Assembly: GCA_030652575.1 (NCBI GenBank)
Contig: JAUSQI010000154.1
Coordinates: forward strand, 1-64,000
DNA from: Stagnimonas sp.
GTDB lineage: Bacteria; Pseudomonadota; Gammaproteobacteria; Nevskiales; Nevskiaceae
Length of the DNA stretch: 64,000 bases
Direction: 5' to 3'
Within the stretch, counting starts at the first letter, position 1. Each line of letters begins with the position of its first letter. Shown piece by piece: positions 1-64,000 of the stretch. A program made the translations under genes and the position numbers. A model generated the notes under the pieces. It did no database searches and was not told where the DNA came from. It worked only from the letters and a program-made list of their open reading frames with translations.

Positions 1-115
1 GAGCGAGGATTGTCTGAGCGAGCGGCTTCTCGCGAGCGAGTTCCGCAGCGCCCCTCGACCCGAGCATCGCAGGGCAGTGCCGTAGGCACCGCCGTATCAG
101 GGTGTGCTTTTCTTG

Positions 116-147
116 GTTACTTCTTTTGCACAAGCAAAAGAAGTAAC
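116..147. repeat. Perfect 14-bp inverted repeat in a gene-free stretch
   Basis: Arms GTTACTTCTTTTGC and GCAAAAGAAGTAAC flank a 4-base loop (ACAA). It lies in the first 278 bases, where I see no convincing gene. A second, shorter palindrome (GTGGGCAG / CTGCCCAC, about 218-245) follows. Both look like dispersed intergenic hairpins of high-GC proteobacteria. There is no T-tract, so I do not call it an intrinsic terminator. Confidence 0.6.
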
Positions 148-278
148 TCGCCGAAAGGCGAAACCGCGCTCGAAGCAAACACTCAGCCAGCAGAGCGCGT
201 CAGCGCGATTAACAAAAGCCGCGTGGGCAGATGAAGCCTGCCCACCCTACGTCACTATGCACATAGGCCTACCGATAA

Positions 279-680
279 TCAGGCCGCATCATGAATCGCC
301 CGCAAAATATCGCTCCGCGAGATCTGCCCCGTCAGCCGCCCGCTCTCCACCACCGGAAACCGCTTGAACGGCGTATCCAGAAAGCGTGAGGCCGCATCCA
401 GCAAGGTCATCTCCGGCGAGAGCGACGCCACCTGCGTCGACATGAAATCGCGCACCACGCCCGGGGACACACCCTCGTAGTTGGCAATCACCGCCACCTT
501 CAGGCAGTCCTTCTCGGACAACATGCCCACCAACAGGCCAGAGTCATCACACACCGGCGCCCCCGAGTGCCCGCGCTTCAACAGCTGGCCGATGGCACTC
601 ATCACATCGGTATCCGGCTTGAAGGTGAGCAGATTGGTGGTCATGTAATCGCTGACCGTATGGGCGCTCAAATCGGGCAT
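279..680 (-). CDS. Tandem CBS-domain protein
   Basis: A 133-residue soluble protein made of two CBS motifs (about residues 8-60 and 75-130), which together form one Bateman module. Such modules bind adenine nucleotides and act as regulatory sensors; the ligand here is unknown. The ATG at 680 is chosen because a GGAGAG ribosome site lies 5-6 bases upstream, although an in-frame TTG sits four codons earlier. It is co-directional with, and 57 bases downstream of, the MscS-type channel, so the two may be co-transcribed and the CBS protein could sense cell state for the channel. That last link is inference from position only. Confidence 0.85.
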   Translation of the reverse strand: MPDLSAHTVSDYMTTNLLTFKPDTDVMSAIGQLLKRGHSGAPVCDDSGLLVGMLSEKDCLKVAVIANYEGVSPGVVRDFMSTQVASLSPEMTLLDAASRFLDTPFKRFPVVESGRLTGQISRSDILRAIHDAA

Positions 681-737
681 GGCTCTCTCCAAAGTGGCTG
701 TGCTTGTTTATGTCGCAAGCCTAGCCTAAAGAGCACG

Positions 738-1964
738 CTATTGCGGCGCGGATGCCGGTGGTTTTTCTGCTGCTGCCGCAGCGGGCGGCGAGGGCCATTG
801 CTTGATGCTGATCTCCTGCGGGGCGGCGACGATCGCGATGCCCTCGGCCTTGAACAGCTCGAAGATGCGAAAGCGGATGCGGCTGGCGACACCCGTCTTG
901 CCGTGCATGTCGCGCACATAGCCGCGCAGCTCGAAATGCAGGGTGCTGCCCTGGAAGTCGGTGAACACGACCCACGGGCCGGTGAGGCCAAACTTTTCGT
1001 TGTCGCCGATCAGCTCCTTCTCGCCTTCGGTGGCTTGCAGCAACAGGGCTTTCACCTTGGCAGGGTCGCCTTCAAACGCCACTTGCACCGGCAATATCAG
1101 GCGGCCGATGTTGTCGTGAAAGCTCAGGTTCTCGACCGACTTCGACAGCAGCTCGGAGTTGGGCACGATGATGCTGGTGCGGTCCCAGGTTTCGAGTTCG
1201 GTGGAGCGGATGCGAATCTTGCGCACAAAGCCTTCGGCCCCGGCGATCTTGATGTAATCGCCCATGCGTACCGGCCGCTCGAACAACAAGATCAGGCCGG
1301 AGAAGAAATTGTTGGTGATGTTCTGCAAGCCGAAACCAATGCCCACCGACAGCGCACCGGCAACGATGGCGAGCTTGCTGAGGTCGAGCCCCACCACGCT
1401 CAGCCCCACCATGATGGCGACGACGGCGGCGAGGTAGCCGAACAGGGTGGCGATGGAAACCCGCACGCTGGGTTCGAGGCCGGTCAGCGGCAGCCAGTCC
1501 TGCTCCAGTTTCTTCTTCAGCCAGCGGCCGAAGGTCAGCAGCAGCACAAACCAGAGGATGCCCATGATCAGATGCGAGGGCACGACGGTGACGCTGCCGA
1601 GCTTGATGCCGCCGCCGGTCAGCGCCTCGCTGAACTCGTCGCCCAGATCGTGCAGGCCCCAGACGTGCAGCAGCAGAAAGCCGATGAAGGGCCAGAGCAG
1701 AAACTGGGTGCTGAGCGTGAGCCACTTCAGCTCCGGGATTTTCTTGCCTTCGACCACGCCGAGGCGGTGCCGCAACCTTTGCTGCCAGCCGTAGCGCGCA
1801 TCGTCCAGCGTGCGCGCCAGCCATTCGACGAAGAAGGAAAACACCACGCCGCCCGCGACGAGGATCATCGTCGCGACGGCGGGATTTTCGGTGACGATGC
1901 GGGGCAGAATGAGAAAGGTGAGACCGGCCATGACGTTGTGTTGGTGGAGGCTTGCCCCCAGCAT
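738..1964 (-). CDS. MscS-family mechanosensitive channel
   Basis: A 408-residue inner-membrane protein with several N-terminal transmembrane helices followed by the hallmark MscS pore and upper vestibule: GALSVGIGFGLQNITNNFF, then LFERPVRMGDYI, then a soluble alpha/beta C-terminus. Family members open under membrane tension and release osmolytes during hypo-osmotic shock. The C-terminal tail is Ala/Pro rich and probably disordered. Two starts are possible, 1964 and the Met 11 codons later at 1931; neither has a convincing ribosome site. The neighbouring Nudix-MBL gene is divergent, with only 26 bases between the start codons, so at least one promoter must overlap coding sequence. Confidence 0.92.
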   Translation of the reverse strand: MLGASLHQHNVMAGLTFLILPRIVTENPAVATMILVAGGVVFSFFVEWLARTLDDARYGWQQRLRHRLGVVEGKKIPELKWLTLSTQFLLWPFIGFLLLHVWGLHDLGDEFSEALTGGGIKLGSVTVVPSHLIMGILWFVLLLTFGRWLKKKLEQDWLPLTGLEPSVRVSIATLFGYLAAVVAIMVGLSVVGLDLSKLAIVAGALSVGIGFGLQNITNNFFSGLILLFERPVRMGDYIKIAGAEGFVRKIRIRSTELETWDRTSIIVPNSELLSKSVENLSFHDNIGRLILPVQVAFEGDPAKVKALLLQATEGEKELIGDNEKFGLTGPWVVFTDFQGSTLHFELRGYVRDMHGKTGVASRIRFRIFELFKAEGIAIVAAPQEISIKQWPSPPAAAAAEKPPASAPQ

Positions 1965-1990
1965 AGTGAAGGCTCACCAATAAACTAGCC

Positions 1991-3331
1991 ATGAACGCTG
2001 CTTCCATCCGCGATGCCGTCACCGCCGTGCTCTGTTGCCAGGGCGAAATCCTGATGGTGCAGCGCCAGCCGCAGCTGCCTTCGTTCTCGGGCTACTGGGC
2101 GTTCCCCGGCGGCAAGATCGAGGCGGCCGATGCCGATGGCAGCACTTCCTTGCTGTGCCCCGAAGCCGAAACCCGTGTGCTGGTCGGCATCGCCCGCGAG
2201 GTGCAGGAAGAGCTGGGCATCGACCTCGATGCGCTGACCCTGAGCGGCCAGGTGCAGACCGTGCGCGTACTGGGCGAGGCCACCACGCCGCCGATTTCGG
2301 CGACGCGCTTCCGCACCCGCTTCCTGCGCATTGATCTCGCCACAAAGCCCGAGCTGGCACTCGATACCCGCGAGCACTCCGAGGCGCTATGGACAACCGC
2401 GGGCGACTGGCTGGCGCGCTACCAGACCGGCACGCTGCTGATGGCCCCGCCGACGCTGGATACGGTCACTGCACTGGCGCTGCACGGCGGCCACGACACC
2501 GTCATCGATCTCGACAACGACGGCGCGGACGACGAGTGCCGCATCATCGAGCCGCTGCATGGCTTCCGCATCATCGCGGTGCGCAGCAATACCCTACCGC
2601 CAGCGACCCACACCAATGCCTTTCTGATCGGCGACAGCTACAAGGTGCTGGTCGACCCCTCGCCTGCCGACCGCAAGGAACTCGCGCGGCTGCTCAAGCT
2701 CATCGACCGAGTTGGCTGCGACGAGGTGCTGCTCACGCATCATCACCCCGACCACCGCCAGTTCGCGAACGAGATTGCCGCCCGCTACGACGTGCCGCTG
2801 GCGCTGAGCGACACCACGAGACGCTTCGTGCAGGCCGAGGACCCCGGCTACTTCGGCGACCTGCTGTTACGCACTTATGTGGAGGGCGATGTGGTGACGC
2901 GCTGGTTGGGCCAGCCGGTGCGCGTGGTGCCGGTGCCGGGTCATGACGCGGGGCAGATTGCGCTGATGCCGGACAACAAGGCCTGGTTCATCGTCGGCGA
3001 TCTCATCCAAGGGATTGGCACGGTGGTGATCGCGAAGCCCGAAGGCCACATGGGCACCTACTTCGCGACGCTGCAAAAAGTCATCGACCTCGACCCGGCG
3101 GTGATCGTGCCGAGCCACGGCATGGCGATGGGCACGACCTACCGCCTGCAGGAAACGCTGAAACACCGAAAACTGCGCGAAGCCGCTGTGCTGCAACTGC
3201 ATCGCGACGGCAAGTCACCCGCCGAGATGCTGACACTGCTCTACAAGGGCGTGGATTCGCGGCTGTGGCCGTTTGCGGCGATGAACATCGAATCGCACCT
3301 GGACAAGCTGCGGGAAGAGTCGGTGATCTGA
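1991..3331 (+). CDS. Nudix / metallo-beta-lactamase-fold fusion hydrolase
   Basis: A 446-residue two-domain protein. The first roughly 200 residues are a Nudix domain with FPGGKIE and REVQEELG, the two halves of the Nudix box, but separated by about 15 more residues than the usual motif. The second half is an MBL fold with the zinc motif HHHPDH (HxHxDH), a PGHDAGQI loop, a GD metal-bridging Asp and a C-terminal SHG motif. It resembles the LACTB2/RNase Z-like hydrolases that occur fused to Nudix domains in proteobacteria. Substrate unknown: possibly a nucleotide, CoA ester or RNA. It is divergent from MscS and convergent with the small lipoprotein, with 4 bases between their stops. Confidence 0.88.
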   Translation: MNAASIRDAVTAVLCCQGEILMVQRQPQLPSFSGYWAFPGGKIEAADADGSTSLLCPEAETRVLVGIAREVQEELGIDLDALTLSGQVQTVRVLGEATTPPISATRFRTRFLRIDLATKPELALDTREHSEALWTTAGDWLARYQTGTLLMAPPTLDTVTALALHGGHDTVIDLDNDGADDECRIIEPLHGFRIIAVRSNTLPPATHTNAFLIGDSYKVLVDPSPADRKELARLLKLIDRVGCDEVLLTHHHPDHRQFANEIAARYDVPLALSDTTRRFVQAEDPGYFGDLLLRTYVEGDVVTRWLGQPVRVVPVPGHDAGQIALMPDNKAWFIVGDLIQGIGTVVIAKPEGHMGTYFATLQKVIDLDPAVIVPSHGMAMGTTYRLQETLKHRKLREAAVLQLHRDGKSPAEMLTLLYKGVDSRLWPFAAMNIESHLDKLREESVI

Positions 3332-3335
3332 GTTT

Positions 3336-3575
3336 TCAGCGCGGGTTGGTTTGCGCATCAATCGCGGAGTCGAGCTCCGCCTTGCGCTGGTCGTTGGCAT
3401 CCAGCGCGCCATCCACCTTGTCGGCGATGGCCTTGCCGTCGTAGCCGAGCGCCTCGGTGTTGCGGATCGGCTGCGTCTCGGCGCGGCCCTGCGGCTCGCC
3501 GGGCTTGGGCACTTCGGGCTGCTTGCCGCAGGCGGTGAGAGCGGCCAGCAAAACGATAATGGTCAGTGCACGCAT
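3336..3575 (-). CDS. Small predicted lipoprotein
   Basis: A 79-residue protein with a short signal peptide and a clear lipobox (LTAC, Cys 16), followed by a hydrophilic, Pro/Glu/Lys-rich segment. It is probably a lipid-anchored periplasmic protein. No domain recognised. It lies 28 bases downstream of the DUF3108 gene on the same strand, so it is probably the last gene of the purM-purN-DUF3108 transcript. A function cannot be assigned from sequence. Confidence 0.7.
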   Translation of the reverse strand: MRALTIIVLLAALTACGKQPEVPKPGEPQGRAETQPIRNTEALGYDGKAIADKVDGALDANDQRKAELDSAIDAQTNPR

Positions 3576-3603
3576 GGCAATCTCCAGATCAACGCAACCG
3601 CAA

Positions 3604-4302
3604 TCAGCCGGACTTCTTCAGCGTCAGGCTCACCTTGTCTTCGCCGTCCTCGATGTTCTGCACCTTCACCGGCATGTAGTCTTTTTCAGGCGCAAGCCAG
3701 AATCGTAGCGTGGTGTTGGGGTCGTCGATCCGCTCGAACTGGATCGCCTCGAAGGTGCCCGCCGGAGTCTCGATCTGGCTCTTGCCCTTGATGGCGAAGG
3801 TATAAGTCTTCACCCGCTTGTGGTCGGCCACCGGCGTCACCAGCGTGCCGGGCTTAGCGTCGTTGATGTGGGTCTTCACCCACAGGCGTGCGGCCTGCTG
3901 CACGCTCAGGCGGTCGAGCGTGCCGGGCTTGATCTCCAGCGGGCCGTTGCGGCCACCGAGCAGCAGACCCTTGGCGAAATCGAAGGTCAGCACGAAGCCG
4001 TCCTTCGAGCGTTTGGGATTGTTGAAGCTCATGCTGCTGGGCACCACCGCGCCATTCTTGACGCAGAAATTGCTGGTCTCCTTGGGCGCGCCATACACCA
4101 GGCTGACGACGCCGACGGGATTGGTGGCCAGCTCGTAGCGATAGCAATCATCGGCTTCGGGCGTGAGCGTCAGCGTGCCCGAACCCAGCGGGATGCCGGT
4201 CCAAGACACGTCGTAGGTCAGCTGTGTGGCACTCAGCGACCCGGCACCGGCGGGCAGGCCGACAGCGAGCGCCAGCAGCATCCACAAGGGTTGTAGCTTC
4301 AT
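3604..4302 (-). CDS. DUF3108 periplasmic protein
   Basis: A 232-residue protein with a cleavable signal peptide (MKLQPLWMLLALAVGLPAGA) and a DUF3108 body recognised by YDVSWTGIPLG near the mature N-terminus and the terminal FWLAPEKDYMPVKV segment. DUF3108 proteins are periplasmic beta-rich proteins of unknown function, repeatedly found downstream of purN in gammaproteobacteria, as here. The start at 4302 overlaps the purN stop in an ATGA junction, which implies translational coupling. The frame stays open further upstream inside purN, but that extension lacks a signal peptide and is rejected. Confidence 0.85.
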   Translation of the reverse strand: MKLQPLWMLLALAVGLPAGAGSLSATQLTYDVSWTGIPLGSGTLTLTPEADDCYRYELATNPVGVVSLVYGAPKETSNFCVKNGAVVPSSMSFNNPKRSKDGFVLTFDFAKGLLLGGRNGPLEIKPGTLDRLSVQQAARLWVKTHINDAKPGTLVTPVADHKRVKTYTFAIKGKSQIETPAGTFEAIQFERIDDPNTTLRFWLAPEKDYMPVKVQNIEDGEDKVSLTLKKSG

Positions 4303-4958
4303 TGGAATACAGCCTCCACATCGTGCAGCGTCAAGGGTGCCGCCAATGCGCGGTTGCGAAAAAACGCGCTGTGTTCGCTCAGGTGCAGCTCGCCCTTGGC
4401 GAGCCATGCAATGGCCTGCGGATAGATTTTCAACTCCACGTCTTGCATCACATGCTCCGCCAGAACAGAAGCTGAAGCCTGTGGCGGCACCGTGAATGCG
4501 CCCTGAAGCACGCGCGGCCCGCCGTCGAGTGCGGCGGTGACGAAATGCACCGTCGCCCCATGCTCGGCATCGCCTGCCGCCAGCACCGCCTCGTGGGTCT
4601 TCAAGCCCGGATGACGTGGCAGCAGCGAGGGATGGATGTTGAGCGCACGGCCCTCGTAGTGCTGCGTGAAGGCCGGCGTGAGGATGCGCATGAAGCCTGC
4701 AAGGGCGAGCACATCCGGCGCATGGGCATCGATGGCCTGCATGAGAGCGGCATCGAAATCATCGCGGCTCGCATAGGCCTTGTGATCGACCACCTGGGTG
4801 GCGATACCGGCCTGAGTCGCGCGTTGCAGGCCGGGCGCATCGGCCCTGTTGCTGATGACCGCCGCGATGCGTGCGGGGATGTGCCCCGCCGCGCAGTGCT
4901 CGATCAGGGCTTGCAGATTGCGGCCTTGGCCGCTGATGAGGACGACGATTCTTTTCAT
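4299..4958 (-). CDS. purN: Phosphoribosylglycinamide formyltransferase
   Basis: Transfers a formyl group from 10-formyl-tetrahydrofolate to GAR, the third step of purine synthesis. The 219-residue chain has the family active site: Asn107 and His109 in NIHPSLLPRHPGLKTH, and Asp145 in the following ALDGGP loop, matching the catalytic Asn/His/Asp triad. The N-terminal phosphate loop reads SGQGRNLQ. Downstream of purM, as in many gammaproteobacteria. Oddly, the 96-base gap to purM is almost entirely a G-rich inverted repeat that ends two bases before the start codon, leaving no recognisable ribosome-binding site. Confidence 0.95.
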   Translation of the reverse strand: MKRIVVLISGQGRNLQALIEHCAAGHIPARIAAVISNRADAPGLQRATQAGIATQVVDHKAYASRDDFDAALMQAIDAHAPDVLALAGFMRILTPAFTQHYEGRALNIHPSLLPRHPGLKTHEAVLAAGDAEHGATVHFVTAALDGGPRVLQGAFTVPPQASASVLAEHVMQDVELKIYPQAIAWLAKGELHLSEHSAFFRNRALAAPLTLHDVEAVFQ

Positions 4959-4960
4959 CT

Positions 4961-5055
4961 AGAGGCGGGGATGGGGTTCAGGGTATGGGGGATGGGAAAG
5001 ACGACAGCACACGGTTTCTCCCTATACCCCGCACCCTGCCCCCATCCCCGCTTCT
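4961..5055. repeat. G/C-rich intergenic inverted repeat, copy 1
   Basis: About 95 bases forming a long imperfect hairpin. The left arm begins AGAGGCGGGGATGGGG and continues with CAGGGTATGGGGGATGGG. The right arm reads CCCTATACCCCGCACCCTG, then CCCCCATCCCCGCTTCT. A related element occurs at 25418-25507 with the same outer arms (AGAAGCGGGGA... / CCCCATCCCCGCTT). It fills the purM-purN gap and abuts the purN start codon. Confidence 0.75.
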
Positions 5056-6098
5056 CAAACAAAACGCACGTCCTGCTTGCCCTTGACGATCTCGCCCATG
5101 ACGAAAGCCTTGACCTTGCTCTTCTTCAGCGAGGCAAGCGCAGCGTCGGCCTGCAAGCGCGGCACGACCGCGACAAAGCCGACGCCGCAGTTGAAGACGC
5201 GCCACATTTCCTCCTGCGTGACGTTGCCGTTCTGCTGCAACCAGTCGAACACGGCCGGGCGTGTCCAGCTCGTGGTGTCGACCACCGCGGCAACACCCTT
5301 GGGGAAGCAGCGCGGCAGATTGCCAACGATGCCGCCGCCGGTGATGTGGCTGCCGCCCCGCATGTCGATGCCGTCTTCGAGCAGCTTGAGAATAGGCTTC
5401 ACGTAGATTTCGGTCGGCGCGAGCAGCGCGTCTTCGAGCGTGCCGCTGCCGAGCTTCTGGTTGAGCTTGGCCTTGCTCACTTCAATGATCTTGCGCACCA
5501 GCGAGTAACCGTTGGAGTGAGGGCCGGAAGACGGCAGGCCGATCAGCACGTCACCCTTCTTGATGCGGCTGCCGTCGATGATTTTCTTCTTCTCAACCAC
5601 CGCGACGACAAAGCCGGCGAGGTCGAAATCACCCTGGCTGTAGAGGCCGGGCATCTCGGCCGTCTCGCCGCCCACCAGCGCGCAACCGGCCAGCTTGCAG
5701 CCGTGCGCGATGCCCTTGATCACCTTGCCGGCGACCTTCTTGTCGAGATCGCCGGTGGCGTAATAGTCCAGAAAGAACAGCGGTTCGGCCCCGTTCACCA
5801 GCACGTCGTTGGCGCACATGGCGACCAGATCCTGGCCGAGGCCTTCGACGCGGCCGGTTTCGATACCCAGCTTGAGCTTGGTGCCGACGCCATCGGTGCC
5901 GCTCACCAGAATGGGTTTCTTGTATTTCTTGGGGATGCCCACCAGCGCGCCGAAGCCGCCCACACCCGCCAGCACTTCCGGCCGCTGGGTGGATTTGACG
6001 ATCTTCTTGATGTCGTCGACCAGCGCGTCGCCCTCGTCGATATCAACGCCGGCGTCGCGGTAGGAGAGTGATTTCTTGGGGGCGGCAGGCTTTTTCAT
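5055..6098 (-). CDS. purM: Phosphoribosylformylglycinamidine cyclo-ligase
   Basis: AIR synthetase, the ATP-dependent fifth step of purine synthesis. The 347-residue length is normal for PurM. Diagnostic motifs are [10 protein letters not shown] at the N-terminus, [37 protein letters not shown] and [14 protein letters not shown] short Lys-rich leader (MKKPAAPKK) precedes the conserved start. The gene heads a probable purM-purN-DUF3108-lipoprotein transcript, and is divergent from the AI-2E permease. Confidence 0.97.
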
Positions 6099-6166
6099 GG
6101 ATATGGATTGGCGAAGATTCAGTGATGAACGCTATTTTAAGCGTTGCCTCCACCAAAGCTCCCGCC

Positions 6167-7327
6167 ATGCACACGTCCGAACTCGAATCCCCGTTGCGTC
6201 TGCGTGACCACTGGCACTGGCTGGTCGGCGGTGCGGCTTTGCTCGCCATGCTGTGGGTGCTGGGGCCCATCCTCATGCCGTTCGTGGTCGGCGGCATCCT
6301 GGCCTACGTCGGCGACCCGGTGGTGGACTGGCTGGAAGAGCGCGGCTTCTCGCGCACCTGGGGCGTGGTGATGGTGTTTGCCACCATTACGCTGAGCATC
6401 GCGCTGCTGATCCTCATGATCGCGCCGATGATTCACGCGCAGACGCTCACCCTCATCGCCGCCGCCCCCGAGGCGCTGCGCTGGATACAGGACGTGGGCA
6501 TGCCCAAGATCGGCATCAACGTGCCCGACAACCTCAAGATCGACGCCAATTACATCAGCCGTTGGATCAGCGACCACTGGCGGGAGGCGACCGGTGCCGC
6601 CGGCGTGGTCGCGCAGTCCGGCCTTGCAGTGCTGGCCACCATCGCCAACATCGCGCTGATTCCGGTGGTGGCGTTCTATCTGTTGCGCGACTGGGATCGC
6701 ATGGTGGAAAGCTGCGATCGCTTCACCCCGCCGCGCTGGCGTCCGCTCACGCGCCGCCTCGCCAGCGAGTGCGACGACGTGCTGGGCAGCTTCATCCGCG
6801 GCCAGGGGCTGGTGATGGTGGCGATGGCCATCTACTACACCGTCACGCTCTCGATCGCGGGGCTGAAGCTCTCACTCGTGGTCGGCCTCATCGCCGGCAC
6901 GCTCACCTTCGTGCCCTATCTGGGATTTGCCGTCGGCTTTGCCGCCGCGATGATCGCGGTTCTGGTGCAGGACCCTTCGTTCTGGCCGATCATCTGGGTC
7001 TGCATCATCTTCGGCATCGCGCAGATGCTCGAAGGCAATGTGCTGGTGCCGATGCTGGTGGGCGACAAGATCGGCATCCATCCCGTCACCGTCATCTTCG
7101 CGATCATGGCGGGCGGGCAGTTGATGGGCTTCACCGGCGTGCTGATCGCCCTGCCAGTGGCAGCGATCCTGGCCGTGCTGTTCCGCGAACTGAATCGACG
7201 CTGGCGCAGCAGCGCGTTCTATCTCTGGGGTGCGACAGCAGCGGCAGAGCCTGCTCCGGAAGCATTGCCTCCGCCGCCATCGGCCATCGCACTGGGCGAG
7301 GGGCCGCCGCTTAAAAAAGACGCATGA
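6167..7327 (+). CDS. AI-2E/PerM family membrane permease
   Basis: A multi-pass inner-membrane protein of about 386 residues with the AI-2E exporter/PerM architecture: two N-terminal helices followed by GGILAYVGDPVVDWLEERGF, a soluble insert, GSFIRGQGLVMVAMAIYY, and a terminal GVLIALPVAAILAVLFREL block. Family members are annotated as autoinducer-2 or small-solute exporters, but most are uncharacterised. I chose the Met at 6167, directly before the first helix. A possible promoter (TTGGCG at 6108, TATTTT at 6133, 19-base gap) lies just upstream and would put the alternative ATG at 6125 ahead of the transcript start. The gene overlaps hda by four bases (ATGA). Confidence 0.88.
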   Translation: MHTSELESPLRLRDHWHWLVGGAALLAMLWVLGPILMPFVVGGILAYVGDPVVDWLEERGFSRTWGVVMVFATITLSIALLILMIAPMIHAQTLTLIAAAPEALRWIQDVGMPKIGINVPDNLKIDANYISRWISDHWREATGAAGVVAQSGLAVLATIANIALIPVVAFYLLRDWDRMVESCDRFTPPRWRPLTRRLASECDDVLGSFIRGQGLVMVAMAIYYTVTLSIAGLKLSLVVGLIAGTLTFVPYLGFAVGFAAAMIAVLVQDPSFWPIIWVCIIFGIAQMLEGNVLVPMLVGDKIGIHPVTVIFAIMAGGQLMGFTGVLIALPVAAILAVLFRELNRRWRSSAFYLWGATAAAEPAPEALPPPPSAIALGEGPPLKKDA

Positions 7328-7995
7328 AAGGCACCCAACTCGCGCTGGCTGTCGCCCTACCCGATCCGCAGGACTTCGAGCACTTTCATACCGGCCCCAA
7401 CGGCGCAGTCGTCGCCACGCTGCGCACGCTGCTGGATGTCGAAGACAGCAGCAGCCTGTTGTTGCACGGCCCCGGCGGCAGCGGCAAAAGTCATCTGGTG
7501 CAGGCACTGCTGAACGAAGCCGCCGACAGCGGCGTGCGCGCGATGCTGCTCGATGTGCAGACGCTCACCGCCTCCACCCGCGCACTCGAAACCGTGCCGC
7601 TGCTGTGCATGGATGCGCTTGACGACGCGCCGCTGGAAGATGCGCAGGCGCTGGCGCTGATCCGACTTCTGGATGGCCGCCGCCAGCGCGCGGTGAGCAC
7701 GCTGGTCACCGCACGCAAACCGGCGGCGCAGCTGGTGCTGCCACGGCCCGATCTCGCCACCCGCCTCTCGGGCTTCACCAGCTTTGGTCTGCGGCCGCTG
7801 TCGGATGACGACCGCATCGGCCTGCTGCGCCTGCGCGCCAGCACGCGAGGCCTCAATTTGTCTTTGGAAGTCGCCAGCTACCTGCTCAAGCACCTGCCAC
7901 GCGACGTGGCCTCTCTGCTGGCGGCAGTGGATACGCTCGACCGGGCGGCACTCGCGGCGCGACGCGGGCTGACCATTCCGCTGGTGCAGGAAACC

Positions 7996-8013
<18 letters not shown>
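7324..8013 (+). CDS. hda: DnaA regulatory inactivator Hda
   Basis: A 229-residue DnaA-like AAA+ protein lacking the DNA-binding domain IV, as expected for Hda. With the DNA-loaded beta clamp, Hda stimulates ATP hydrolysis by DnaA and so limits re-initiation. Visible features: an N-terminal clamp-binding motif (QLALAV, residues 5-10), Walker A GPGGSGKSH (49-57), a Walker B-like LLCMDALDD, and a sensor-region LATRLSGF segment. Translationally coupled to the AI-2E permease, an arrangement common in gammaproteobacteria. Its last 18 bases overlap the end of the convergent DUF2069 gene. Confidence 0.93.
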
Positions 8014-9781
<1,768 letters not shown>

Positions 9782-9797
9782 GAAAAACGAGAGCCCC

Positions 9798-10271
9798 ATG
9801 CACCCGAATGCCGAGTTGATCCAGCGTTTCTATGTCGCGTTTTCGCAGCGTGACGCCGCCGACATGGCCGCGTGCTACCACCCGGAAGTTCGATTTTCCG
9901 ACCCCGCATTCCCCGATCTGCGTGGCCCTGCGGCGGGCGCGATGTGGGCGATGCTGTTGGCGCGCGGGAAGGATCTGATCGTGCAGTTCGGCGAGATCGC
10001 TGCCGACGACCAAAACGGCCGCGCGCATTGGGACGCGACCTATACCTTCAGCAAAACCGGCCGCAAGGTGCTCAACCGCATCGACGCCCGATTTCGTTTC
10101 AAGGACGGACTCATCGTCGAGCACGTCGACGAGTTCAGCTTTCCGCGCTGGTCGCGGCAGGCGCTGGGCTTGCCCGGCCTGTTGCTGGGCCACACGGCGT
10201 TCCTGCAGCGCAAGGTGCAGGCCGAGGCCGCAAAGAGTCTCGCCGCCTGGCAGGTTCAGAAGGCGAAGTAG
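9798..10271 (+). CDS. NTF2-like (SnoaL-fold) protein
   Basis: A 157-residue protein with the NTF2/SnoaL pattern: an N-terminal NAELIQRFYVAFSQRDAADM helix, then YHPEVRFSDPAFPDLRG, then strands with TYTFSKTGRKVLNRIDARF and a final DEFSF strand. The fold forms small pockets and serves as an isomerase, hydrolase or binding protein, so no reaction can be named. It follows the LysM gene by 16 bases. Its last 16 bases overlap the end of the convergent transglycosylase gene. Confidence 0.8.
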   Translation: MHPNAELIQRFYVAFSQRDAADMAACYHPEVRFSDPAFPDLRGPAAGAMWAMLLARGKDLIVQFGEIAADDQNGRAHWDATYTFSKTGRKVLNRIDARFRFKDGLIVEHVDEFSFPRWSRQALGLPGLLLGHTAFLQRKVQAEAAKSLAAWQVQKAK

Positions 10272-10828
10272 CGGCTGCGCAAAACGCCCAGCACCAGATC
10301 GGGATACTCCATGCGCCCCAGGCTGCCGTTGTAGCGCGCGAGTGCGCGGGTGACATCACCTTTTTCCTTGTCCAGATAAAACCGCAGGATGGTGCAGCCC
10401 ATGCGCAGGTTGACCTCGGTTTTGAACAGGTTGCTGCCCTTCTGCCCCAGTTCGGTGAGCCAGAACGGCATGATCTGCATGTAGCCCAGCGCACCGGCGT
10501 AGCTGATGGCGTGGCGGTCGAAGCGGCTCTCGATGTGGATGACGCTGAGCACCAGCTCCGGGTCCAGCCGGGCGCGCTTGGCCTCGGCATGCACCTGCCG
10601 CAGAAAATCCAGCCGCTGGCGTTCGTCGGGCAGATAGCGTTCCAGGCGTGGGGAGTAATCCAGCAACCACACCTGCGCCTCGTACTTGTCGTCGAAGCTG
10701 CCGCCTGCGGTGATCGCCTCGGCCAGCCGCGCGCGCAGCTCGGGCTCCGGCGTGCCGACCGGCCCGGCAAACACCAGCGCGGGCAGCAGAAGCAGCAGAA
10801 GCAGCAGAAAAAGGCAGCGGATATTCAC
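10256..10828 (-). CDS. Soluble lytic murein transglycosylase (SLT domain)
   Basis: A small exported lytic transglycosylase of about 190 residues. The SLT active site is IHIESRFDRHAISYAGALGY followed by MQIMP, with the catalytic Glu at about residue 100. It would cleave peptidoglycan non-hydrolytically to form 1,6-anhydro-muropeptides. I prefer the GTG start at 10828 because the protein then begins with a clean signal peptide (short basic start, Leu-rich core, VFAG cleavage region). A TTG at 10864 is possible but adds a Cys-rich, non-signal-like leader. The Leu core is encoded by a perfect 9-base tandem repeat. Confidence 0.88.
   Translation of the reverse strand: MNIRCLFLLLLLLLLPALVFAGPVGTPEPELRARLAEAITAGGSFDDKYEAQVWLLDYSPRLERYLPDERQRLDFLRQVHAEAKRARLDPELVLSVIHIESRFDRHAISYAGALGYMQIMPFWLTELGQKGSNLFKTEVNLRMGCTILRFYLDKEKGDVTRALARYNGSLGRMEYPDLVLGVLRSRYFAF
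10783..10809. repeat. 9-bp tandem repeat (GCAGCAGAA x3) in a signal-peptide region
   Basis: Three exact copies of GCAGCAGAA. On the coding (minus) strand they read TTCTGCTGC and encode part of the poly-Leu hydrophobic core of the lytic transglycosylase signal peptide. Since each unit is nine bases, slippage would change core length by three residues without breaking the frame. Confidence 0.9.
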
Positions 10829-10908
10829 AGGGCGGTCGGCGAGGCCACAACAATGCGGTGACAAATTGTAGGCCGCTCAGTTGCTTGCATGCGTTTCACC
10901 GTTTTGAC

Positions 10909-10968
10909 TTCAACGCCGGTTGAAACTTTGGCGGTCAGCACCCAGAATACTGACCAACCGATCGGTCA
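10909..10968 (+). promoter_or_regulatory. Promoter/operator region of the tetR-RND operon
   Basis: Two palindromes lie just upstream of the TetR start at 10987. TTCAAC-GCCG-GTTGAA is at 10909-10924. TGACCAACCGATCGGTCA, at 10951-10968, has TGACC/GGTCA arms and a self-complementary ACCGATCGGT core typical of TetR-family operators. A weak promoter fit (TTGAAA at 10920, GAATAC at 10945) would place the second palindrome at the transcription start, suiting autorepression. Binding is inferred, not shown. Confidence 0.6.
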
Positions 10969-10986
10969 GCGCACTGAACCTCTGCA

Positions 10987-11712
10987 ATGTCTCCTCCCCC
11001 AGCCACCGTCACGCCACCCAACAGTCCCGGCGCCCAGCATGTGCTGGATGTGGCGCGCGTGTTGTTTGCCGAACACGGGATCGATGCGGTGTCGATGCAG
11101 GACATCGCCACCCAGGCAGGCGTCAGCAAGGCCAATGTGTTTCATCACTTTGCCAGCAAAGAGGCGCTCTACATCGCGGTGATCCGCGCCTGCACGCAAT
11201 ACAAGAACGCCATGATCGCGGAACTGGTGGCCAGCCCGGCGCCGTTCGAGCAACGGTTCTTCGCGCTGCTGAAAGGCCAGTTGCAGCACATGGCGGACGA
11301 CCCGAGCGGCACCCGCCTGGTGATCCGCGAGGTCACCAACGGCAATATCGAGCGCGCCAAGCTGATTGCCACACAGATTTTTTCGGAACAGATCCGCGAC
11401 CGCCTCGCGTTTTTTGAAGACGCCCGCGCCCGAGGCGAGTTGCGCGAGGGTGTCGAACCGCATGTGTGCGACATGCTGCTGGGGGCCTGCTGCATGTTCC
11501 ATTTCAATTGCGGCGAAGTCTCCAAGCACATCAGCACCGAGCTGGGCACCGTGATGCCAGCGACGATCGATGGCTTCGCCCGCACCATCTGCAATGCGCT
11601 GGTGAACGGCCTGGGCGTTAGCCCCGCCAAGCCGGCGCGCAAAGCCAAAGCCGCCACCCAGAAAATCAGTGCGCCCCGGCGCAATCCTTCCCGCAGCACC
11701 CGGAGCCTTTGA
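10987..11712 (+). CDS. TetR-family repressor of the adjacent RND pump
   Basis: A 241-residue TetR/AcrR regulator. The N-terminal helix-turn-helix (about residues 18-65) contains LFAEHGIDAVSMQDIATQAG followed by VSKANVFHHFASKEALY, a clear TetR signature. The rest is the ligand-binding and dimerisation domain. The last 30 residues are unusually basic (Lys/Arg/Ala-rich). Four bases separate its stop from the outer-membrane factor gene, so it is the first gene of the efflux operon and most likely represses it until a substrate binds. Confidence 0.93.
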   Translation: MSPPPATVTPPNSPGAQHVLDVARVLFAEHGIDAVSMQDIATQAGVSKANVFHHFASKEALYIAVIRACTQYKNAMIAELVASPAPFEQRFFALLKGQLQHMADDPSGTRLVIREVTNGNIERAKLIATQIFSEQIRDRLAFFEDARARGELREGVEPHVCDMLLGACCMFHFNCGEVSKHISTELGTVMPATIDGFARTICNALVNGLGVSPAKPARKAKAATQKISAPRRNPSRSTRSL

Positions 11713-11715
11713 GTC

Positions 11716-13245
11716 ATGACGACCATCCGCCGCACATCCCCGTTGTTTGCCCTGACCGCCGTTGCGGCAGTTCTGCTTTCCGGCTGCATGCTGGGGCCCG
11801 ACTACACCAAACCCGAAGCACCGACCACCCAGCGCATCGCCGGCAAGCCCCTGCCGGCGGCAACCGTTGCCGCCCCCATCAAGGGCGGCGAGTCGCAGCG
11901 CTTCGTCGAAGGCGGCGTGCTGCCGGCGCAGTGGTGGAAGACCTTCGGCTCGCCGGTGCTGGATGGCTGGGTCGATGAGGCGCTCGCCAAAAGCCCCTCG
12001 CTCGCCAGCGCCGAGGCCACCCTGCGCCAGCAGCAGGCACTCTACATCGCCGCTGGCGGCACGCTTTACCCCAGCGTCACCGCCAATGGCGGTGCCACCC
12101 GCCAGAAAACCAGCGGCTCCGCGTTCGGCGGCGGCAGCGTGCCGGGCAACATCTTCAACCTCTACTCGGCTTCTGTGGACGTCAACTACGGCCTGGACAT
12201 CTGGGGTGGCACCGCGCGCAGCATCGAGGGCCAGCTGGCCCTGGTGGAAGCCACGAAATACCAGACCTCGGCGGCCTATCTCACGCTGGTCGGCAACGTC
12301 GTCACCAGCGCGGTGTCGGTGGCCTCTGCACAGGCACGGCTCAAAACCGCCCGCGAGATCGCCGAGGCCTATGTCGACACCGTGCGTCTGGCCCAGAAGC
12401 AGTTCGACCTGGGGGCCAGCGCCCGCAGCGACGTGATTGCGGCGCAGACGCTGCTGGCGCAGTCGCAGGCCAACATCCCGCCGCTGGAGCAGGAGCTGAC
12501 CGCCGCCAGCAACCGTCTTGCGGTGCTGCTGGGTCGCTACCCCAGCGAATTCGACAACGGCGGTTTCAACCTCACGGCACTCACCCTGCCGCAGGAGATT
12601 CCGGTGGCCCTGCCCTCCACTCTGGTTGAACGCCGACCGGATATCGCCGCCGCCAGCGCGCAGCTCGCCGTGGCATCGGCCAACGTCGGCGTCGCCGTCG
12701 CCAACCGGCTGCCACAGCTCACCCTCAGTGCCAGCGTCGGCACCCAGGCGGCCAAGCCCAAGAACCTGTTCGACGAGGACATCTGGAGCATCGGCGCCAA
12801 TCTCGCCGCGCCGATCTTCGATGGCGGCACCCTCAAGGCACGGAAGGACGCTGCCGTCGCCGCCTACGACGGTGCGCAGGCCGACTACCGCAATACGGTG
12901 CTCAATGCCTTCAACGAAGTCGCCGACGCCCTCTCGGCGCTCGACAACGACGCCCGCAGGCTGGCCGCGCAGCAATCCGCTTTCGACCTGGCCACCGAAT
13001 CGCTGCGCCTGACCGAGGCCACTTATCGCACCGGCTCGGCGACCATCTTCGACGTGCGCGATGCGCGTCTCACCGCGGCTGCCGCCCAGCAAAACCTGGT
13101 GCTCGCCCTGGCCACCCGATACCAGGACACCGCAGCGCTGTTCCAGGCCCTGGGCGGCGATGGCTGGAACCGCAACACCCCACCGCCAGAGGCCACGGCC
13201 AGCAACACGCCGGCGCCCACCCTTGCCGCCACGGCAACCCCTTGA
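11716..13245 (+). CDS. RND efflux outer-membrane factor lipoprotein (NodT/OprM type)
   Basis: A 509-residue TolC-like outer-membrane channel. It has a signal peptide with lipobox LSGC (Cys about 23) followed by MLGPDYTKPEAP, the standard start of NodT-family factors, and two repeats of helical/beta-barrel segments (VSVASAQARLKTAREIAEAY; RPDIAAASAQLAVASANVGV). The C-terminus is a Pro/Thr/Ala-rich tail of about 25 residues. It docks with the membrane-fusion protein and permease encoded downstream to expel substrates across both membranes. Gene order is regulator, outer-membrane factor, adaptor, permease. Confidence 0.95.
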   Translation: MTTIRRTSPLFALTAVAAVLLSGCMLGPDYTKPEAPTTQRIAGKPLPAATVAAPIKGGESQRFVEGGVLPAQWWKTFGSPVLDGWVDEALAKSPSLASAEATLRQQQALYIAAGGTLYPSVTANGGATRQKTSGSAFGGGSVPGNIFNLYSASVDVNYGLDIWGGTARSIEGQLALVEATKYQTSAAYLTLVGNVVTSAVSVASAQARLKTAREIAEAYVDTVRLAQKQFDLGASARSDVIAAQTLLAQSQANIPPLEQELTAASNRLAVLLGRYPSEFDNGGFNLTALTLPQEIPVALPSTLVERRPDIAAASAQLAVASANVGVAVANRLPQLTLSASVGTQAAKPKNLFDEDIWSIGANLAAPIFDGGTLKARKDAAVAAYDGAQADYRNTVLNAFNEVADALSALDNDARRLAAQQSAFDLATESLRLTEATYRTGSATIFDVRDARLTAAAAQQNLVLALATRYQDTAALFQALGGDGWNRNTPPPEATASNTPAPTLAATATP

Positions 13246-13276
13246 GAACACCTGATTTAGTCCCCGGAGAACCTTT

Positions 13277-14524
13277 ATGAAATGGCTCAAATTACTGCTG
13301 GTTGTCGTCGTCATCGTCGGCGTGATCGTCGGCATCAAGGCATGTCAGGTGAAAAAAACCTTTGATGGCTTTGCGGCGATGGGTGAGCCCAAGGCCACGG
13401 TCACGGCCGTCAAGATCGGCATGCAGGACTGGAACCCCTCGCTCAGCGCCATCGGTTCGCTGCGCGCCGTGCGCGGCGTGGAGGTTTCGCCCGAGGTCAG
13501 CGGCCAGGTGCAGGCGATCCAGTTCAACTCCGGCTCCGACGTGAAGAAGGGCGAGGTGATGGTGCAGCTCAACGCCGATACCGACATCGCACGCCTGGGC
13601 TCCTTGCAGGCAACGCTTGCACTGGCGGAAACCACGCTGGCCCGCAGCAAGGCGCAGCGCGAGGCGGACATCCTCAGCCAGGCCGCGCTCGACAACGATG
13701 CCGCCGCCGTGCGCACCGCCGCGGCGGCCGTGCGCGAACAGCAGGCGCTGGTGGCGAAGAAAACCATCCGCGCGCCATTCGCGGGCAAGGCCGGCATCAC
13801 CATCGTCAACCCGGGCCAGTATCTGAATCCGGGCGACAAGATTGCCAGCGTGCAGCAGCTCGACCCGATCTATGTCGACTTCAACGTGCCGCAGAACGCG
13901 CTGTCGTCCATCGGCATCGGCCAGACCGTCAACGCGACCACCGACGCCGGCGTGGCGGCCAGCGGCACCATCAGCGCCATCGAGCCGCTGGTGGACAGCG
14001 AGACCCGCAACGTCAAGGTGCAGGCAACCTTGAAGAATGCCGACGCCAAGCTGCTGCCCGGCATGTTCACCAAGTTGCAGGTGGCCTTCGGCGAGCCCAA
14101 GAAATATCTGACGCTGCCCAACACCGCCGTTGCCTTCAACCCCTACGGCGAAACGGTGTACGTGGTGGTGCCGGCAGAGGTTTATTACGCCGAAGAAAAC
14201 AAGAAGAAGCAGGAGGAAGCCGCCAAGGCATCGGCACAGGCCAAGACCGACGGCAATGAAGCCGCACCTGCCGCCGATGCCGCAGCCAAGGCCCCGCCGC
14301 CGGATACCAAGACGGCAGACGGCAAGCCGAAGTTCGTGGCCAAGCAGACCTTCATCACCACCGGCCCGACGCGCGGCGACCAGGTGGCGGTTCTCACCGG
14401 CCTGAAAGAAGGCGACGAGGTGGTGACCTCCGGCCAGCTCAAGCTCAAGAACGGCCTCGTGGTGCTGGTGGACAACACCATCTCGCCCACCAACGACGAA
14501 GCCCCGAAGCCGAAGGACGAATAG
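13277..14524 (+). CDS. RND efflux periplasmic adaptor (membrane-fusion protein)
   Basis: A 415-residue adaptor. One N-terminal hydrophobic anchor (MKWLKLLLVVVVIVGVIVG) is followed by the lipoyl/barrel-sandwich half (EVSPEVSGQVQAIQFNSGSD), an alpha hairpin (about residues 105-160), the returning barrel half (TIRAPFAGKAGI), and beta-barrel and membrane-proximal domains. An Ala/Lys/Asp-rich insertion of about 45 residues (about 300-355) sits in the C-terminal part and is longer than usual. It bridges the outer-membrane factor and the permease. Confidence 0.94.
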   Translation: MKWLKLLLVVVVIVGVIVGIKACQVKKTFDGFAAMGEPKATVTAVKIGMQDWNPSLSAIGSLRAVRGVEVSPEVSGQVQAIQFNSGSDVKKGEVMVQLNADTDIARLGSLQATLALAETTLARSKAQREADILSQAALDNDAAAVRTAAAAVREQQALVAKKTIRAPFAGKAGITIVNPGQYLNPGDKIASVQQLDPIYVDFNVPQNALSSIGIGQTVNATTDAGVAASGTISAIEPLVDSETRNVKVQATLKNADAKLLPGMFTKLQVAFGEPKKYLTLPNTAVAFNPYGETVYVVVPAEVYYAEENKKKQEEAAKASAQAKTDGNEAAPAADAAAKAPPPDTKTADGKPKFVAKQTFITTGPTRGDQVAVLTGLKEGDEVVTSGQLKLKNGLVVLVDNTISPTNDEAPKPKDE

Positions 14525-14537
14525 GACTCACTCGACC

Positions 14538-17500
14538 ATGAACTTCACAGATATCTTCATCAAGAAACCAGTGCTGGCGACCGTCGTCAGCCTGGTGATC
14601 CTGGTGCTCGGCTTCCGGTCGATGTTCGACCTGCCGATCCGCCAGTATCCCGAGACGCAGAACTCCACCGTCACCGTGACCACCGCCTACTACGGCGCGA
14701 GTCCCGATGTGGTCGCGGGCTTCATCACCACGCCGATCGAAGCGGCGGTGGCGCAGGCGCAGGGCATCGACTACCTCACCTCCAGTTCATCGAGCGGTGT
14801 CTCCACGGTCAGCGCCACGCTCAAGCTCAACTACGACGGCAACACCGCGCTCAGTGAAATCAACACCAAGGTGCAATCGGTGTTGAACCAGCTGCCGGCC
14901 GAGGCGCAACAACCCGTGCTGACCGTGCAGACCGGCGAGCAGATCGCCTCGATGTACATGGGCTTCAACAGCTCAACGCTGCCCACCAACAAGATCACCG
15001 ACTACGTGATCCGCGTCGTGCAGCCCAAGTTGCAGACGGTCGCGGGCGTGAAGCAGGCCGAGCTCCTGGGCGGCCGCCAGTTCGCACTGCGCGCCTGGCT
15101 CGACCCTGACCGCATGGCAGCGCACGGGCTGACCGCCACCGACGTCTCTACCGCACTCGCGGCCAACAACTATCTGTCGGCGCTGGGCACCACCAAGGGG
15201 CAGATGATCTCCATCGACCTCACCGCCTCGACCGATCTGCGCTCGGTGGACGAGTTCAAGCAACTCGTCGTCAAGCAGAAGGGCGATGCCCTGGTGCGCC
15301 TCGAAGACGTGGCCAACGTCACGCTGGGTGCCGAGAGCTATGACTCGGTGACGCGCTTCGACGGCAAGCAGAGCGTGTTCATCGGCATTCGCGTGGCACC
15401 CGATGCCAACGCGCTGACGGTGGTCGCCGAAGTGCGCAAGCTGTTCCCCGAAGTGGTGGCCCAGCTCCCCGCCGGCATGAACGGCGAGATCGTCTACGAC
15501 GCGACCGAATACATCTCCTCCTCGATCAGCGAAGTGGAAAAGACGCTGATCGAAGCGCTGCTGATCGTGACCGTGGTGATCTTCCTGTTCATGGGCTCGC
15601 TGCGCTCGGTGCTGATCCCCATCATCGCCATGCCGCTCTCGCTCATCGGCGGCTTCTTCGTGATGCTGCTGCTGGGCTATTCCATCAACCTGCTGACGCT
15701 GCTGGCCCTGGTGCTGGCGATCGGCCTGGTGGTCGATGACGCGATCATCGTGGTGGAAAACGTCGACCGGCACATGAAGCTCGGCAAGAAGCCCTTCGAT
15801 GCCGCACTCATCGCCGCCCGCGAGCTGTCGGGCCCGATCATCGCGATCTCGGTGGTGCTGATCGCGGTCTATGTGCCGATCGGCTTCCAGGGTGGATTGA
15901 CCGGCGTTCTGTTCAGTGAGTTCGCCTTCACGCTGGCGGGGGCGGTGGGTGTTTCCGCCATCGTCGCGCTGACGCTGTCGCCGATGATGTGCGCGAAGTT
16001 CCTGAAGGACGACCACGCCAGCAACAAGTTCGTGATGCTGCTCGACCGCAATTTCGAGAAGTTCTCGAGCGGCTACCGCAACATCCTCAACAGCCTTTTG
16101 AAGGGCTGGGGTGCGGTGGTGGCGTTCGGCTTCATCATCATGGCGCTGATCGGTTTGTTCATGGTCGCCCCCGGCCCGTTCGGCATCAAGAGCGAGCTGG
16201 CACCGCCGGAGGATCAGGGCTTCCTGTTCCACCTCATCACCGGCGCGCCCAACGCCACCAACCAGCAGATGACGCAGTACTCGACGCAGAGCTTCAACAT
16301 CATGAAGAGCCTGCCGGAGTGGTCGCACAGCTTCCAGGTGGATGGCGCGGGCACGGTCAACAGCGGCATCGGTGGCTTCATCGCCAAGACCTACGACCAG
16401 CGCACCCGCGACACCACCGCGATGCAGCAGGAGTTGCAGGCCAAGAGCAACGGCATCGCCGGTGCCAATGTGTTCTGGATCAACCTGCCCGCATTGCCGG
16501 GCGGCGGCCAGGGTTTGCCGGTGCAGTTCGTGGTGTCCACCACCGAGCCGTTCGCGAACCTCTATGAAGTGACCCAGGCCATCGTCGAAAAGGCACAGGC
16601 CTCGGGGCGCTTCTACGTGCTCGACAACGGCCTCAAGTTCGACAAGCCGCAGACCACGGTGGAAATCGATCGCGACCAGGTGGCCACACTGGGCCTGACC
16701 CAGCGTGATGTTGGCCAGGCGCTGTCGGCGATGCTGGGTGGCGGCTACGTCAACTACTTCAGCATCTCGGGCCGCAGTTATCGCGTCATCCCGCAGGTGC
16801 AGCAGCAGGAGCGTCTGAACGCCGACCAGCTGGGCACCTATCAGATCCGCACCGCCTCGGGCGCGATGATCCCGGCCTCGACCGTCATCAAACTCAGGAC
16901 CGAGACCGTGCCGCAGTCCCTGCCCCACTTCCAGCAGCTCAACAGCTCGACCATCGGCGCGGTGTTCGGCGGCACGCAGGGCGAGGCCTTGCAGATGCTG
17001 CGCGACATCTCGAAAGACATCCTGCCGCAGGGTTACAGCATCGACTACGCGGGCGAGTCGCGGCAGTTCATGAACGAGTCCGGCGGTTTTCTCACCACGA
17101 TGGGCTTCGCGCTGGTGATCATCTTCCTGGTGCTGGCGGCGCAGTTCGAGAGCTTCCGTGACCCGCTGGTGGTGATGATGTCGGTGCCGATGGCGATCTT
17201 CGGCGCGATGATCTTCCTGTTCCTCGGTGCCGCCACGCTCAACGTCTACACCCAGGTGGGGCTGGTCACACTGGTGGGGCTGATCGCCAAGCACGGCATC
17301 CTCATCGTCGAGTTCGCCAACGAGTTGCAGGAGCACGGCAAGAGCAAGCTCGACGCCATCATGGACGCCGCCAGCATCCGCTTGCGCCCCATCCTGATGA
17401 CGACCTTTGCGATGGCGCTCGGCGTGGTGCCCTTGTGGATTGCCAGCGGCGCGGGTGCGGTCGGCCGCAACCACATCGGTCTGGTGATCTTCACCGGCAT

Positions 17501-17657
17501 CAGCATCGGCACCTTCTTCACGCTGTTCGTGGTGCCCGCGATGTACATGTGGATCGCGCGCGACCACGGCAAGGAAGCCGGCGCGCACGACAGCGACGCC
17601 GAGCCGGTGCCGCGGGACCACGCGCTGGTGCCCATCGAGCAGCATCCCGCCGTGTAA
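14538..17657 (+). CDS. RND efflux permease, HAE1 family
   Basis: A full-length 1,039-residue proton-driven pump with the standard two-fold RND layout: TM1 (about residues 10-28), a large periplasmic loop, TM2-6, TM7, a second loop, and TM8-12. Motifs include FIKKPVLATVV at the start, IGLVVDDAIIVVENVDRH in TM4 with the paired Asp residues for proton relay, and GLIAKHGILIVEFANELQ in TM10. Substrate is unpredictable from sequence; multidrug or solvent export is usual for the family. The last gene of the tetR operon, followed by an intrinsic terminator. Confidence 0.96.
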   Translation: MNFTDIFIKKPVLATVVSLVILVLGFRSMFDLPIRQYPETQNSTVTVTTAYYGASPDVVAGFITTPIEAAVAQAQGIDYLTSSSSSGVSTVSATLKLNYDGNTALSEINTKVQSVLNQLPAEAQQPVLTVQTGEQIASMYMGFNSSTLPTNKITDYVIRVVQPKLQTVAGVKQAELLGGRQFALRAWLDPDRMAAHGLTATDVSTALAANNYLSALGTTKGQMISIDLTASTDLRSVDEFKQLVVKQKGDALVRLEDVANVTLGAESYDSVTRFDGKQSVFIGIRVAPDANALTVVAEVRKLFPEVVAQLPAGMNGEIVYDATEYISSSISEVEKTLIEALLIVTVVIFLFMGSLRSVLIPIIAMPLSLIGGFFVMLLLGYSINLLTLLALVLAIGLVVDDAIIVVENVDRHMKLGKKPFDAALIAARELSGPIIAISVVLIAVYVPIGFQGGLTGVLFSEFAFTLAGAVGVSAIVALTLSPMMCAKFLKDDHASNKFVMLLDRNFEKFSSGYRNILNSLLKGWGAVVAFGFIIMALIGLFMVAPGPFGIKSELAPPEDQGFLFHLITGAPNATNQQMTQYSTQSFNIMKSLPEWSHSFQVDGAGTVNSGIGGFIAKTYDQRTRDTTAMQQELQAKSNGIAGANVFWINLPALPGGGQGLPVQFVVSTTEPFANLYEVTQAIVEKAQASGRFYVLDNGLKFDKPQTTVEIDRDQVATLGLTQRDVGQALSAMLGGGYVNYFSISGRSYRVIPQVQQQERLNADQLGTYQIRTASGAMIPASTVIKLRTETVPQSLPHFQQLNSSTIGAVFGGTQGEALQMLRDISKDILPQGYSIDYAGESRQFMNESGGFLTTMGFALVIIFLVLAAQFESFRDPLVVMMSVPMAIFGAMIFLFLGAATLNVYTQVGLVTLVGLIAKHGILIVEFANELQEHGKSKLDAIMDAASIRLRPILMTTFAMALGVVPLWIASGAGAVGRNHIGLVIFTGISIGTFFTLFVVPAMYMWIARDHGKEAGAHDSDAEPVPRDHALVPIEQHPAV

Positions 17658-17670
17658 GCACCGTCATTGA

Positions 17671-17707
17671 AAAGCCCCGCCATCGACACGATGGCGGGGC
17701 TTTTTTT
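17671..17707 (+). terminator. Intrinsic terminator of the RND operon
   Basis: Stem AAAGCCCCGCCATC / GATGGCGGGGCTTT with a 5-base loop (GACAC) and an uninterrupted T-tract at 17701-17707, 13 bases after the permease stop. The A-run on the 5' side could make it bidirectional and so also serve the convergent proS gene. Confidence 0.95.
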
Positions 17708-17759
17708 GCGAATGCGGCAACGTTTCGCGGGCCGCACCGCAGAACCAGCGGCAAGCCGA

Positions 17760-19520
17760 TCAGTCGAGCTTGGCCAGCACGGCCTCGAGCGTGGCGGCGA
17801 TCATCTCCGCCGCCGCACCCTTGCGATGCTTGTATTCGAACTGCTGCGTGGCAAGACCCTTGTCGCCGATGACGACGCGGTGCGGAATGCCGATGAGATC
17901 GGCATCCGCGAACATGCTGCCGGGGCGCTGGCCGCGATCGTCGATGGCGGCTTCGATGCCGGCTGCGATCAGTTCCGCATACAGGCGCTCGCTGGCCTCC
18001 TTCACGGCAGGGGACTTGTCGGCCCCGATGGGGCACACCAGCACGCGCCAGGGCGCGATGGCATCCGGCCAGCAGATGCCGTTGGCGTCGTGCGATTGCT
18101 CGATGACCGCCGCGACCAGGCGCGACACGCCGACGCCGTAGCAGCCCATCTCCGGCGTGGTCGCCTGCCCCTGCTCGTTGAGCACGGTGAAGCCCATCGC
18201 CTTGGAGTACTTCTGCCCGAGCTGGAACACATGCCCGCCCTCGATGCCGCGATAGAACTTGATGGTGCCGACGCCATCGGGGCTTGGATCGCCTTCCGCG
18301 ATCATGCGGATGTCGGCGACGACGGCCGGCTTGAGTGCGATGGCATCGCCCCAGTTCATGCCGGTGTAGTGCATGCCTTTTTCGTTGGCGCCGCAGATGA
18401 AATCGCTGAGCGCGGCAGCCTCATGGTCGGCGATCACCGTGATGCTGTTGCTGGCGATGAGCGCATTGAAGGCCTCGATGTCGGCAGCCGATGCGGTCGT
18501 CTCGCCGGCATGCAGCACCGGCCCGATGAAGCCGGGGCGCGAGCCGAGGGTCTTGACGATCTCGGTCTCGGTGGCCAGCACGTAATCCTTGAGGCCTGCG
18601 AGCTTGCGCACCTTCACCTCGTTGACTTCGCGGTCGCCGCGCACGGCGAGCAAATAGAACTTGCCCTCGGCGATGACGGCGATGCACTTGAGCATCTGCT
18701 TGATGTCCGCGCCGAGAAAGCCCGCCACATCGGCGCAGGATTTCTTGCCCGGCGTCTCGACGCGCGTCGCCGTTTGCGTCGCCGCCGCAGCCGCACCACA
18801 AGGCAGCGTCTCGGCGGCCTCGACGTTCGCTGCATAGGTGCCGCCCTCGGCCACTGCCAGCAAGTCTTCACCGGAACCGGCGAGCACATGGAACTCCTCG
18901 CTCTTCGCCCCGCCGATGTTGCCGCTGTCGGCTTTCACGCAGCGGAAGTCCACGCCCAGCCGCGTGAAGATGCGGATGTAGGCCGCGCGCATGTTCTGGT
19001 ATTCGGTCTCCAGACTCTCGGCATCCATGTGGAAGCTGTAGGCGTCCTTCATGATGAACTCGCGCGCGCGCATCACGCCGAAACGCGGGCGGCGCTCATC
19101 GCGGAACTTGGTCTGGATCTGGTAGTAGTTGACCGGCAGCTGCTTGTAGCTGCGGGTGTCTTGCATCACCGTGTGAACGATCACTTCCTCATGCGTCGGG
19201 CCGTAGCAGAACTCCGCACCGTGGCGATCCTTCAGACGCAGCAGCTCGCCGCCCATCACGTCCCAGCGGCCCGACTGCTGCCACAGCTCTGACGGTTGGA
19301 TGCTGGGCATGAAGCACTCCACCGCTCCCGCATTGTTCATCTCTTCGCGCACGATGTTTTCCACCTTCGCCAGCACGCGCTTGCCGATGGGCATCCACGT
19401 ATACAGGCCCGCACCGAGCTTGCGGATGTAGCCCGCGCGCTGCATGAGCTGGTGCGAAATCACCTGCGCATCGGCCGGGGTTTCTTTGGTGGTGTGGATC
19501 GGGAAGCGGGACAGGCGCAT
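17760..19520 (-). CDS. proS: Prolyl-tRNA synthetase
   Basis: Class II aminoacyl-tRNA synthetase charging tRNA-Pro. At 586 residues it is the long bacterial type, with the INS editing domain (about residues 225-400) between motifs 2 and 3. Recognisable blocks are LMQRAGYIRKLGAGLYTWMP near the start, FCYGPTHEEVI, KFRDERRPRFGVMRAREFIMKDAYSF (motif 2 region), and CYGVGVSRLVAAVIEQ (motif 3), followed by the anticodon-binding domain (VCPIGADK...). Monocistronic in appearance and convergent with the RND operon. Confidence 0.97.
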   Translation of the reverse strand: MRLSRFPIHTTKETPADAQVISHQLMQRAGYIRKLGAGLYTWMPIGKRVLAKVENIVREEMNNAGAVECFMPSIQPSELWQQSGRWDVMGGELLRLKDRHGAEFCYGPTHEEVIVHTVMQDTRSYKQLPVNYYQIQTKFRDERRPRFGVMRAREFIMKDAYSFHMDAESLETEYQNMRAAYIRIFTRLGVDFRCVKADSGNIGGAKSEEFHVLAGSGEDLLAVAEGGTYAANVEAAETLPCGAAAAATQTATRVETPGKKSCADVAGFLGADIKQMLKCIAVIAEGKFYLLAVRGDREVNEVKVRKLAGLKDYVLATETEIVKTLGSRPGFIGPVLHAGETTASAADIEAFNALIASNSITVIADHEAAALSDFICGANEKGMHYTGMNWGDAIALKPAVVADIRMIAEGDPSPDGVGTIKFYRGIEGGHVFQLGQKYSKAMGFTVLNEQGQATTPEMGCYGVGVSRLVAAVIEQSHDANGICWPDAIAPWRVLVCPIGADKSPAVKEASERLYAELIAAGIEAAIDDRGQRPGSMFADADLIGIPHRVVIGDKGLATQQFEYKHRKGAAAEMIAATLEAVLAKLD

Positions 19521-19649
19521 GGCGGCTCTTGGGGCGGCAGATCAAAAAGGTCGCGGATTGTAGGCGGCGTGGCGACTGTCTCGAAACCGTCAACAAATCT
19601 TGATGTTGCGTCTATAGGCTGCGCCCCCTTTGTCCGCCGGGTGCGATTC

Positions 19650-22262
19650 ATGCGTTTTCCGACTGTTTTTGCCGCACTTTTCTGCATCCCTTCGCTACTG
19701 GCCGCAGGCACTCGCAGCGACAAAGCGGCGACGGCACCGAGCGGCGTCTACCTGGCAGGCGACATGCATGTGCACAACGACCACTCGGCCGATGGCTCGG
19801 CACTGCGCCAGGCGCTGGATGGCCGCGGCCCCGGCAATGTCTCGGTGGCCGACCAGATCGGCCAGGGCGTGCAGAACAATCTGGCCTGGATGCCGCTCAC
19901 CGACCATCGCACCTACGACCAGCATTACGACCCGCTGTGGACCTCCAGCGACCTGCTGCTCATCCCCGGCGAGGAGGCCAACGGCAGTCCGCACGCCAAT
20001 GTGCTGGGCGCGGTGGACTGGCTGGTGCAAGGCGTGCCCTACACCGGCCGCCCCGGCTGGAGCGTGCTGCAAACCTCGATCTGGGATGCCCACAGCCAAG
20101 GTGCGGTCTGGAGCCACAACCACCCCGACGACGGCCATGTGAACGACGACGGCACGCCCAACGAAAGCGCCAATGCGGTCGGCGCCGATACGGTGGAAAT
20201 CTGGAACAAGGCCAGCGGCATCGAGACCGAACTGCGCTATGCCGAAAACCGCTGGAACGCGGGGTATCGCTTCGGTGGCGTGGGTGCGTCGGACAACCAC
20301 TTTCGTGAACTGTGGGCCATTGCCGGACCAGGGCTGCCCGCAACCCAGGTGTTCGCGGCAGGGCCCAGCGAGCGCGCCGTGCTGGATGGCCTGCGCGCCG
20401 GCCGCACCGTGATCACCGCGCGCAACGATGGCATTGCCCCGGTGGTGAGCCTGGAAGCCGATCTACAGAAGGACGGTATTTTCGAGGCCATTGTCGGCGA
20501 CGAGGTGGTGGCTCCGGCCGGCACGGCGGGCCAGTTGCGCGTGCGCATCCAGCGCGGCACCGGCAGCACGGTGACGATCTATAAAAACCCCGGCCGCGCC
20601 GTGCCCGAAGGCGTGTTTGCCCGCTATCAGCCGCTGCTGCCGGACGACAGCCGCAACTTCGACATCACCGCAACGGATGCGCAGACCTGGTACTACGTCG
20701 AAGTGCGTGGCCCCGGTGAGATCGATGCCGTCAACACCGACGATCTCGCCGCCGCACTCAATCCGCTCAACCTGCTGAATGCGCGTCGTGCCATCAGCAG
20801 CCCGATTTTCATCGGCCCGATGCTGGCCGTGCCGCAGGGCGAGCAGCCGCTGCCTGTCGACATCGGCAGCGATGACGGCGCGGTGCTCGCGCTCGGCGAG
20901 CCGCAGCAGTTTTCGGGCTTCCCGGATATCGCCGTCGGTGGCGGCGTCACACACATCGTCGCCGAGCAGCACGAAGCTGGCAGTACGCATCTGCACTACC
21001 GCCACCTGCCCACAGAGGGCAGCGCTGCGCCCGCGACCGACCTGGCACCGCTCAGCAACACGGCACGCTTCCCGCGCATCGCGGCGGCGGGGCTCAAGGT
21101 CTGCGTCACCTGGCAGGACGAACGCAAAGGCCAGGTGCCGCGTCGCCCGGCGATCTACCTGCGTTGCTCAGCCGACAACGGCAGCAGTTGGCAAGCCGAG
21201 CAGCTCGTGCGCAGCATCGAGGGCCGCGCCGAACGCCCGGCGATTGCCCTCACAGCCGACGGCACGCCCGTACTGGTGTGGCAGGAAATCCGCGCCAATG
21301 AACCGTTCGATGTCTTCGCACAGGTGATCGGCGTCGATGCCGAGCCGGTCAACGTCTCGCGCGGCGACAAGCGCTTCAACGCCGCCAACTTGCTGGATAC
21401 CCGCAGCGCCCTATGGCCGACCTCGGTCTGGCCTGCGGTGGCGGTTCGTGCCGATGGCCTGATGGCGCTGGCCTACCACGACAACCGCGACGATCTCGAC
21501 CCGCTGTGGACCGGGCAGGTGCTGGTGGGCGACGGCACCGAAACCGACCACTGGAAAGTGCGCGTGCACATGCGCAAACCGCAGCAAACCGCCTGGGGCG
21601 CGGCGGTGGTGCTGGGCTGGCTCGGCGAAGCCAATCGCCATGCCAGCCTTGCCTTCACAGGTGCCGGCAGTCTGGTGACCGCCTGGGATGCGCTGGAAGC
21701 CAACCCCAGCGGCCGCAACCGTGCCATCCGCTATGCGCTGTCCAGCGACGACGGTGCCAGCTTCGACAACGCCAGTGAGCCTCTGGCCATTGCGCTCGAT
21801 GCCGCCGCCGACAGCCAGCATCCGCGACTGGGGCAGGAACCCGATGGCCGCGTGCGCGCCGTCTGGACCGACAACCGCGCGGCCGATTGGCGTTGGCGGA
21901 CAATGACCGCACTGCTGAGCACTGAAGGCCAGTGGGACGCTGGCACGCTGCTGATGGCCAGGGGCATCAACACCTGGCCCGCCACGGCGGGCGGCGCGAT
22001 GGTGCTGGCCAGCACCCGCAATGCCCAACGCCTGCAGCGGGACGCGACCCAGCAGATCTATGCGCTGCCGCGCGCCACACAGGTCGTGCCGCCGGTGGTG
22101 CCGCCGACAAACCCACCTGTCATCGTGCCCGCGCCCGGCGCCGATGCGGATCAACTCAAGGGCCGCTTTGGGGGCGGCGCACTGAGTCTTGCGTTGCTGG
22201 GCGTGCTCGGGCTGGCCGCATTGCGCCGCCACCGCGCAGGCATTGGCCAAATCCGTTCATAA
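19650..22262 (+). CDS. Secreted PHP/CehA-like metallohydrolase with GlyGly-CTERM-type tail
   Basis: An 870-residue exported protein. After the signal peptide comes a PHP-type metal site (GDMHVHNDHSADGS with His40, His42, His45; LTDHRTYDQHY; WSHNHPDDGHVNDD), as in CehA/McbA-family esterases and phosphoesterases. The C-terminal half contains sialidase/BNR-like repeats, recognisable from Asp-box-like SADNGSSW and SSDDGASF. The end is a Pro-rich linker, RFGGGALSLALLGVLGLAAL and RRHR: a glycine motif, a helix and a basic tail, matching rhombosortase-processed proteins. The frame is open further upstream, but the signal peptide fixes the start at 19650. Substrate unknown. Confidence 0.82.
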   Translation: MRFPTVFAALFCIPSLLAAGTRSDKAATAPSGVYLAGDMHVHNDHSADGSALRQALDGRGPGNVSVADQIGQGVQNNLAWMPLTDHRTYDQHYDPLWTSSDLLLIPGEEANGSPHANVLGAVDWLVQGVPYTGRPGWSVLQTSIWDAHSQGAVWSHNHPDDGHVNDDGTPNESANAVGADTVEIWNKASGIETELRYAENRWNAGYRFGGVGASDNHFRELWAIAGPGLPATQVFAAGPSERAVLDGLRAGRTVITARNDGIAPVVSLEADLQKDGIFEAIVGDEVVAPAGTAGQLRVRIQRGTGSTVTIYKNPGRAVPEGVFARYQPLLPDDSRNFDITATDAQTWYYVEVRGPGEIDAVNTDDLAAALNPLNLLNARRAISSPIFIGPMLAVPQGEQPLPVDIGSDDGAVLALGEPQQFSGFPDIAVGGGVTHIVAEQHEAGSTHLHYRHLPTEGSAAPATDLAPLSNTARFPRIAAAGLKVCVTWQDERKGQVPRRPAIYLRCSADNGSSWQAEQLVRSIEGRAERPAIALTADGTPVLVWQEIRANEPFDVFAQVIGVDAEPVNVSRGDKRFNAANLLDTRSALWPTSVWPAVAVRADGLMALAYHDNRDDLDPLWTGQVLVGDGTETDHWKVRVHMRKPQQTAWGAAVVLGWLGEANRHASLAFTGAGSLVTAWDALEANPSGRNRAIRYALSSDDGASFDNASEPLAIALDAAADSQHPRLGQEPDGRVRAVWTDNRAADWRWRTMTALLSTEGQWDAGTLLMARGINTWPATAGGAMVLASTRNAQRLQRDATQQIYALPRATQVVPPVVPPTNPPVIVPAPGADADQLKGRFGGGALSLALLGVLGLAALRRHRAGIGQIRS

Positions 22263-22281
22263 AGTTCAGATTAAGTTCAGA
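22262..22281 (+). promoter_or_regulatory. Direct repeat AAGTTCAGA x2, 11-bp spacing
   Basis: AAGTTCAGA occurs at 22262-22270 and again at 22273-22281, exactly one helical turn apart, as expected for an OmpR/PhoP-family dimer. It lies upstream of the PepSY-like gene and the PhoP-like operon, so autoregulation is a plausible reading. No experimental support. Confidence 0.5.
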
Positions 22282-22346
22282 CGCTGACCTTAACGTCTAG
22301 TCCGTGCCTGCTCAGCAGGTTCTGGTTTTCCGAGGACTGCCCTGCC

Positions 22347-22421
22347 ATGAAGCCGCTCACTCAACCCATCGCCGCGCTGTCGGCATGTGTTCTGTGCGCA
22401 TCCCAGCAGGCTGTTGCGTGA
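22347..22421 (+). CDS. 24-residue ORF that is only a signal peptide
   Basis: ATG to TGA gives MKPLTQPIAALSACVLCASQ followed by QAVA. This is a complete Sec-type signal sequence (basic N-region, hydrophobic core, AVA cleavage site) with a stop codon directly after the cleavage motif. GAGG lies 11 bases upstream of the ATG. It ends 4 bases before the next gene, which has its own signal peptide in another frame. Either a leader peptide or the remnant of a truncated exported protein. Whether it is translated is unknown. Confidence 0.4.
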   Translation: MKPLTQPIAALSACVLCASQQAVA

Positions 22422-22425
22422 AAGC

Positions 22426-22749
22426 ATGAATATGAAGATGCGAATCTCTGCACTGGCATTGGCTGCGTTTCTCGCGGTGCCGCTGGCTGCAATGGCCTTG
22501 CCCATTTTCGGCAAGCCAAAACTTGAAGACCGACGCGGTGGCGACAGTTTTTTGCCCCGCAGCCAGGCGCAGGAAGCGCCCAGCGATAACGGGCAAGGCG
22601 TGCCAGGTTTGAGTGCCAACGAGGCAGCGCGCCAAGCGCAGTCTCTCAATGGCGGCGGTCGTGTGTTGTCGGTTGAACAGGCCAACGGCGGCTGGCGCGT
22701 GAAATTGCTGAAAGACGGCAACGTGCGGTTCGTTTTCGTGCAGCAGTGA
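22426..22749 (+). CDS. Small periplasmic PepSY-like protein
   Basis: A 107-residue exported protein. The signal peptide MNMKMRISALALAAFLAVPL ends near AMALP. The mature part finishes with SANEAARQAQSLNGGGRVLS and VEQANGGWRVKLLKDG, a helix-strand-strand pattern matching a single PepSY-like domain. Small PepSY proteins of this kind often lie just upstream of PhoPQ-type operons in Xanthomonas-like bacteria and are thought to act as periplasmic modulators or targets. The PepSY assignment is by pattern, not by search. Confidence 0.7.
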   Translation: MNMKMRISALALAAFLAVPLAAMALPIFGKPKLEDRRGGDSFLPRSQAQEAPSDNGQGVPGLSANEAARQAQSLNGGGRVLSVEQANGGWRVKLLKDGNVRFVFVQQ

Positions 22750-22815
22750 TTGGCTGCATCCATCGTTTCTCGAGATTTTTTGCGGTATCGCACAACCCCA
22801 CACGAGGTAGTACCC

Positions 22816-23511
22816 ATGCGAATTCTGGTCGTTGAAGATGATGCCGCCCTGCGCGAGCAAATTTGTGAAGCGCTGCGCGGCGAAGGTTATGTCGCCGAAT
22901 CCGCCGCCGATGGCGAGCAGGGTTTGTACATGGCCCAGGAATATCCCATTGATCTCGCCATCGTCGACCTTGGCCTGCCCAAGCTGACCGGCATCGATCT
23001 CATCAAGCGCCTGCGCAAGGGCACGGGCAGCTCGACCGGCCCGCGCAGCGTGCCGGTGCTGATCCTCACCGCTCGCGATGGCTGGCAGAACAAGGTGGAA
23101 GGTTTGGAGGCCGGCGCTGACGACTATCTCGTCAAGCCGTTCCAGACCCCCGAATTGCTGGCCCGCGCCCGCGCCCTGTTGCGCCGTGCCGGCGGCTGGG
23201 CGTCGGCCAAGCTGGTGTCGGGCCAGATTGAACTCGATACCACCGCCAAGGCCCTGAAGGTCGGCGAGCGTCCTGTGGACCTCACCAGCTACGAGTACCG
23301 CGTGCTGGAATATCTTCTGACCAATGCTGGCAAGGTGATCTCGAAATCCGAGTTGTCGGAACACCTGTATGCAGAAGAGGATGAGCGCGACAGCAACGTG
23401 ATCGAGGTATTCATCCGCCGCCTGCGCCTGAAGATCGACCCCGAGGCCACGCTCAATCCGATCACGACGTTGCGGGGCTCAGGCTACCGCTGGGATCTGC
23501 CACGCGCCTAG
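22816..23511 (+). CDS. phoP: OmpR/PhoP-family response regulator
   Basis: A 231-residue response regulator. The receiver domain (1-120) has the acidic pair VVEDD (Asp8, Asp9), phospho-acceptor Asp51 (IVDLGLP), Thr in ILTARD and Lys in LVKPF. The C-terminal winged helix (about 130-228) ends ITTLRGSGYRWD, typical of OmpR-type DNA-binding domains. A GAGG ribosome site 8 bases before the ATG at 22816 fixes the start. The kinase gene follows after 26 bases. PhoP is the closest assignment, based on the partner's PhoQ-like H-box; the signal sensed is not known. Confidence 0.88.
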   Translation: MRILVVEDDAALREQICEALRGEGYVAESAADGEQGLYMAQEYPIDLAIVDLGLPKLTGIDLIKRLRKGTGSSTGPRSVPVLILTARDGWQNKVEGLEAGADDYLVKPFQTPELLARARALLRRAGGWASAKLVSGQIELDTTAKALKVGERPVDLTSYEYRVLEYLLTNAGKVISKSELSEHLYAEEDERDSNVIEVFIRRLRLKIDPEATLNPITTLRGSGYRWDLPRA

Positions 23512-23537
23512 CCGTACGACGATGACTTTCTAGCACC

Positions 23538-24869
23538 GTGTTTTCACTCCGCCTGAGGCTGTTGCTAGCGACTTCACTGACGCTGGCATTCTTCCTCGTA
23601 TTCGGCGGCGTGAGTCTCAACCGCGCGTTCGAAGCCAGCGCCCAGCAGTCGCAGATGGAGCGTATGCAGGCCATCACCTATGCGCTGCTGGGTGGGGCCG
23701 AGCCCAACGAATACGGCGCGCTGTCGTTTGCCGACGACAAGCTGCCGGACACGCGACTACAGGCGCCGCAATCCGGGCTGGAGGCCGCGTTGTTCGGCGA
23801 CTCGTCCGGCCTGCTGTGGGGCTCGCCGAGCCTTGGCGACGACATGCCCACACCTGCGGCGCAGCCTGTCGGTGAATGGCGCTTCGAGCATTTGCAGAAA
23901 CGTTTCGTGCTGATGTTCGGCATCAGCTACGGCAGCGACGCCGAAGCCAAGCACGACTACACCCTGATGCTGGCCGAGGACAGCGCCCTGTACGAAGCAC
24001 AGATCCGCGCCTATCGCCGCACGCTGTTCGCCTGGCTGGGTGGCGGTGCCGCCGTGCTCCTGCTGCTGCAGGGCGCGGTGATGCGCTGGAGCCTACGCCC
24101 CCTGCGGCGACTGGTGCGGGAACTGGGCGAGATCGAAGGCGGCACGCGTGAGCGTATCGAAGGGCGATATCCGTCGGAGCTTCAGCCGCTCACCGAAGGC
24201 CTGAACGCGATGATCGTCAACGAGCGCAGCCAGCAAGGGCGCTATCGCAACGCGCTGGGCGACCTCGCGCACTCCCTCAAAACACCGCTGGCCGTGCTGC
24301 ATGGCATTGCCGAGCGGCCGCTGACGCCGCAGAACCAGGTGGAGCATCAGAAGCTGCTGGTCGAGCAGGTGGGCCGCATGGGCCACATCGTGCAGCACCA
24401 GCTCAAGCGTGCCGCCACCGTGGGCACGCGCGTGCTGGCCGAACCGACGGCGATACGCCCGCTGGTCGAGAAGATCACCGGCGCACTGGTCAAGGTCTAT
24501 CACACGCGCCGGCTCGCGTTCGAGATCGATATCCCCGCCGACCTGCGTCTGAGGGCGGATAGCGGCGACCTCTACGAACTGATCGGCAATTTGCTCGACA
24601 ACGCCTGCAAGTACGGCGACAGCCGCGTGCGCATCACGGCGCTACGTGAGCGCTGGCAGGTGATGGTGAGCGTCGAAGACGATGGCCCCGGGTTCCCCGA
24701 AGAAGCCGTGCACCTGCTCGAACGCGGCATCCGCGCCGACACCCGCCATGAAGGTCAGGGGCTAGGACTCGGTGCGGTGAAAGACATCGTCGATGCCTAT
24801 CAGGGCCAGCTCCAGCTGGAGCAGAGCGAGCTCGGCGGCGGGCGCGTGATCGTGCGGTTTTCGGCCTAG
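23538..24869 (+). CDS. phoQ: PhoQ-like sensor histidine kinase
   Basis: A 443-residue membrane kinase starting with GTG. TM1 (about residues 5-25), a periplasmic sensor loop (about 30-160), TM2 (about 163-185), a HAMP-like linker, then the H-box [15 protein letters not shown] with phospho-acceptor His245. [10 protein letters not shown] is characteristic of PhoQ-type kinases. The ATPase domain shows the N-box LLDNACKYG and G-boxes EDDGPGFP and GQGLGLGAV. Forms a two-component operon with the preceding regulator. The periplasmic loop is moderately acidic, but I cannot say it binds Mg2+. Its last four bases overlap the end of orn. Confidence 0.88.
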
Positions 24870-25411
24870 CAGCGAAACAGGTGCTTGCGGTAGTGCTTCA
24901 ACTCCGCCACCGACTCCCGGATGTCGTCCAGAGCCTGATGTGCCGCTTCTTTCTTGAGCCTTCGCAGCGTCTCCGGCGCCCAGCGCGAGGCCAGCTCTTT
25001 CACCGTCGAGACATCGAGGTTCCGGTAGTGGAAGAAGCGCTCCAGCTCCGGCATCCAGCGCACCAGGAAACGGCGGTCCTGGCAGATGGAGTTGCCGCAG
25101 ATCGGTGAGGCGCGCGCCGGCACCCACTGCCGCAAAAAATCGATAGTGGCGCGCTGCACGTCGGCTTCGAGCAGCGTCGAATCTTTCACCCGTTTCACCA
25201 AGCCGGAACGGCCGTGCGTGCGCTGGTTCCACTCGTCCATCATCGCCAGCACGGCATCGCTCTGATGCACCGCCATCACTGGGCCTTCGGCAAGCAGGTT
25301 CAGGTCCTTGTCGGTTACCAGTGTCGCGATCTCGATGATGCGGTCCTGCTGAGGATCGAGACCGGTCATTTCAAGGTCGATCCAGACGAGGTTGCTAGGG
25401 CTGTAGCTCAT
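24866..25411 (-). CDS. orn: Oligoribonuclease
   Basis: A 181-residue DEDDh 3'-5' exonuclease that degrades 2-5-nt RNA fragments and linear dinucleotides such as pGpG. The catalytic residues are visible: Asp and Glu in [10 protein letters not shown], Asp in [11 protein letters not shown], and His and Asp in [10 protein letters not shown]. The ATG at 25411 matches the usual N-terminus; upstream codons read into the adjacent repeat and are rejected. As with purN, no ribosome site is visible because an inverted repeat ends 6 bases from the start codon. Confidence 0.96.
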
Positions 25412-25417
25412 TTTTAT

Positions 25418-25507
25418 AGAAGCGGGGACAGGGGATGGGTTACAGGGTACAGGGTATGGCGTCGGCGCTTTTACCCATCCCCCGTACCCAGCCCCCATCC
25501 CCGCTTT
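25418..25507. repeat. G/C-rich intergenic inverted repeat, copy 2
   Basis: The second member of the family at 4961-5055: the left arm begins AGAAGCGGGGACAGGGGATG and continues with ACAGGGTATGG; the right arm reads ACCCATCCCCCGTACCCAG, then CCCCCATCCCCGCTTT. The loop differs from copy 1. It sits between orn and the divergent cystathionine beta-synthase gene, and ends 6 bases from the orn start codon. Confidence 0.75.
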
Positions 25508-25571
25508 GGCTCTCGACAGAAAACACCAATGTCTCTGCTAGCCTCGACCTAACTCCATCTGGAAAACGCCC

Positions 25572-26939
25572 ATGCGCCGCGACGGTCACGTCTTGAACAC
25601 CATCGGCAACACGCCGCTGGTCGAGCTGAAAAATCTGGATACCGGCCCCTGCCGGCTGTTCGTCAAACTCGAAAACCAGAATCCCACCGGCTCGATCAAG
25701 GATCGCATCGGTCTCTCGATGGTCGAGGCGGCCGAACGCCTGGGCCATATCAAGCCCGGCGGCACGCTGATCGAGGCCACCGCCGGCAACACGGGCCTGG
25801 GCCTGGCGCTGGTCGCCGCGCAGAAAGGCTACAAGATCATTCTCGTCATCCCGGACAAGATGGCGCAGGAGAAAATCCTGCACCTGCGCGCACTCGGTGC
25901 CGATTGCCGCATCACCCGCAGCGATGTCGGCAAGGGCCACCCCGAGTATTACCAGGACATCGCCGAGCGTTTGAGCACGGAGATTCCCAACAGTTTCTAC
26001 GTCAACCAGTTCGCCAATCCGGCGAACCCTTTTGCGCACGAGGCAACCACCGGGCCCGAGATCTGGGCGCAGACCGAACACATGCTGGATGCGGTGGTGG
26101 TGGGCGTGGGCAGCGGCGGCACGCTGAGCGGCCTCGGCCGCTACTTTGCGCGCGTCGCCCCGCAGGTGCAGATGGTGGTAGCCGACCCGATCGGCTCGAT
26201 CCTGGAACCCTTGATCGAGCGTGGTGAAAACATCACGCCCGGCAGCTGGCTGGTGGAAGGCATCGGCGAGGATTTCATCCCGCCTAACTGCGACTTGAGC
26301 CTTGCCAAAAAAGCGTATGCGATCAGCGACGCGGAAAGCTTCTTCACCGCCCGCGAAGTGCTCGCCAAGGAAGGCATTCTCGGTGGCTCGTCGACGGGCA
26401 CCCTGGTGGCCGCTGCGCTGCGCTATTGCCGCGAGCAAACCGCGCCGAAGCGCGTGGTCACTTTCATCTGCGACAGCGGCAACAAGTACCTGACCAAGAT
26501 GTACAACGATTTCTGGATGTTCGAGCAGGGCCTGCTCGACCGGCCCAAGCAAGGCAACCTCATCGATCTCATCGTGCGGCGTTATCAGGAGGGCAGTGTT
26601 GCCACCCTTGCACCCAACGAGACGCTGTTGCAGGCCTATCGGCGCATGAAGCTGTTCGACGTCAGCCAACTGCCGGTGATGGAGGGCGAGCGCATCGTCG
26701 GCATCCTCGACGAGAGCGATGTATTGCTCAGCGTGCAGGGCGATCCGGCACGGTTTTCGCAGAGCGTGGCCAGTGCCATGTGCGCGACGGTGGTCACCAT
26801 CGCGCCGAATGCCCCGATTCAGGAGCTGCTGCCAATCTTCGCCAAGGATCTCGTCGCCGTGGTTTCCGATCACGGCCGTTTTGTGGGTCTCATCACCAAG
26901 ATTGATCTCTTGAACTATCTGCGAAAACAACTGGGCTAA
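25572..26939 (+). CDS. cbs: Cystathionine beta-synthase with C-terminal CBS pair
   Basis: A 455-residue PLP enzyme condensing serine (or acetylserine) with homocysteine to cystathionine. The catalytic core has the PLP lysine in NPTGSIKDR (Lys43), the substrate loop ATAGNTGLGLA, and the phosphate-binding GSGGTLSG. Residues about 335-455 are two CBS motifs ending in GLITKIDLLNYLRKQLG, a regulatory Bateman module. There is no N-terminal heme domain, as expected for bacteria. It is separated from the cystathionine gamma-lyase gene by mipA and an M36 protease. An O-acetylserine sulfhydrylase role cannot be excluded, but the CBS module favours this call. Confidence 0.92.
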   Translation: MRRDGHVLNTIGNTPLVELKNLDTGPCRLFVKLENQNPTGSIKDRIGLSMVEAAERLGHIKPGGTLIEATAGNTGLGLALVAAQKGYKIILVIPDKMAQEKILHLRALGADCRITRSDVGKGHPEYYQDIAERLSTEIPNSFYVNQFANPANPFAHEATTGPEIWAQTEHMLDAVVVGVGSGGTLSGLGRYFARVAPQVQMVVADPIGSILEPLIERGENITPGSWLVEGIGEDFIPPNCDLSLAKKAYAISDAESFFTAREVLAKEGILGGSSTGTLVAAALRYCREQTAPKRVVTFICDSGNKYLTKMYNDFWMFEQGLLDRPKQGNLIDLIVRRYQEGSVATLAPNETLLQAYRRMKLFDVSQLPVMEGERIVGILDESDVLLSVQGDPARFSQSVASAMCATVVTIAPNAPIQELLPIFAKDLVAVVSDHGRFVGLITKIDLLNYLRKQLG

Positions 26940-26942
26940 ATC

Positions 26943-27833
26943 ATGCATCGCATTGCGTCGCAGGCCGTTCTTGGCAGCCTCTTGATATTGATGCTGCAAG
27001 ACGCTTTGGCGGCAGAACCCAGCACCACCCCCGCATCGGTAGTGGCATCCACACCTGCTGCGCGCGGCGAGTTGCCATTGTGGGAACTCGGTATCGCGGC
27101 GGCTGCGGCAGGGTCGCCGGACTATCCCGGCTCGGACCGCAGTCGTGCCCGCGTGTTGCCGCTGCCCTACGGCATCTATCGCGGCAAGACGCTACGTGCG
27201 GACGAGGACGGCCTCAGCAGTCGCTTCCGGTTTTCACCCACGGTGGAGCTGGACTTAAGCTTTGGCGGGGCGCTGCCCGCCGCCAGCAATGGCAATCCCG
27301 CCCGTGAGGGCATGCCCGATCTCGACCTGCTGCTCGAAGTCGGCCCCCAGCTGAGTGTGCTGCTGGCACGGCCGACGCGCAGCACCGCCCTGACGCTGGC
27401 GGTGCCCTTGCGCGCCGTGTTCTCCACCGACTTCGACCGTTTCAAATCCCGCGGTGTGCTGCTGGCCCCGGAGCTGAGCTACACCAACGGCAAGTTTGCG
27501 AGCCGGGGCTGGAGCACGCGCGTCACGCTCGGCACGTCGTTCGCCACCGAACCACTTGCCGACTACTTCTATGAGGTGTCGCCACAGTTTGCGCGGGCCG
27601 ACAGGCCCACTTACGACGCCAGCGGCGGCTATCTGGAATCGAGCCTGACGACGGTGGTGAGCCGCTCCTTCGTCAACGACATCAGCCTGTTCACTTTCGT
27701 GCGTCTTGCCTCACTTCAAGAAGCCACCAACGACCGCAGCCCGCTGTTGCGCGACCAGACCAACATGACGTTCGGCATCGGCCTGGCATACACCTTTCTC
27801 CGGTCGAAAAAAACCGTCTCCAACGAAGACTGA
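26943..27833 (+). CDS. MipA/OmpV-family outer-membrane protein
   Basis: A 296-residue exported beta-barrel. Signal peptide to about residue 23 (DALAA). The mature protein contains WELGIAAAAAGSPDYPGSDR and LPYGIYRGKTLRAD, both typical of the MipA/OmpV family, then repeated amphipathic strands (SSRFRFSPTVELDLSFGGAL; RGWSTRVTLGTSFAT). MipA scaffolds murein hydrolase and synthase in E. coli, but most relatives are uncharacterised porin-like proteins. It starts 3 bases after the cbs stop, so the two are probably co-transcribed, which is an odd functional pairing. Confidence 0.88.
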   Translation: MHRIASQAVLGSLLILMLQDALAAEPSTTPASVVASTPAARGELPLWELGIAAAAAGSPDYPGSDRSRARVLPLPYGIYRGKTLRADEDGLSSRFRFSPTVELDLSFGGALPAASNGNPAREGMPDLDLLLEVGPQLSVLLARPTRSTALTLAVPLRAVFSTDFDRFKSRGVLLAPELSYTNGKFASRGWSTRVTLGTSFATEPLADYFYEVSPQFARADRPTYDASGGYLESSLTTVVSRSFVNDISLFTFVRLASLQEATNDRSPLLRDQTNMTFGIGLAYTFLRSKKTVSNED

Positions 27834-27913
27834 TTGCACAAGCCAAAAATACCGCGTTGAGACATTCGGGACTGATGAAGGGCGCTGGTATTCGAGTACG
27901 CCAGAAATCGTGC

Positions 27914-27959
27914 ACGACCATTTTTTTGGAAGTCGTCAACCAAACGTAAAAATGGTCGT
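27914..27959. repeat. 12-bp inverted repeat upstream of the M36 protease
   Basis: Perfect arms ACGACCATTTTT (27914-27925) and AAAAATGGTCGT (27948-27959) enclose a 22-base loop, ending 56 bases before the protease start. It could terminate the cbs-mipA transcript, form a hairpin in the protease leader, or be an operator. The region 27834-28015 is AT-richer than its surroundings and otherwise holds nothing I recognise. Confidence 0.7.
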
Positions 27960-28015
27960 TGGAAAAGATAGTGGTTACGCCGTTTCCGCGCTCACTCTCA
28001 TTCCAGACCTTGCCC

Positions 28016-31000
28016 ATGACCTCAGATCGCTCCTTTCGGACTTTCATCCCTCTCGCACTAGGCATTGCCAGCCTACTGGGCGCGGGGCCTGCCAGCGCTG
28101 TATTCCTGCTGCACGATCAGCAGAACCAGCCCCAACAAGTTGACTACCGTTCCGGCGAGAAACGTCCGGCGGCGGATCAGTTGAAACTGATTTCGGCCCT
28201 GAAAGCAGATGCCGTTTGGAATCGCTTTGGCACCGTCCATAGTTTGGTGCGCCACGGCGGATATCTCTCCAGTGGCTATGAAGGCACACCAGCAGAGGCC
28301 GCCCGAGCCTGGGTTCGCGATCACCGACAACTGTTTCGCCTCTCGCCGCAAGGGGTCGATGAACTGGAACTGGTCAACGAAGCCATCACGCCACACAGCG
28401 AGGCCCGCGCAGTGCTGTTTCGCCAGCGTTTTGGCGGGCTGCCTTCCGCGGCCGAAGGCCTAATTACGGTGGGCGTTGTCAACGGCAAGATTTACTACGT
28501 CTCTTCCTCTTCGGTCGGCGATCAACCGCCTCCTTCTGCCGTGCGGCTGAGCCCCGAGCAAGCGTGGTTGCGGGCCGCTGAAAACGTCAATTTCCGCATG
28601 CCGCTCTCTGCGGTTCTGTCGGTGACCGACACTCTGCGCGGCCGCGGCTGGCAAGAGATGCGCGTGCGTGGCCTCGACTGGCCGCAGCGTGCCCGGTTGG
28701 GGGCGATGGCCTTGCCAGAAGGCGGCTTGCGCCAAGTCTACGAAACCATCGTGCTTGACAACCGCAATGGCATTCCAACGGCCTATACGCACTTCATAGA
28801 TGCCGAGAATGGTGCCGTGCTGCGCCGCGAGAACAAGGTCTTCAACCAGGCCGGTGGCACACCGCAAACTTTTACTGGCAGCCTTGTCGACGGGGGCGCC
28901 TGTGCGGCGCGGCATGACTTTGAGGTGAGCGAGGGCAATGGCAGCGTCAGCGTACTGGCCACCGCGGCCATGCCGGTCAACGACATCGTCATCAATCTTT
29001 ACTTTCAGGCCGCAAATGGCAGCACACAGCTAGTGGCTTCTGGCGATTTGCTGACCAGTCCGGAGCTGCTCAGCTACTCGCCCACAGGGGGCGTCGCACC
29101 GGGCACCTATCAGGTCGAGATTTGCCCGTTTGACCCCACCGTTGCCGCATTGCCACCCGCTAACTATTTCGGTGTCTTCACTGCGGGTGAGGGCGGTGCG
29201 GTGACGGCAGGTGGCATTCCCATTCTGGACGCCAATCCCAAGTGGGTCTTGAACAGTCTCTCACCCAGCCTCGACTACAGCGATGAGGATGTGCGCCTGA
29301 AAGGCTGCTGGAACAAGGAAGAAGGCTGCGACTACAGCTTTGCCAATACCGCCGCCCGCATGCAGTGGGATGTGTTGCTCGGCGTGGTGCCGACGCTCAC
29401 CACCATTGGCAACGCTGCCATCACCGCAGGTTCGGCAATCAGTCCGTTGTCACCCTCGGTGCCGCACTTGCCGCTGGCCCCGACACGCGACTACGACTTT
29501 CCTTTTAACAATGCCTGGTTCAATTCCAGCTGCTCTTTGGTGAATGCGGTGGGCACTCTGCTGCCAGCCGGCAACGTCAACGATATCGACGCCTCGGTAG
29601 TCAATCTGTTTGCTTCGCACAACCGCATGCACAACTGGGCGTATTACTTGGGCTTTACCGAGCTCAACTACAACATGCAGCTCAACAACTTTGGGCTGAC
29701 CAGCGTCGTACGCGGTAACGATCCCGAGATCGGCAGTGCCCAGGCGGGTGCAATCACCGGTGGCTTCCCGCTGTATCTGGGCCGCAATAACGCCAATCAG
29801 ATTGCCCTCAACGACGGCATTCCAGGCATCACAAACCAGTATCTGTTTCAACCCCTGGGCGGTGCGCTGTATGCCCCCTGTGCTGACGGCGGCTTCGACA
29901 TGAGCATCATCGGCCATGAGTATGGCCACGCGATCAGCAATCGCATGATCGGTGGGCCAGATGCCGGTATCTCCGGCGCTCAGGGCGGCGCTATGGGCGA
30001 GGGCTGGAGCGACCTGCTGGCCGCTGAGCATTTGGCAGAGTACGACTTTCTGCCATTCGACCAGCCTGGCAACCCGACTGCACTCGCACGCTACGTCACC
30101 GGCAATATCGATAGCGGCTTGCGCAACTACTCCGGTGACGGTGGCGGCCCGCTCAACTACAGCAACATCGGCTACGACACCCCTGGCGTGCAGGTACATG
30201 CCGACAGCGAAATCTGGGTGCTCACCAACTGGCAGATACGACAGGCCTTGGTGGAAAAATACCAATCGGCGTTCCCGGTCGAAGACAAGAAGCGCCAGAA
30301 GGAATGTGCCGACGGCCTCTATGGCGCCGAAGCCTGCGCAGGCAACCGGCGCTGGATGCAGATCATGTTCGATTCTTTTCTGCTGATGCCGGCGGCGCCT
30401 TCAATGCTTGATGCACGCGACGCCATGCTGGCCGCTGATGTTGCCCGCTTTGGTGGTGCAAACCAAACAGAGATGTGGAAGGCATTTGCCGAGCGCGGCA
30501 TGGGGGCAGCCGCCTACAGCAATGGCTCTGATGATCCAACACCGATCCCGGATTTCAGCTCGCCGCTGCTGACGACACACGCCCAGGTCAAGTTTGAGGT
30601 CTATGGCGCAGACGGCCGCACTGCATTGGGTGGCGCGCGCGTCTATGTCGGGCAGTTCGCCACCCGCAGCCGTCCTATTGCTGATACCGATGCCACCACG
30701 GTGGTGAACGAGACTGACGCACTGAGCCGCCAGCAGACCTCCAATCTCGATGACACAGCGAACTTCGTGCCGGGTCGCTTCGACTTCATGGTTGCGGCTC
30801 CCGGCTACGGCATGCACCGCTTTGCAGCGATTGACTTGTCTGCCGGTACACAAACCTTGCGCTTCTCACTGCCCGAGAACATGGCGGCACTCGGTCGCGG
30901 TGCAGTGGCTCTGACCAGCGCTGCCGATGCAGCCAACATCGCTCTCAAGGATATGTTGATTGACGAGACCGAAGATACCGGTGCTGTGCTGGGCGACGCT

Positions 31001-31567
31001 GGACTGGTGGCGGGTGCGCATCTCACCGTGCAGCTGGCAGGCGGTGCGCAAAGCGTCTCTCGTGTGCATCTGAGCACAGCCGCTGGCCCCAACAACCCAG
31101 GGCGCTTCAACGGTATTCGCGCTTTTGAGATCCGCACTTGCGAGGGTAGCTGCACTGATCCGGTGGCAGATTTCCAGACCATCGCCTACACCAGCACTGC
31201 GGATGCCTTCCCGGGTCAAAAGCCGCGCCCGACCCAGCCGCAGCTCAACCTGCGCAGCTTCGAGTTTCCGGCAGTTCGTGCCAGCCATGTGCAGTTGCGC
31301 GTGCTCAGCAGCCAGTGCACGGGCAATACGGACTTCCACGGCGAGCTCGACACAGACCCGCTGAACGCGACCGACTGCATCACTTCCACCGCGGGTGAAA
31401 CCGTACGGGCAACGGATTTTCAGGTGTTCTCGGCCGCCGCCAAGGTTGAAAAGAGCGGCGCGACCGGTGAACCACTGCCTGGCACACCGGATGTCGGTGG
31501 TGCTCTGGGTTTGGCGCTGTTGCTGCCCGGGCTGTTCTGGGGCCTGCGTCGCCGAAACACGCGCTGA
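28016..31567 (+). CDS. Secreted M36 (fungalysin-type) metalloprotease with GlyGly-CTERM-type tail
   Basis: A 1,183-residue zinc protease. A signal peptide ends near GPASA. The N-terminal propeptide (about residues 35-270) has FTP/PepSY-like features. The M36 catalytic part has HEYGH at 634-638 and the third zinc ligand Glu662 in GEGWSD. A carboxypeptidase-regulatory-like Ig fold follows (about 855-960), then a discoidin-like part. The C-terminus GGALGLALLLPGLFWGLRRR is a Gly motif, a helix and an Arg tail, suggesting rhombosortase processing. Paralogous to the protease at 50269 but visibly AT-richer at third positions. The Met at 28016 is chosen for its signal peptide. Confidence 0.9.
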   Translation: MTSDRSFRTFIPLALGIASLLGAGPASAVFLLHDQQNQPQQVDYRSGEKRPAADQLKLISALKADAVWNRFGTVHSLVRHGGYLSSGYEGTPAEAARAWVRDHRQLFRLSPQGVDELELVNEAITPHSEARAVLFRQRFGGLPSAAEGLITVGVVNGKIYYVSSSSVGDQPPPSAVRLSPEQAWLRAAENVNFRMPLSAVLSVTDTLRGRGWQEMRVRGLDWPQRARLGAMALPEGGLRQVYETIVLDNRNGIPTAYTHFIDAENGAVLRRENKVFNQAGGTPQTFTGSLVDGGACAARHDFEVSEGNGSVSVLATAAMPVNDIVINLYFQAANGSTQLVASGDLLTSPELLSYSPTGGVAPGTYQVEICPFDPTVAALPPANYFGVFTAGEGGAVTAGGIPILDANPKWVLNSLSPSLDYSDEDVRLKGCWNKEEGCDYSFANTAARMQWDVLLGVVPTLTTIGNAAITAGSAISPLSPSVPHLPLAPTRDYDFPFNNAWFNSSCSLVNAVGTLLPAGNVNDIDASVVNLFASHNRMHNWAYYLGFTELNYNMQLNNFGLTSVVRGNDPEIGSAQAGAITGGFPLYLGRNNANQIALNDGIPGITNQYLFQPLGGALYAPCADGGFDMSIIGHEYGHAISNRMIGGPDAGISGAQGGAMGEGWSDLLAAEHLAEYDFLPFDQPGNPTALARYVTGNIDSGLRNYSGDGGGPLNYSNIGYDTPGVQVHADSEIWVLTNWQIRQALVEKYQSAFPVEDKKRQKECADGLYGAEACAGNRRWMQIMFDSFLLMPAAPSMLDARDAMLAADVARFGGANQTEMWKAFAERGMGAAAYSNGSDDPTPIPDFSSPLLTTHAQVKFEVYGADGRTALGGARVYVGQFATRSRPIADTDATTVVNETDALSRQQTSNLDDTANFVPGRFDFMVAAPGYGMHRFAAIDLSAGTQTLRFSLPENMAALGRGAVALTSAADAANIALKDMLIDETEDTGAVLGDAGLVAGAHLTVQLAGGAQSVSRVHLSTAAGPNNPGRFNGIRAFEIRTCEGSCTDPVADFQTIAYTSTADAFPGQKPRPTQPQLNLRSFEFPAVRASHVQLRVLSSQCTGNTDFHGELDTDPLNATDCITSTAGETVRATDFQVFSAAAKVEKSGATGEPLPGTPDVGGALGLALLLPGLFWGLRRRNTR

Positions 31568-31573
31568 CCATAC

Positions 31574-31610
31574 GGCGATGCAGGAGGGTATCTGCCCCTC
31601 CTGCATCGCC
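31574..31610. terminator. Perfect 15-bp hairpin after the M36 gene
   Basis: GGCGATGCAGGAGGG (31574-31588) pairs exactly with CCCTCCTGCATCGCC (31596-31610) around a 7-base loop, six bases after the protease stop. No T-tract follows, so it may act as a strong RNA 3'-end stabiliser or a non-canonical terminator. Confidence 0.6.
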
Positions 31611-31678
31611 ATCGCGCCCACAGTCGCCTTGGCGATCTTCACGGCGTAGCATCGGCGGCCCGACTCAAAGTCTCCGCC

Positions 31679-32845
31679 ATGTCCGACTCCACCGCTCTGC
31701 ACTTTGGCACCCGCTGCATCCACAGCGGGCAGTCGCCCGACCCCACCACCGGCGCCATCATGCCGCCAGTGTCGCTGTCTTCCACCTACGTGCAAGCGTC
31801 GCCCGGCGTGCACAAGGGCTATGAGTATTCGCGCAGCCACAATCCCACCCGCTATGCCTACGAGCGCTGCGTGGCGGACCTCGAAGGCGGCAGCAAGGGC
31901 TTCGCGTTTGCCTCGGGCCTTGCCGCCACGGCGACGTTGCTCGACACGTTGCAACCCGGCGCGCATGTCATCGCCAGCGACGATCTCTACGGCGGTTCGT
32001 ATCGCCTGTTCGCGCGCGTTCGGGCGCAATCGGCGGGGCTGGCCTTCAGCTTCGTCGACATGCGCGAGCCGAACAACATCGAGGCCGCCATCACGCCGCA
32101 GACCCAGCTCATCTGGGTCGAGACACCGACCAACCCGATGATGAAGCTGGCCGATCTCGCCGCCATCGGTGCCATCGCCAAGAAGCACAGCATCCCCGCC
32201 TGGGCGGACAACACCTTTGCAACGCCCTATCTGCAACGCCCGCTCGAACACGGCTTCGCGGGCGTGATGCACTCGGGCACCAAGTACATCAGCGGGCATT
32301 CGGATGTGGTCAACGGCCTGCTCATCACCGGCAGCGACGACGCACTGACCGAGAAGATCACCTTCCTGCAGAACGCCATCGGCTCGGTGCTGGGGCCGTT
32401 CGACAGCTACCTGGCGTTGCGTGGGGTCAAGACGCTCGCTCTGCGGATGCAGCGCCACTGCGAAAACGCGATGGCGCTCGCCACTTGGCTCGAAGCGCAT
32501 CCCAGGATCGCCCGCGTGCACTACCCCGGCCTGCCCTCGCACCCGCAACACGCGCTGGCCAAGCAGCAGATGCGAAACGGCTTCGGCGGCATGATCGCCA
32601 TCGAACTGAAGGGCGGGCTGGACGATGCGCGCCGCTTTCTGGAACGCACACAACTGTTCGCGCTGGCGGAATCGCTCGGTGGTGTCGAAAGCCTCATCGA
32701 ACACCCGGCCATCATGACCCACGCCAGCGTGCCTGCGGCGCAGCGGGCGCTTTTGGGCATCAGCGATACGCTGTGCCGATTGTCAGTCGGGGTCGAGGAT
32801 GTAGGTGATTTGCAGCGCGATCTCGCACACGCCTTGGGGAGCTAA
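31679..32845 (+). CDS. Cystathionine gamma-lyase / gamma-synthase (Cys/Met metabolism PLP enzyme)
   Basis: A 388-residue PLP enzyme of the trans-sulfuration family. Key elements: YEYSRSHNPTRYAYE, the cofactor-stacking region ASDDLYGGSYRLF, PLP-Asp in AWADNTF, PLP lysine 202 in SGTKYISGHSDVVNG, and the C-terminal SLGGVESLIEHPA. Lyase and synthase cannot be separated from sequence alone; the nearby cystathionine beta-synthase favours gamma-lyase, giving reverse trans-sulfuration from homocysteine to cysteine. It is convergent with the pentaheme cytochrome gene, sharing four bases at the stops. Confidence 0.9.
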   Translation: MSDSTALHFGTRCIHSGQSPDPTTGAIMPPVSLSSTYVQASPGVHKGYEYSRSHNPTRYAYERCVADLEGGSKGFAFASGLAATATLLDTLQPGAHVIASDDLYGGSYRLFARVRAQSAGLAFSFVDMREPNNIEAAITPQTQLIWVETPTNPMMKLADLAAIGAIAKKHSIPAWADNTFATPYLQRPLEHGFAGVMHSGTKYISGHSDVVNGLLITGSDDALTEKITFLQNAIGSVLGPFDSYLALRGVKTLALRMQRHCENAMALATWLEAHPRIARVHYPGLPSHPQHALAKQQMRNGFGGMIAIELKGGLDDARRFLERTQLFALAESLGGVESLIEHPAIMTHASVPAAQRALLGISDTLCRLSVGVEDVGDLQRDLAHALGS

Positions 32846-34152
32846 CCGGCAGGCAGTGTGCGTGCCACGGCATCGAGTGCGCGTGCGTGCTCTTTCACAT
32901 CGAAGCGATCGATCTTGCGCACTGCCTTGTAATACGACTCGATGGCACGGCGGGCAGCAAGCGGAACCGATGCGCCCTGCAAGTGCAGCGCATCAGAGAT
33001 CACCGTCAGCGCCATCGCACGCTGCTCGCCGCTGAGTGGCGCCTGACGATGAGGACCATCCGTGACCAAGGCACGCAGCAGGCCCCGCAGCTGCGCCGGA
33101 TTCATCGACTCGCCGGCAATCAGCGGTCGCAGCCCGGTACGCAACAGCACAAGCTGCTGTTGCGCGGCGGCGCGAACAGCATCAACCCCCTGCCCCTGCG
33201 CCACATGCAGCCTTCGCTGCCCTTCTAGCCAGGCGAGCGCCTCGGGCGGGGCCATCACGGTGAGCCACAAACCCAGCAGTTGTTGCGGCGCATCGGCAAA
33301 CGGCACGGCACCGGGTTCGGCGCCGGGCATGCGCTCCGGCTGCCAGCGACCTGCGTCCATGCTGTGATGACAGGCGGTGCAGTCGAACTCGGTCCACTCG
33401 GGCATCAGGCCTTTCATGAATCGACCATCGGCCAAGGCTTGCAGATGCAGCTCGGCGGCTTGAGTCTGGCCGGTGATCCAGTCGCGCGCCGGCTGGTAGG
33501 CACCCTTCCGCGCGGCATAGTCGGCATCGCGGTTGTGGTGCGGCGGTTCGAGTGCCGTGAAGGTGTCCAGCTCAAAGACCAGCCTCGGGTGCCCCGCCGC
33601 CATCATGGCGTGGGTGATGGAACGTTGGGCATCACCCTGATGACAGCTCAGGCAAAGTGCAGCGCGGGTTTCGCGCTGCCAGGTCGGTTTCATGCCCAGG
33701 GCCACTTTCTGTTCAAGCGTGATGCCGGGGCGTGCGTGTTCGGCCAGCCAGCGTTCGCTGCCACCGTGGCAGTTCTCGCAGCCGATCCCGTCGCTCAGCT
33801 GATAACGCGCACCGCGTGCGGAGGCGATCGGCGCATCGCTGTGGCAGCTGAGGCAGGCAGGGGCGGTCTCTGCATTTATTCCGAGCGCCTGGCCAATTTT
33901 GCGGCTCGCCGGGCTGTAAAGGGTTTGGTAGGCGCGGGCATGCGAATCCTGCCGCTGCCAGACAAAGTATTCGTCCTGACGGATGGGATGCTCACCCAGC
34001 GGCTTCGTCGCACCGTGGCATAAACTGCTGGCGCAACTGGCAACGCCCTGATGCAGATCTTGCGCAGTATTCGGCATCGCAGCGATGGACAAGGCAAGCG
34101 CTACAATGACTTTGCATACAGCTTGGCTGAGTGACCATGTCGGATATTTCAA
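32842..34152 (-). CDS. Exported pentaheme c-type cytochrome
   Basis: A periplasmic multiheme protein of about 436 residues. Four CxxCH heme sites are seen (CLSCH, CENCH, CLSCH, CTACH), plus an N-terminal CASSLCH, a Cx4CH variant found at this place in cytochrome c554-like proteins. The C-terminal half is helical and heme-free. I place the start at the TTG at 34152, because GAGG precedes it and it yields a signal peptide (KYPTWSLSQAVCKVIVALAL ...). Upstream codons carry no signal. Divergent from the electron-conduit operon and probably its periplasmic carrier or terminal reductase. A specific substrate cannot be named. Confidence 0.83.
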   Translation of the reverse strand: MKYPTWSLSQAVCKVIVALALSIAAMPNTAQDLHQGVASCASSLCHGATKPLGEHPIRQDEYFVWQRQDSHARAYQTLYSPASRKIGQALGINAETAPACLSCHSDAPIASARGARYQLSDGIGCENCHGGSERWLAEHARPGITLEQKVALGMKPTWQRETRAALCLSCHQGDAQRSITHAMMAAGHPRLVFELDTFTALEPPHHNRDADYAARKGAYQPARDWITGQTQAAELHLQALADGRFMKGLMPEWTEFDCTACHHSMDAGRWQPERMPGAEPGAVPFADAPQQLLGLWLTVMAPPEALAWLEGQRRLHVAQGQGVDAVRAAAQQQLVLLRTGLRPLIAGESMNPAQLRGLLRALVTDGPHRQAPLSGEQRAMALTVISDALHLQGASVPLAARRAIESYYKAVRKIDRFDVKEHARALDAVARTLPAG

Positions 34153-34299
34153 GAACCACCTCACATTAGCAGTAAGTTTTAAGTTGCCCTTAAGCCCCAC
34201 TGAACATAGGCTTACGGGACTGCAGGACGCAAGTTGCACGTGAATCACGACAAAGGTCGCGATCACACGGAGCTAAAACTATTTACAGGGAGCAGGGCC
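34153..34299. promoter_or_regulatory. Divergent control region of the multiheme cluster
   Basis: 147 bases between the pentaheme gene and the FAD/cNMP gene, AT-richer than its surroundings, must carry both promoters. A short inverted repeat TTAAG-TTGCC-CTTAA (34179-34193) is present. I find no FNR-type box (TTGAT-N4-ATCAA) and no correctly spaced CRP site. AGGGAG at 34287-34292 is the ribosome site of the downstream gene. Confidence 0.45.
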
Positions 34300-36708
34300 T
34301 TGAGCAGCGTGTACGCACTTGCCATCGTTGGTTCCGGCCCCGCAGGCCTTGCTGCCGCCGCACGCGCCGCCGAACTGGGCTTGAGCCATGTGCTGATCGA
34401 GGCCGAGCCTCATCTCTCGCACACCATTCACCGCTATCAAAAGGGCAAACACGTGATGGCGGAGCCGGCAGCCTTGCCGCTGCGCGCATCAGTGCCGTTC
34501 GCCGCCGGGCAGCGCGAGGTGATTCTCACAGCCTGGGATCGCAGTGCGGCCAAGCTCAAGATCCATATCAGGCACCGGGCCGAGGTCATTGCCATTACCG
34601 GCGCACAGGGTCGGTTCACGCTGAAGCTGTCGAACGGCGAAGCAATCAATGCCGAACACGTGGTGCTCGCCATCGGCCTGCAAGGTAATCCCCGCAAGCT
34701 GGGCTGCGAAGGCGAGGACAGCGGGCTGGTGCAATACCAGCTGGATGACCCGGCCGAATATCGCAACGAGACCATCGTCATCGTCGGTGCCGGCGATGCG
34801 GCCATCGAGAACGCGCTGGCACTGAGCACGCAGAACAGGGTCACCCTCGTCAACCGCCGCGATGATTTCGATCGCGCCCGCGAGGGCAACCGTGATGCCG
34901 TTCTGAAGGCCATCGAGCAGGGTCGCCTGCGTGTGGTCTACAACGCCGGGGTCGCCAGCGTGGCGATGACCGCCGCACAGCGCGGCGTCATCACCCTCAG
35001 CACACCGCAGGGCGCTGCACCCATCGACTGCCAGCGCATCATCGCGCGACTGGGCGCCACACCGCCGCGTGCCTTCGTGGAGTCCTGCGGCATTGTCTTC
35101 CCCAGCAAGGACCCCAACGCCGTACCGGCGGTGAGCGACCGCTACGAAAGCAATGTGCCAGGCCTGTACGTGATCGGCGCGCTGGCAGGCTTCCCGCTCA
35201 TCAAGCAGGCGATGAACCAGGGTTGGGAGGTGGTCGAGTTCATCGTCGGCCGCAGCCCCGAGCCGGCCGACGCGCCGCTGCTGGCGAGCAAGTTCGAGCG
35301 CCTGCCGGGCTACCGGTCCGTGCCTGCCACCATCGCGCAGATCCAATCCGGCATCCCCGTTCTGGCCCCGCTGACGCCCTTGCAGCTGAGAGAGTTTCTG
35401 CTCGACTCCGCGCTGCGCACGCCACGCGCGGGCGAGGTGATCTTCAGTCGCAACGATTACAGCGACAGCTTCTTTTCCATCCTCGCCGGCGACGTGTTCA
35501 TCGCACCCAACCCCGATGACGTGAGCGAGCTGATCCCGCTCGCTGCCGGGCAGTTCTTTGGCGAGATGAGCCTGATTTCCGGCCGCCGCCGCAGCGCCAC
35601 CGTGCTGGCCGGTGAAGGCTGCGTGCTCATAGAGACCCCGCGCCGCTCGATGAACAAGCTCATCGCCAGCGTCGCCGCCGTCAAGCGCGTGCTGGACGAA
35701 ACCTTTCTCACCCGCGCCATCCAGTCCAAGCTCGCACCGGGGCTCTCCGCCGACGAGCTGCAAGAGGTGGTTGCCAGTGCCAGCGTGCAGCGCTTCAAGG
35801 CCGGTGAAGTGCTGTTCAAGGCCGGGGATGTCGGCGATGGCCTGCACCTGATCCGCAAGGGCTCGGTAACCGTCGCACAACAGATCGCCGGCAAGGAAAT
35901 GGTGCTGGCCTACGTGCCCGCCGGGCAATACGTCGGCGAGATGGCCCTGCTCACCGGTGCGGCGCGCAGTGCGACGGTGAAAGCCGCCATCGCCACCGAA
36001 ACCATCAAGCTCGAAGTCGCCCCGTTCCTGGGCCTGCTCGACAAGCATCCGGCGCTGCGCGACCAGCTGGGCAACACGCTCAAGTCACGCGCGGCCGCCA
36101 ATGCCAGCGCGCCGCAGAGCGATAGCCAGCAGCACGGCATCGTGCAGTTCCTCATGCAGCAGGGTCTGGGCGAGGCCACCGATGTGCTGCTGATCGACGA
36201 AGGCCTGTGCGTCGGTTGTGACCACTGCGAAAAAGCCTGCGCCGATACCCACGGCGGCATCTCGCGGCTGGATCGCGACGCCGGTGCCAGCTTCGCTCAG
36301 CTGCACGTGCCGACCAGCTGCCGCCACTGCGAACACCCGCACTGCATGAAGGACTGCCCGCCGGATGCGATCCGCCGCGCACCCAATGGCGAGGTGTTCA
36401 TCACCGATGCCTGCATCGGCTGCGGCAACTGCGAAAAGAACTGCCCCTACGGCGTGATCCAGATGGGCACGGTCAGCGAAAAGCCACCCAGCCTGATGAG
36501 CTGGCTGCTGTTCGGTGGCACCGAACCCGGCGCCCGTGCTGAAAAAGCGCTGGTCAAAGCCAAGCAGCAGAGCGGCAAGCAGGCGGTGAAATGCGACATG
36601 TGCAAGGACCTCTCCGGCGGCCCCGCCTGCGTGCGCGCCTGCCCCACGGGGGCTGCGATTCGGGTGTCCCCCGAGCAGTTCATTCAAATCACCCAAGGCG
36701 CCGACTAG
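34300..36708 (+). CDS. FAD reductase / double cyclic-nucleotide-binding / four-[4Fe-4S] fusion protein
   Basis: An 802-residue cytoplasmic redox protein. Residues 1-330 are a thioredoxin-reductase-like FAD/NAD(P) unit with GSGPAG (11-16) and a second nucleotide site IVGAGDAAIENA (about 159), but no CxxC disulfide centre. Two cNMP-binding domains follow (about 367-470, GEMSLISGRRRSATV; about 483-590, GEMALLTGAARSATV), both keeping the phosphate-contacting Arg. Residues about 636-783 hold four [4Fe-4S] motifs like DmsB/NrfC (CVGCDHC, CRHC, CIGCGNC, CDMC and partners). The TTG start has AGGGAG seven bases upstream. Likely feeds electrons from NAD(P)H to the membrane protein encoded next. Inference from domains. 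Confidence 0.9.
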   Translation: MSSVYALAIVGSGPAGLAAAARAAELGLSHVLIEAEPHLSHTIHRYQKGKHVMAEPAALPLRASVPFAAGQREVILTAWDRSAAKLKIHIRHRAEVIAITGAQGRFTLKLSNGEAINAEHVVLAIGLQGNPRKLGCEGEDSGLVQYQLDDPAEYRNETIVIVGAGDAAIENALALSTQNRVTLVNRRDDFDRAREGNRDAVLKAIEQGRLRVVYNAGVASVAMTAAQRGVITLSTPQGAAPIDCQRIIARLGATPPRAFVESCGIVFPSKDPNAVPAVSDRYESNVPGLYVIGALAGFPLIKQAMNQGWEVVEFIVGRSPEPADAPLLASKFERLPGYRSVPATIAQIQSGIPVLAPLTPLQLREFLLDSALRTPRAGEVIFSRNDYSDSFFSILAGDVFIAPNPDDVSELIPLAAGQFFGEMSLISGRRRSATVLAGEGCVLIETPRRSMNKLIASVAAVKRVLDETFLTRAIQSKLAPGLSADELQEVVASASVQRFKAGEVLFKAGDVGDGLHLIRKGSVTVAQQIAGKEMVLAYVPAGQYVGEMALLTGAARSATVKAAIATETIKLEVAPFLGLLDKHPALRDQLGNTLKSRAAANASAPQSDSQQHGIVQFLMQQGLGEATDVLLIDEGLCVGCDHCEKACADTHGGISRLDRDAGASFAQLHVPTSCRHCEHPHCMKDCPPDAIRRAPNGEVFITDACIGCGNCEKNCPYGVIQMGTVSEKPPSLMSWLLFGGTEPGARAEKALVKAKQQSGKQAVKCDMCKDLSGGPACVRACPTGAAIRVSPEQFIQITQGAD

Positions 36709-36726
36709 CGCCCTGCACCGCCAGCC

Positions 36727-37695
36727 ATGAGCCAGCCCACCGCCCACCGCAAGCCTTCCCGCGAAAGCGCGCACACCGGCTTTATGCGCCATCGCGGTTT
36801 TCGCTGGGCCAAGTTCGCCCTGCTGCTGTGCATTGCCTGCATCGCCGCCTACGTCTGGCACGAGCCGCTCGATGGCCCCAGCGGCGGTAGCTGGCTGGGC
36901 TACACCCTGGGCGGCATTGCCCTAGCACTCGTGGTGTTTCTGGCCTGGCTCGGGGTGCGCAAGCGGCGCTATGGCTCCAGCCTCGGCACGCTCAAGGGTT
37001 GGACCTCCGCGCATGTCTATCTGGGCCTGGCGCTGGTGCTGATTGCCACACTGCACTCGGGCTTTCAGTTCGGCCTCAACATCCACACCCTGGCCTATAC
37101 GCTGATGGTGTTGGTGGTGGTGTCCGGCATCTACGGCATCGTGGTCTACGCCAAGTTGCCGCAGGAGATCGCCCGTCTGCGCACGGGCTCGACACGCGAT
37201 GCCTGGATCGAAGAACTGCTGGATCTCAACGACGAGGCGCTCAAACTCGCCGAGCCGATGGGACCAGACGTGCATCGCAAGGTGGTGGGTTCTATCGAGA
37301 AGGTGCAGATCGGCGGCGGTCTGCGGCGCCAGCTCTATGGCTCAAAAAAGCAGAAACGCAGTCTGGAGCAGTTCAGCGATGCCCTGCAGCAGCGCCTGAA
37401 AGCCTTGATCGACAGTGCGCCGCCAGAAACCTTCAACCCCAGTGCAACCCAGCAGAGCACGGTGATGTTCATGGCCGGGCAGCTGGGCAGCGGCGACAAA
37501 TCCGCACTGGATTTGCAGCGCCTGCAACAACTGCTCGACGTGATTGGGCGCCGCAACGCACTGGTCACGCGCATCAACCGCGACATTGCCCTGCACGCGC
37601 GCTTGCAGGTGTGGTTGCTGCTGCATGTGCCGCTGACCTTTGCGCTGATTGCAGCCCTGATCGCGCACATCGTCTCCGTGTTTTTCTACTGGTGA
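36727..37695 (+). CDS. Membrane protein with two His-x13-His pairs, probable b-type cytochrome
   Basis: A 322-residue inner-membrane protein with about five helices (near residues 29-45, 56-77, 94-115, 119-142 and 295-320). His96/His110 in helix 3 and His300/His314 in the last helix are each 14 positions apart, the spacing of bis-His b-heme ligands on one face of a helix; His120 is a further candidate. The long loop (about 145-290) is charged and cytoplasmic. It is not a standard cytochrome b561 or NarI sequence. Gene order suggests it takes electrons from the Fe-S fusion protein and passes them to the FHA-decaheme protein. Heme content is inferred. Confidence 0.75.
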   Translation: MSQPTAHRKPSRESAHTGFMRHRGFRWAKFALLLCIACIAAYVWHEPLDGPSGGSWLGYTLGGIALALVVFLAWLGVRKRRYGSSLGTLKGWTSAHVYLGLALVLIATLHSGFQFGLNIHTLAYTLMVLVVVSGIYGIVVYAKLPQEIARLRTGSTRDAWIEELLDLNDEALKLAEPMGPDVHRKVVGSIEKVQIGGGLRRQLYGSKKQKRSLEQFSDALQQRLKALIDSAPPETFNPSATQQSTVMFMAGQLGSGDKSALDLQRLQQLLDVIGRRNALVTRINRDIALHARLQVWLLLHVPLTFALIAALIAHIVSVFFYW

Positions 37696-37702
37696 GCCGG
37701 CA

Positions 37703-39430
37703 ATGAAAGTCCTGCTGCGCACCATCGAATCCGCCAACGCCCCGACCGTCGAAAAACGGCTGGATCTCACCGTGCTCAAGATCGGCCGCGGCAGCGATCA
37801 GGACTTGGTGCTGGGCGATCAACGGCTGGCGCTGGCGCACGCCGAGCTCGTCCCGCACAAGGGTCTTCTCGGTCCTGCAATCCGGCTCGAAGCCAAGGCG
37901 CGCATGGGCGTCAAGGTCAACGGCACCCCGCAGGTGAGCGATACGCTCAAGCCCGGAGACGTGCTCGATTTCGGCCGCTACTCGCTCACCGTCGGCAAGC
38001 CGGTCGAAGGCTGTGATCTGGTGCTGACGTTGCAGCAGCGCTTGGCGGCGCATGAAGAACGCAGCGCCCGCAAGGCCGCGTTCAAGACCACGCTGGCCGA
38101 CACCGGCTGGTCGCGCCGCCGCCTGTCATGGCTGCTGTTCGGGTTGTTCGCGCTGGTGACACTGGGCTGGCCACTGCTGCGTTACTTTCAGCAGCCGCCG
38201 GTGCCGGTTGCCGCCGAGCGCACGACCGTGCCGAGCCGCGAACTCAAGGCCGACATCCTCTGGAACTCCGGGCCTCTTTCCAACGCCCACCAGATGCTCA
38301 ACGCTGACTGCGGCGTCTGCCACCAGCAGCCCTTCGTGCAGGTGCAGGATGCGAGCTGCAAGGGCTGCCACGCCGACCTCGGCGACCACGCCATGACCAG
38401 CGTGGTCGCGCAGCAGCATCCCTTCGCCGAACAGCGCTGCACCGACTGCCACCGCGAGCACAACGGCGCGCATGGGCTGATCCCCACCGCCAATCAGGCC
38501 TGCACGGTCTGCCACGCCGAACCCGCCGATCTACCCGGCAAGCCGGGCCTGCCGACCAAGGATTTCAGCACCGCGCACCCGGAGTTCATGCTCAAGCTCA
38601 CCCGCAAGGCCGCCTTGGATGCGAAAGAACCCTTCGTCTGGGTCGAAGCACGTCAGGGCACGCCAGAGGCGAAGTTCGAGGACACCGGCCTCAAGTTCCC
38701 CCACGATCTGCATCTCGATACGAAGGGCATCGATGCGCCCGAAGGCAAGCGCGTGCTGGAGTGCGCGGGCTGCCACACGCCCACAGCCGACCGCGCAAGC
38801 TTCCTGCCGGTGACGATGGAGGCGCATTGCTCGGACTGCCACCGCCTTGACTTCGACCCGCAGCACCCGGATCGCCTCCTGCCGCACGGCGAGCCGGAGG
38901 CCGTCGTGCAGTCGGTGCGCGACCATTTCGCCCGCATCGCACTCGCCGGTGGCGTGATGACCGCCGGGGCGCCCGCCGAGGTGCGCGAGCGTCGCCGCCC
39001 CGGCGAAACACTCGCGCCCAACCGCGCCAGGGCCGCACTCGCCTGGGCCGATGGCGAGGCGCAGAAAACGCTCACCGATGTGTTCGAGAAGCGCAGCTGC
39101 TACCTCTGCCATGCCGTCAGCCCGACCAGCGATGTGCCCCGCCGTTGGCAGATCGCAGCCGTCGCGCCCACGACGCAGCCCGCCTTCACCACGCTCACCT
39201 TCCCGCATGGCGCGCACGCCACCGAGAACTGTGCAAGCTGCCACGCCAGCGCCACCTCGAAGCACGCCGAAGACGTGCTGCTGCCAGACATCAAAAGCTG
39301 CCGCGACTGCCACGGCGACACGGGTGCTATGACCGAGACCGCCTCGCCCTGCCAGTCCTGCCACGTCTACCACCTTGAGGCGAGTGCCCTGCCCAGCCTG
39401 GCAAGGCCCGCTGCGAAGAAGGCCCCGTGA
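37703..39430 (+). CDS. FHA-like domain / transmembrane / decaheme cytochrome
   Basis: A 575-residue bitopic protein. Residues 1-110 form an FHA-like beta sandwich with IGRG (27-30), but the usual SxxH motif reads LALAH (His46), so canonical phosphothreonine binding is doubtful. One transmembrane helix at about 141-160 places the rest in the periplasm. There I count ten CxxCH sites (CGVCH, CKGCH, CTDCH, CTVCH, CAGCH, CSDCH, CYLCH, CASCH, CRDCH, CQSCH). The cytoplasmic FHA could dock a phosphorylated or structural partner and gate electron flow. Its stop overlaps the next GTG start. Confidence 0.9.
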   Translation: MKVLLRTIESANAPTVEKRLDLTVLKIGRGSDQDLVLGDQRLALAHAELVPHKGLLGPAIRLEAKARMGVKVNGTPQVSDTLKPGDVLDFGRYSLTVGKPVEGCDLVLTLQQRLAAHEERSARKAAFKTTLADTGWSRRRLSWLLFGLFALVTLGWPLLRYFQQPPVPVAAERTTVPSRELKADILWNSGPLSNAHQMLNADCGVCHQQPFVQVQDASCKGCHADLGDHAMTSVVAQQHPFAEQRCTDCHREHNGAHGLIPTANQACTVCHAEPADLPGKPGLPTKDFSTAHPEFMLKLTRKAALDAKEPFVWVEARQGTPEAKFEDTGLKFPHDLHLDTKGIDAPEGKRVLECAGCHTPTADRASFLPVTMEAHCSDCHRLDFDPQHPDRLLPHGEPEAVVQSVRDHFARIALAGGVMTAGAPAEVRERRRPGETLAPNRARAALAWADGEAQKTLTDVFEKRSCYLCHAVSPTSDVPRRWQIAAVAPTTQPAFTTLTFPHGAHATENCASCHASATSKHAEDVLLPDIKSCRDCHGDTGAMTETASPCQSCHVYHLEASALPSLARPAAKKAP

Positions 39431-41382
39431 ACCATTCGCTGCGCCCGCTGATGTTGGTCTTTGCACTGCTCGCGGTGCAGGGCTGCGGTGGCGGCGGCAT
39501 CGCGGCCACGGCCTGCACCGGCAGCTGCACCGAGCCACTGCCGCCGCGTCTCGAAATCGGCGATGTCGAGCGCGTCATCTCGCAGGCGGTGGCCGAAGCG
39601 CAGGCGCGCAATGCCCCCGCCACCGTCGCGGTGGTGGATCGCGTCGGCAATGTGCTGGGCGTGTTCCGCATGAGCGGCTCGGATACCAGCATCACCATCA
39701 GCAGCGAGCGTGGCGTCACGGGCGGGCTGGAGGGCATCAGTGTGATTCCGGACTCGCTCACCGCCATCAGCAAGGCCATCACTGGTGCGTATCTCTCCAC
39801 CGAAGGCAATGCCTTCACCAGCCGCACGGCGAGCCAGATCGTGCAGCAGTTCTTCAACCCCGGCGAAACCAGCCAGCCCAGTGGGCCGCTGTTCGGCGTG
39901 CAGTTTTCCTCGCTCGCCTGTTCCGATCTCGTGCAGCGCCTCGGCAGCACGCGGCCCAGCGTCGGGCCGCAGCGCAGCCCGCTGGGTCTGTCGGCCGATC
40001 CGGGTGGCTTCCCGCTCTACCGCAATGGCGTGCCGATTGGCGGCGTGGGGGTGATTGCCGACTCGACCTACGGCGCTGATCTGAACGTTCGTGATACCGA
40101 TGTCGATCTCGACGAGCTGATTGCGCTTGCCGCCCAGCGGGGCTTCGAGCCACCCGATGATCGCCGCGCGGATCGCATCACCGTCGATGGCAAGACCCTG
40201 CGCTACAGCGATGCCAGCGCGGGCCAGCTGATGAGCGCGGTTGCAGCACCCGCCTTCGCCAGTCTCGATGGCAGCGCAGGCCAGCGGCTGGCCGTGCGCG
40301 GCTACACGGCAACGGCAGACAGCAGCCTGAAGGCAGGCACGCGCTTCGGTCTGGCCGAGTCCGGCATCCGCCCCGCCAGCCATGCCGCACTCGCCGCACT
40401 CGATGGCTTCGTGCTGGTCGATGCGCTCGATGCCGAACGCTTCGCACCGAAGCCTGGCAGCGATGGCGCGAGCCTGGGCAGCACCGCGCCGCTGGCCGCA
40501 GCGGAGGTGCAGACGGTGCTCGAAGAAGCGCTCAAGGTCGCCAACCGCGCCCGCGCGCAGATCCGCAGGCCACTGTCGTCGCAGGCGCGCGTGACCATCG
40601 CCGTCACCGATACGCATGGCGCGGTGCTGGGTGTGGTGCGCACCCGCGATGCGCCGCTGTTCGGCACCGATGTGGCGCTGCAAAAAGCACGCAGCGTGGC
40701 CTTCTTCAGCAACCCCGCCGCCGCCGCCGATCTCGCCGCCACGCCCGATACGCAGTATCTCGCCGCAGGGGGGACCGCGAGCATTGCCGACTATCTGCCG
40801 GCCATCCGCAGCTTCCTGAATCAACCCACTGCCCTGGCCGACGGCGCCTATGCCTACGGTAACCGCAGCCTCGGCAATGTGGCGCGTCCGTACTTTCCCG
40901 ATGGCATCCCGGATGCCGAGCAGGGCCCTCTCTCCAAACCCATCGCGGCCTGGAGCATTTTCTCGACCGGCCTGCAGCTCGACCTCGCGAACTCCGCCAT
41001 CATCAAGCACGCCGTGTTCGTGCTGGGCGGCGGCAGCGATGTAAGCGCCGGCAGTTGCACCGAGTTGCCCAACCCGCCGGGTGCCGCGATGTCGCGGCTG
41101 GCGAACGGTTTGCAGATTTTTGCCGGTGGTGTGCCGATCTATCGCGGCAACCAGCTCGTGGGCGCCATCGGCATCTCGGGCGACGGCATCGACCAGGACG
41201 ACATGGTCGCCTTCCTCGGCTTGCACAATGCCGGCGTGCGTTTGGGCAATGCGATCAGCAATGCACCGATGGCGATGCGTGCCGACACCATCGAACACAA
41301 CGGCAGCCGCCTGCGCTATGCGCAGTGCCCGCAGGCACCCTTCATCGACAGCGACGAGCAGCGGCCATGCGAGGGCAAATGA
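39427..41382 (+). CDS. Two-domain GlcG/HbpS-like lipoprotein
   Basis: A 651-residue lipoprotein (lipobox VQGC, Cys20, followed by a Gly run). It contains two GlcG/HbpS-like heme-binding folds, at about residues 45-230 (helix VERVISQAVAEAQARN, then VAVVDRVGNVLGVFRMSG, ending GGFPLYRNGVPIGGVGVIAD) and about 355-600 (TIAVTDTHGAVLGVVRT, ending GGVPIYRGNQLVGAIGISGD). HbpS-type proteins bind heme or cobalamin-like ligands, though many GlcG proteins are uncharacterised. Starts with GTG in a 4-base overlap with the decaheme gene, so it is translationally coupled and likely a surface or periplasmic part of the same system. Confidence 0.83.
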   Translation: MNHSLRPLMLVFALLAVQGCGGGGIAATACTGSCTEPLPPRLEIGDVERVISQAVAEAQARNAPATVAVVDRVGNVLGVFRMSGSDTSITISSERGVTGGLEGISVIPDSLTAISKAITGAYLSTEGNAFTSRTASQIVQQFFNPGETSQPSGPLFGVQFSSLACSDLVQRLGSTRPSVGPQRSPLGLSADPGGFPLYRNGVPIGGVGVIADSTYGADLNVRDTDVDLDELIALAAQRGFEPPDDRRADRITVDGKTLRYSDASAGQLMSAVAAPAFASLDGSAGQRLAVRGYTATADSSLKAGTRFGLAESGIRPASHAALAALDGFVLVDALDAERFAPKPGSDGASLGSTAPLAAAEVQTVLEEALKVANRARAQIRRPLSSQARVTIAVTDTHGAVLGVVRTRDAPLFGTDVALQKARSVAFFSNPAAAADLAATPDTQYLAAGGTASIADYLPAIRSFLNQPTALADGAYAYGNRSLGNVARPYFPDGIPDAEQGPLSKPIAAWSIFSTGLQLDLANSAIIKHAVFVLGGGSDVSAGSCTELPNPPGAAMSRLANGLQIFAGGVPIYRGNQLVGAIGISGDGIDQDDMVAFLGLHNAGVRLGNAISNAPMAMRADTIEHNGSRLRYAQCPQAPFIDSDEQRPCEGK

Positions 41383-43214
41383 AGCCCGCTGCCGCACTGG
41401 CTGCGCTGCTGCTGAGCACGACGGTGCAGGCGCTGACCGTCGATACCGCCGACGATCGCTTCTGGGTCGAACGCCAGCAGGGGCCGACCGCCGATGGCGC
41501 CCTCGATGTGACTGGCGAGCCTGCGCCCACCGAGCGCCGCCGCCCCGACCGTGAGGTGCCCGTACCGCTGCCGCCCGCAGATGCGCCCGTGGATCTCAAC
41601 GCGCGTTCGGGCCTCTCGCCCGTGCGTCCCATCGAAAACTGGCAGCCCACGCAGGGCGCGCCGGTACCCGACCGCTGGCGGCTGATCAGCAATCTCGGCG
41701 TGATGCGCGATCAGATTCTCAACCCCTACGAGCAGAACACGCTCAAGGGCGACAAGCCGATTCGCGGGCATGACGAGTTCCTGGTGGTGCTCGCCATCTC
41801 CGACACGGTGTTCGAGCCGCGCAGCATCCCCACGCCGGTCGCACCGCAAGCGCCGGATCGCGCGGGTGCGAACGGCATCTTCGGCGGCGACACCCAGAAC
41901 GCCTTTCTGCAAAGCGTGATCCTGAGCCTGATCTACCTGAAGGGCGACACCACTTTTCGCCCGCCGGACATCGAGTTCCACATCACGCCGGTGTTCAACT
42001 TCAACCACGCGCATGTGCAGGAGAACCGCGCGTTGCGCGTCGACCCGCGCGAGTCCACCACGCGGCGCGAGACCTTCATCGGCATGCAGGAGCTGTTCGC
42101 GGACTACCACATCCGCAACGTCAGCGACCGTTACGACTTCGACTCGGTGCGCTTCGGCATCCAGCCCATCTCTCTGGATTTCCGCGGCTTCCTGTTCCAG
42201 GACCTGCCGATTTCCGCCCGTTTGTTCGGCACCCGTGACAACAACCGCTGGCAATACAACCTGCTGTGGGCGCGCAGGCTGGAGAAAGACACCAACAGCG
42301 GCCTCAACGCCATCAACCGCACGCCGCGTGAGGATGATCTTTTCGCCGCCAATCTCTACCGGCAGGACTGGCCGGTGCTGGGCTTCACCTCGCAGGCGCT
42401 CATTGCGCACAACCGCAACCGCGAAGGTGGCGATTTCTTCTTCGACCGCAACGGCTTCCTGGCGCGCCCCGCCTCGCTCGGCACCGAGCGCGGGCGCAAC
42501 TATCAGGTGACCTATCTCGGCGCGAATGGCGATGGTCACTTCGGCCGCGACAACCTCACCGTCTCCGGCTATCTCGCGGTCGGGCACGAGACGCGCGGCG
42601 TGTTCAAGGACGCCTCGCGCGACATCCTCGCCGGCTTTGCCGCCGCCGAATGGTCGCGCGACTACGACTGGATTCGCGCGCGCGTCTCGGCACTCTGGGC
42701 GAGCGGCGACGACGACCCGTACGACAGCACCGCCAATGGCTTCGATGCGGTGTTCGAGAACCCGATCTTCGCCGGGGCCGACACCAGCTACTGGATTCGC
42801 CAGGGCGTGCCGCTGATCGGCGGCGGCGGCGTGACGCTCTCGACCCGCAACGGCGTGCTCAACAATCTGCGCACCAGCAAGGAACATGGGCAGAGCAACT
42901 TCGCCAATCCCGGCACGATGCTGCTGGGCGTCGGTGGCGACTTCGACCTCACGCCGGAACTCAGGCTCTCCACCAACTTCAACCACCTCTGGTTTGCCGA
43001 CACCACCGTGGTCGAGGTGGCGCGCAATCAGGGCGGCATCTCGAAAAGCATTGGCTGGGACCTGTCCACGGCACTGATCTGGCGGCCGTTCCAGAACCAG
43101 AACGCGGTGCTCAGGCTCTCGTATGCGCAGCTGTTGCCCGGTGCGGGCTTCGAGGCGCTGTTCCCGGATGAAGACGCCTATTCGCTGCTGGCGAATGTGA
43201 CGTTTACCTATTGA
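41379..43214 (+). CDS. Outer-membrane beta-barrel of the cytochrome cluster
   Basis: A 611-residue exported protein: signal peptide (MKPAAALAALLLSTTVQA), a Pro-rich N-terminal stretch, then alternating amphipathic strands (VRFGIQPISLDFRGFLFQDL, QYNLLWARRLEKDTNSG, LSTALIWRPFQNQNAVLRLS), ending in the aromatic C-terminus TFTY, an outer-membrane assembly signal. I recognise no named porin family. Its place between heme proteins suggests the barrel of a porin-cytochrome complex, functionally like MtrB or PioB but without visible sequence likeness. GAGGG and an ATGA overlap with the preceding gene fix the start. Confidence 0.78.
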   Translation: MKPAAALAALLLSTTVQALTVDTADDRFWVERQQGPTADGALDVTGEPAPTERRRPDREVPVPLPPADAPVDLNARSGLSPVRPIENWQPTQGAPVPDRWRLISNLGVMRDQILNPYEQNTLKGDKPIRGHDEFLVVLAISDTVFEPRSIPTPVAPQAPDRAGANGIFGGDTQNAFLQSVILSLIYLKGDTTFRPPDIEFHITPVFNFNHAHVQENRALRVDPRESTTRRETFIGMQELFADYHIRNVSDRYDFDSVRFGIQPISLDFRGFLFQDLPISARLFGTRDNNRWQYNLLWARRLEKDTNSGLNAINRTPREDDLFAANLYRQDWPVLGFTSQALIAHNRNREGGDFFFDRNGFLARPASLGTERGRNYQVTYLGANGDGHFGRDNLTVSGYLAVGHETRGVFKDASRDILAGFAAAEWSRDYDWIRARVSALWASGDDDPYDSTANGFDAVFENPIFAGADTSYWIRQGVPLIGGGGVTLSTRNGVLNNLRTSKEHGQSNFANPGTMLLGVGGDFDLTPELRLSTNFNHLWFADTTVVEVARNQGGISKSIGWDLSTALIWRPFQNQNAVLRLSYAQLLPGAGFEALFPDEDAYSLLANVTFTY

Positions 43215-43224
43215 GCCTGCGGCC

Positions 43225-46200
43225 ATGAACTCACTCTCTCTCCGCATATTCGCCATCGTCCTGATGGGCTGTGCGCCCTTCGTGCAGGCCAGCGAGGGCG
43301 GCAAGGCGGCAGTGCGCAGCTACCACGCCACGCCCGCCGCACCCGTGAGCCAGTCCACCGCCGATGCCAAGGCCAAGTCCGCAGGCTGCACCAGCTGCCA
43401 CACCGACACCGACCAGCTCTCGATGCACAGCAACCCCGGCGTTGTGCTGGGCTGCACCGATTGCCACGGTGGCGACTCGAAGATCGCGCTGCCGCAAGGC
43501 AGCACACGACCAGAGCTGGCATACACGCAGGCGATGGACAACGCCCATGTCCTCCCACTCTGGCCCGCCTCGTGGAAGGGCAGCGGCAACCCCAAGTCCA
43601 ACTTCACGCAGATCAACCGCGAATCGCCAGAGTTCATCCGCTTTGTGAACCCCGGCGACTACCGCGTGGCGGACCTGGCCTGCGGCGCCTGCCACCAGCC
43701 GGTGATCGAAGCCAGCCGCCGCAGCCTGATGAGCACGGGCGCGATGTTCTGGGAGGGTGCGAGTTACAACAACGGCATCCTGCCGATGAAGCGCAGCGTG
43801 CTGGGCGAGAGCTATGCACGGGCGAGCCAGCCGGTGGCCTTCCCCGACAACACCATGCTGCCGCTGAAGAGCGAGCTGCTCGACCGCATCGAAGACCAGA
43901 CCGGCCCGAAGCCGGAGGCTGCACTCACCTATCTGCCCGCCACCATCAGCAACCCGGTGGCGGTGGACGAGAACATGCAGAAGAAGGGCATCATCCAGAC
44001 GCTCTATCCCCTGCCCGCCTGGGAGGTCACACCGCCCGGCGATGTGTTCCGCGTGTTCGAGCGGGGCGGCCGCAACATCAACTCGATCTTCCCGGAGACC
44101 GGCCTGCCGAATTCGCTGGGCCTGATCCAGCGACTCGAAGAGCCGGGCCGCCCGGACCTGAAGCAATCCAATCGCGGCCCCGGCACCGGCAACCGCATCG
44201 CGGTGCCGGTGCTCAATCTGCACAAGACGCGCCTCAACGATCCCTTCCTGTGGTTTCTCGGCACCAATGACCAGCCGGGTGATTACCGCAGCTCCGGTTG
44301 CACCGCCTGCCATGTGGTCTATGCCAACGACCGCGAGCCGAAGCATTCCGGGCCGTATGCGAAGTTCGGTCACGGCGGCACGACGCAGACGAAAGACCCG
44401 ACCATCCCGCGCAACGAGCCGGGCCACCCGCTGCAACATGCCTTCACGCGCGCCATCCCCACCGCGCAGTGCATGACCTGCCATATGCACCAGCCGAACA
44501 TGTTCATGAACTCCATGCTCGGCTACACCATGTGGGACTACGAGGCCGATGCGCCGCGCATGTGGCCGGAAAAACAGAAGTACCCGACCGACGCCGAGAT
44601 TCGCAGCATCAACGAGCGCAACCCCGAAGAAGCGGCGACGCGCGGCCTCTGGGGCGACCTCGATTTTCTCTCGAAGGTCTGGGACAAGAACCCGGAGATG
44701 AAGGACACCCAGTTCGCCGACTACCACGGCCACGGCTGGAACTTCCGTGCCGTCTACAAGCGCGACAAAAAGGGCAATCTGCTCGACGCCGAGGGTGCGA
44801 AGGTCGCCGACGACGACCCACAGAAGTTCAAGAAGTCGGTGCATCTGTCGAGCATCCATGTCGACAAGGGCATGCAGTGCGTCGACTGCCACTTCTCGCA
44901 GGACATGCACGGCAACGGCCATATCGCGGGTGAGGTCGCACAGGCCATCGAGATCGAATGCCAAGACTGCCACGGCACGGTGGATCGCTATCCCTCGCTG
45001 AAAACCAGCGGCCCTGCCGCACCGCCCGGCGGCACCGACATGAGCAACAAGCGTGTGCAGGATGGTCGGCTGCGCTTTGAATGGATCGGCGGCAAGCTCT
45101 GGCAGCGCAGCAGCGTCACGCCGGGCATGGAGTGGGAAATCCATCTGGTGAAGAACTCGGTCACGCCCGGCAATGCGCACTACAACGAGAAGGCCGCACG
45201 CGCCAAGCTGATGGCACGCGACACCACCAACTTCAGCTACGGCGGCGATGTGAAGCCCGCAGATCGCGCGCACCAGGACGAGGAGATCATGTGCGTCACC
45301 TGCCACAGCTCCTGGACCACGAGCTGCTTCGGCTGCCATCTGCCCATCGAGGCGAACTGGAAGACCGATCGCAAACACTTCGAGGGCGGCGAGACACGCA
45401 ACTACGCCACCTACAACCCGCAGGTGGCGCGCGATGATTTCTTCATGCTCGGCAAGCATGGCGAGGTGAAGGGCAATCGCATCGCCCCCATCCGCTCGTC
45501 CTCGGCGCTGGTGCTGTCGTCCACCAACACCAATCGCGAGAAGATCTACATCCAGCAGCCGCCGGTGTCCTCTGGCGGCTTCTCCAGCCAGGCCTTTGCA
45601 CCGCACTACCCGCACACCGAACGCACCACCGAAACCAAGACCTGTTCGGATTGCCACCTCTCGGCTGCCAATGACAACAACGCCTGGATGGCCTCGCTGC
45701 TGGGCCAGGGCACCAACTTCGTCAACTTCATCGGCTACAACGCCTGGGCCGGTGGCAGTGAGGGTGTGGCGGCGGTGCAAGTGACGGAATGGAGCGAACC
45801 GCAGGCGGTGATCGGCAGCTATCTGCACCGTTACGCCTACCCGGACTGGTATGCGGCGCACGAGGCGCGCAAGCGCACGCTCGCCACCGCGCATGAAAAC
45901 GGCAGCGGCGAGCCGGTGCGCTGCCTGCAACTGCGTGGCGAGTATCTGTATGCCGCCGAAGGCAGCAGAGGCATGCAGGCCTACGACGCGGCGAGCATCG
46001 CCAACAAGGGCTTCAGCCAGCGGCTCATCACAGCACCCTTCTCGCCGCTGGGTCACGACACGCGCATCCCGTCGAAAGACGCGCGCTGTGTGGTGCTGCC
46101 CACCAACCAGCCGATCAATCCGCTGCGCAATGCCGATGCCGCCCTACGCGAGAAGAATCAGGAGCAGGCCATGCACCCGCTCTACCACTACGCGCTGATT

Positions 46201-47043
46201 GCCGATGCGGTGGAAGGCCTGATCCTCGTCAACGTCGATACCCTGCAAGACGGCGAGCCGCGCAACAACAAGCTGCGCCGCGCGCTCACCTGGAACGCCG
46301 ACGACGTGCTGAAAGGCGCGCGCCATCTCGCCATCGCCGGCACGCGCGTCTACGTCATCGCCGATGCGGGACTGGTGGTGCTTGATCTCGCCGAGCCGCT
46401 GAAACCGAAGCTGATCGGCATCACGCCGATGAGCGATGCGCGCAGCGTCGCGGTGCAGTTTCGCTACGCCTTCGTTACCAGCGCGCGCGGGCTGGAAGTG
46501 TTCGACATCACGGTCCCCGCCCAGCCAACGCCCAAAGCACTGCTGCCGATGGCCGATGCGCGGCGCGTCTATGTCGCTCGCACCTACGCCTATGTGGCAG
46601 CGGGCGCGGAAGGCTTGGTGGTGGTCGATGTGCAGAACCCCGAAGCGCCCAGCGTGCTCACCCGCACCACGGCCGACGGCCAATTGAAGGGCGCGAGCGA
46701 TGTGGTGGTCGGCTCCACCAACGCCAGCCTGTTCGCCTACGTCGCGGATGCGAGCGGCCTGCATGTGCTGCAACTCACCGCGCCCGACTCGCAGCCGAAG
46801 TTCTACGGCTTCTCGCCCGAACCGAAGCCGCAGTGGATTGCGCACTGGCCCAGCAAGGCACCGCTGCTGGCTTTGAGCAAAGGGCTCGACCGAGACCGTG
46901 CTGTCGATGAAACCGGGAACCAGATCGCAGTTTTCGGCCGAATCGGTGCACGCCCCTTCAACCAGCGCGAGATGGAAGGGTTATTTTTGGACGTCGATGG
47001 CAAACCCTGGTTTGTCAGCGACGAGGTGAAGGCAAAGCAGTAG
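43225..47043 (+). CDS. Large decaheme cytochrome with LVIVD beta-propeller
   Basis: A 1,272-residue exported protein. Signal peptide to about residue 22. Ten CxxCH sites lie between residue 55 and about 810 (CTSCH, CTDCH, CGACH, CTACH, CMTCH, CVDCH, CQDCH, CVTCH, CFGCH, CSDCH), with long heme-free spacers. Residues about 880-1200 carry repeats such as GLVVLDLAEPLKPKLIG, GLEVFDITVPAQPTPKAL and GLVVVDVQNPEAPSVLTR, i.e. LVIVD repeats forming a propeller, often a surface adhesion or interaction module. Probably the outermost redox component, periplasmic or threaded by the adjacent barrel. Final acceptor or donor unknown. Confidence 0.9.
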   Translation: MNSLSLRIFAIVLMGCAPFVQASEGGKAAVRSYHATPAAPVSQSTADAKAKSAGCTSCHTDTDQLSMHSNPGVVLGCTDCHGGDSKIALPQGSTRPELAYTQAMDNAHVLPLWPASWKGSGNPKSNFTQINRESPEFIRFVNPGDYRVADLACGACHQPVIEASRRSLMSTGAMFWEGASYNNGILPMKRSVLGESYARASQPVAFPDNTMLPLKSELLDRIEDQTGPKPEAALTYLPATISNPVAVDENMQKKGIIQTLYPLPAWEVTPPGDVFRVFERGGRNINSIFPETGLPNSLGLIQRLEEPGRPDLKQSNRGPGTGNRIAVPVLNLHKTRLNDPFLWFLGTNDQPGDYRSSGCTACHVVYANDREPKHSGPYAKFGHGGTTQTKDPTIPRNEPGHPLQHAFTRAIPTAQCMTCHMHQPNMFMNSMLGYTMWDYEADAPRMWPEKQKYPTDAEIRSINERNPEEAATRGLWGDLDFLSKVWDKNPEMKDTQFADYHGHGWNFRAVYKRDKKGNLLDAEGAKVADDDPQKFKKSVHLSSIHVDKGMQCVDCHFSQDMHGNGHIAGEVAQAIEIECQDCHGTVDRYPSLKTSGPAAPPGGTDMSNKRVQDGRLRFEWIGGKLWQRSSVTPGMEWEIHLVKNSVTPGNAHYNEKAARAKLMARDTTNFSYGGDVKPADRAHQDEEIMCVTCHSSWTTSCFGCHLPIEANWKTDRKHFEGGETRNYATYNPQVARDDFFMLGKHGEVKGNRIAPIRSSSALVLSSTNTNREKIYIQQPPVSSGGFSSQAFAPHYPHTERTTETKTCSDCHLSAANDNNAWMASLLGQGTNFVNFIGYNAWAGGSEGVAAVQVTEWSEPQAVIGSYLHRYAYPDWYAAHEARKRTLATAHENGSGEPVRCLQLRGEYLYAAEGSRGMQAYDAASIANKGFSQRLITAPFSPLGHDTRIPSKDARCVVLPTNQPINPLRNADAALREKNQEQAMHPLYHYALIADAVEGLILVNVDTLQDGEPRNNKLRRALTWNADDVLKGARHLAIAGTRVYVIADAGLVVLDLAEPLKPKLIGITPMSDARSVAVQFRYAFVTSARGLEVFDITVPAQPTPKALLPMADARRVYVARTYAYVAAGAEGLVVVDVQNPEAPSVLTRTTADGQLKGASDVVVGSTNASLFAYVADASGLHVLQLTAPDSQPKFYGFSPEPKPQWIAHWPSKAPLLALSKGLDRDRAVDETGNQIAVFGRIGARPFNQREMEGLFLDVDGKPWFVSDEVKAKQ

Positions 47044-47076
47044 ACCGGCAGCAAGCGACATCAGAAGGGGGACACC

Positions 47077-47763
47077 ATGCAGAGATCATTTTTCAAGCCA
47101 GCCAGCGGCAGGACATGGGCGGCAGCGGCAGTGCTGCTGTTGACCGCCTTGAGTGTGAGCGCCGCCGACCACGCCGACGCGCCGCGCTCCACCACCGATC
47201 CCGCCAGCGACATCACGGATGTCTTCATCTTCCGTGAAGGCGGCAAGCTGGTCGGCGCGATCTGCTTCGGCGGCACCCCTGCACCCAATCTGCGAGTGGA
47301 TGGCCCGACCGGCCGCTTCGACCCGGATGTGCTCTTCACCTACAACATCGACCTCGACGGCGACGCCCGACCCGAACACGAAATCATCATCCGCTTCGGA
47401 CTCAACAGCAAGGGCGAGTCAGGTGTGCAGTTCGAGGGCATTCCCGGCGCAGGCGCGCAACTTGTCTCAGGGCCGGTGGAGCGGGTGCTGGCCTCACCCA
47501 CGGGCCTGAAGGCTTACGCGGGCTTACGCGACGACCCCTTCTTCTTCGACTTCGAGGGCTTCACTGCCACCATCGGCAGCTTCAACAGCACCGACAAGCC
47601 CAAAGGCAGCCTGTTCTTCAACGCCAGCCGTGATTCCTTCGCACGCCGCAACCTCACCGCCCTTGTGTTCGAGATGGACCCCAGCCTCCTCGTCCCGCGC
47701 GCCGGCAACAGCAACAACCAGCTGATCCGGGTCTGGGCCTCCGGCGACCGGCTGATCAAGTAA
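47077..47763 (+). CDS. DUF4331 protein, N-terminal part
   Basis: A 228-residue exported protein. After the signal peptide (about residue 30) it begins ADHADAPRSTTDPASDITDV, the conserved opening of DUF4331, followed by the strand-rich core (NIDLDGDARPEHEIIIRFGL). Full DUF4331 proteins run about 400-500 residues; this one stops where the family normally continues to the FDRMGxP segment, which is found in the next gene. GGAG at the appropriate distance precedes the next start. Function of DUF4331 is unknown; it recurs near redox and periplasmic genes. Confidence 0.8.
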   Translation: MQRSFFKPASGRTWAAAAVLLLTALSVSAADHADAPRSTTDPASDITDVFIFREGGKLVGAICFGGTPAPNLRVDGPTGRFDPDVLFTYNIDLDGDARPEHEIIIRFGLNSKGESGVQFEGIPGAGAQLVSGPVERVLASPTGLKAYAGLRDDPFFFDFEGFTATIGSFNSTDKPKGSLFFNASRDSFARRNLTALVFEMDPSLLVPRAGNSNNQLIRVWASGDRLIK

Positions 47764-47772
47764 GGAGCCGCC

Positions 47773-48399
47773 ATGAACATCAAATTTCTCATCTCCGGCA
47801 GTCTGGCTGCGTTCGTTCTCGCCGCCTGCGGTGGTGGCGGTGGTGGCAACACCGCCACGCCCGCACCACCCGCACCGCCGCCGGTGGCTGACCCCTTCGT
47901 GTTCCAGACCTTCCCCAAAACCGCCTACGGCCGCTTCGACCGCATGGGCCAGCCGGTGGTCGCCACGGTGTTGTTGCTGACCAAGGACAAGGACCCGTTC
48001 AACGGCAGCGATCCCAATCAGGACGGTGACTACGCCGCCTTGATGACCCAGCGCCTCGAACAGCTGCATGTCGGCCTCGACGAGGCCATCATCGCCAAGG
48101 GCCTAGCGGTCTGCCCCACCGACGTCTGCCTCAGGCAGGTGATCGGCAAGATCATCCCGGACACCTTGCAGTTCGACCTCTCGCAGCCGGATGGCTTCCC
48201 CAACGGGCGGCGCTTCGAGGACCCGACGGTGGATCGCATCCTGTCGATGGCGCTACTGGACCTCACCACGCCCGGCATCTGCGGCAGCGGGCCCTGCACG
48301 GTGCTCTCCTTCGAGCAGCTGCCCAACAACCCGACACGCAACGAGTCGCCGTTTCTGGCGCAGTTCCCCTATATCGCTGCGGCCCATCCGCCACCGTGA
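47773..48399 (+). CDS. Lipoprotein carrying the C-terminal half of a DUF4331 fold
   Basis: A 208-residue lipoprotein (lipobox LAAC, Cys19, followed by a long Gly run and a Pro/Ala linker). The mature part shows FPKTAYGRFDRMGQPVVATV, KDPFNGSDPNQDGDY and FPNGRRFEDPTVDRILSMAL, which resemble the C-terminal half of DUF4331 proteins (RMGxP, DxFN, NGRRxxDxVxD). Nine bases separate it from the gene encoding the N-terminal half, so the fold looks split into a soluble part and a lipid-anchored part. The last base pairs overlap the next GTG start. The family link is by motif memory only. Confidence 0.72.
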   Translation: MNIKFLISGSLAAFVLAACGGGGGGNTATPAPPAPPPVADPFVFQTFPKTAYGRFDRMGQPVVATVLLLTKDKDPFNGSDPNQDGDYAALMTQRLEQLHVGLDEAIIAKGLAVCPTDVCLRQVIGKIIPDTLQFDLSQPDGFPNGRRFEDPTVDRILSMALLDLTTPGICGSGPCTVLSFEQLPNNPTRNESPFLAQFPYIAAAHPPP

Positions 48400-49742
48400 A
48401 GGGCTTGCCGCTGCTGCTGGTCGCAGCACTCGCCACAGCCTGCCAGCAGGCAGCGCCACCAGCGGCAGCGCCCCCTGCAGCACTTGCCGCTCCGGTATCG
48501 GCGCCGAGTTATGCGGACGAGCTGAAAGCCGCCGAACAGGCGGTGCGCGAGGTGCAAGCTGCCATCGCGCGCGGCCCCGTGGTGTGGCCACAGTGGGCCA
48601 ATCTGGCCGGGGCGCAGCGCGCGGCGGCACAGCTCACGGGCGACTACCGCTACTACCTCGAAGCCGAGCAGTCGCTCGCTCAAGCCTTCGCACTTGCCGG
48701 CAAAGGCGGACCTTATCTGGCGCGGGCGCAATTCAATTTCAGCGTGCATCGGCTGACTCGCGTCGAGCCTGATCTCGTACGTGCCAGCGCCGAGAGCGAC
48801 CCGGATGCCACCGCCATCCTCGCCCTGCGTGCCGATCTCGCCTTCTATCACGGGGAATACGACGCGGCGCTCAGCGGCTATCGCCAGGCACTCGAACGCC
48901 GCGAAGACCTGCCCAGTCTCGTGCGCCTCGCGCTCTGGCATGCGCGCATGGGGCATGTGAGCGAGGCACTCGCCCTGCTCGACCGCGCCGAGGCGATCTA
49001 CCACGGCGACTCGCAGCACCCGCGCGCCTTTCTCGCCCTGCAACGCGGGCTGATCGAACTCGATCGTGGCCGCTGGGAGCGCGCACTCGCGCACTACCAG
49101 CACGCGCTGCGGCTGCTGCCGGGCTGGTGGCTGGCAGCCGAACACATCGCGGAAATCCATGCCCTGCAAGGCGATACCGAAGCAGCCCTGCGTGAGTACG
49201 GCGAAGTCATCCAGCAGACCAACCACCCGGAGTTCATGGACGCGATGGCCGAGTTGCTGCGCGCACGCGGCGACGAGACTGCCGCACAAGGCTGGATCAC
49301 CAAAGCGCGCCAGCGCTACGAAGAGCGGCTGGCGACACTGCCGGAAGCCACTTATGGGCATGGGCTGAGTCACTTCCTGCAATTCGGCACACCGGCAGAG
49401 GCACTCGCACTCGCGCGCAAGAACCACGCGCTGCGACCCTATGGAGAGGCGCAAATCCAGCTCGCCGAGGCTCTGCTGCGCGCAGGCGAGGCACGCGAAG
49501 CCGAGCGGCTGATGCGCAGCGCCCTCGCCAGTGGTTGGCGGACTGCCGAGCTGCATGCCATCGCCGCACAAGCCTTTGCCGCCACAGGACAGCGCACAGA
49601 GGCCGCACGGCACAGCGCACAGGCCAGGGCGCTCAACCCCAGAGCGGCCCGGCAGTACGGCCTGCCAGAAGAAGCATCGGCTGCGCAGAGGACGGCGATC
49701 CCCCTAAACTCGCCGCCAACCTCCCATCCGGCACCCCAATGA
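48396..49742 (+). CDS. TPR-repeat lipoprotein
   Basis: A 448-residue lipoprotein (lipobox ATAC, Cys16; Pro/Ala linker after it). The body is a run of helix pairs typical of TPR repeats: DATAILALRADLAFYHGEYD then AALSGYRQALERREDLP; VRLALWHARMGHVSEALALL; AEIHALQGDTEAALREYGEV; LAEALLRAGEAREAERLMRS. TPR lipoproteins usually organise multi-protein complexes, so here it may assemble the cytochrome/DUF4331 components at the outer membrane. It starts with GTG overlapping the previous TGA and ends in an ATGA overlap with the pterin dehydratase gene. Confidence 0.83.
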   Translation: MKGLPLLLVAALATACQQAAPPAAAPPAALAAPVSAPSYADELKAAEQAVREVQAAIARGPVVWPQWANLAGAQRAAAQLTGDYRYYLEAEQSLAQAFALAGKGGPYLARAQFNFSVHRLTRVEPDLVRASAESDPDATAILALRADLAFYHGEYDAALSGYRQALERREDLPSLVRLALWHARMGHVSEALALLDRAEAIYHGDSQHPRAFLALQRGLIELDRGRWERALAHYQHALRLLPGWWLAAEHIAEIHALQGDTEAALREYGEVIQQTNHPEFMDAMAELLRARGDETAAQGWITKARQRYEERLATLPEATYGHGLSHFLQFGTPAEALALARKNHALRPYGEAQIQLAEALLRAGEAREAERLMRSALASGWRTAELHAIAAQAFAATGQRTEAARHSAQARALNPRAARQYGLPEEASAAQRTAIPLNSPPTSHPAPQ

Positions 49743-50077
49743 CCAAGCTCACTGAGAAACGCTGCATCCCCTGTGAGGGCAATACCCCGCCGCTGCCTGC
49801 TGCCGAAGCTAAAACGCTGAAAAACGAACTTCGCAGCGAGTGGGCGTTTGCCGACGAGGGCAGAAAGCTGGTGGCCACTTTCCAGTTCAAGAACTACTAC
49901 CACACCACCGCCTTCGTGAACGCCGCGATCTACATCGCCCATCGCGAAGACCATCATCCCGACATCAGCTTTGGCTACAAGACGGTGTCGATGACCTGGT
50001 GGACGCACACCGCCAATGGCCTGACCGAAAACGATTTCATCTGCGCGGCCAAGGTCGACGTGCTTCTCAACAAATAA
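49739..50077 (+). CDS. phhB: Pterin-4a-carbinolamine dehydratase
   Basis: A 112-residue protein of the PCD/DCoH family, which dehydrates 4a-hydroxy-tetrahydropterin after aromatic hydroxylation. The active-site block is HREDHHPDISFGYKTVSMTW, with the His-His-Pro signature and the following WTH. Length is normal. Overlap with the TPR gene (ATGA) means translation is coupled to the cytochrome cluster, with no phenylalanine hydroxylase nearby. It could recycle pterin for an enzyme elsewhere or support a molybdopterin- or pterin-linked step; neither is shown. Confidence 0.93.
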   Translation: MTKLTEKRCIPCEGNTPPLPAAEAKTLKNELRSEWAFADEGRKLVATFQFKNYYHTTAFVNAAIYIAHREDHHPDISFGYKTVSMTWWTHTANGLTENDFICAAKVDVLLNK

Positions 50078-50268
50078 TTCACAAGACGGCGTCTTGGCCG
50101 CACAAATGTGGCGGTTGATGAAACTTTCAGGTCACCAGAAAACAGAGTGCCGCGTTTGGAGATCGGCACGCTGATTGCTTGGCGTGCTCAATCCGATTCC
50201 TGCGATGGACCGCTTGGGAGTCTCTTAGTCACCATCGACGCTCACGCGCCGGTATTCCAGGCCATCGC

Positions 50269-53200
50269 ATGAAATCCAATCTATCCCTGTTCCGCCGTCC
50301 GCTGGCGGTCTTCGCCGTGGTGCTCGCTGCGCTGAGCGGACCGGCGCACGCGCTCATCGAACTCAACGACAAGCCTGTCAACAACGGCAATGCCGACTAC
50401 CGTCCCGGCAAGCTGCTGCCCACGGCGCTGCAACTGGCGGCCGTAAAGAGCCTGGGTGCGGAGGCCAACTGGAACCGGTTCGGCACCATCCACTCGATGG
50501 TCAAGCATGGCGGCTATCTCGCCACCGGCCTCAGCGGCACGCCGGAGCAGCAGGCGCGCGCCTTCGTCAAGGCCAATGCGGCGCTGTTCAAGCTCGCTCC
50601 CAGCTCGGTGGATTCGCTGGAACTCGTCAATGAGGGCATTACCCCCAACAATCCGGGCCGCGCGGTGTTGCTGCGCCAGAAGTTCGGCGACCTCACCCCG
50701 ACCCACGATGGCCTCATCACCGTCGGCGTCGTCGATGGCAAGGTGTATTACGTGTCGTCCTCTTCCGCCGGCGATCAGCCCCCGGCCGGTGCCGCCACGC
50801 TCACGCCGCTGGCAGCCTGGATGATCGCCGCCGCCGATGTGAAGCGCGCCGTCACGCTCGACAAGGTCGTCAATCAGTTCGACATGACCGGCAAGCTTGG
50901 CTGGCATGTGATGAACGTGAAGGGCTTCAACCAGCCACAGCGCGCGCGCCTGAGCGCCCTGCCCATGCCCAACGGCGGCGTGCGCCAGGTGTTCGAGACC
51001 ATCGTGCTCAACAGCAACGGCGGCGATGTGATCGGCATCGTGCACTTCATCGACGCGCAGACCGGCCAGGTGCTGCGCCGCGAGAATCGCGTCAACTGGC
51101 AGTCCGCGCCCACGGCCTCGACTTTCCAGGGTGCCTTCCCGGATGCCGCCAGCTGCGGCCCGCGCTATGACGTGACCGTGCCTGCTGCGCAGTCGCAGAT
51201 CGTGGTGGTGGCTGCCGCCGCACAGCCGGCCAACGACATCTTCATCAACCTCTACTACACCGGCGTGCTGGTGGCCTCCAACGACCTGCTGACCAGCCCC
51301 GAGACGTTGATGTATGCACCCACCGGCGGCCTGCCGCCCGGCGTCTATTCGGCCGAGGTCTGCCCCTTCGGCGGCACGGCGCTGCCGCCCTTCAACTACG
51401 CCGGCACGCTCGTCTATACCGATGCCGCCGGTGCCTCGGCGGCCGTCACGCTGCCCACCTGGAGCACCTTCGGCGCCTACCCGCTGCCGGACTTCAGCGG
51501 CATCGATAACCGCATCAAGATGTGCTGGGGCCAGGGCGCGGGTTGTGACCTCGACACCAGCAACCTCGCCTCGCGCGCGCCCTGGGACGTGCTGATCGCC
51601 GCCACGCAGGTGTCGACGATGACGACCATCGGCAACAACGCCATCACCGCCGAAGCCTGGGGCAGCCCGCTGACCCCGGCCGAGATGTACCGCCCGGTGT
51701 CGCCGACGCGCCAGTACATTTTCCCCTTCGAGAACAAGTGGAATGCCAGCAAGTGCGACCCCACCAACCTGGTGCCGACGGGCAATGACATCGACGCGGC
51801 GGTGACGGACCTGTTCGTCAAGCACAACCGCATGCACGATTTCTCGTACTTCCTCGGCTTTACCGAGCGCAACTACAACCTGCAGCAGAACAACTTCGGC
51901 CTGACCGACGTCACCCGCGAGAACGACCCCGAAATCGGCAACGTGCAGGCGGGCGCGCTCTCGGGCAGCCCCGGTTCGCCCACGTTCTACGTCGCGCCCG
52001 GCCGCGACAACGCCAACCAGATCGCACTGATGGATGGCGTGCCCGGCATCACCAACCAGTACCTGTTCCAGTCGCTCGGCGGTGCCTTGTATGCACCCTG
52101 CGCCGACGGTGACCTCGATCAGGGCATCGTCGGCCACGAGTACACCCACGCCATCAGCAACCGCATGATCGGCGGGCCGGATTCAAGCATTGGCGGCGAA
52201 CAGGGTGGTTCGATGGGCGAGGCCTGGAGCGACCAGGTGGCCGGCGAATACCTCATCTCCAGTGGCTTCTCGCCGATCCAGAACGAGTCGGCGACGGCGA
52301 TCGGTCTCTACGCCACGGGCAACCTCAAGGTCGCGATCCGCGACTACGCGCTGGACAACAACCCGCTCAACTACAGCAACATGGGCTTCGACACGCCGGG
52401 GCCTGAAGTGCACAGCGATGGCGAAATCTGGAACGCCGTGAACTGGGACATCCGCACCGCCTTGCAGGCCAAGTACAACAGCACCTTCCCCGCCACCGAC
52501 ATGCAGCGCCAGAAGGATTGCGCCAACGGCAAATACGCCGCCGACGCCTGCCCCGGCAACCGCCGCTGGGTGCAGCTGATGTTCGACAGCTTCCTGCTGA
52601 TGCCCGCCGCGCCCTCGATGCTCGATGCGCGCGACGCCATGCTGGCGGCGGACGTGGCCCGCTTCGGCGGTGCCAACCAGAAGGAACTCTGGGATGCCTT
52701 TGCCAAGCGCGGCATGGGCAAGGACGCTTACACCAACGGCAGCGACGACGTGACGCCGGTGGGCCAGTTCGAGTCGCCGCTGTCGGCACCGGCCACGGTC
52801 ACCTTCAAGGTGCTGGCGGGCGACGAAAGCAGCACCGCCATCAGCACCGCCAAGATCTACATCGGCCAGTACGAGGCGCGTTCGCGTCCCGTTGCCGACA
52901 CCGACCCGGCGACGGTGGTGGATGCGACCGACGACAACAGCCGTCGCGCCACGCTCAACCTGGCAGATACCGCGAAGCTGGTGCCCGGCACCTACGACCT
53001 CGTCATCGGCGCACCCGGCTACGGTCTGCATCGCTTCCGGCAGACGTTTGCCGCCGGCAGCAGCACCGCGACCTTCACGCTGCCCACCAACTACGCCTCG
53101 CTCACCAAGGGCGCGGTGGTGCTGACCAGTGCAACCGTGCAGGCCAACATCGACGGCAAGGACACGCTGATCGACGATACCGAAGGCACTGGTGTGCGCA

Positions 53201-53919
53201 TCGGTGATGCCGGTCTGGTCGAAGGCGCGTATGCCATCGTGCAGCTGGCGGGCGGTGCGAAGAGTGTCTCCAGCCTGCATCTCTCGACGGCCGCGGGCCC
53301 CACCAATCCGGGCCGCTTCACGGGCATCCGCAAGTTTGAAGTGCGCACCTGTAACGGCACCTGTGCCGATGCGGCCACCGACTTCAGCAACATCGTCTAC
53401 ACCAGCAGCGACGACGCCTTCCCCGGCGTGCTGATCCGCCCGGTGCAGCCGGATTTGATCTTCCGCAGCTTCGACTTCCCCGCCGTCACCGCGACCCATG
53501 TGATGGTGCGGGTGCTCACCACCCAGTGCACGGGCCAACCGCTGTACCACGGCGACCAGGACAACGATCCGCTCGTGAATGCCGACTGCCCGACCTTCGT
53601 GCCGCCGATCAACTCGGTGATCAGCACCAATATCGTGTTCGAGCCGGGCATTCCCGCGCTGCCGACCGCACCGGGTTCGGTGGCACGCGCGACCGACATC
53701 CAGGTGTTCGGCAGCAAGGCGGCCAGCAGCGGCGGCACTCTCATGCCCGGCCCCGGCCCGGCGCCGAGCGATCCGGTCGGCTCCATCGGTGGCGGCAGCA
53801 TCCCGGGCAGCGTTACTGAAACCGGCGGTCGCTTCGGCGGCGCGCTGGGTCTGGGCCTGCTGCTGCCGCTGCTGTTCGGCTTGGGGCGTCGCCGCTTCAA
53901 GGCCGTGCGCGGCGTCTAA
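50269..53919 (+). CDS. Secreted M36 (fungalysin-type) metalloprotease, second paralogue
   Basis: A 1,216-residue paralogue of the protease at 28016, with the same layout: signal peptide ending SGPAHA, an N-terminal propeptide, zinc site HEYTH at 623-627 and third ligand Glu651 in GEAWSD, a regulatory-like Ig domain, and a C-terminal region ending RFGGALGLGLLLPLLFGLGR plus a basic tail (GlyGly-CTERM type). Its third-position GC is clearly higher than that of its paralogue. The 191 bases upstream hold a small hairpin (CAAGAC-GGC-GTCTTG, 50082-50096) and nothing else I recognise. The Met at 50269 starts the signal peptide. Confidence 0.92.
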   Translation: MKSNLSLFRRPLAVFAVVLAALSGPAHALIELNDKPVNNGNADYRPGKLLPTALQLAAVKSLGAEANWNRFGTIHSMVKHGGYLATGLSGTPEQQARAFVKANAALFKLAPSSVDSLELVNEGITPNNPGRAVLLRQKFGDLTPTHDGLITVGVVDGKVYYVSSSSAGDQPPAGAATLTPLAAWMIAAADVKRAVTLDKVVNQFDMTGKLGWHVMNVKGFNQPQRARLSALPMPNGGVRQVFETIVLNSNGGDVIGIVHFIDAQTGQVLRRENRVNWQSAPTASTFQGAFPDAASCGPRYDVTVPAAQSQIVVVAAAAQPANDIFINLYYTGVLVASNDLLTSPETLMYAPTGGLPPGVYSAEVCPFGGTALPPFNYAGTLVYTDAAGASAAVTLPTWSTFGAYPLPDFSGIDNRIKMCWGQGAGCDLDTSNLASRAPWDVLIAATQVSTMTTIGNNAITAEAWGSPLTPAEMYRPVSPTRQYIFPFENKWNASKCDPTNLVPTGNDIDAAVTDLFVKHNRMHDFSYFLGFTERNYNLQQNNFGLTDVTRENDPEIGNVQAGALSGSPGSPTFYVAPGRDNANQIALMDGVPGITNQYLFQSLGGALYAPCADGDLDQGIVGHEYTHAISNRMIGGPDSSIGGEQGGSMGEAWSDQVAGEYLISSGFSPIQNESATAIGLYATGNLKVAIRDYALDNNPLNYSNMGFDTPGPEVHSDGEIWNAVNWDIRTALQAKYNSTFPATDMQRQKDCANGKYAADACPGNRRWVQLMFDSFLLMPAAPSMLDARDAMLAADVARFGGANQKELWDAFAKRGMGKDAYTNGSDDVTPVGQFESPLSAPATVTFKVLAGDESSTAISTAKIYIGQYEARSRPVADTDPATVVDATDDNSRRATLNLADTAKLVPGTYDLVIGAPGYGLHRFRQTFAAGSSTATFTLPTNYASLTKGAVVLTSATVQANIDGKDTLIDDTEGTGVRIGDAGLVEGAYAIVQLAGGAKSVSSLHLSTAAGPTNPGRFTGIRKFEVRTCNGTCADAATDFSNIVYTSSDDAFPGVLIRPVQPDLIFRSFDFPAVTATHVMVRVLTTQCTGQPLYHGDQDNDPLVNADCPTFVPPINSVISTNIVFEPGIPALPTAPGSVARATDIQVFGSKAASSGGTLMPGPGPAPSDPVGSIGGGSIPGSVTETGGRFGGALGLGLLLPLLFGLGRRRFKAVRGV

Positions 53920-53928
53920 GGCTTCAAC

Positions 53929-53967
53929 AAAAAGCCGGGACGTGTTCGACACGCCCCGGCTTTTTTG
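53929..53967 (+). terminator. Intrinsic terminator after the second M36 gene
   Basis: Stem AAAAAGCCGGG-A-CGTGT with complement ACACG-C-CCCGGCTTTTT, one internal A/C mismatch and a 3-base loop (TCG), followed by a T-run at 53961-53966. The 5' A-run makes it potentially bidirectional for the convergent recR gene. Confidence 0.93.
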
Positions 53968-53984
53968 TGCCCGATGATTTTTCG

Positions 53985-54584
53985 CTACAACAGTTGTCGC
54001 CCTGCGAAAGCATGGTTGAGCGTGCCGCCATCAACGTATTCCAGCTCGCCGCCCATCGGCACACCGTGGGCGATGCGGGTGACTTTCACGCTTCTCGCCT
54101 TGGCAAGTTCGGCGATGTAGTGGGCCGTTGCCTCACCCTCCACCGTCGGGTTGGTGGCGATGATGAGCTCGCGCACGTCGCCCGCTGAAAGCTGCTCGAT
54201 CAGGCGCGGCAGGCCCAGCTGCTCGGGGCCGATGCCGTCGAGCGGCGAGAGCCGGCCCATCAGCACGAAGTAACGGCCGCGATAGCCGGTGCCACCCTCG
54301 ATGGCGAGCAGATCGGCCGGGTTTTCGACCACGCAGAGCTGGCCGGTGTCGTCACGCCGCACGGTGCAGAAGCCGCAGTGATCCGGCTCGCAGAACATGC
54401 GGGTTTTCGGGCACTGGTTGATGCCCTCCATTGCCTCGCTGACGCTGCGCGCGAGAAAGGCCGCGCCCTCGCGGTCGCGCTGCAAGAGATGCAGCGCCAT
54501 GCGCTGCGCCGACTTGGGCCCGACACCCGGCAGGCGGCGCAGCGCGTCGATCAGGCGGGTGAGTTTGGGGGAGTAGCTCGACAC
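53985..54584 (-). CDS. recR: Recombination mediator RecR
   Basis: A 199-residue RecR, which with RecO loads RecA on SSB-coated DNA. N-terminal helix-hairpin-helix ([20 protein letters not shown]), a Cys cluster, then a Toprim domain ([29 protein letters not shown]) and the C-terminal [16 protein letters not shown]. The Cys cluster is unusual: C58-P-K-T61 ... C65 ... C70-G-F-C73, whereas RecR normally has CxxC twice. The second ligand has become Thr and a Cys appears four residues later. Part of the usual dnaX-ybaB-recR set. Confidence 0.96.
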
Positions 54585-54590
54585 CGTGGC

Positions 54591-54920
54591 TTAGATCAAG
54601 CCACCGAGATTCATGCCAGGAGGCAGCTGCATACCGGCGGTCGCGCCGGCCATCTTGGCAGCACTCGCGGTCTCAATCTTTTGCGCCGCATCGTTGATGG
54701 CCGCGGCGATCAGGTCTTCGAGAAACTCCTTGTCCTCGGTCAGCGCATCGGCACTGATTTCGACCTTCTTCGCCTGGTGCTTGCCGGTGAGCGTGACCTT
54801 GACCATGCCCGCGCCGGACTCGCCGGTGACTTCCATCCGGGCGACTTCATCCTGCAGGCGTTTGACGTTCTCCTGCATCTTCTGGGCTTGGGCGAGGATC
54901 TGTTGCATGGGGCCTTTCAT
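54591..54920 (-). CDS. ybaB: YbaB/EbfC nucleoid-associated protein
   Basis: A 109-residue small DNA-binding dimer. Diagnostic segments: MKGPMQQILAQAQKMQENVK at the start, GESGAGMVKVTLTGKHQAKK in the middle, and LEDLIAAAINDAAQKIE; the C-terminus is Gly/Met-rich (MQLPPGMNLGGLI). Its place between dnaX (43 bases upstream) and recR (6 bases downstream) is the standard bacterial arrangement, and the three are probably co-transcribed. Confidence 0.96.
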   Translation of the reverse strand: MKGPMQQILAQAQKMQENVKRLQDEVARMEVTGESGAGMVKVTLTGKHQAKKVEISADALTEDKEFLEDLIAAAINDAAQKIETASAAKMAGATAGMQLPPGMNLGGLI

Positions 54921-54963
54921 GGGCGCTCCTTATTGATTGAATGAGGTTGGTTGACGCGAAGCG

Positions 54964-56613
54964 TCAAAGGGATTTGATGGAACCCGCACGGATGCTGGCC
55001 CCGAAATGCTGCTGAAAAGCCTTGACCCGCTCGTCTTCGACGATGACGGTCTCGGCAGCTTTCTGTTTTGCGTCCTGTGCTGCGATGGCAAGCGCAGCGG
55101 GTGTGTCGAGCGCGCCGATGCCGACATCGATCACCAGATGGATGGGGGCCGAGAGCTGGATGCGCAAGGCCTCCTGCAACTCCGCGCGGCGCTCTTCGGT
55201 GAGCAGGTGCTTGTGCTTGACGTCGAGCGTGAGACGCAGGGCGTCGCCATCGCGAGAAGTCCACACCGCGTTGTAGGCGAGGGTCTTGCTCAGGCCCTTG
55301 AGTGCCAGGGCTTCGAGCCGCACGGCCCAGGGCGCGTCGTCGGCGACTGGCTGCGGTGTGGGCACCGGCACGGCAATGGCGGGGAGTTCGATGCGCGGCT
55401 TGGCGGCGACCGGCGCAGGCGACGCCAGGCTGGCCGTGGGTGCGGCAGCGGCCGGGCGTGCGGGTGCGGCGCTACCGGCAGCACTCGTTGCAGCACGCGC
55501 ACCGCCCACGGTGGCGGGCTGATCAGGTGGCTGATCGGGGTGAAAGGCCAGCATGCGCAGCAGGCACATCTCGAAACCCAGACGCGGCTCCGGCGCCCAG
55601 CCCAGGTCGCGGCGACCGAGCACGGCGATCTGGTAGTAGAGCTGCAAGTCCTCGGCCTTGAAGCGGCCATTGAGCGCGAGCAGCGCCTCGTCATCGTCCT
55701 CGGTCTGCGCCTTGGGCAGCGCCAGCAGCATGGCGAGGCGTTGCAGCACGGTGGCGAGTTCGTTGAGCAGGGCGGCGTAGTCCGGGGCCTGCGCTTCGAG
55801 CTTCTGAATGCCTGCAAGCAGAGCCTCGCCATCGCGCGTGGTGAGTGCCGCCATCAGGTCGTAGAGCACGCGACGGCCGGAGGTGCCGAGCATTTCCTCC
55901 ACCGGCTCGCGCTTGAGCTCGCCTCCACCGGCAAAGGCAATGGCCTGATCGGTGAGCGAGAGCGCATCGCGCATCGAGCCATCGGCACCGCGCGCGATTT
56001 CGCTGACGGCACCGGGCTCGAAGGCCTGGCCTTCTTCGGTCAGCACCTTGTTGATCTGCTCGCGGATGACGCTGATCGGCAGGCGCTTCAAATTGAATTG
56101 CAGGCAGCGACTGAGGATGGTGGCGAGCAGCTTCTGCGGATCGGTGGTGGCGAGGATGAACTTCACGCGCGGCGGCGGTTCTTCCAGCGTCTTCAGCAGC
56201 GCATTGAAGGCGCTCTTCGACAGCATGTGGACTTCGTCGATGAGATACACCTTGTAGCGGCCGCGCACCGGCGCGTACTGGGCGTTGTCGATCACCACGC
56301 GCACATCGTCGACGCCGGTGTTCGAAGCGGCGTCGATTTCGAGCAGATCGACGAAGCGGCCCTGATCGACCTCCTTGCAGCTGCCGCAGACGCCGCAGGG
56401 CTGCGAGGTCACACCGGTTTCGCAGTTCAAGCCCTTGGCGATGATGCGAGCGAGGGTGGTCTTGCCCACGCCGCGCGTGCCGGTGAGCAGGATGGCCGGG
56501 TGCAGGCGGTCCTGGTCCAGCGCGTGGCACAGGGCCTTGGTGACATGACCCTGCCCCATCACGTCTTCGAAACGGCGCGGGCGGTATTTACGGGCGAGGG
56601 CGAGGTAGCTCAT
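54964..56613 (-). CDS. dnaX: DNA polymerase III subunits gamma/tau
   Basis: A 549-residue clamp-loader ATPase. Walker A GTRGVGKT (about 45-52), a four-Cys zinc module (PCGVCGSC and the upstream Cys), DEVHMLSKSAFNALLKTLEE around Walker B, and sensor-1 ILATTDPQKLLATILSRC. An Ala/Pro-rich linker (about 370-420) leads to the C-terminal tau domain. E. coli makes gamma by a -1 frameshift at A-AAA-AAG. I see no such slippery run before the linker, so production of a short form is not evident here. Confidence 0.97.
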   Translation of the reverse strand: MSYLALARKYRPRRFEDVMGQGHVTKALCHALDQDRLHPAILLTGTRGVGKTTLARIIAKGLNCETGVTSQPCGVCGSCKEVDQGRFVDLLEIDAASNTGVDDVRVVIDNAQYAPVRGRYKVYLIDEVHMLSKSAFNALLKTLEEPPPRVKFILATTDPQKLLATILSRCLQFNLKRLPISVIREQINKVLTEEGQAFEPGAVSEIARGADGSMRDALSLTDQAIAFAGGGELKREPVEEMLGTSGRRVLYDLMAALTTRDGEALLAGIQKLEAQAPDYAALLNELATVLQRLAMLLALPKAQTEDDDEALLALNGRFKAEDLQLYYQIAVLGRRDLGWAPEPRLGFEMCLLRMLAFHPDQPPDQPATVGGARAATSAAGSAAPARPAAAAPTASLASPAPVAAKPRIELPAIAVPVPTPQPVADDAPWAVRLEALALKGLSKTLAYNAVWTSRDGDALRLTLDVKHKHLLTEERRAELQEALRIQLSAPIHLVIDVGIGALDTPAALAIAAQDAKQKAAETVIVEDERVKAFQQHFGASIRAGSIKSL

Positions 56614-56667
56614 GCCGGTAGTTTAGTTTCCTAAAGCACATCCGGCACGCTCGCCTAAAATGGCTGG

Positions 56668-57600
56668 ATGACCTCCACCACAAAGCGCGCTCTGCTCATC
56701 GCCCTGCAGGTGCTGTTGCTCGCCGCTTTCGCGCTGGCCATCGAACATTGGTGGGGCTTCTCGCGCCTGCTGGCCCCTTGGTCTCAGGTGCCGCTCTCGC
56801 TGGTTGCCGTCGTCGGCGTCGCGCAGCTCGCCAGCTATTCCATGCGCGCGCTGCGCATCTACCTGGCGAAATCCGCCGTGCCGCGGCCCTGGCTGCGCTG
56901 CCTGCAACTGATCCTGCTCAACAACGCGCTCAACCTGCTGCTGCCCGCCCGTACCGGCGAGGCCAGCTTCCCGCTGCTGATGCAGCGCTGGTTCGGCGTG
57001 CCGATTGCCGAAGCCGCCGGCACGCTGCTGTGGTTGCGGCTGCTGGACTTGAACGTGCTCGGCGTGCTGGCGCTGCTCACTTTCGCTCCGGCGACGATGC
57101 CGCTGCCCGCTGGCGTCTGGCCCTTGCTGGCGCTGGTCACGGCACTGGTGCCGCTGCTGGCACCCGCCGTGAACAAGGCCGCCACCCGCCGGTTGCAGCA
57201 TCGCCAGAGCAAACCCGCCAGGCTCATCCACAAGCTGCTGGCCGGGGTGCCTTCGCACCTGAAACAAGTCAGCATCGACCTCGGCATCACCTGGTCGGCC
57301 TGGGTCATCAAGCTGGCGGCGCTCACTGCCGTGTTTGCTGCACTCGCACAGCTTCCACCCACGGCCGCGCTGCTGGGTGCCATCGGCGGCGATCTCTCCA
57401 CCGTGCTGCCCATCCACACCCCCGGCGGCTTCGGCACCTACGAGGCGGGGGTGATCGCCTTCGCCTCGCCGCTGGCCCCACCGACACCCGCACTGCTCGC
57501 CGCCGCAGTGAACCTGCACATCCTCGTATTGAGCATCGCACTCGCTGCCGGGGTCATCGCCTGGCTCACCCAGCCGCGTGTGAGAAAATCGCCGCCATGA
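56668..57600 (+). CDS. LPG-synthase-like (UPF0104) membrane flippase family protein
   Basis: A 310-residue inner-membrane protein with about eight hydrophobic segments and the family signature LLLPARTGEASFPLLMQRWF near residue 90 and LPIHTPGGFGTYEAGV near 250, as in the transmembrane domain of lysylphosphatidylglycerol synthase/flippase proteins. It lacks the aminoacyl-transfer domain. Such stand-alone proteins are suspected lipid or polyprenyl-lipid transporters. Overlaps the GT2 gene (ATGA), so the pair probably works on the same lipid-linked sugar. Divergent from dnaX. Confidence 0.85.
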   Translation: MTSTTKRALLIALQVLLLAAFALAIEHWWGFSRLLAPWSQVPLSLVAVVGVAQLASYSMRALRIYLAKSAVPRPWLRCLQLILLNNALNLLLPARTGEASFPLLMQRWFGVPIAEAAGTLLWLRLLDLNVLGVLALLTFAPATMPLPAGVWPLLALVTALVPLLAPAVNKAATRRLQHRQSKPARLIHKLLAGVPSHLKQVSIDLGITWSAWVIKLAALTAVFAALAQLPPTAALLGAIGGDLSTVLPIHTPGGFGTYEAGVIAFASPLAPPTPALLAAAVNLHILVLSIALAAGVIAWLTQPRVRKSPP

Positions 57601-58652
57601 ATACCGCACTCAAAGCCCCGCGCCTCTCCGTCGTCATCCCCATGTACAAGGAGCAGGACAACGTCACGCCCATGCTCGAAGGCGTCCACAAGGGTTTGAG
57701 CAGCTACCCCGGCGAGTGGGAGCTGATCGTCGTCGATGACGGCTCCACCGACGACACCGGCCCGCGCCTCGTGCGCGAAGCGGCGCAGTTCGGCAGCCAT
57801 GTACGCGTGCTGCGCTTCGCCCGCAACCACGGCCAGACCGCCGCCATGCAGGCCGGCATCGACGCCGCGCGCGGCGAGATCATCGCCACGCTTGATGGCG
57901 ACTTGCAGAACGACCCGGCGGACATCCCCCGCCTGGTGGACGAGCTGCTCAAGCGCGACCTCGATTTGATTCAAGGCAAGCGCATTAACCGGCAAGACGC
58001 TCTGGTGAGCCGCAAACTGCCGAGCAAGATTGCCAACCGCCTCATCGCCAAGATCACCGGCGTCAACCTCACCGACTACGGCTGCTCGCTGAAGGTGTAT
58101 CGCGCGCGCATCATCAAGCAGGTGCGGCTCTACGGCGAAATGCACCGCTTCATCCCGGTGTGGGCCGCGATGGTCACCAGCCCGCACCGCATCGCCGAGA
58201 TGCCAGTGGCGCACTTTGCAAGACAGTTCGGCACCAGCAAGTACGGCATTTCACGCACCTTCCGCGTCATTCTCGATCTGCTGACGGTGTTCTTCTTCAT
58301 GCGCTTTCAGGCGCGGCCCGGCCACTTCTTCGGCTCGATTGGTCTCTGGCTCGGCTTTCTCGGTGGCGCGATGATGAGCTGGCTGATGTTCGTCAAGTTC
58401 GGGCTGGACGAGCCGATCGGCGGACGACCGCTGTTCCTGATTGCGATCCTTCTGCTCGTGTTCTCGATGCAGTTCATCACCACCGGCGTAATCGCTGAAA
58501 TGTTGGCCCGCATCTTCTACCGCGATAAGCCGCGCGTCGCACTCATCAACGAAGCAACCGATGACGGCACGCCGCTCGGCTGGGCCGATGCGGCACAGCC
58601 TGCGACGGTGGTGATGCAACTGCCCAAGCCCGCAGTACCCGCGCACGGTTGA
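57597..58652 (+). CDS. GT2 polyprenyl-phosphate glycosyltransferase (ArnC/DPM1-like)
   Basis: A 351-residue family-2 glycosyltransferase. The N-terminal catalytic domain has VIPMYKEQDNV, IVVDDGSTDDTG (nucleotide-sugar binding), DGDLQNDP (metal/DxD region) and KRINRQDALVSRKLPSKIAN. Two C-terminal transmembrane helices follow (about residues 240-262 and 275-300), the layout of ArnC, GtrB and DPM1 enzymes, which load a sugar onto undecaprenyl phosphate. Sugar identity is not predictable. A matching acceptor-side transferase (GT39/ArnT-like) lies 0.6 kb downstream. Confidence 0.92.
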   Translation: MNTALKAPRLSVVIPMYKEQDNVTPMLEGVHKGLSSYPGEWELIVVDDGSTDDTGPRLVREAAQFGSHVRVLRFARNHGQTAAMQAGIDAARGEIIATLDGDLQNDPADIPRLVDELLKRDLDLIQGKRINRQDALVSRKLPSKIANRLIAKITGVNLTDYGCSLKVYRARIIKQVRLYGEMHRFIPVWAAMVTSPHRIAEMPVAHFARQFGTSKYGISRTFRVILDLLTVFFFMRFQARPGHFFGSIGLWLGFLGGAMMSWLMFVKFGLDEPIGGRPLFLIAILLLVFSMQFITTGVIAEMLARIFYRDKPRVALINEATDDGTPLGWADAAQPATVVMQLPKPAVPAHG

Positions 58653-58683
58653 ACCACACCCTACGCATGACTAGAGTCGCGCC

Positions 58684-58902
58684 ATGAACAACTGGTCTAC
58701 CTGCCCTGCCGTCGAACGCGATCCGCTGAAAGTGAGCGGCGCCTGGCTGTTTCGCGGCACCCGCGTGCCGGTGACCGCACTCTTCGAGAACCTTGAAGAC
58801 GGCGCGCAACTTGCCGAGTTCGTCGAGTGGTTTCCCGGCGTCAGCCTGCAACAAGCGCGCGCCGTGCTTGAACACGCCGCACTCTCGCTGGAAGCCGCAT
58901 AG
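58684..58902 (+). CDS. DUF433 antitoxin-like protein
   Basis: A 72-residue DUF433 protein: AWLFRGTRVPVTALFENLED is the family's GTRVPV motif, followed by FVEWFPGVSLQQARAVLEHA. DUF433 proteins are commonly paired with DUF5615 PIN-like toxins and act as antitoxins, with the toxin overlapping downstream. Here a GTG codon overlaps its stop in that position, but the toxin frame is truncated (see next entry), so the antitoxin appears orphaned. Confidence 0.85.
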   Translation: MNNWSTCPAVERDPLKVSGAWLFRGTRVPVTALFENLEDGAQLAEFVEWFPGVSLQQARAVLEHAALSLEAA

Positions 58903-58985
58903 TGCGGGTGTTGTTCGACTATGAATGCCAAATACACATTGCTGCGCGGCTGCAAGAACTACAACGCTTTTGCCCGGCGCTCTGA
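58902..58985 (+). pseudogene. Truncated DUF5615-like toxin remnant
   Basis: GTG overlapping the DUF433 stop opens a 27-residue frame MRVLFDYECQIHIAARLQEL and RFC-PAL (the first 20 residues shown), whose start looks like the RVLFDE...RL opening of DUF5615 PIN-like toxins. A TGA ends it after about a quarter of the expected length. Base composition becomes AT-richer right after. I read it as the residue of a deleted toxin; a short unrelated peptide cannot be excluded. Confidence 0.55.
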
Positions 58986-59265
58986 CAGAGATTGGGGACG
59001 GGCCACGGAAGTCAAAGTGCAGTCTATTGAAGGCCAAACAATCGGAAACCTGGTGTTCGGCTGCCACCCTGACTTTGTAGGCTTTAACGAATATCAGGCG
59101 ATGAGCTATCAACACATGCTTAACCTGATTGCTGAGCGATTGGACGGCGACGTAGAGGTCAATAGGGATGCACTGATTTCCGGTTTGATAATTTACATCT
59201 GTCTGAATGGACCTAATCCAAGTCTTGTAGCCCGGATGCAATCCGGGAGTTCCCACTGTCAGTGA
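58921..59265 (+). CDS. Hypothetical protein in an AT-richer island
   Basis: A 114-residue frame with no family I recognise. The central part (about residues 28-95) looks protein-like, with ATEVKVQSIEGQTIGNLVFG and a helical SYQHMLNLIAERLDGDV. The first part overlaps the toxin remnant in another frame, and the last 15 residues are translated from a CCCGGAT hairpin, so both ends are suspect. Base composition is lower in GC than on either side, suggesting transfer. Possibly a partial gene. Confidence 0.4.
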   Translation: MNAKYTLLRGCKNYNAFARRSDRDWGRATEVKVQSIEGQTIGNLVFGCHPDFVGFNEYQAMSYQHMLNLIAERLDGDVEVNRDALISGLIIYICLNGPNPSLVARMQSGSSHCQ

Positions 59266-59285
59266 CCCCCCCGGATTTCATCCGG
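59231..59285. repeat. Two tandem CCGGAT hairpins
   Basis: CCCGGAT-GCA-ATCCGGG (59231-59247) and CCGGAT-TTC-ATCCGG (59271-59285) are related palindromes with 3-base loops, 23 bases apart. The first lies inside the end of the hypothetical frame; the second precedes the GT39 gene. They look like dispersed REP-type elements. Confidence 0.75.
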
Positions 59286-59297
59286 TCTACGAGCAAG

Positions 59298-60929
59298 ATG
59301 CTACGCGCCCCACGCCCCTACATCAGCCCCATGCAACGCCTGCTCTCCGGCATTGATCCCACTGTTCTGTGGCTGACGCTGTTCGCCTTCGCGGGCTTCT
59401 GGCTCAACAGCTGGGCGGTGCCGCTGTTCGATCTCGATGAAGGCGCGTTCACGGCAGCGACGCGCGAGATGTTCGAGCGCGGCGACTTCTTGATGACCTA
59501 TCTCGATGGCGCGCCGCGCTACGACAAGCCCATCCTCATCTACTGGTTGCAGGCGGCGTCGGTCAGCGTGTTCGGCTGGAGTGAGTTCGCGCTGCGTCTG
59601 CCCTCCATGCTCGCGGCGAGTGCCTGGATGTGGGTGGTGTATCGCTTTGTAAACGAGGTGAGCGGCAGTAAAGAGAAGGCGCTATTTGCGGCAGGCAGTC
59701 TCGCCCTCTCGCCCGTGCCCGGACTCATCGGCCATGCGGCGACGGCGGATGCGCTGCTGAATCTTTTGCTGGCGCTGACGCTGCTCGATCTCTGGCGCTG
59801 GTTCGATCGTATTGCTGTCATTCCCGCGCAGGCGGGGAATGACAAGCAAAGAAATGACAAGCTGCTTTTGCTGCGGGTCTATCTCTGGATCGGCCTCGGC
59901 CTGCTCACCAAAGGCCCCGTCGCGGTTGCACTGCCGGTGATGGTGGTGCTGCCATTTGCACTGCTCACCAACCGCTGGCGCGATGCGCTCAAGGCCGCGT
60001 TCTTCATCCCCGGCTGGCTGCTCGCACTGGCGGTATTCCTGCCCTGGGCGGTGCTACTCACGCTGAAGGACGGCGGTGATTTCTTCAAGCATTTCCTGCT
60101 CGACCATAACGTCGGTCGCTACAGCGAGACGATGGAAAGCCACGGCGGCAAGCTCTGGTATTACGTCGCCGCACTGCCCTTGATCGTGCTGCCGTTCGCG
60201 GCCTGGCTGCCCTCGGTCTTGAAGCAGGTCAGGGGCTGGAAAACCGAACCCCGCACGCTGTATCTGCTGCTCTGGTTCGGCGTGGTCTTTGTGCTGTTCA
60301 GCACCAGCAAGACCCAGCTGCCGCATTACCTGCTGTATGGCTGCACGCCTCTGTTCGTGCTGTTCGGCCTGCATGCGGAAGCCATCAAGCAGCGTTGGGT
60401 CGCACTGCTGCCCGCCACCATTTTCATCGCTCTACTGTGCGCGCTGCCCACGCTGCTGCCGCAGTTCTTGCCGGACGCACACCACGCCTACGATCGCGGC
60501 ATCGTCGAAACCATTATTGCTTCGGTGCGGCCCACCTATTACATGGCCTGCATCGGTGCAGCAGTGATCGTGCTGCTGGCCCTCATCCGCCCGAACATCA
60601 CCCCCGCAATGGCTGGCCTCAGGGGTGGGCTGGCGGTATCGCTCGCGGTGTGGTGTGGCGTGCTGCCACTGCTCGCCGCAGGCCAGCAGGTGCCGGTGCA
60701 ACAAGCCGCCGCCGTCAGCCGCCAGCTCGGCCTGCCCGTCGTCGCCTACCGCATCACCATGCCCAGCTTTTCGGTGTATCGCGGCAGCGTCACGCCGCAT
60801 CGCACGCCGGTAACCGGCGAGATTGCGTTCACGCGCAAAGATCGGATCGCCGATCTCGCCAAAGAGACGAACAGGCCGCAGACAGTGGTTTTCCGGTCCG
60901 GTGGCGTTGCGTTGATACGCATCGAGTAG
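59298..60929 (+). CDS. GT39/ArnT-family glycosyltransferase
   Basis: A polytopic membrane enzyme of about 543 residues that would move a sugar from a polyprenyl-phosphate carrier to a periplasmic acceptor such as lipid A. N-terminal motifs LFDLDEGAFTAATREM and PRYDKPILIYWLQA match the catalytic first loop of ArnT/PMT enzymes (acidic pair in FDLDEG). GLLTKGPVAVALP and LLLWFGVVFVLFSTSKTQLP are conserved family blocks. A palindromic repeat adds VIPAQAGNDKQRNDK in a loop near residue 175. Start uncertain: 59298 or 59331. Together with the GT2 and flippase genes it suggests envelope glycan modification. Confidence 0.88.
   Translation: MLRAPRPYISPMQRLLSGIDPTVLWLTLFAFAGFWLNSWAVPLFDLDEGAFTAATREMFERGDFLMTYLDGAPRYDKPILIYWLQAASVSVFGWSEFALRLPSMLAASAWMWVVYRFVNEVSGSKEKALFAAGSLALSPVPGLIGHAATADALLNLLLALTLLDLWRWFDRIAVIPAQAGNDKQRNDKLLLLRVYLWIGLGLLTKGPVAVALPVMVVLPFALLTNRWRDALKAAFFIPGWLLALAVFLPWAVLLTLKDGGDFFKHFLLDHNVGRYSETMESHGGKLWYYVAALPLIVLPFAAWLPSVLKQVRGWKTEPRTLYLLLWFGVVFVLFSTSKTQLPHYLLYGCTPLFVLFGLHAEAIKQRWVALLPATIFIALLCALPTLLPQFLPDAHHAYDRGIVETIIASVRPTYYMACIGAAVIVLLALIRPNITPAMAGLRGGLAVSLAVWCGVLPLLAAGQQVPVQQAAAVSRQLGLPVVAYRITMPSFSVYRGSVTPHRTPVTGEIAFTRKDRIADLAKETNRPQTVVFRSGGVALIRIE
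59817..59862. repeat. In-frame palindromic repeat inside the GT39 gene (dRS3-like)
   Basis: Perfect 9-base arms GTCATTCCC (59817-59825) and GGGAATGAC (59835-59843) around GCGCAGGCG, followed by a direct repeat AATGACAAGC (59838-59847 and 59853-59862). The ATTCCC-N9-GGGAAT core resembles the dRS3 repeat of Neisseria (ATTCCC-N8-GGGAAT). It is in frame and encodes the VIPAQAGND stretch. Confidence 0.8.
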
Positions 60930-60942
60930 CAGAGCGAGCCGC

Positions 60943-60962
60943 CGCCAATACCTTGATTGGCG
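60943..60962. repeat. Hairpin after the GT39 gene
   Basis: CGCCAAT-ACCTTG-ATTGGCG, 14 bases after the stop codon. No T-tract. A further GC hairpin (CGGGCC / GGCCCG) lies near 60999-61018. I see no gene in 60930-61072; these may be transcript-end or repeat elements. Confidence 0.5.
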
Positions 60963-61072
60963 TAGCGAGCATTGCGAATGGCGTGCGGAGCCACGCGGAG
61001 CGGGCCCAAGGCCCGTGAGCATGGCACCGCGCGTCAGTCGCAAGCGCAGTAGCCAAGCACAGTATTGGAAGT

Positions 61073-61176
61073 GATTCGCGCCGACTTACTCCGGCGCTTC
61101 GCTACACCGCTGCCGTTGCTCCCTTCCGGGCCTGGCGGAGTTCACGGCTCACAAACGCGAAGGGCCGACGCGAATC
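61073..61176 (-). ncRNA. ffs: 4.5S signal recognition particle RNA
   Basis: On the minus strand the core reads GCCAGGCCCGGAAGGGAGCA then ACGGCAGC, the universal SRP domain IV (GGAA tetraloop and the asymmetric AGCA loop that bind Ffh). The two ends pair: GATTCGCGTCGG at the 5' end with CGGCGCGAATC at the 3' end. That gives a hairpin of about 104 nt, the size of small bacterial 4.5S RNA. It directs ribosomes making membrane proteins to FtsY. It is not next to dnaX, its frequent neighbour, but about 4.5 kb away. Confidence 0.93.
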
Positions 61177-61182
61177 GCCGAT

Positions 61183-61211
61183 ATTGTCTCACGGCTTTTG
61201 CACGTGTCGAA
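61183..61211 (-). promoter_or_regulatory. Probable sigma-70 promoter of ffs
   Basis: On the minus strand, TTCGAC (61211-61206) and GACAAT (61188-61183) are separated by exactly 17 bases, and the predicted RNA start at 61176 is 7 bases after the -10 element. Position and spacing fit well, although both hexamers deviate from consensus. Confidence 0.7.
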
Positions 61212-61237
61212 GCCTCCAGGAGATTCAGCCGACGTTT

Positions 61238-61259
61238 GTTAAGGGCGCTTTACCTTAAC
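61238..61259. promoter_or_regulatory. Inverted repeat upstream of the second RND operon
   Basis: GTTAAGG (61238-61244) and CCTTAAC (61253-61259) are perfect 7-base arms around GCGCTTTA. The site lies 71 bases before the adaptor start and behind the ffs promoter, so it could be an operator for either. No regulator gene is adjacent. Confidence 0.4.
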
Positions 61260-61330
61260 GGCGGTAGAACCATGCACGCTGTTCATGGTCAACTGCCCAA
61301 CCCAAGAAGACTTACCACGCAAGGATTGTC

Positions 61331-62506
61331 GTGCGCGCCAGAACCCTCATCGTCATCGTGCTGCTCGTGGTACTTGCGGGCGGCTTTTTCTACTGGCAAC
61401 AACATCGCGCCGACAACAAACCCAAAGGCCCCACCACTCGCGCGGTGACCGTAGAGATGGCAAACGCCCGCATCGGCGACGCGGCCGTGCAGCTTTCCGC
61501 CATCGGCCAGATCATCAGCAGCCACAGCGTTGCCATCCGCCCACAAGTCAGCGGCACGCTGCAAAAGGTGTTCTTCACCGAGGGTGCGTCGGTCAAGGCC
61601 GGTGACAAGCTGTTCGAGATCGACCCCGCGCCCTATCGCGCCGCCATGCAGCAGGCGGAGGCTCAGGTCGCGCGTGATCGTGCCGGCGTGCAGGCCGCCG
61701 AGACCCAGGAAAAACGCCTGCTGCCCCTTGCCGAAAAAGGCTATGTCACCCCGCAGGAAGTGCTGGATGCCAAAGCCACCGCCGAAAGCGCCCGAGCCAG
61801 CGTGCAGGTCTCGCAAGCCGCCGTCGCGGCCGCACGGGTCAACATGGATCGCACCGTTATCCGCGCGCCCATCGCCGGCCGCACCGGCGCGCTGTCGGTG
61901 AAGACCGGCAACATCGTCGCTGCCAGCGACGCCGCGCCGCTGGTCACCATCAACCAGCTGCAACCGGTACAGGCCGAGTTCACGGTGCCGCAGGCGCAGC
62001 TCAGCGCCTTGCAGCAGGCAATGGCCACAGGCCCGGTCAAAATTGTCGTCAGCAGCCAGACCGGTGGTGCCGCCCTGGCGGAAGGCCATGTGCTGTTCGT
62101 GGACAACACCATCGACGCCACCACCGGCACCGTAAAACTCAAGGCCGAGTTTGCCAATGCCGAAGAGAAGCTCTGGCCCGGCACCTTCGTGAGCTTCACC
62201 GCCACGCTCGCCGTCGAAACCGACCGCGTGCTGGTGCCCGAGCTGGCGGTGCAGCCGGGGGCCGATGGCAGCTTCGTCTATGTGGTGGATGCCGAGAACA
62301 AGGCGCAGCTCACACCCGTGACCGTGGCGCGGCAGCTGGGCAGCGAAATGGTGATCGACAAGGGCTTGAAGGGCGGCGAGAAAGTCGTTTCCCGCGCGCC
62401 ACGCGACCTCAAGCCCGGGGCCACGGTGCAGCTCGCGGGTGCCAAGCCCAGTGCTGAAGGCACCGCGCCAAAAAGTGAGAGCGCCGCCAAGGTCGCAGCC
62501 CCATGA
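61331..62506 (+). CDS. RND efflux periplasmic adaptor (MdtA-like)
   Basis: A 391-residue membrane-fusion protein starting with GTG. N-terminal hydrophobic anchor (TLIVIVLLVVLAGGFFYW), lipoyl half with IRPQVSGTLQKVFFTEGASV, an alpha hairpin (about residues 100-165) and the returning half TVIRAPIAGRTGALSVKTGN, typical of the MdtA/AcrA group. The C-terminal 20 residues are Ala/Lys-rich. Its stop overlaps the permease start (ATGA). No outer-membrane factor is seen before the window end. Confidence 0.94.
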   Translation: MRARTLIVIVLLVVLAGGFFYWQQHRADNKPKGPTTRAVTVEMANARIGDAAVQLSAIGQIISSHSVAIRPQVSGTLQKVFFTEGASVKAGDKLFEIDPAPYRAAMQQAEAQVARDRAGVQAAETQEKRLLPLAEKGYVTPQEVLDAKATAESARASVQVSQAAVAAARVNMDRTVIRAPIAGRTGALSVKTGNIVAASDAAPLVTINQLQPVQAEFTVPQAQLSALQQAMATGPVKIVVSSQTGGAALAEGHVLFVDNTIDATTGTVKLKAEFANAEEKLWPGTFVSFTATLAVETDRVLVPELAVQPGADGSFVYVVDAENKAQLTPVTVARQLGSEMVIDKGLKGGEKVVSRAPRDLKPGATVQLAGAKPSAEGTAPKSESAAKVAAP

Positions 62507-64000
62507 AGGGCCTCAAGCCCGGCGAATCGGTCGGTGTCTCGGAGCTGTTTATCCAGCGCCCCGTCGCCACCACCATCCTGATGCTGGCGCTGGTGTTGTT
62601 CGGTGCCGTGGCCTACACCAAGTTGCCGGTGGCCGAGCTGCCCAACGTCGATTTCCCCTCCATCAGCGTCAGCGCCAGCCTGCCCGGAGCCGACCCGGAG
62701 ACGATGGCCGCGACCGTGGCCACGCCGCTGGAACGCGCGTTCACGCAGATCCCCGGTCTGGACGTGATGAACTCGACCAGCAGCACCGGCTCGACTCAGA
62801 TCAGCCTCACCTTCGCGCTCGATCGCGACATCGACTCCGCCTCGCAGGACGTGCAGAACGCTATTGCGCAGACCGTACGGCAGCTGCCCTCCGCCCTGCC
62901 CAACCCGCCGACGCTGCGCAAGGTGAATCCGGCCGATGCGCCGATCCTGTTCATGGCCTTGTCGACCACCTCGGTGCCGATGACGACGCTCAACGACTTT
63001 GCCCAGACGCGCGTCGCCGACAGCCTCTCGCGCATCGAGGGCGTGGCGCAGGTGAGCATCTACGGCAGCAAGATGTATGCAGCGCGCCTCTACGTGAACC
63101 CGCAGGCGCTGAGCGCACGTGGTCTCTCCTTCATCCAGCTGCGCAATGCCATTGCCAATGGCAACAGCTACCAGCCCGGCGGCACGCTCTACGGCGCGCA
63201 GCGCAGCTACACGCTGGAGGCCGACGGCCAGCTGCGCAATGCGGCGGCCTACAACGACCTCGTGGTGACTGAGAACAATGGCGCCCCGGTGCGCTTCCGC
63301 GATGTCGGCAAGGCGGTCGACAGCATCCAGAACGACAAGCAGGCTGCCACCTATAACGGCCGGCCGGCGATCATCATTGCCGTCACCCGCCAGCCCGGCA
63401 GCAACACGGTGGAGATCGCCGAGAAGGTGCGCGCCATCCTCAGCGAGCTGGCCGCCAGCGGCCCGGGCGACACCAAGATCGACATCACCTACGACCGCAG
63501 CGAGTTCATCCAGGAGTCGATCCACGAGGTGAAGTTCACGCTGATCCTCTCGATCATCCTTGTCGTCGCGGTGATCTTCGTGTTCCTGCGCGATACCCGC
63601 GCCACGGTCATCTCCGCCCTCGCGCTGCCGGCCGCGCTGCTCGGCACCTTTGGCGCCATGCAGCTGATGGGCTTCTCGCTCGACAACCTCTCGCTGATGG
63701 CGCTGACGTTGTCGGTCGGCTTCGTCGTGGACGACGCCATCGTCGTGCTCGAAAACATCATCCGCTACAAAGAACAGGGCATGACCGCCCGCGAGGCGGC
63801 CAGCAAGGGCGCACGCGAAATCGGTTTTACGGTGATCTCGATGACGATCTCGCTGGTCGCCGTGTTCATCCCGATCCTGTTCATGGGCGGGCTGATCGGG
63901 CGGCTGTTCCGCGAATTCGCGATGACGGTCTCGGTGGCCATTCTGCTGTCGGCCGCCATCTCGCTCACACTCACGCCGATGCTGTGCGCGCGCTGGTTGA
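62503..64000 (+). CDS. RND efflux permease (MdtB/MdtC-like), 3' end beyond window
   Basis: An open frame from the ATG at 62503 to the last base, 499 codons, clearly incomplete. The start VSELFIQRPVATTILMLALV, then VAELPNVDFPSISVSASLPG, SSTGSTQISLTFALDRDID (an MdtB/C-type segment), and TM4 LSVGFVVDDAIVVLENIIRY with the paired Asp residues, identify an RND pump like the first half of MdtB/MdtC. Coupled to the adaptor by a 4-base overlap. A full protein would need roughly 530 further residues past the window. Confidence 0.95.
   Translation, partial: MKGLKPGESVGVSELFIQRPVATTILMLALVLFGAVAYTKLPVAELPNVDFPSISVSASLPGADPETMAATVATPLERAFTQIPGLDVMNSTSSTGSTQISLTFALDRDIDSASQDVQNAIAQTVRQLPSALPNPPTLRKVNPADAPILFMALSTTSVPMTTLNDFAQTRVADSLSRIEGVAQVSIYGSKMYAARLYVNPQALSARGLSFIQLRNAIANGNSYQPGGTLYGAQRSYTLEADGQLRNAAAYNDLVVTENNGAPVRFRDVGKAVDSIQNDKQAATYNGRPAIIIAVTRQPGSNTVEIAEKVRAILSELAASGPGDTKIDITYDRSEFIQESIHEVKFTLILSIILVVAVIFVFLRDTRATVISALALPAALLGTFGAMQLMGFSLDNLSLMALTLSVGFVVDDAIVVLENIIRYKEQGMTAREAASKGAREIGFTVISMTISLVAVFIPILFMGGLIGRLFREFAMTVSVAILLSAAISLTLTPMLCARWL

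Follow-up and report, generated by a model that had tools for sequence, protein, structure and literature searches.

A predicted flavin reductase with tandem cyclic-nucleotide-binding and 4x[4Fe-4S] domains lies in a PCC4-like cytochrome cluster and co-occurs with class III adenylate cyclases

The window, by which we mean the whole 64,000-nucleotide stretch of Stagnimonas sp. DNA analyzed here (contig JAUSQI010000154.1), encodes a protein, termed C0, that joins an FAD/NAD(P) reductase, two cyclic-nucleotide-binding (CNB) domains, and four [4Fe-4S] motifs in one polypeptide. C0 and its neighbors occupy the following positions:

32842..34266, minus strand: C7, tetrahaem cytochrome c554-like protein (4 CXXCH), divergent from C0
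34300..36708, plus strand: C0, FAD/NAD(P) oxidoreductase–CNB–CNB–4x[4Fe-4S] protein, about 802 aa
34315..35268, plus strand: TrxR/YpdA-type FAD and NAD(P) module of C0, without CxxC (Pfam; Foldseek best match YpdA/Bdr; profile match 7a7b)
35374..35733, plus strand: CNB domain 1 of C0 (Pfam cNMP_binding and profile matches)
35554..35604, plus strand: phosphate-binding cassette 1 of C0, FFGEMSLISGRRRSATV (conserved G, E, R)
35734..36099, plus strand: CNB domain 2 of C0 (Pfam cNMP_binding and profile matches)
35932..35979, plus strand: phosphate-binding cassette 2 of C0, VGEMALLTGAARSATV (conserved G, E, R)
36169..36681, plus strand: 16-Cys 4x[4Fe-4S] ferredoxin-type domain of C0, HycB/HydN/DmsB type (Pfam, alignment, profile matches)
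36727..37695, plus strand: C4, five-helix inner-membrane protein predicted to be a di-haem cytochrome b, carrying SGxxG and two WX3HX13H motifs
37703..39430, plus strand: C1, decahaem c-type cytochrome (10 CXXCH) with N-terminal FHA domain and one transmembrane helix
39427..41382, plus strand: C2, lipoprotein (lipobox) with HbpS-like repeats (Pfam, neighborhood)
41367..43214, plus strand: C3, outer-membrane beta-barrel-like protein with signal peptide and C-terminal VTFTY (conserved position)
43225..47043, plus strand: C5, decahaem c-type cytochrome (10 CXXCH) with LVIVD repeats

The C0 frame is open from TTG34234 to 36708 on the plus strand. Translation probably begins at TTG34300 or GTG34309, and position 34300, chosen in a first-pass annotation made from the sequence alone, is likely right because homologs are about 800 aa long. 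The domain composition proposed in that annotation was borne out by alignment and by the Pfam search it had called for, which returned Pyr_redox_2/3 at residues 28–330 (numbered from TTG34234), cNMP_binding twice (E 2e-33), and Fer4 families, including Fer4_11/PF13247, at 690–807. It had also listed two GxGxxG dinucleotide sites; the first stands (GSGPAG) and the second does not, being GAGDAA and therefore strictly GxGxxA. A possible NADP selector, the second arginine following this second Rossmann motif, occurs in the window's C0 and is missing from many alphaproteobacterial homologs, so that the preference for NADH or NADPH may vary. The 16 cysteines fall into four ferredoxin-type groups, in order CxxCxxCxxxC, CxxCx4CxxxC, CxxCxxCxxxC, and CxxCx8CxxxC, which is the DmsB/HydN pattern, and the C-terminal domain that carries them resembles HycB3 of CO2 reductase and formate hydrogenlyase subunit 2. 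An AlphaFold model of C0 has a mean pLDDT of 77, lowest in the Fe-S part, where the cofactors are missing from the model.

In that model the flavin module has a fold like those of YpdA (Bdr) and TrxR-type ferredoxin-NADP+ reductases, which differ from C0 in being stand-alone, soluble proteins without fused Fe-S or CNB parts. YpdA/Bdr and TrxR are also the best whole-domain matches, as would be expected if C0 were an ordinary relative of thioredoxin or bacillithiol disulfide reductases with accidental extra domains. We regard this explanation as highly improbable: the redox-active CxxC of thioredoxin reductase is absent from the sequence and the alignment, in agreement with the first reading; C0 scores far below the family cut-offs (125.5 versus 339.9 bits for YpdA and 74.2 versus 343.45 bits for TrxR); and its architecture and cytochrome neighbors are conserved across the family. 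AegA and YgfT likewise combine a HydN-type ferredoxin domain and an NADPH flavoprotein in one chain, but in the opposite order, with a GltD-type flavin module and without CNB domains, and C0 is far below the cut-off of their model (63.5 versus 1003 bits). We know of no AegA or YgfT inside a cytochrome conduit cluster.

A scan of GTDB species genomes for the C0 family gave at least 593 pattern matches and at least 583 confirmed relatives, among which 80 loci were fetched, resulting in 81 aligned proteins together with that of the window. The fetched homologs, mostly from gamma-, beta-, and alphaproteobacteria, are 53–69% identical over their full length and their loci are colinear; with the number of relatives, this establishes C0 as a real, widespread family rather than a chance open reading frame. 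In an even draw of the phylum C0 was present in 15 of 398 genomes. Named carriers are Solimonas, Dokdonella, Tahibacter, and Sphingobium, with Sphingobium herbicidovorans (WP_231568103.1) a cultured carrier on a complete replicon. All 16 Fe-S cysteines are invariant in 81/81 aligned proteins and cysteines elsewhere vary; equally invariant are the Gly, Glu, and Arg (GE..R) of both cassettes. The same cassette residues and 16 cysteines are kept in 16 further homologs, most of them about 47–53% identical. The four cysteine groups and two phosphate-binding cassettes described initially are confirmed.

Several members of the family deserve separate mention. In four alphaproteobacterial homologs (G445, G398, G531, and G499) and their relatives the alignment of the N-terminal flavin part is poor or broken into two segments, which hints that there is an insertion or divergence near model positions 95–275. 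N-terminal extensions in L049, L059, and L084 were considered as additional domains and rejected; they are mutually alike but Arg/Gly/Pro-rich, and most likely represent an alternate-frame reading through a high-GC neighboring gene. One genome (G050) has two C0 copies (L105/L120 and L109/L122), the second with a cyclase frame beside it and without a detectable C4 neighbor. The metagenome-assembled records L029, L053, L068, L070, L072, and L075 carry the name Klebsiella pneumoniae or Bordetella parapertussis and look like misnamed environmental bacteria.

Both CNB domains keep the nucleotide-contacting Gly-Glu and Arg at canonical spacing, as in domains that bind cAMP or cGMP; a lack of such contacts had been named beforehand as grounds for rejecting cyclic-nucleotide gating. 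The tandem is nearer to PKG and PKA regulatory subunits than to CRP, the alignment matches their cassettes, and the nine residues from Glu to Arg reproduce the PKA spacing. C0 differs from PKA, PKG, and CRP in that its CNB domains are fused to redox modules and lack a kinase-inhibitor or HTH part. Of the two kinds of ligand first suggested, cAMP-type nucleotides agree with the cassettes, with the class III cyclase association, and with an alphaproteobacterial phosphodiesterase homolog (both described later); c-di-GMP is not supported, the cassettes being of the type that binds cAMP or cGMP and the enzymes that accompany C0 being class III cyclases, although a CNB variant for c-di-GMP is conceivable. 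The CNB domains of C0 likely bind cAMP or cGMP in vivo. Against cAMP control of C0 is the fact that not every CNB domain with a well-formed cassette is gated by a ligand. No DNA-binding domain was found in C0, so a ligand would act on the enzyme, in line with the earlier proposal that no transcription factor intervenes. The mycobacterial Pat acetyltransferase (CNB-GNAT), an enzyme controlled by cAMP through a fused CNB domain, provides a precedent for such non-transcriptional control, although it is a different enzyme and has a single CNB domain.

Clustering of open reading frames across the 81 loci identified C4, C1, C2, C3, C5, and C7 as the recurring neighbors, with the order C0-C4-C1 in most gamma- and alphaproteobacterial loci and C2-C3-C5-C7-C0 in many betaproteobacterial loci. 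C4 adjoins C0 in nearly all carriers, including 14 of the 15 newly found loci of the phylum draw, and in one locus (L098, genome G083) the two are fused in a single 1120-codon frame, which upholds the direct link to a cytochrome chain that had been proposed. A similar 1125-codon frame is seen in L097 (G202). The two WX3HX13H motifs and the SGxxG of C4 are kept in 69/70 and 68/70 homologs, and a model with a pLDDT of 86 has five membrane helices, the WX3HX13H motifs lying in helices 3 and 5 and SGxxG in helix 4; Foldseek and VIA-align on this model gave only generic helical-bundle matches (TorS and PilJ sensors). Ten CXXCH motifs are present in 48/51 C1 homologs and four in 21/21 C7 homologs. 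C3 has no Pfam match, and its assignment follows its signal peptide, barrel-like C-terminus, and conserved position.

This arrangement resembles PCC4, described in the main text of PMC5566968 (2017) as a candidate porin–cytochrome cluster for extracellular electron transfer. According to that text, the inner-membrane protein of PCC3 and PCC4 has five transmembrane helices, two WX3HX13H motifs, and SGxxG, a PF13247 Fe-S gene lies upstream of the membrane-protein gene in PCC4 Subgroup II, and these two genes are annotated as one open reading frame in Oceanospirillum beijerinckii. C4 has these helices and motifs, C0 with its PF13247 match lies upstream of C4, the C0-C4 fusion of L098 parallels the Oceanospirillum case, and multihaem cytochromes accompany C3, a candidate porin (barrel-like, without a Pfam match). 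The haem counts are 4, 10, and 10 in the C0 cluster versus 4, 5, and 10 in PCC4, and we therefore call the cluster PCC4-like, on the basis of the described features, rather than PCC4.

We are confident that C0 is the redox entry module of this cytochrome cluster. Electrons would pass from NAD(P)H to FAD and on to the four [4Fe-4S] clusters, all within cytoplasmic C0, from there to the two b-haems of C4, then to decahaem C1 and tetrahaem C7, and finally through the barrel C3 with decahaem C5 to an acceptor outside the cytoplasm. This outward direction is weakly favored because electrons passing from NAD(P)H to an acceptor outside the cytoplasm run downhill and the named carriers look like aerobic heterotrophs. 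Alternatively, the conduit could run inward: a donor outside the cell, for instance Fe(II), would feed C4, C0 would produce NAD(P)H or sense the quinone state, and cAMP would tune the process. We consider inward flow unlikely, as to our knowledge Solimonas, Dokdonella, Tahibacter, and Sphingobium are not iron oxidizers and Fe(II) can reduce NAD(P)+ only by energized reverse transfer; on its side are the TrxR-type flavoproteins without CxxC, which include ferredoxin:NADP+ reductases, among the closest folds to C0, and the role of PCC4 in electron uptake by Fe(II) oxidizers proposed in PMC5566968.

The gene for C0 tracks class III adenylate cyclases, which were found in 49/49 carrier genomes checked. 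In the phylum draw a cyclase is present in 15/15 C0 carriers versus 246/383 other genomes (Fisher p 0.0015), and in one alphaproteobacterial family (f46, probably Sphingomonadaceae given the same gene order in Sphingobium herbicidovorans) in 40/40 carriers versus 8/80 non-carriers (p 3e-24). A gyrB tree of 116 of the f46 genomes contained 19 independent pairs differing in C0, about 17 of which were concordant for the cyclase and 0 discordant (p ~1.5e-5). A genome-size artifact was ruled out, as the association holds in each genome-size class and a control gene, flagellin, is flat (29/40 carriers versus 54/80 non-carriers). The genes are often linked: within f46 a cyclase lies no more than 40 kb from C0 in 21/40 carriers (expected 2.0), and in 9/49 of the named set (expected 1.3) the distance is about 8 kb or less, with seven of these cyclases upstream on the same strand. 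When f46 genomes with such a linked cyclase (40 kb or less from C0) were excluded, the association persisted (18/18 versus 7/77; 11 pairs, p ~0.002), which reduces pure linkage as a cause but does not remove it.

These data bear on a further alternative, in which the two CNB domains have a structural role or provide a docking site for C4 or another subunit and the cyclases co-occur because they may serve a separate CRP-type regulator of the cluster or may travel with C0 as an island. The window's genome encodes other CNB proteins, and half of the f46 carriers have the cyclase within 40 kb; both points speak for this explanation. We nevertheless judge it improbable: a mere scaffold would not be expected to hold Gly-Glu-Arg invariant in its two cassettes throughout alpha-, beta-, and gammaproteobacteria, and the unlinked subset partly answers the island argument.

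Where readable, the neighboring cyclases keep the FSD..GFT and DK..GD motifs, including the adenine-selecting lysine; the closest solved structure to the one in L057 is CyaB, and in the genome of L064 no class III cyclase besides the linked one was found. Several linked loci have the order CHASE2 cyclase–TPR–FecR–C0, and in L051, L057, L063, L064, and L082 the upstream module comprises a CHASE2 cyclase, a TPR/Slam-like outer-membrane protein, and a FecR-domain protein. The products of these FecR and TPR genes may be envelope sensors that act on the cyclase. Neither a cyclase nor a phosphodiesterase was found inside the window, which counts against cAMP control; class III cyclases of its genome, one of them CHASE2-type, are on other contigs.

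In f46-type loci, and also in Sphingobium herbicidovorans, a gene for a 282-aa metallophosphoesterase follows C0-C4-C1 in operon order, and in the f46 family a CHASE2 cyclase is also part of the cluster. The nearest solved relatives of the metallophosphoesterase are Rv0805/Icc and related phosphohydrolases; its NCBIfam matches, to SpdA (2',3'-cyclic nucleotide) and CpdA (3',5'-cAMP), are both below cut-off, and it is most like a 2',3'-cyclic nucleotide enzyme. Among the gamma- and betaproteobacterial loci searched, none was seen to carry it. The f46-type loci would thus hold writer, reader, and, plausibly, eraser together.

Taken with the domain order, these observations lead us to favor, with a probability of about 0.55, the reading that C0 serves a PCC4-like trans-envelope conduit as its NAD(P)H:[4Fe-4S] entry module, acting as an NAD(P)H:cytochrome-b oxidoreductase, and is under allosteric control by cAMP. 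In this scheme cAMP from a class III, often CHASE2, cyclase would bind the PKA-like tandem. As the CNB pair lies between the flavin and Fe-S modules, the simplest mechanism is that binding alters their spacing and so sets electron exchange between the two halves, and we lean toward ligand binding controlling electron transfer in C0. In alphaproteobacteria the CpdA/Rv0805-like phosphodiesterase beside the genes would end the signal. That the conduit has its own circuit of cyclase, phosphodiesterase, and C0, through which cAMP quickly switches electron export or uptake without transcription, is a more tentative proposal, for which we put the chances slightly below even.

PCC4 as a candidate conduit, CNB domains, and cyclases were already known; the association between the C0 gene and class III adenylate cyclases is new here and suggests that cAMP may directly control how electrons from metabolism enter a cytochrome chain that leads outside the cell. 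What is understood about the regulation of extracellular electron transfer mostly concerns gene expression, and we know of no NAD(P)H link for the PCC4-like candidate conduit. If correct, our reading would mean that a second messenger directs reducing power quickly and without intermediaries, and would add a redox enzyme to the transcription factors, channels, and acetyltransferases among bacterial cAMP receptors; C0 also gives an experimental handle on PCC4-like clusters. We found no description of a C0-type fusion as a cAMP receptor, or of the cyclase association, in open-access full texts. The main text of PMC5566968 makes no mention of cyclic nucleotides, CNB domains, a cyclase, or a phosphodiesterase, and the domains of the fusion may already appear in its Supplementary Figure 4.

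Other genes lie beside the cluster. In the window it is flanked by two long, similar M36 (fungalysin-type) metallopeptidase-like genes (27959-31567 and 50179-53919), both ending in GGALGL..LLLP..F.G.RRR anchors, with the Pfam basis being the first gene only. C5 is followed by a short DUF4331 protein (47077-47763; 228 aa versus 421 model positions), which may be a trimmed version or part of the cluster, and by a TPR-like lipoprotein (48396-49742). In Sphingobium herbicidovorans (L132) the conduit has beside it genes for a ShlB/FhaC transporter and for a hypothetical protein of very large size (15267-16946 and 36406-42487), raising the question of two-partner secretion, and ShlB-like genes recur in L128-L130.
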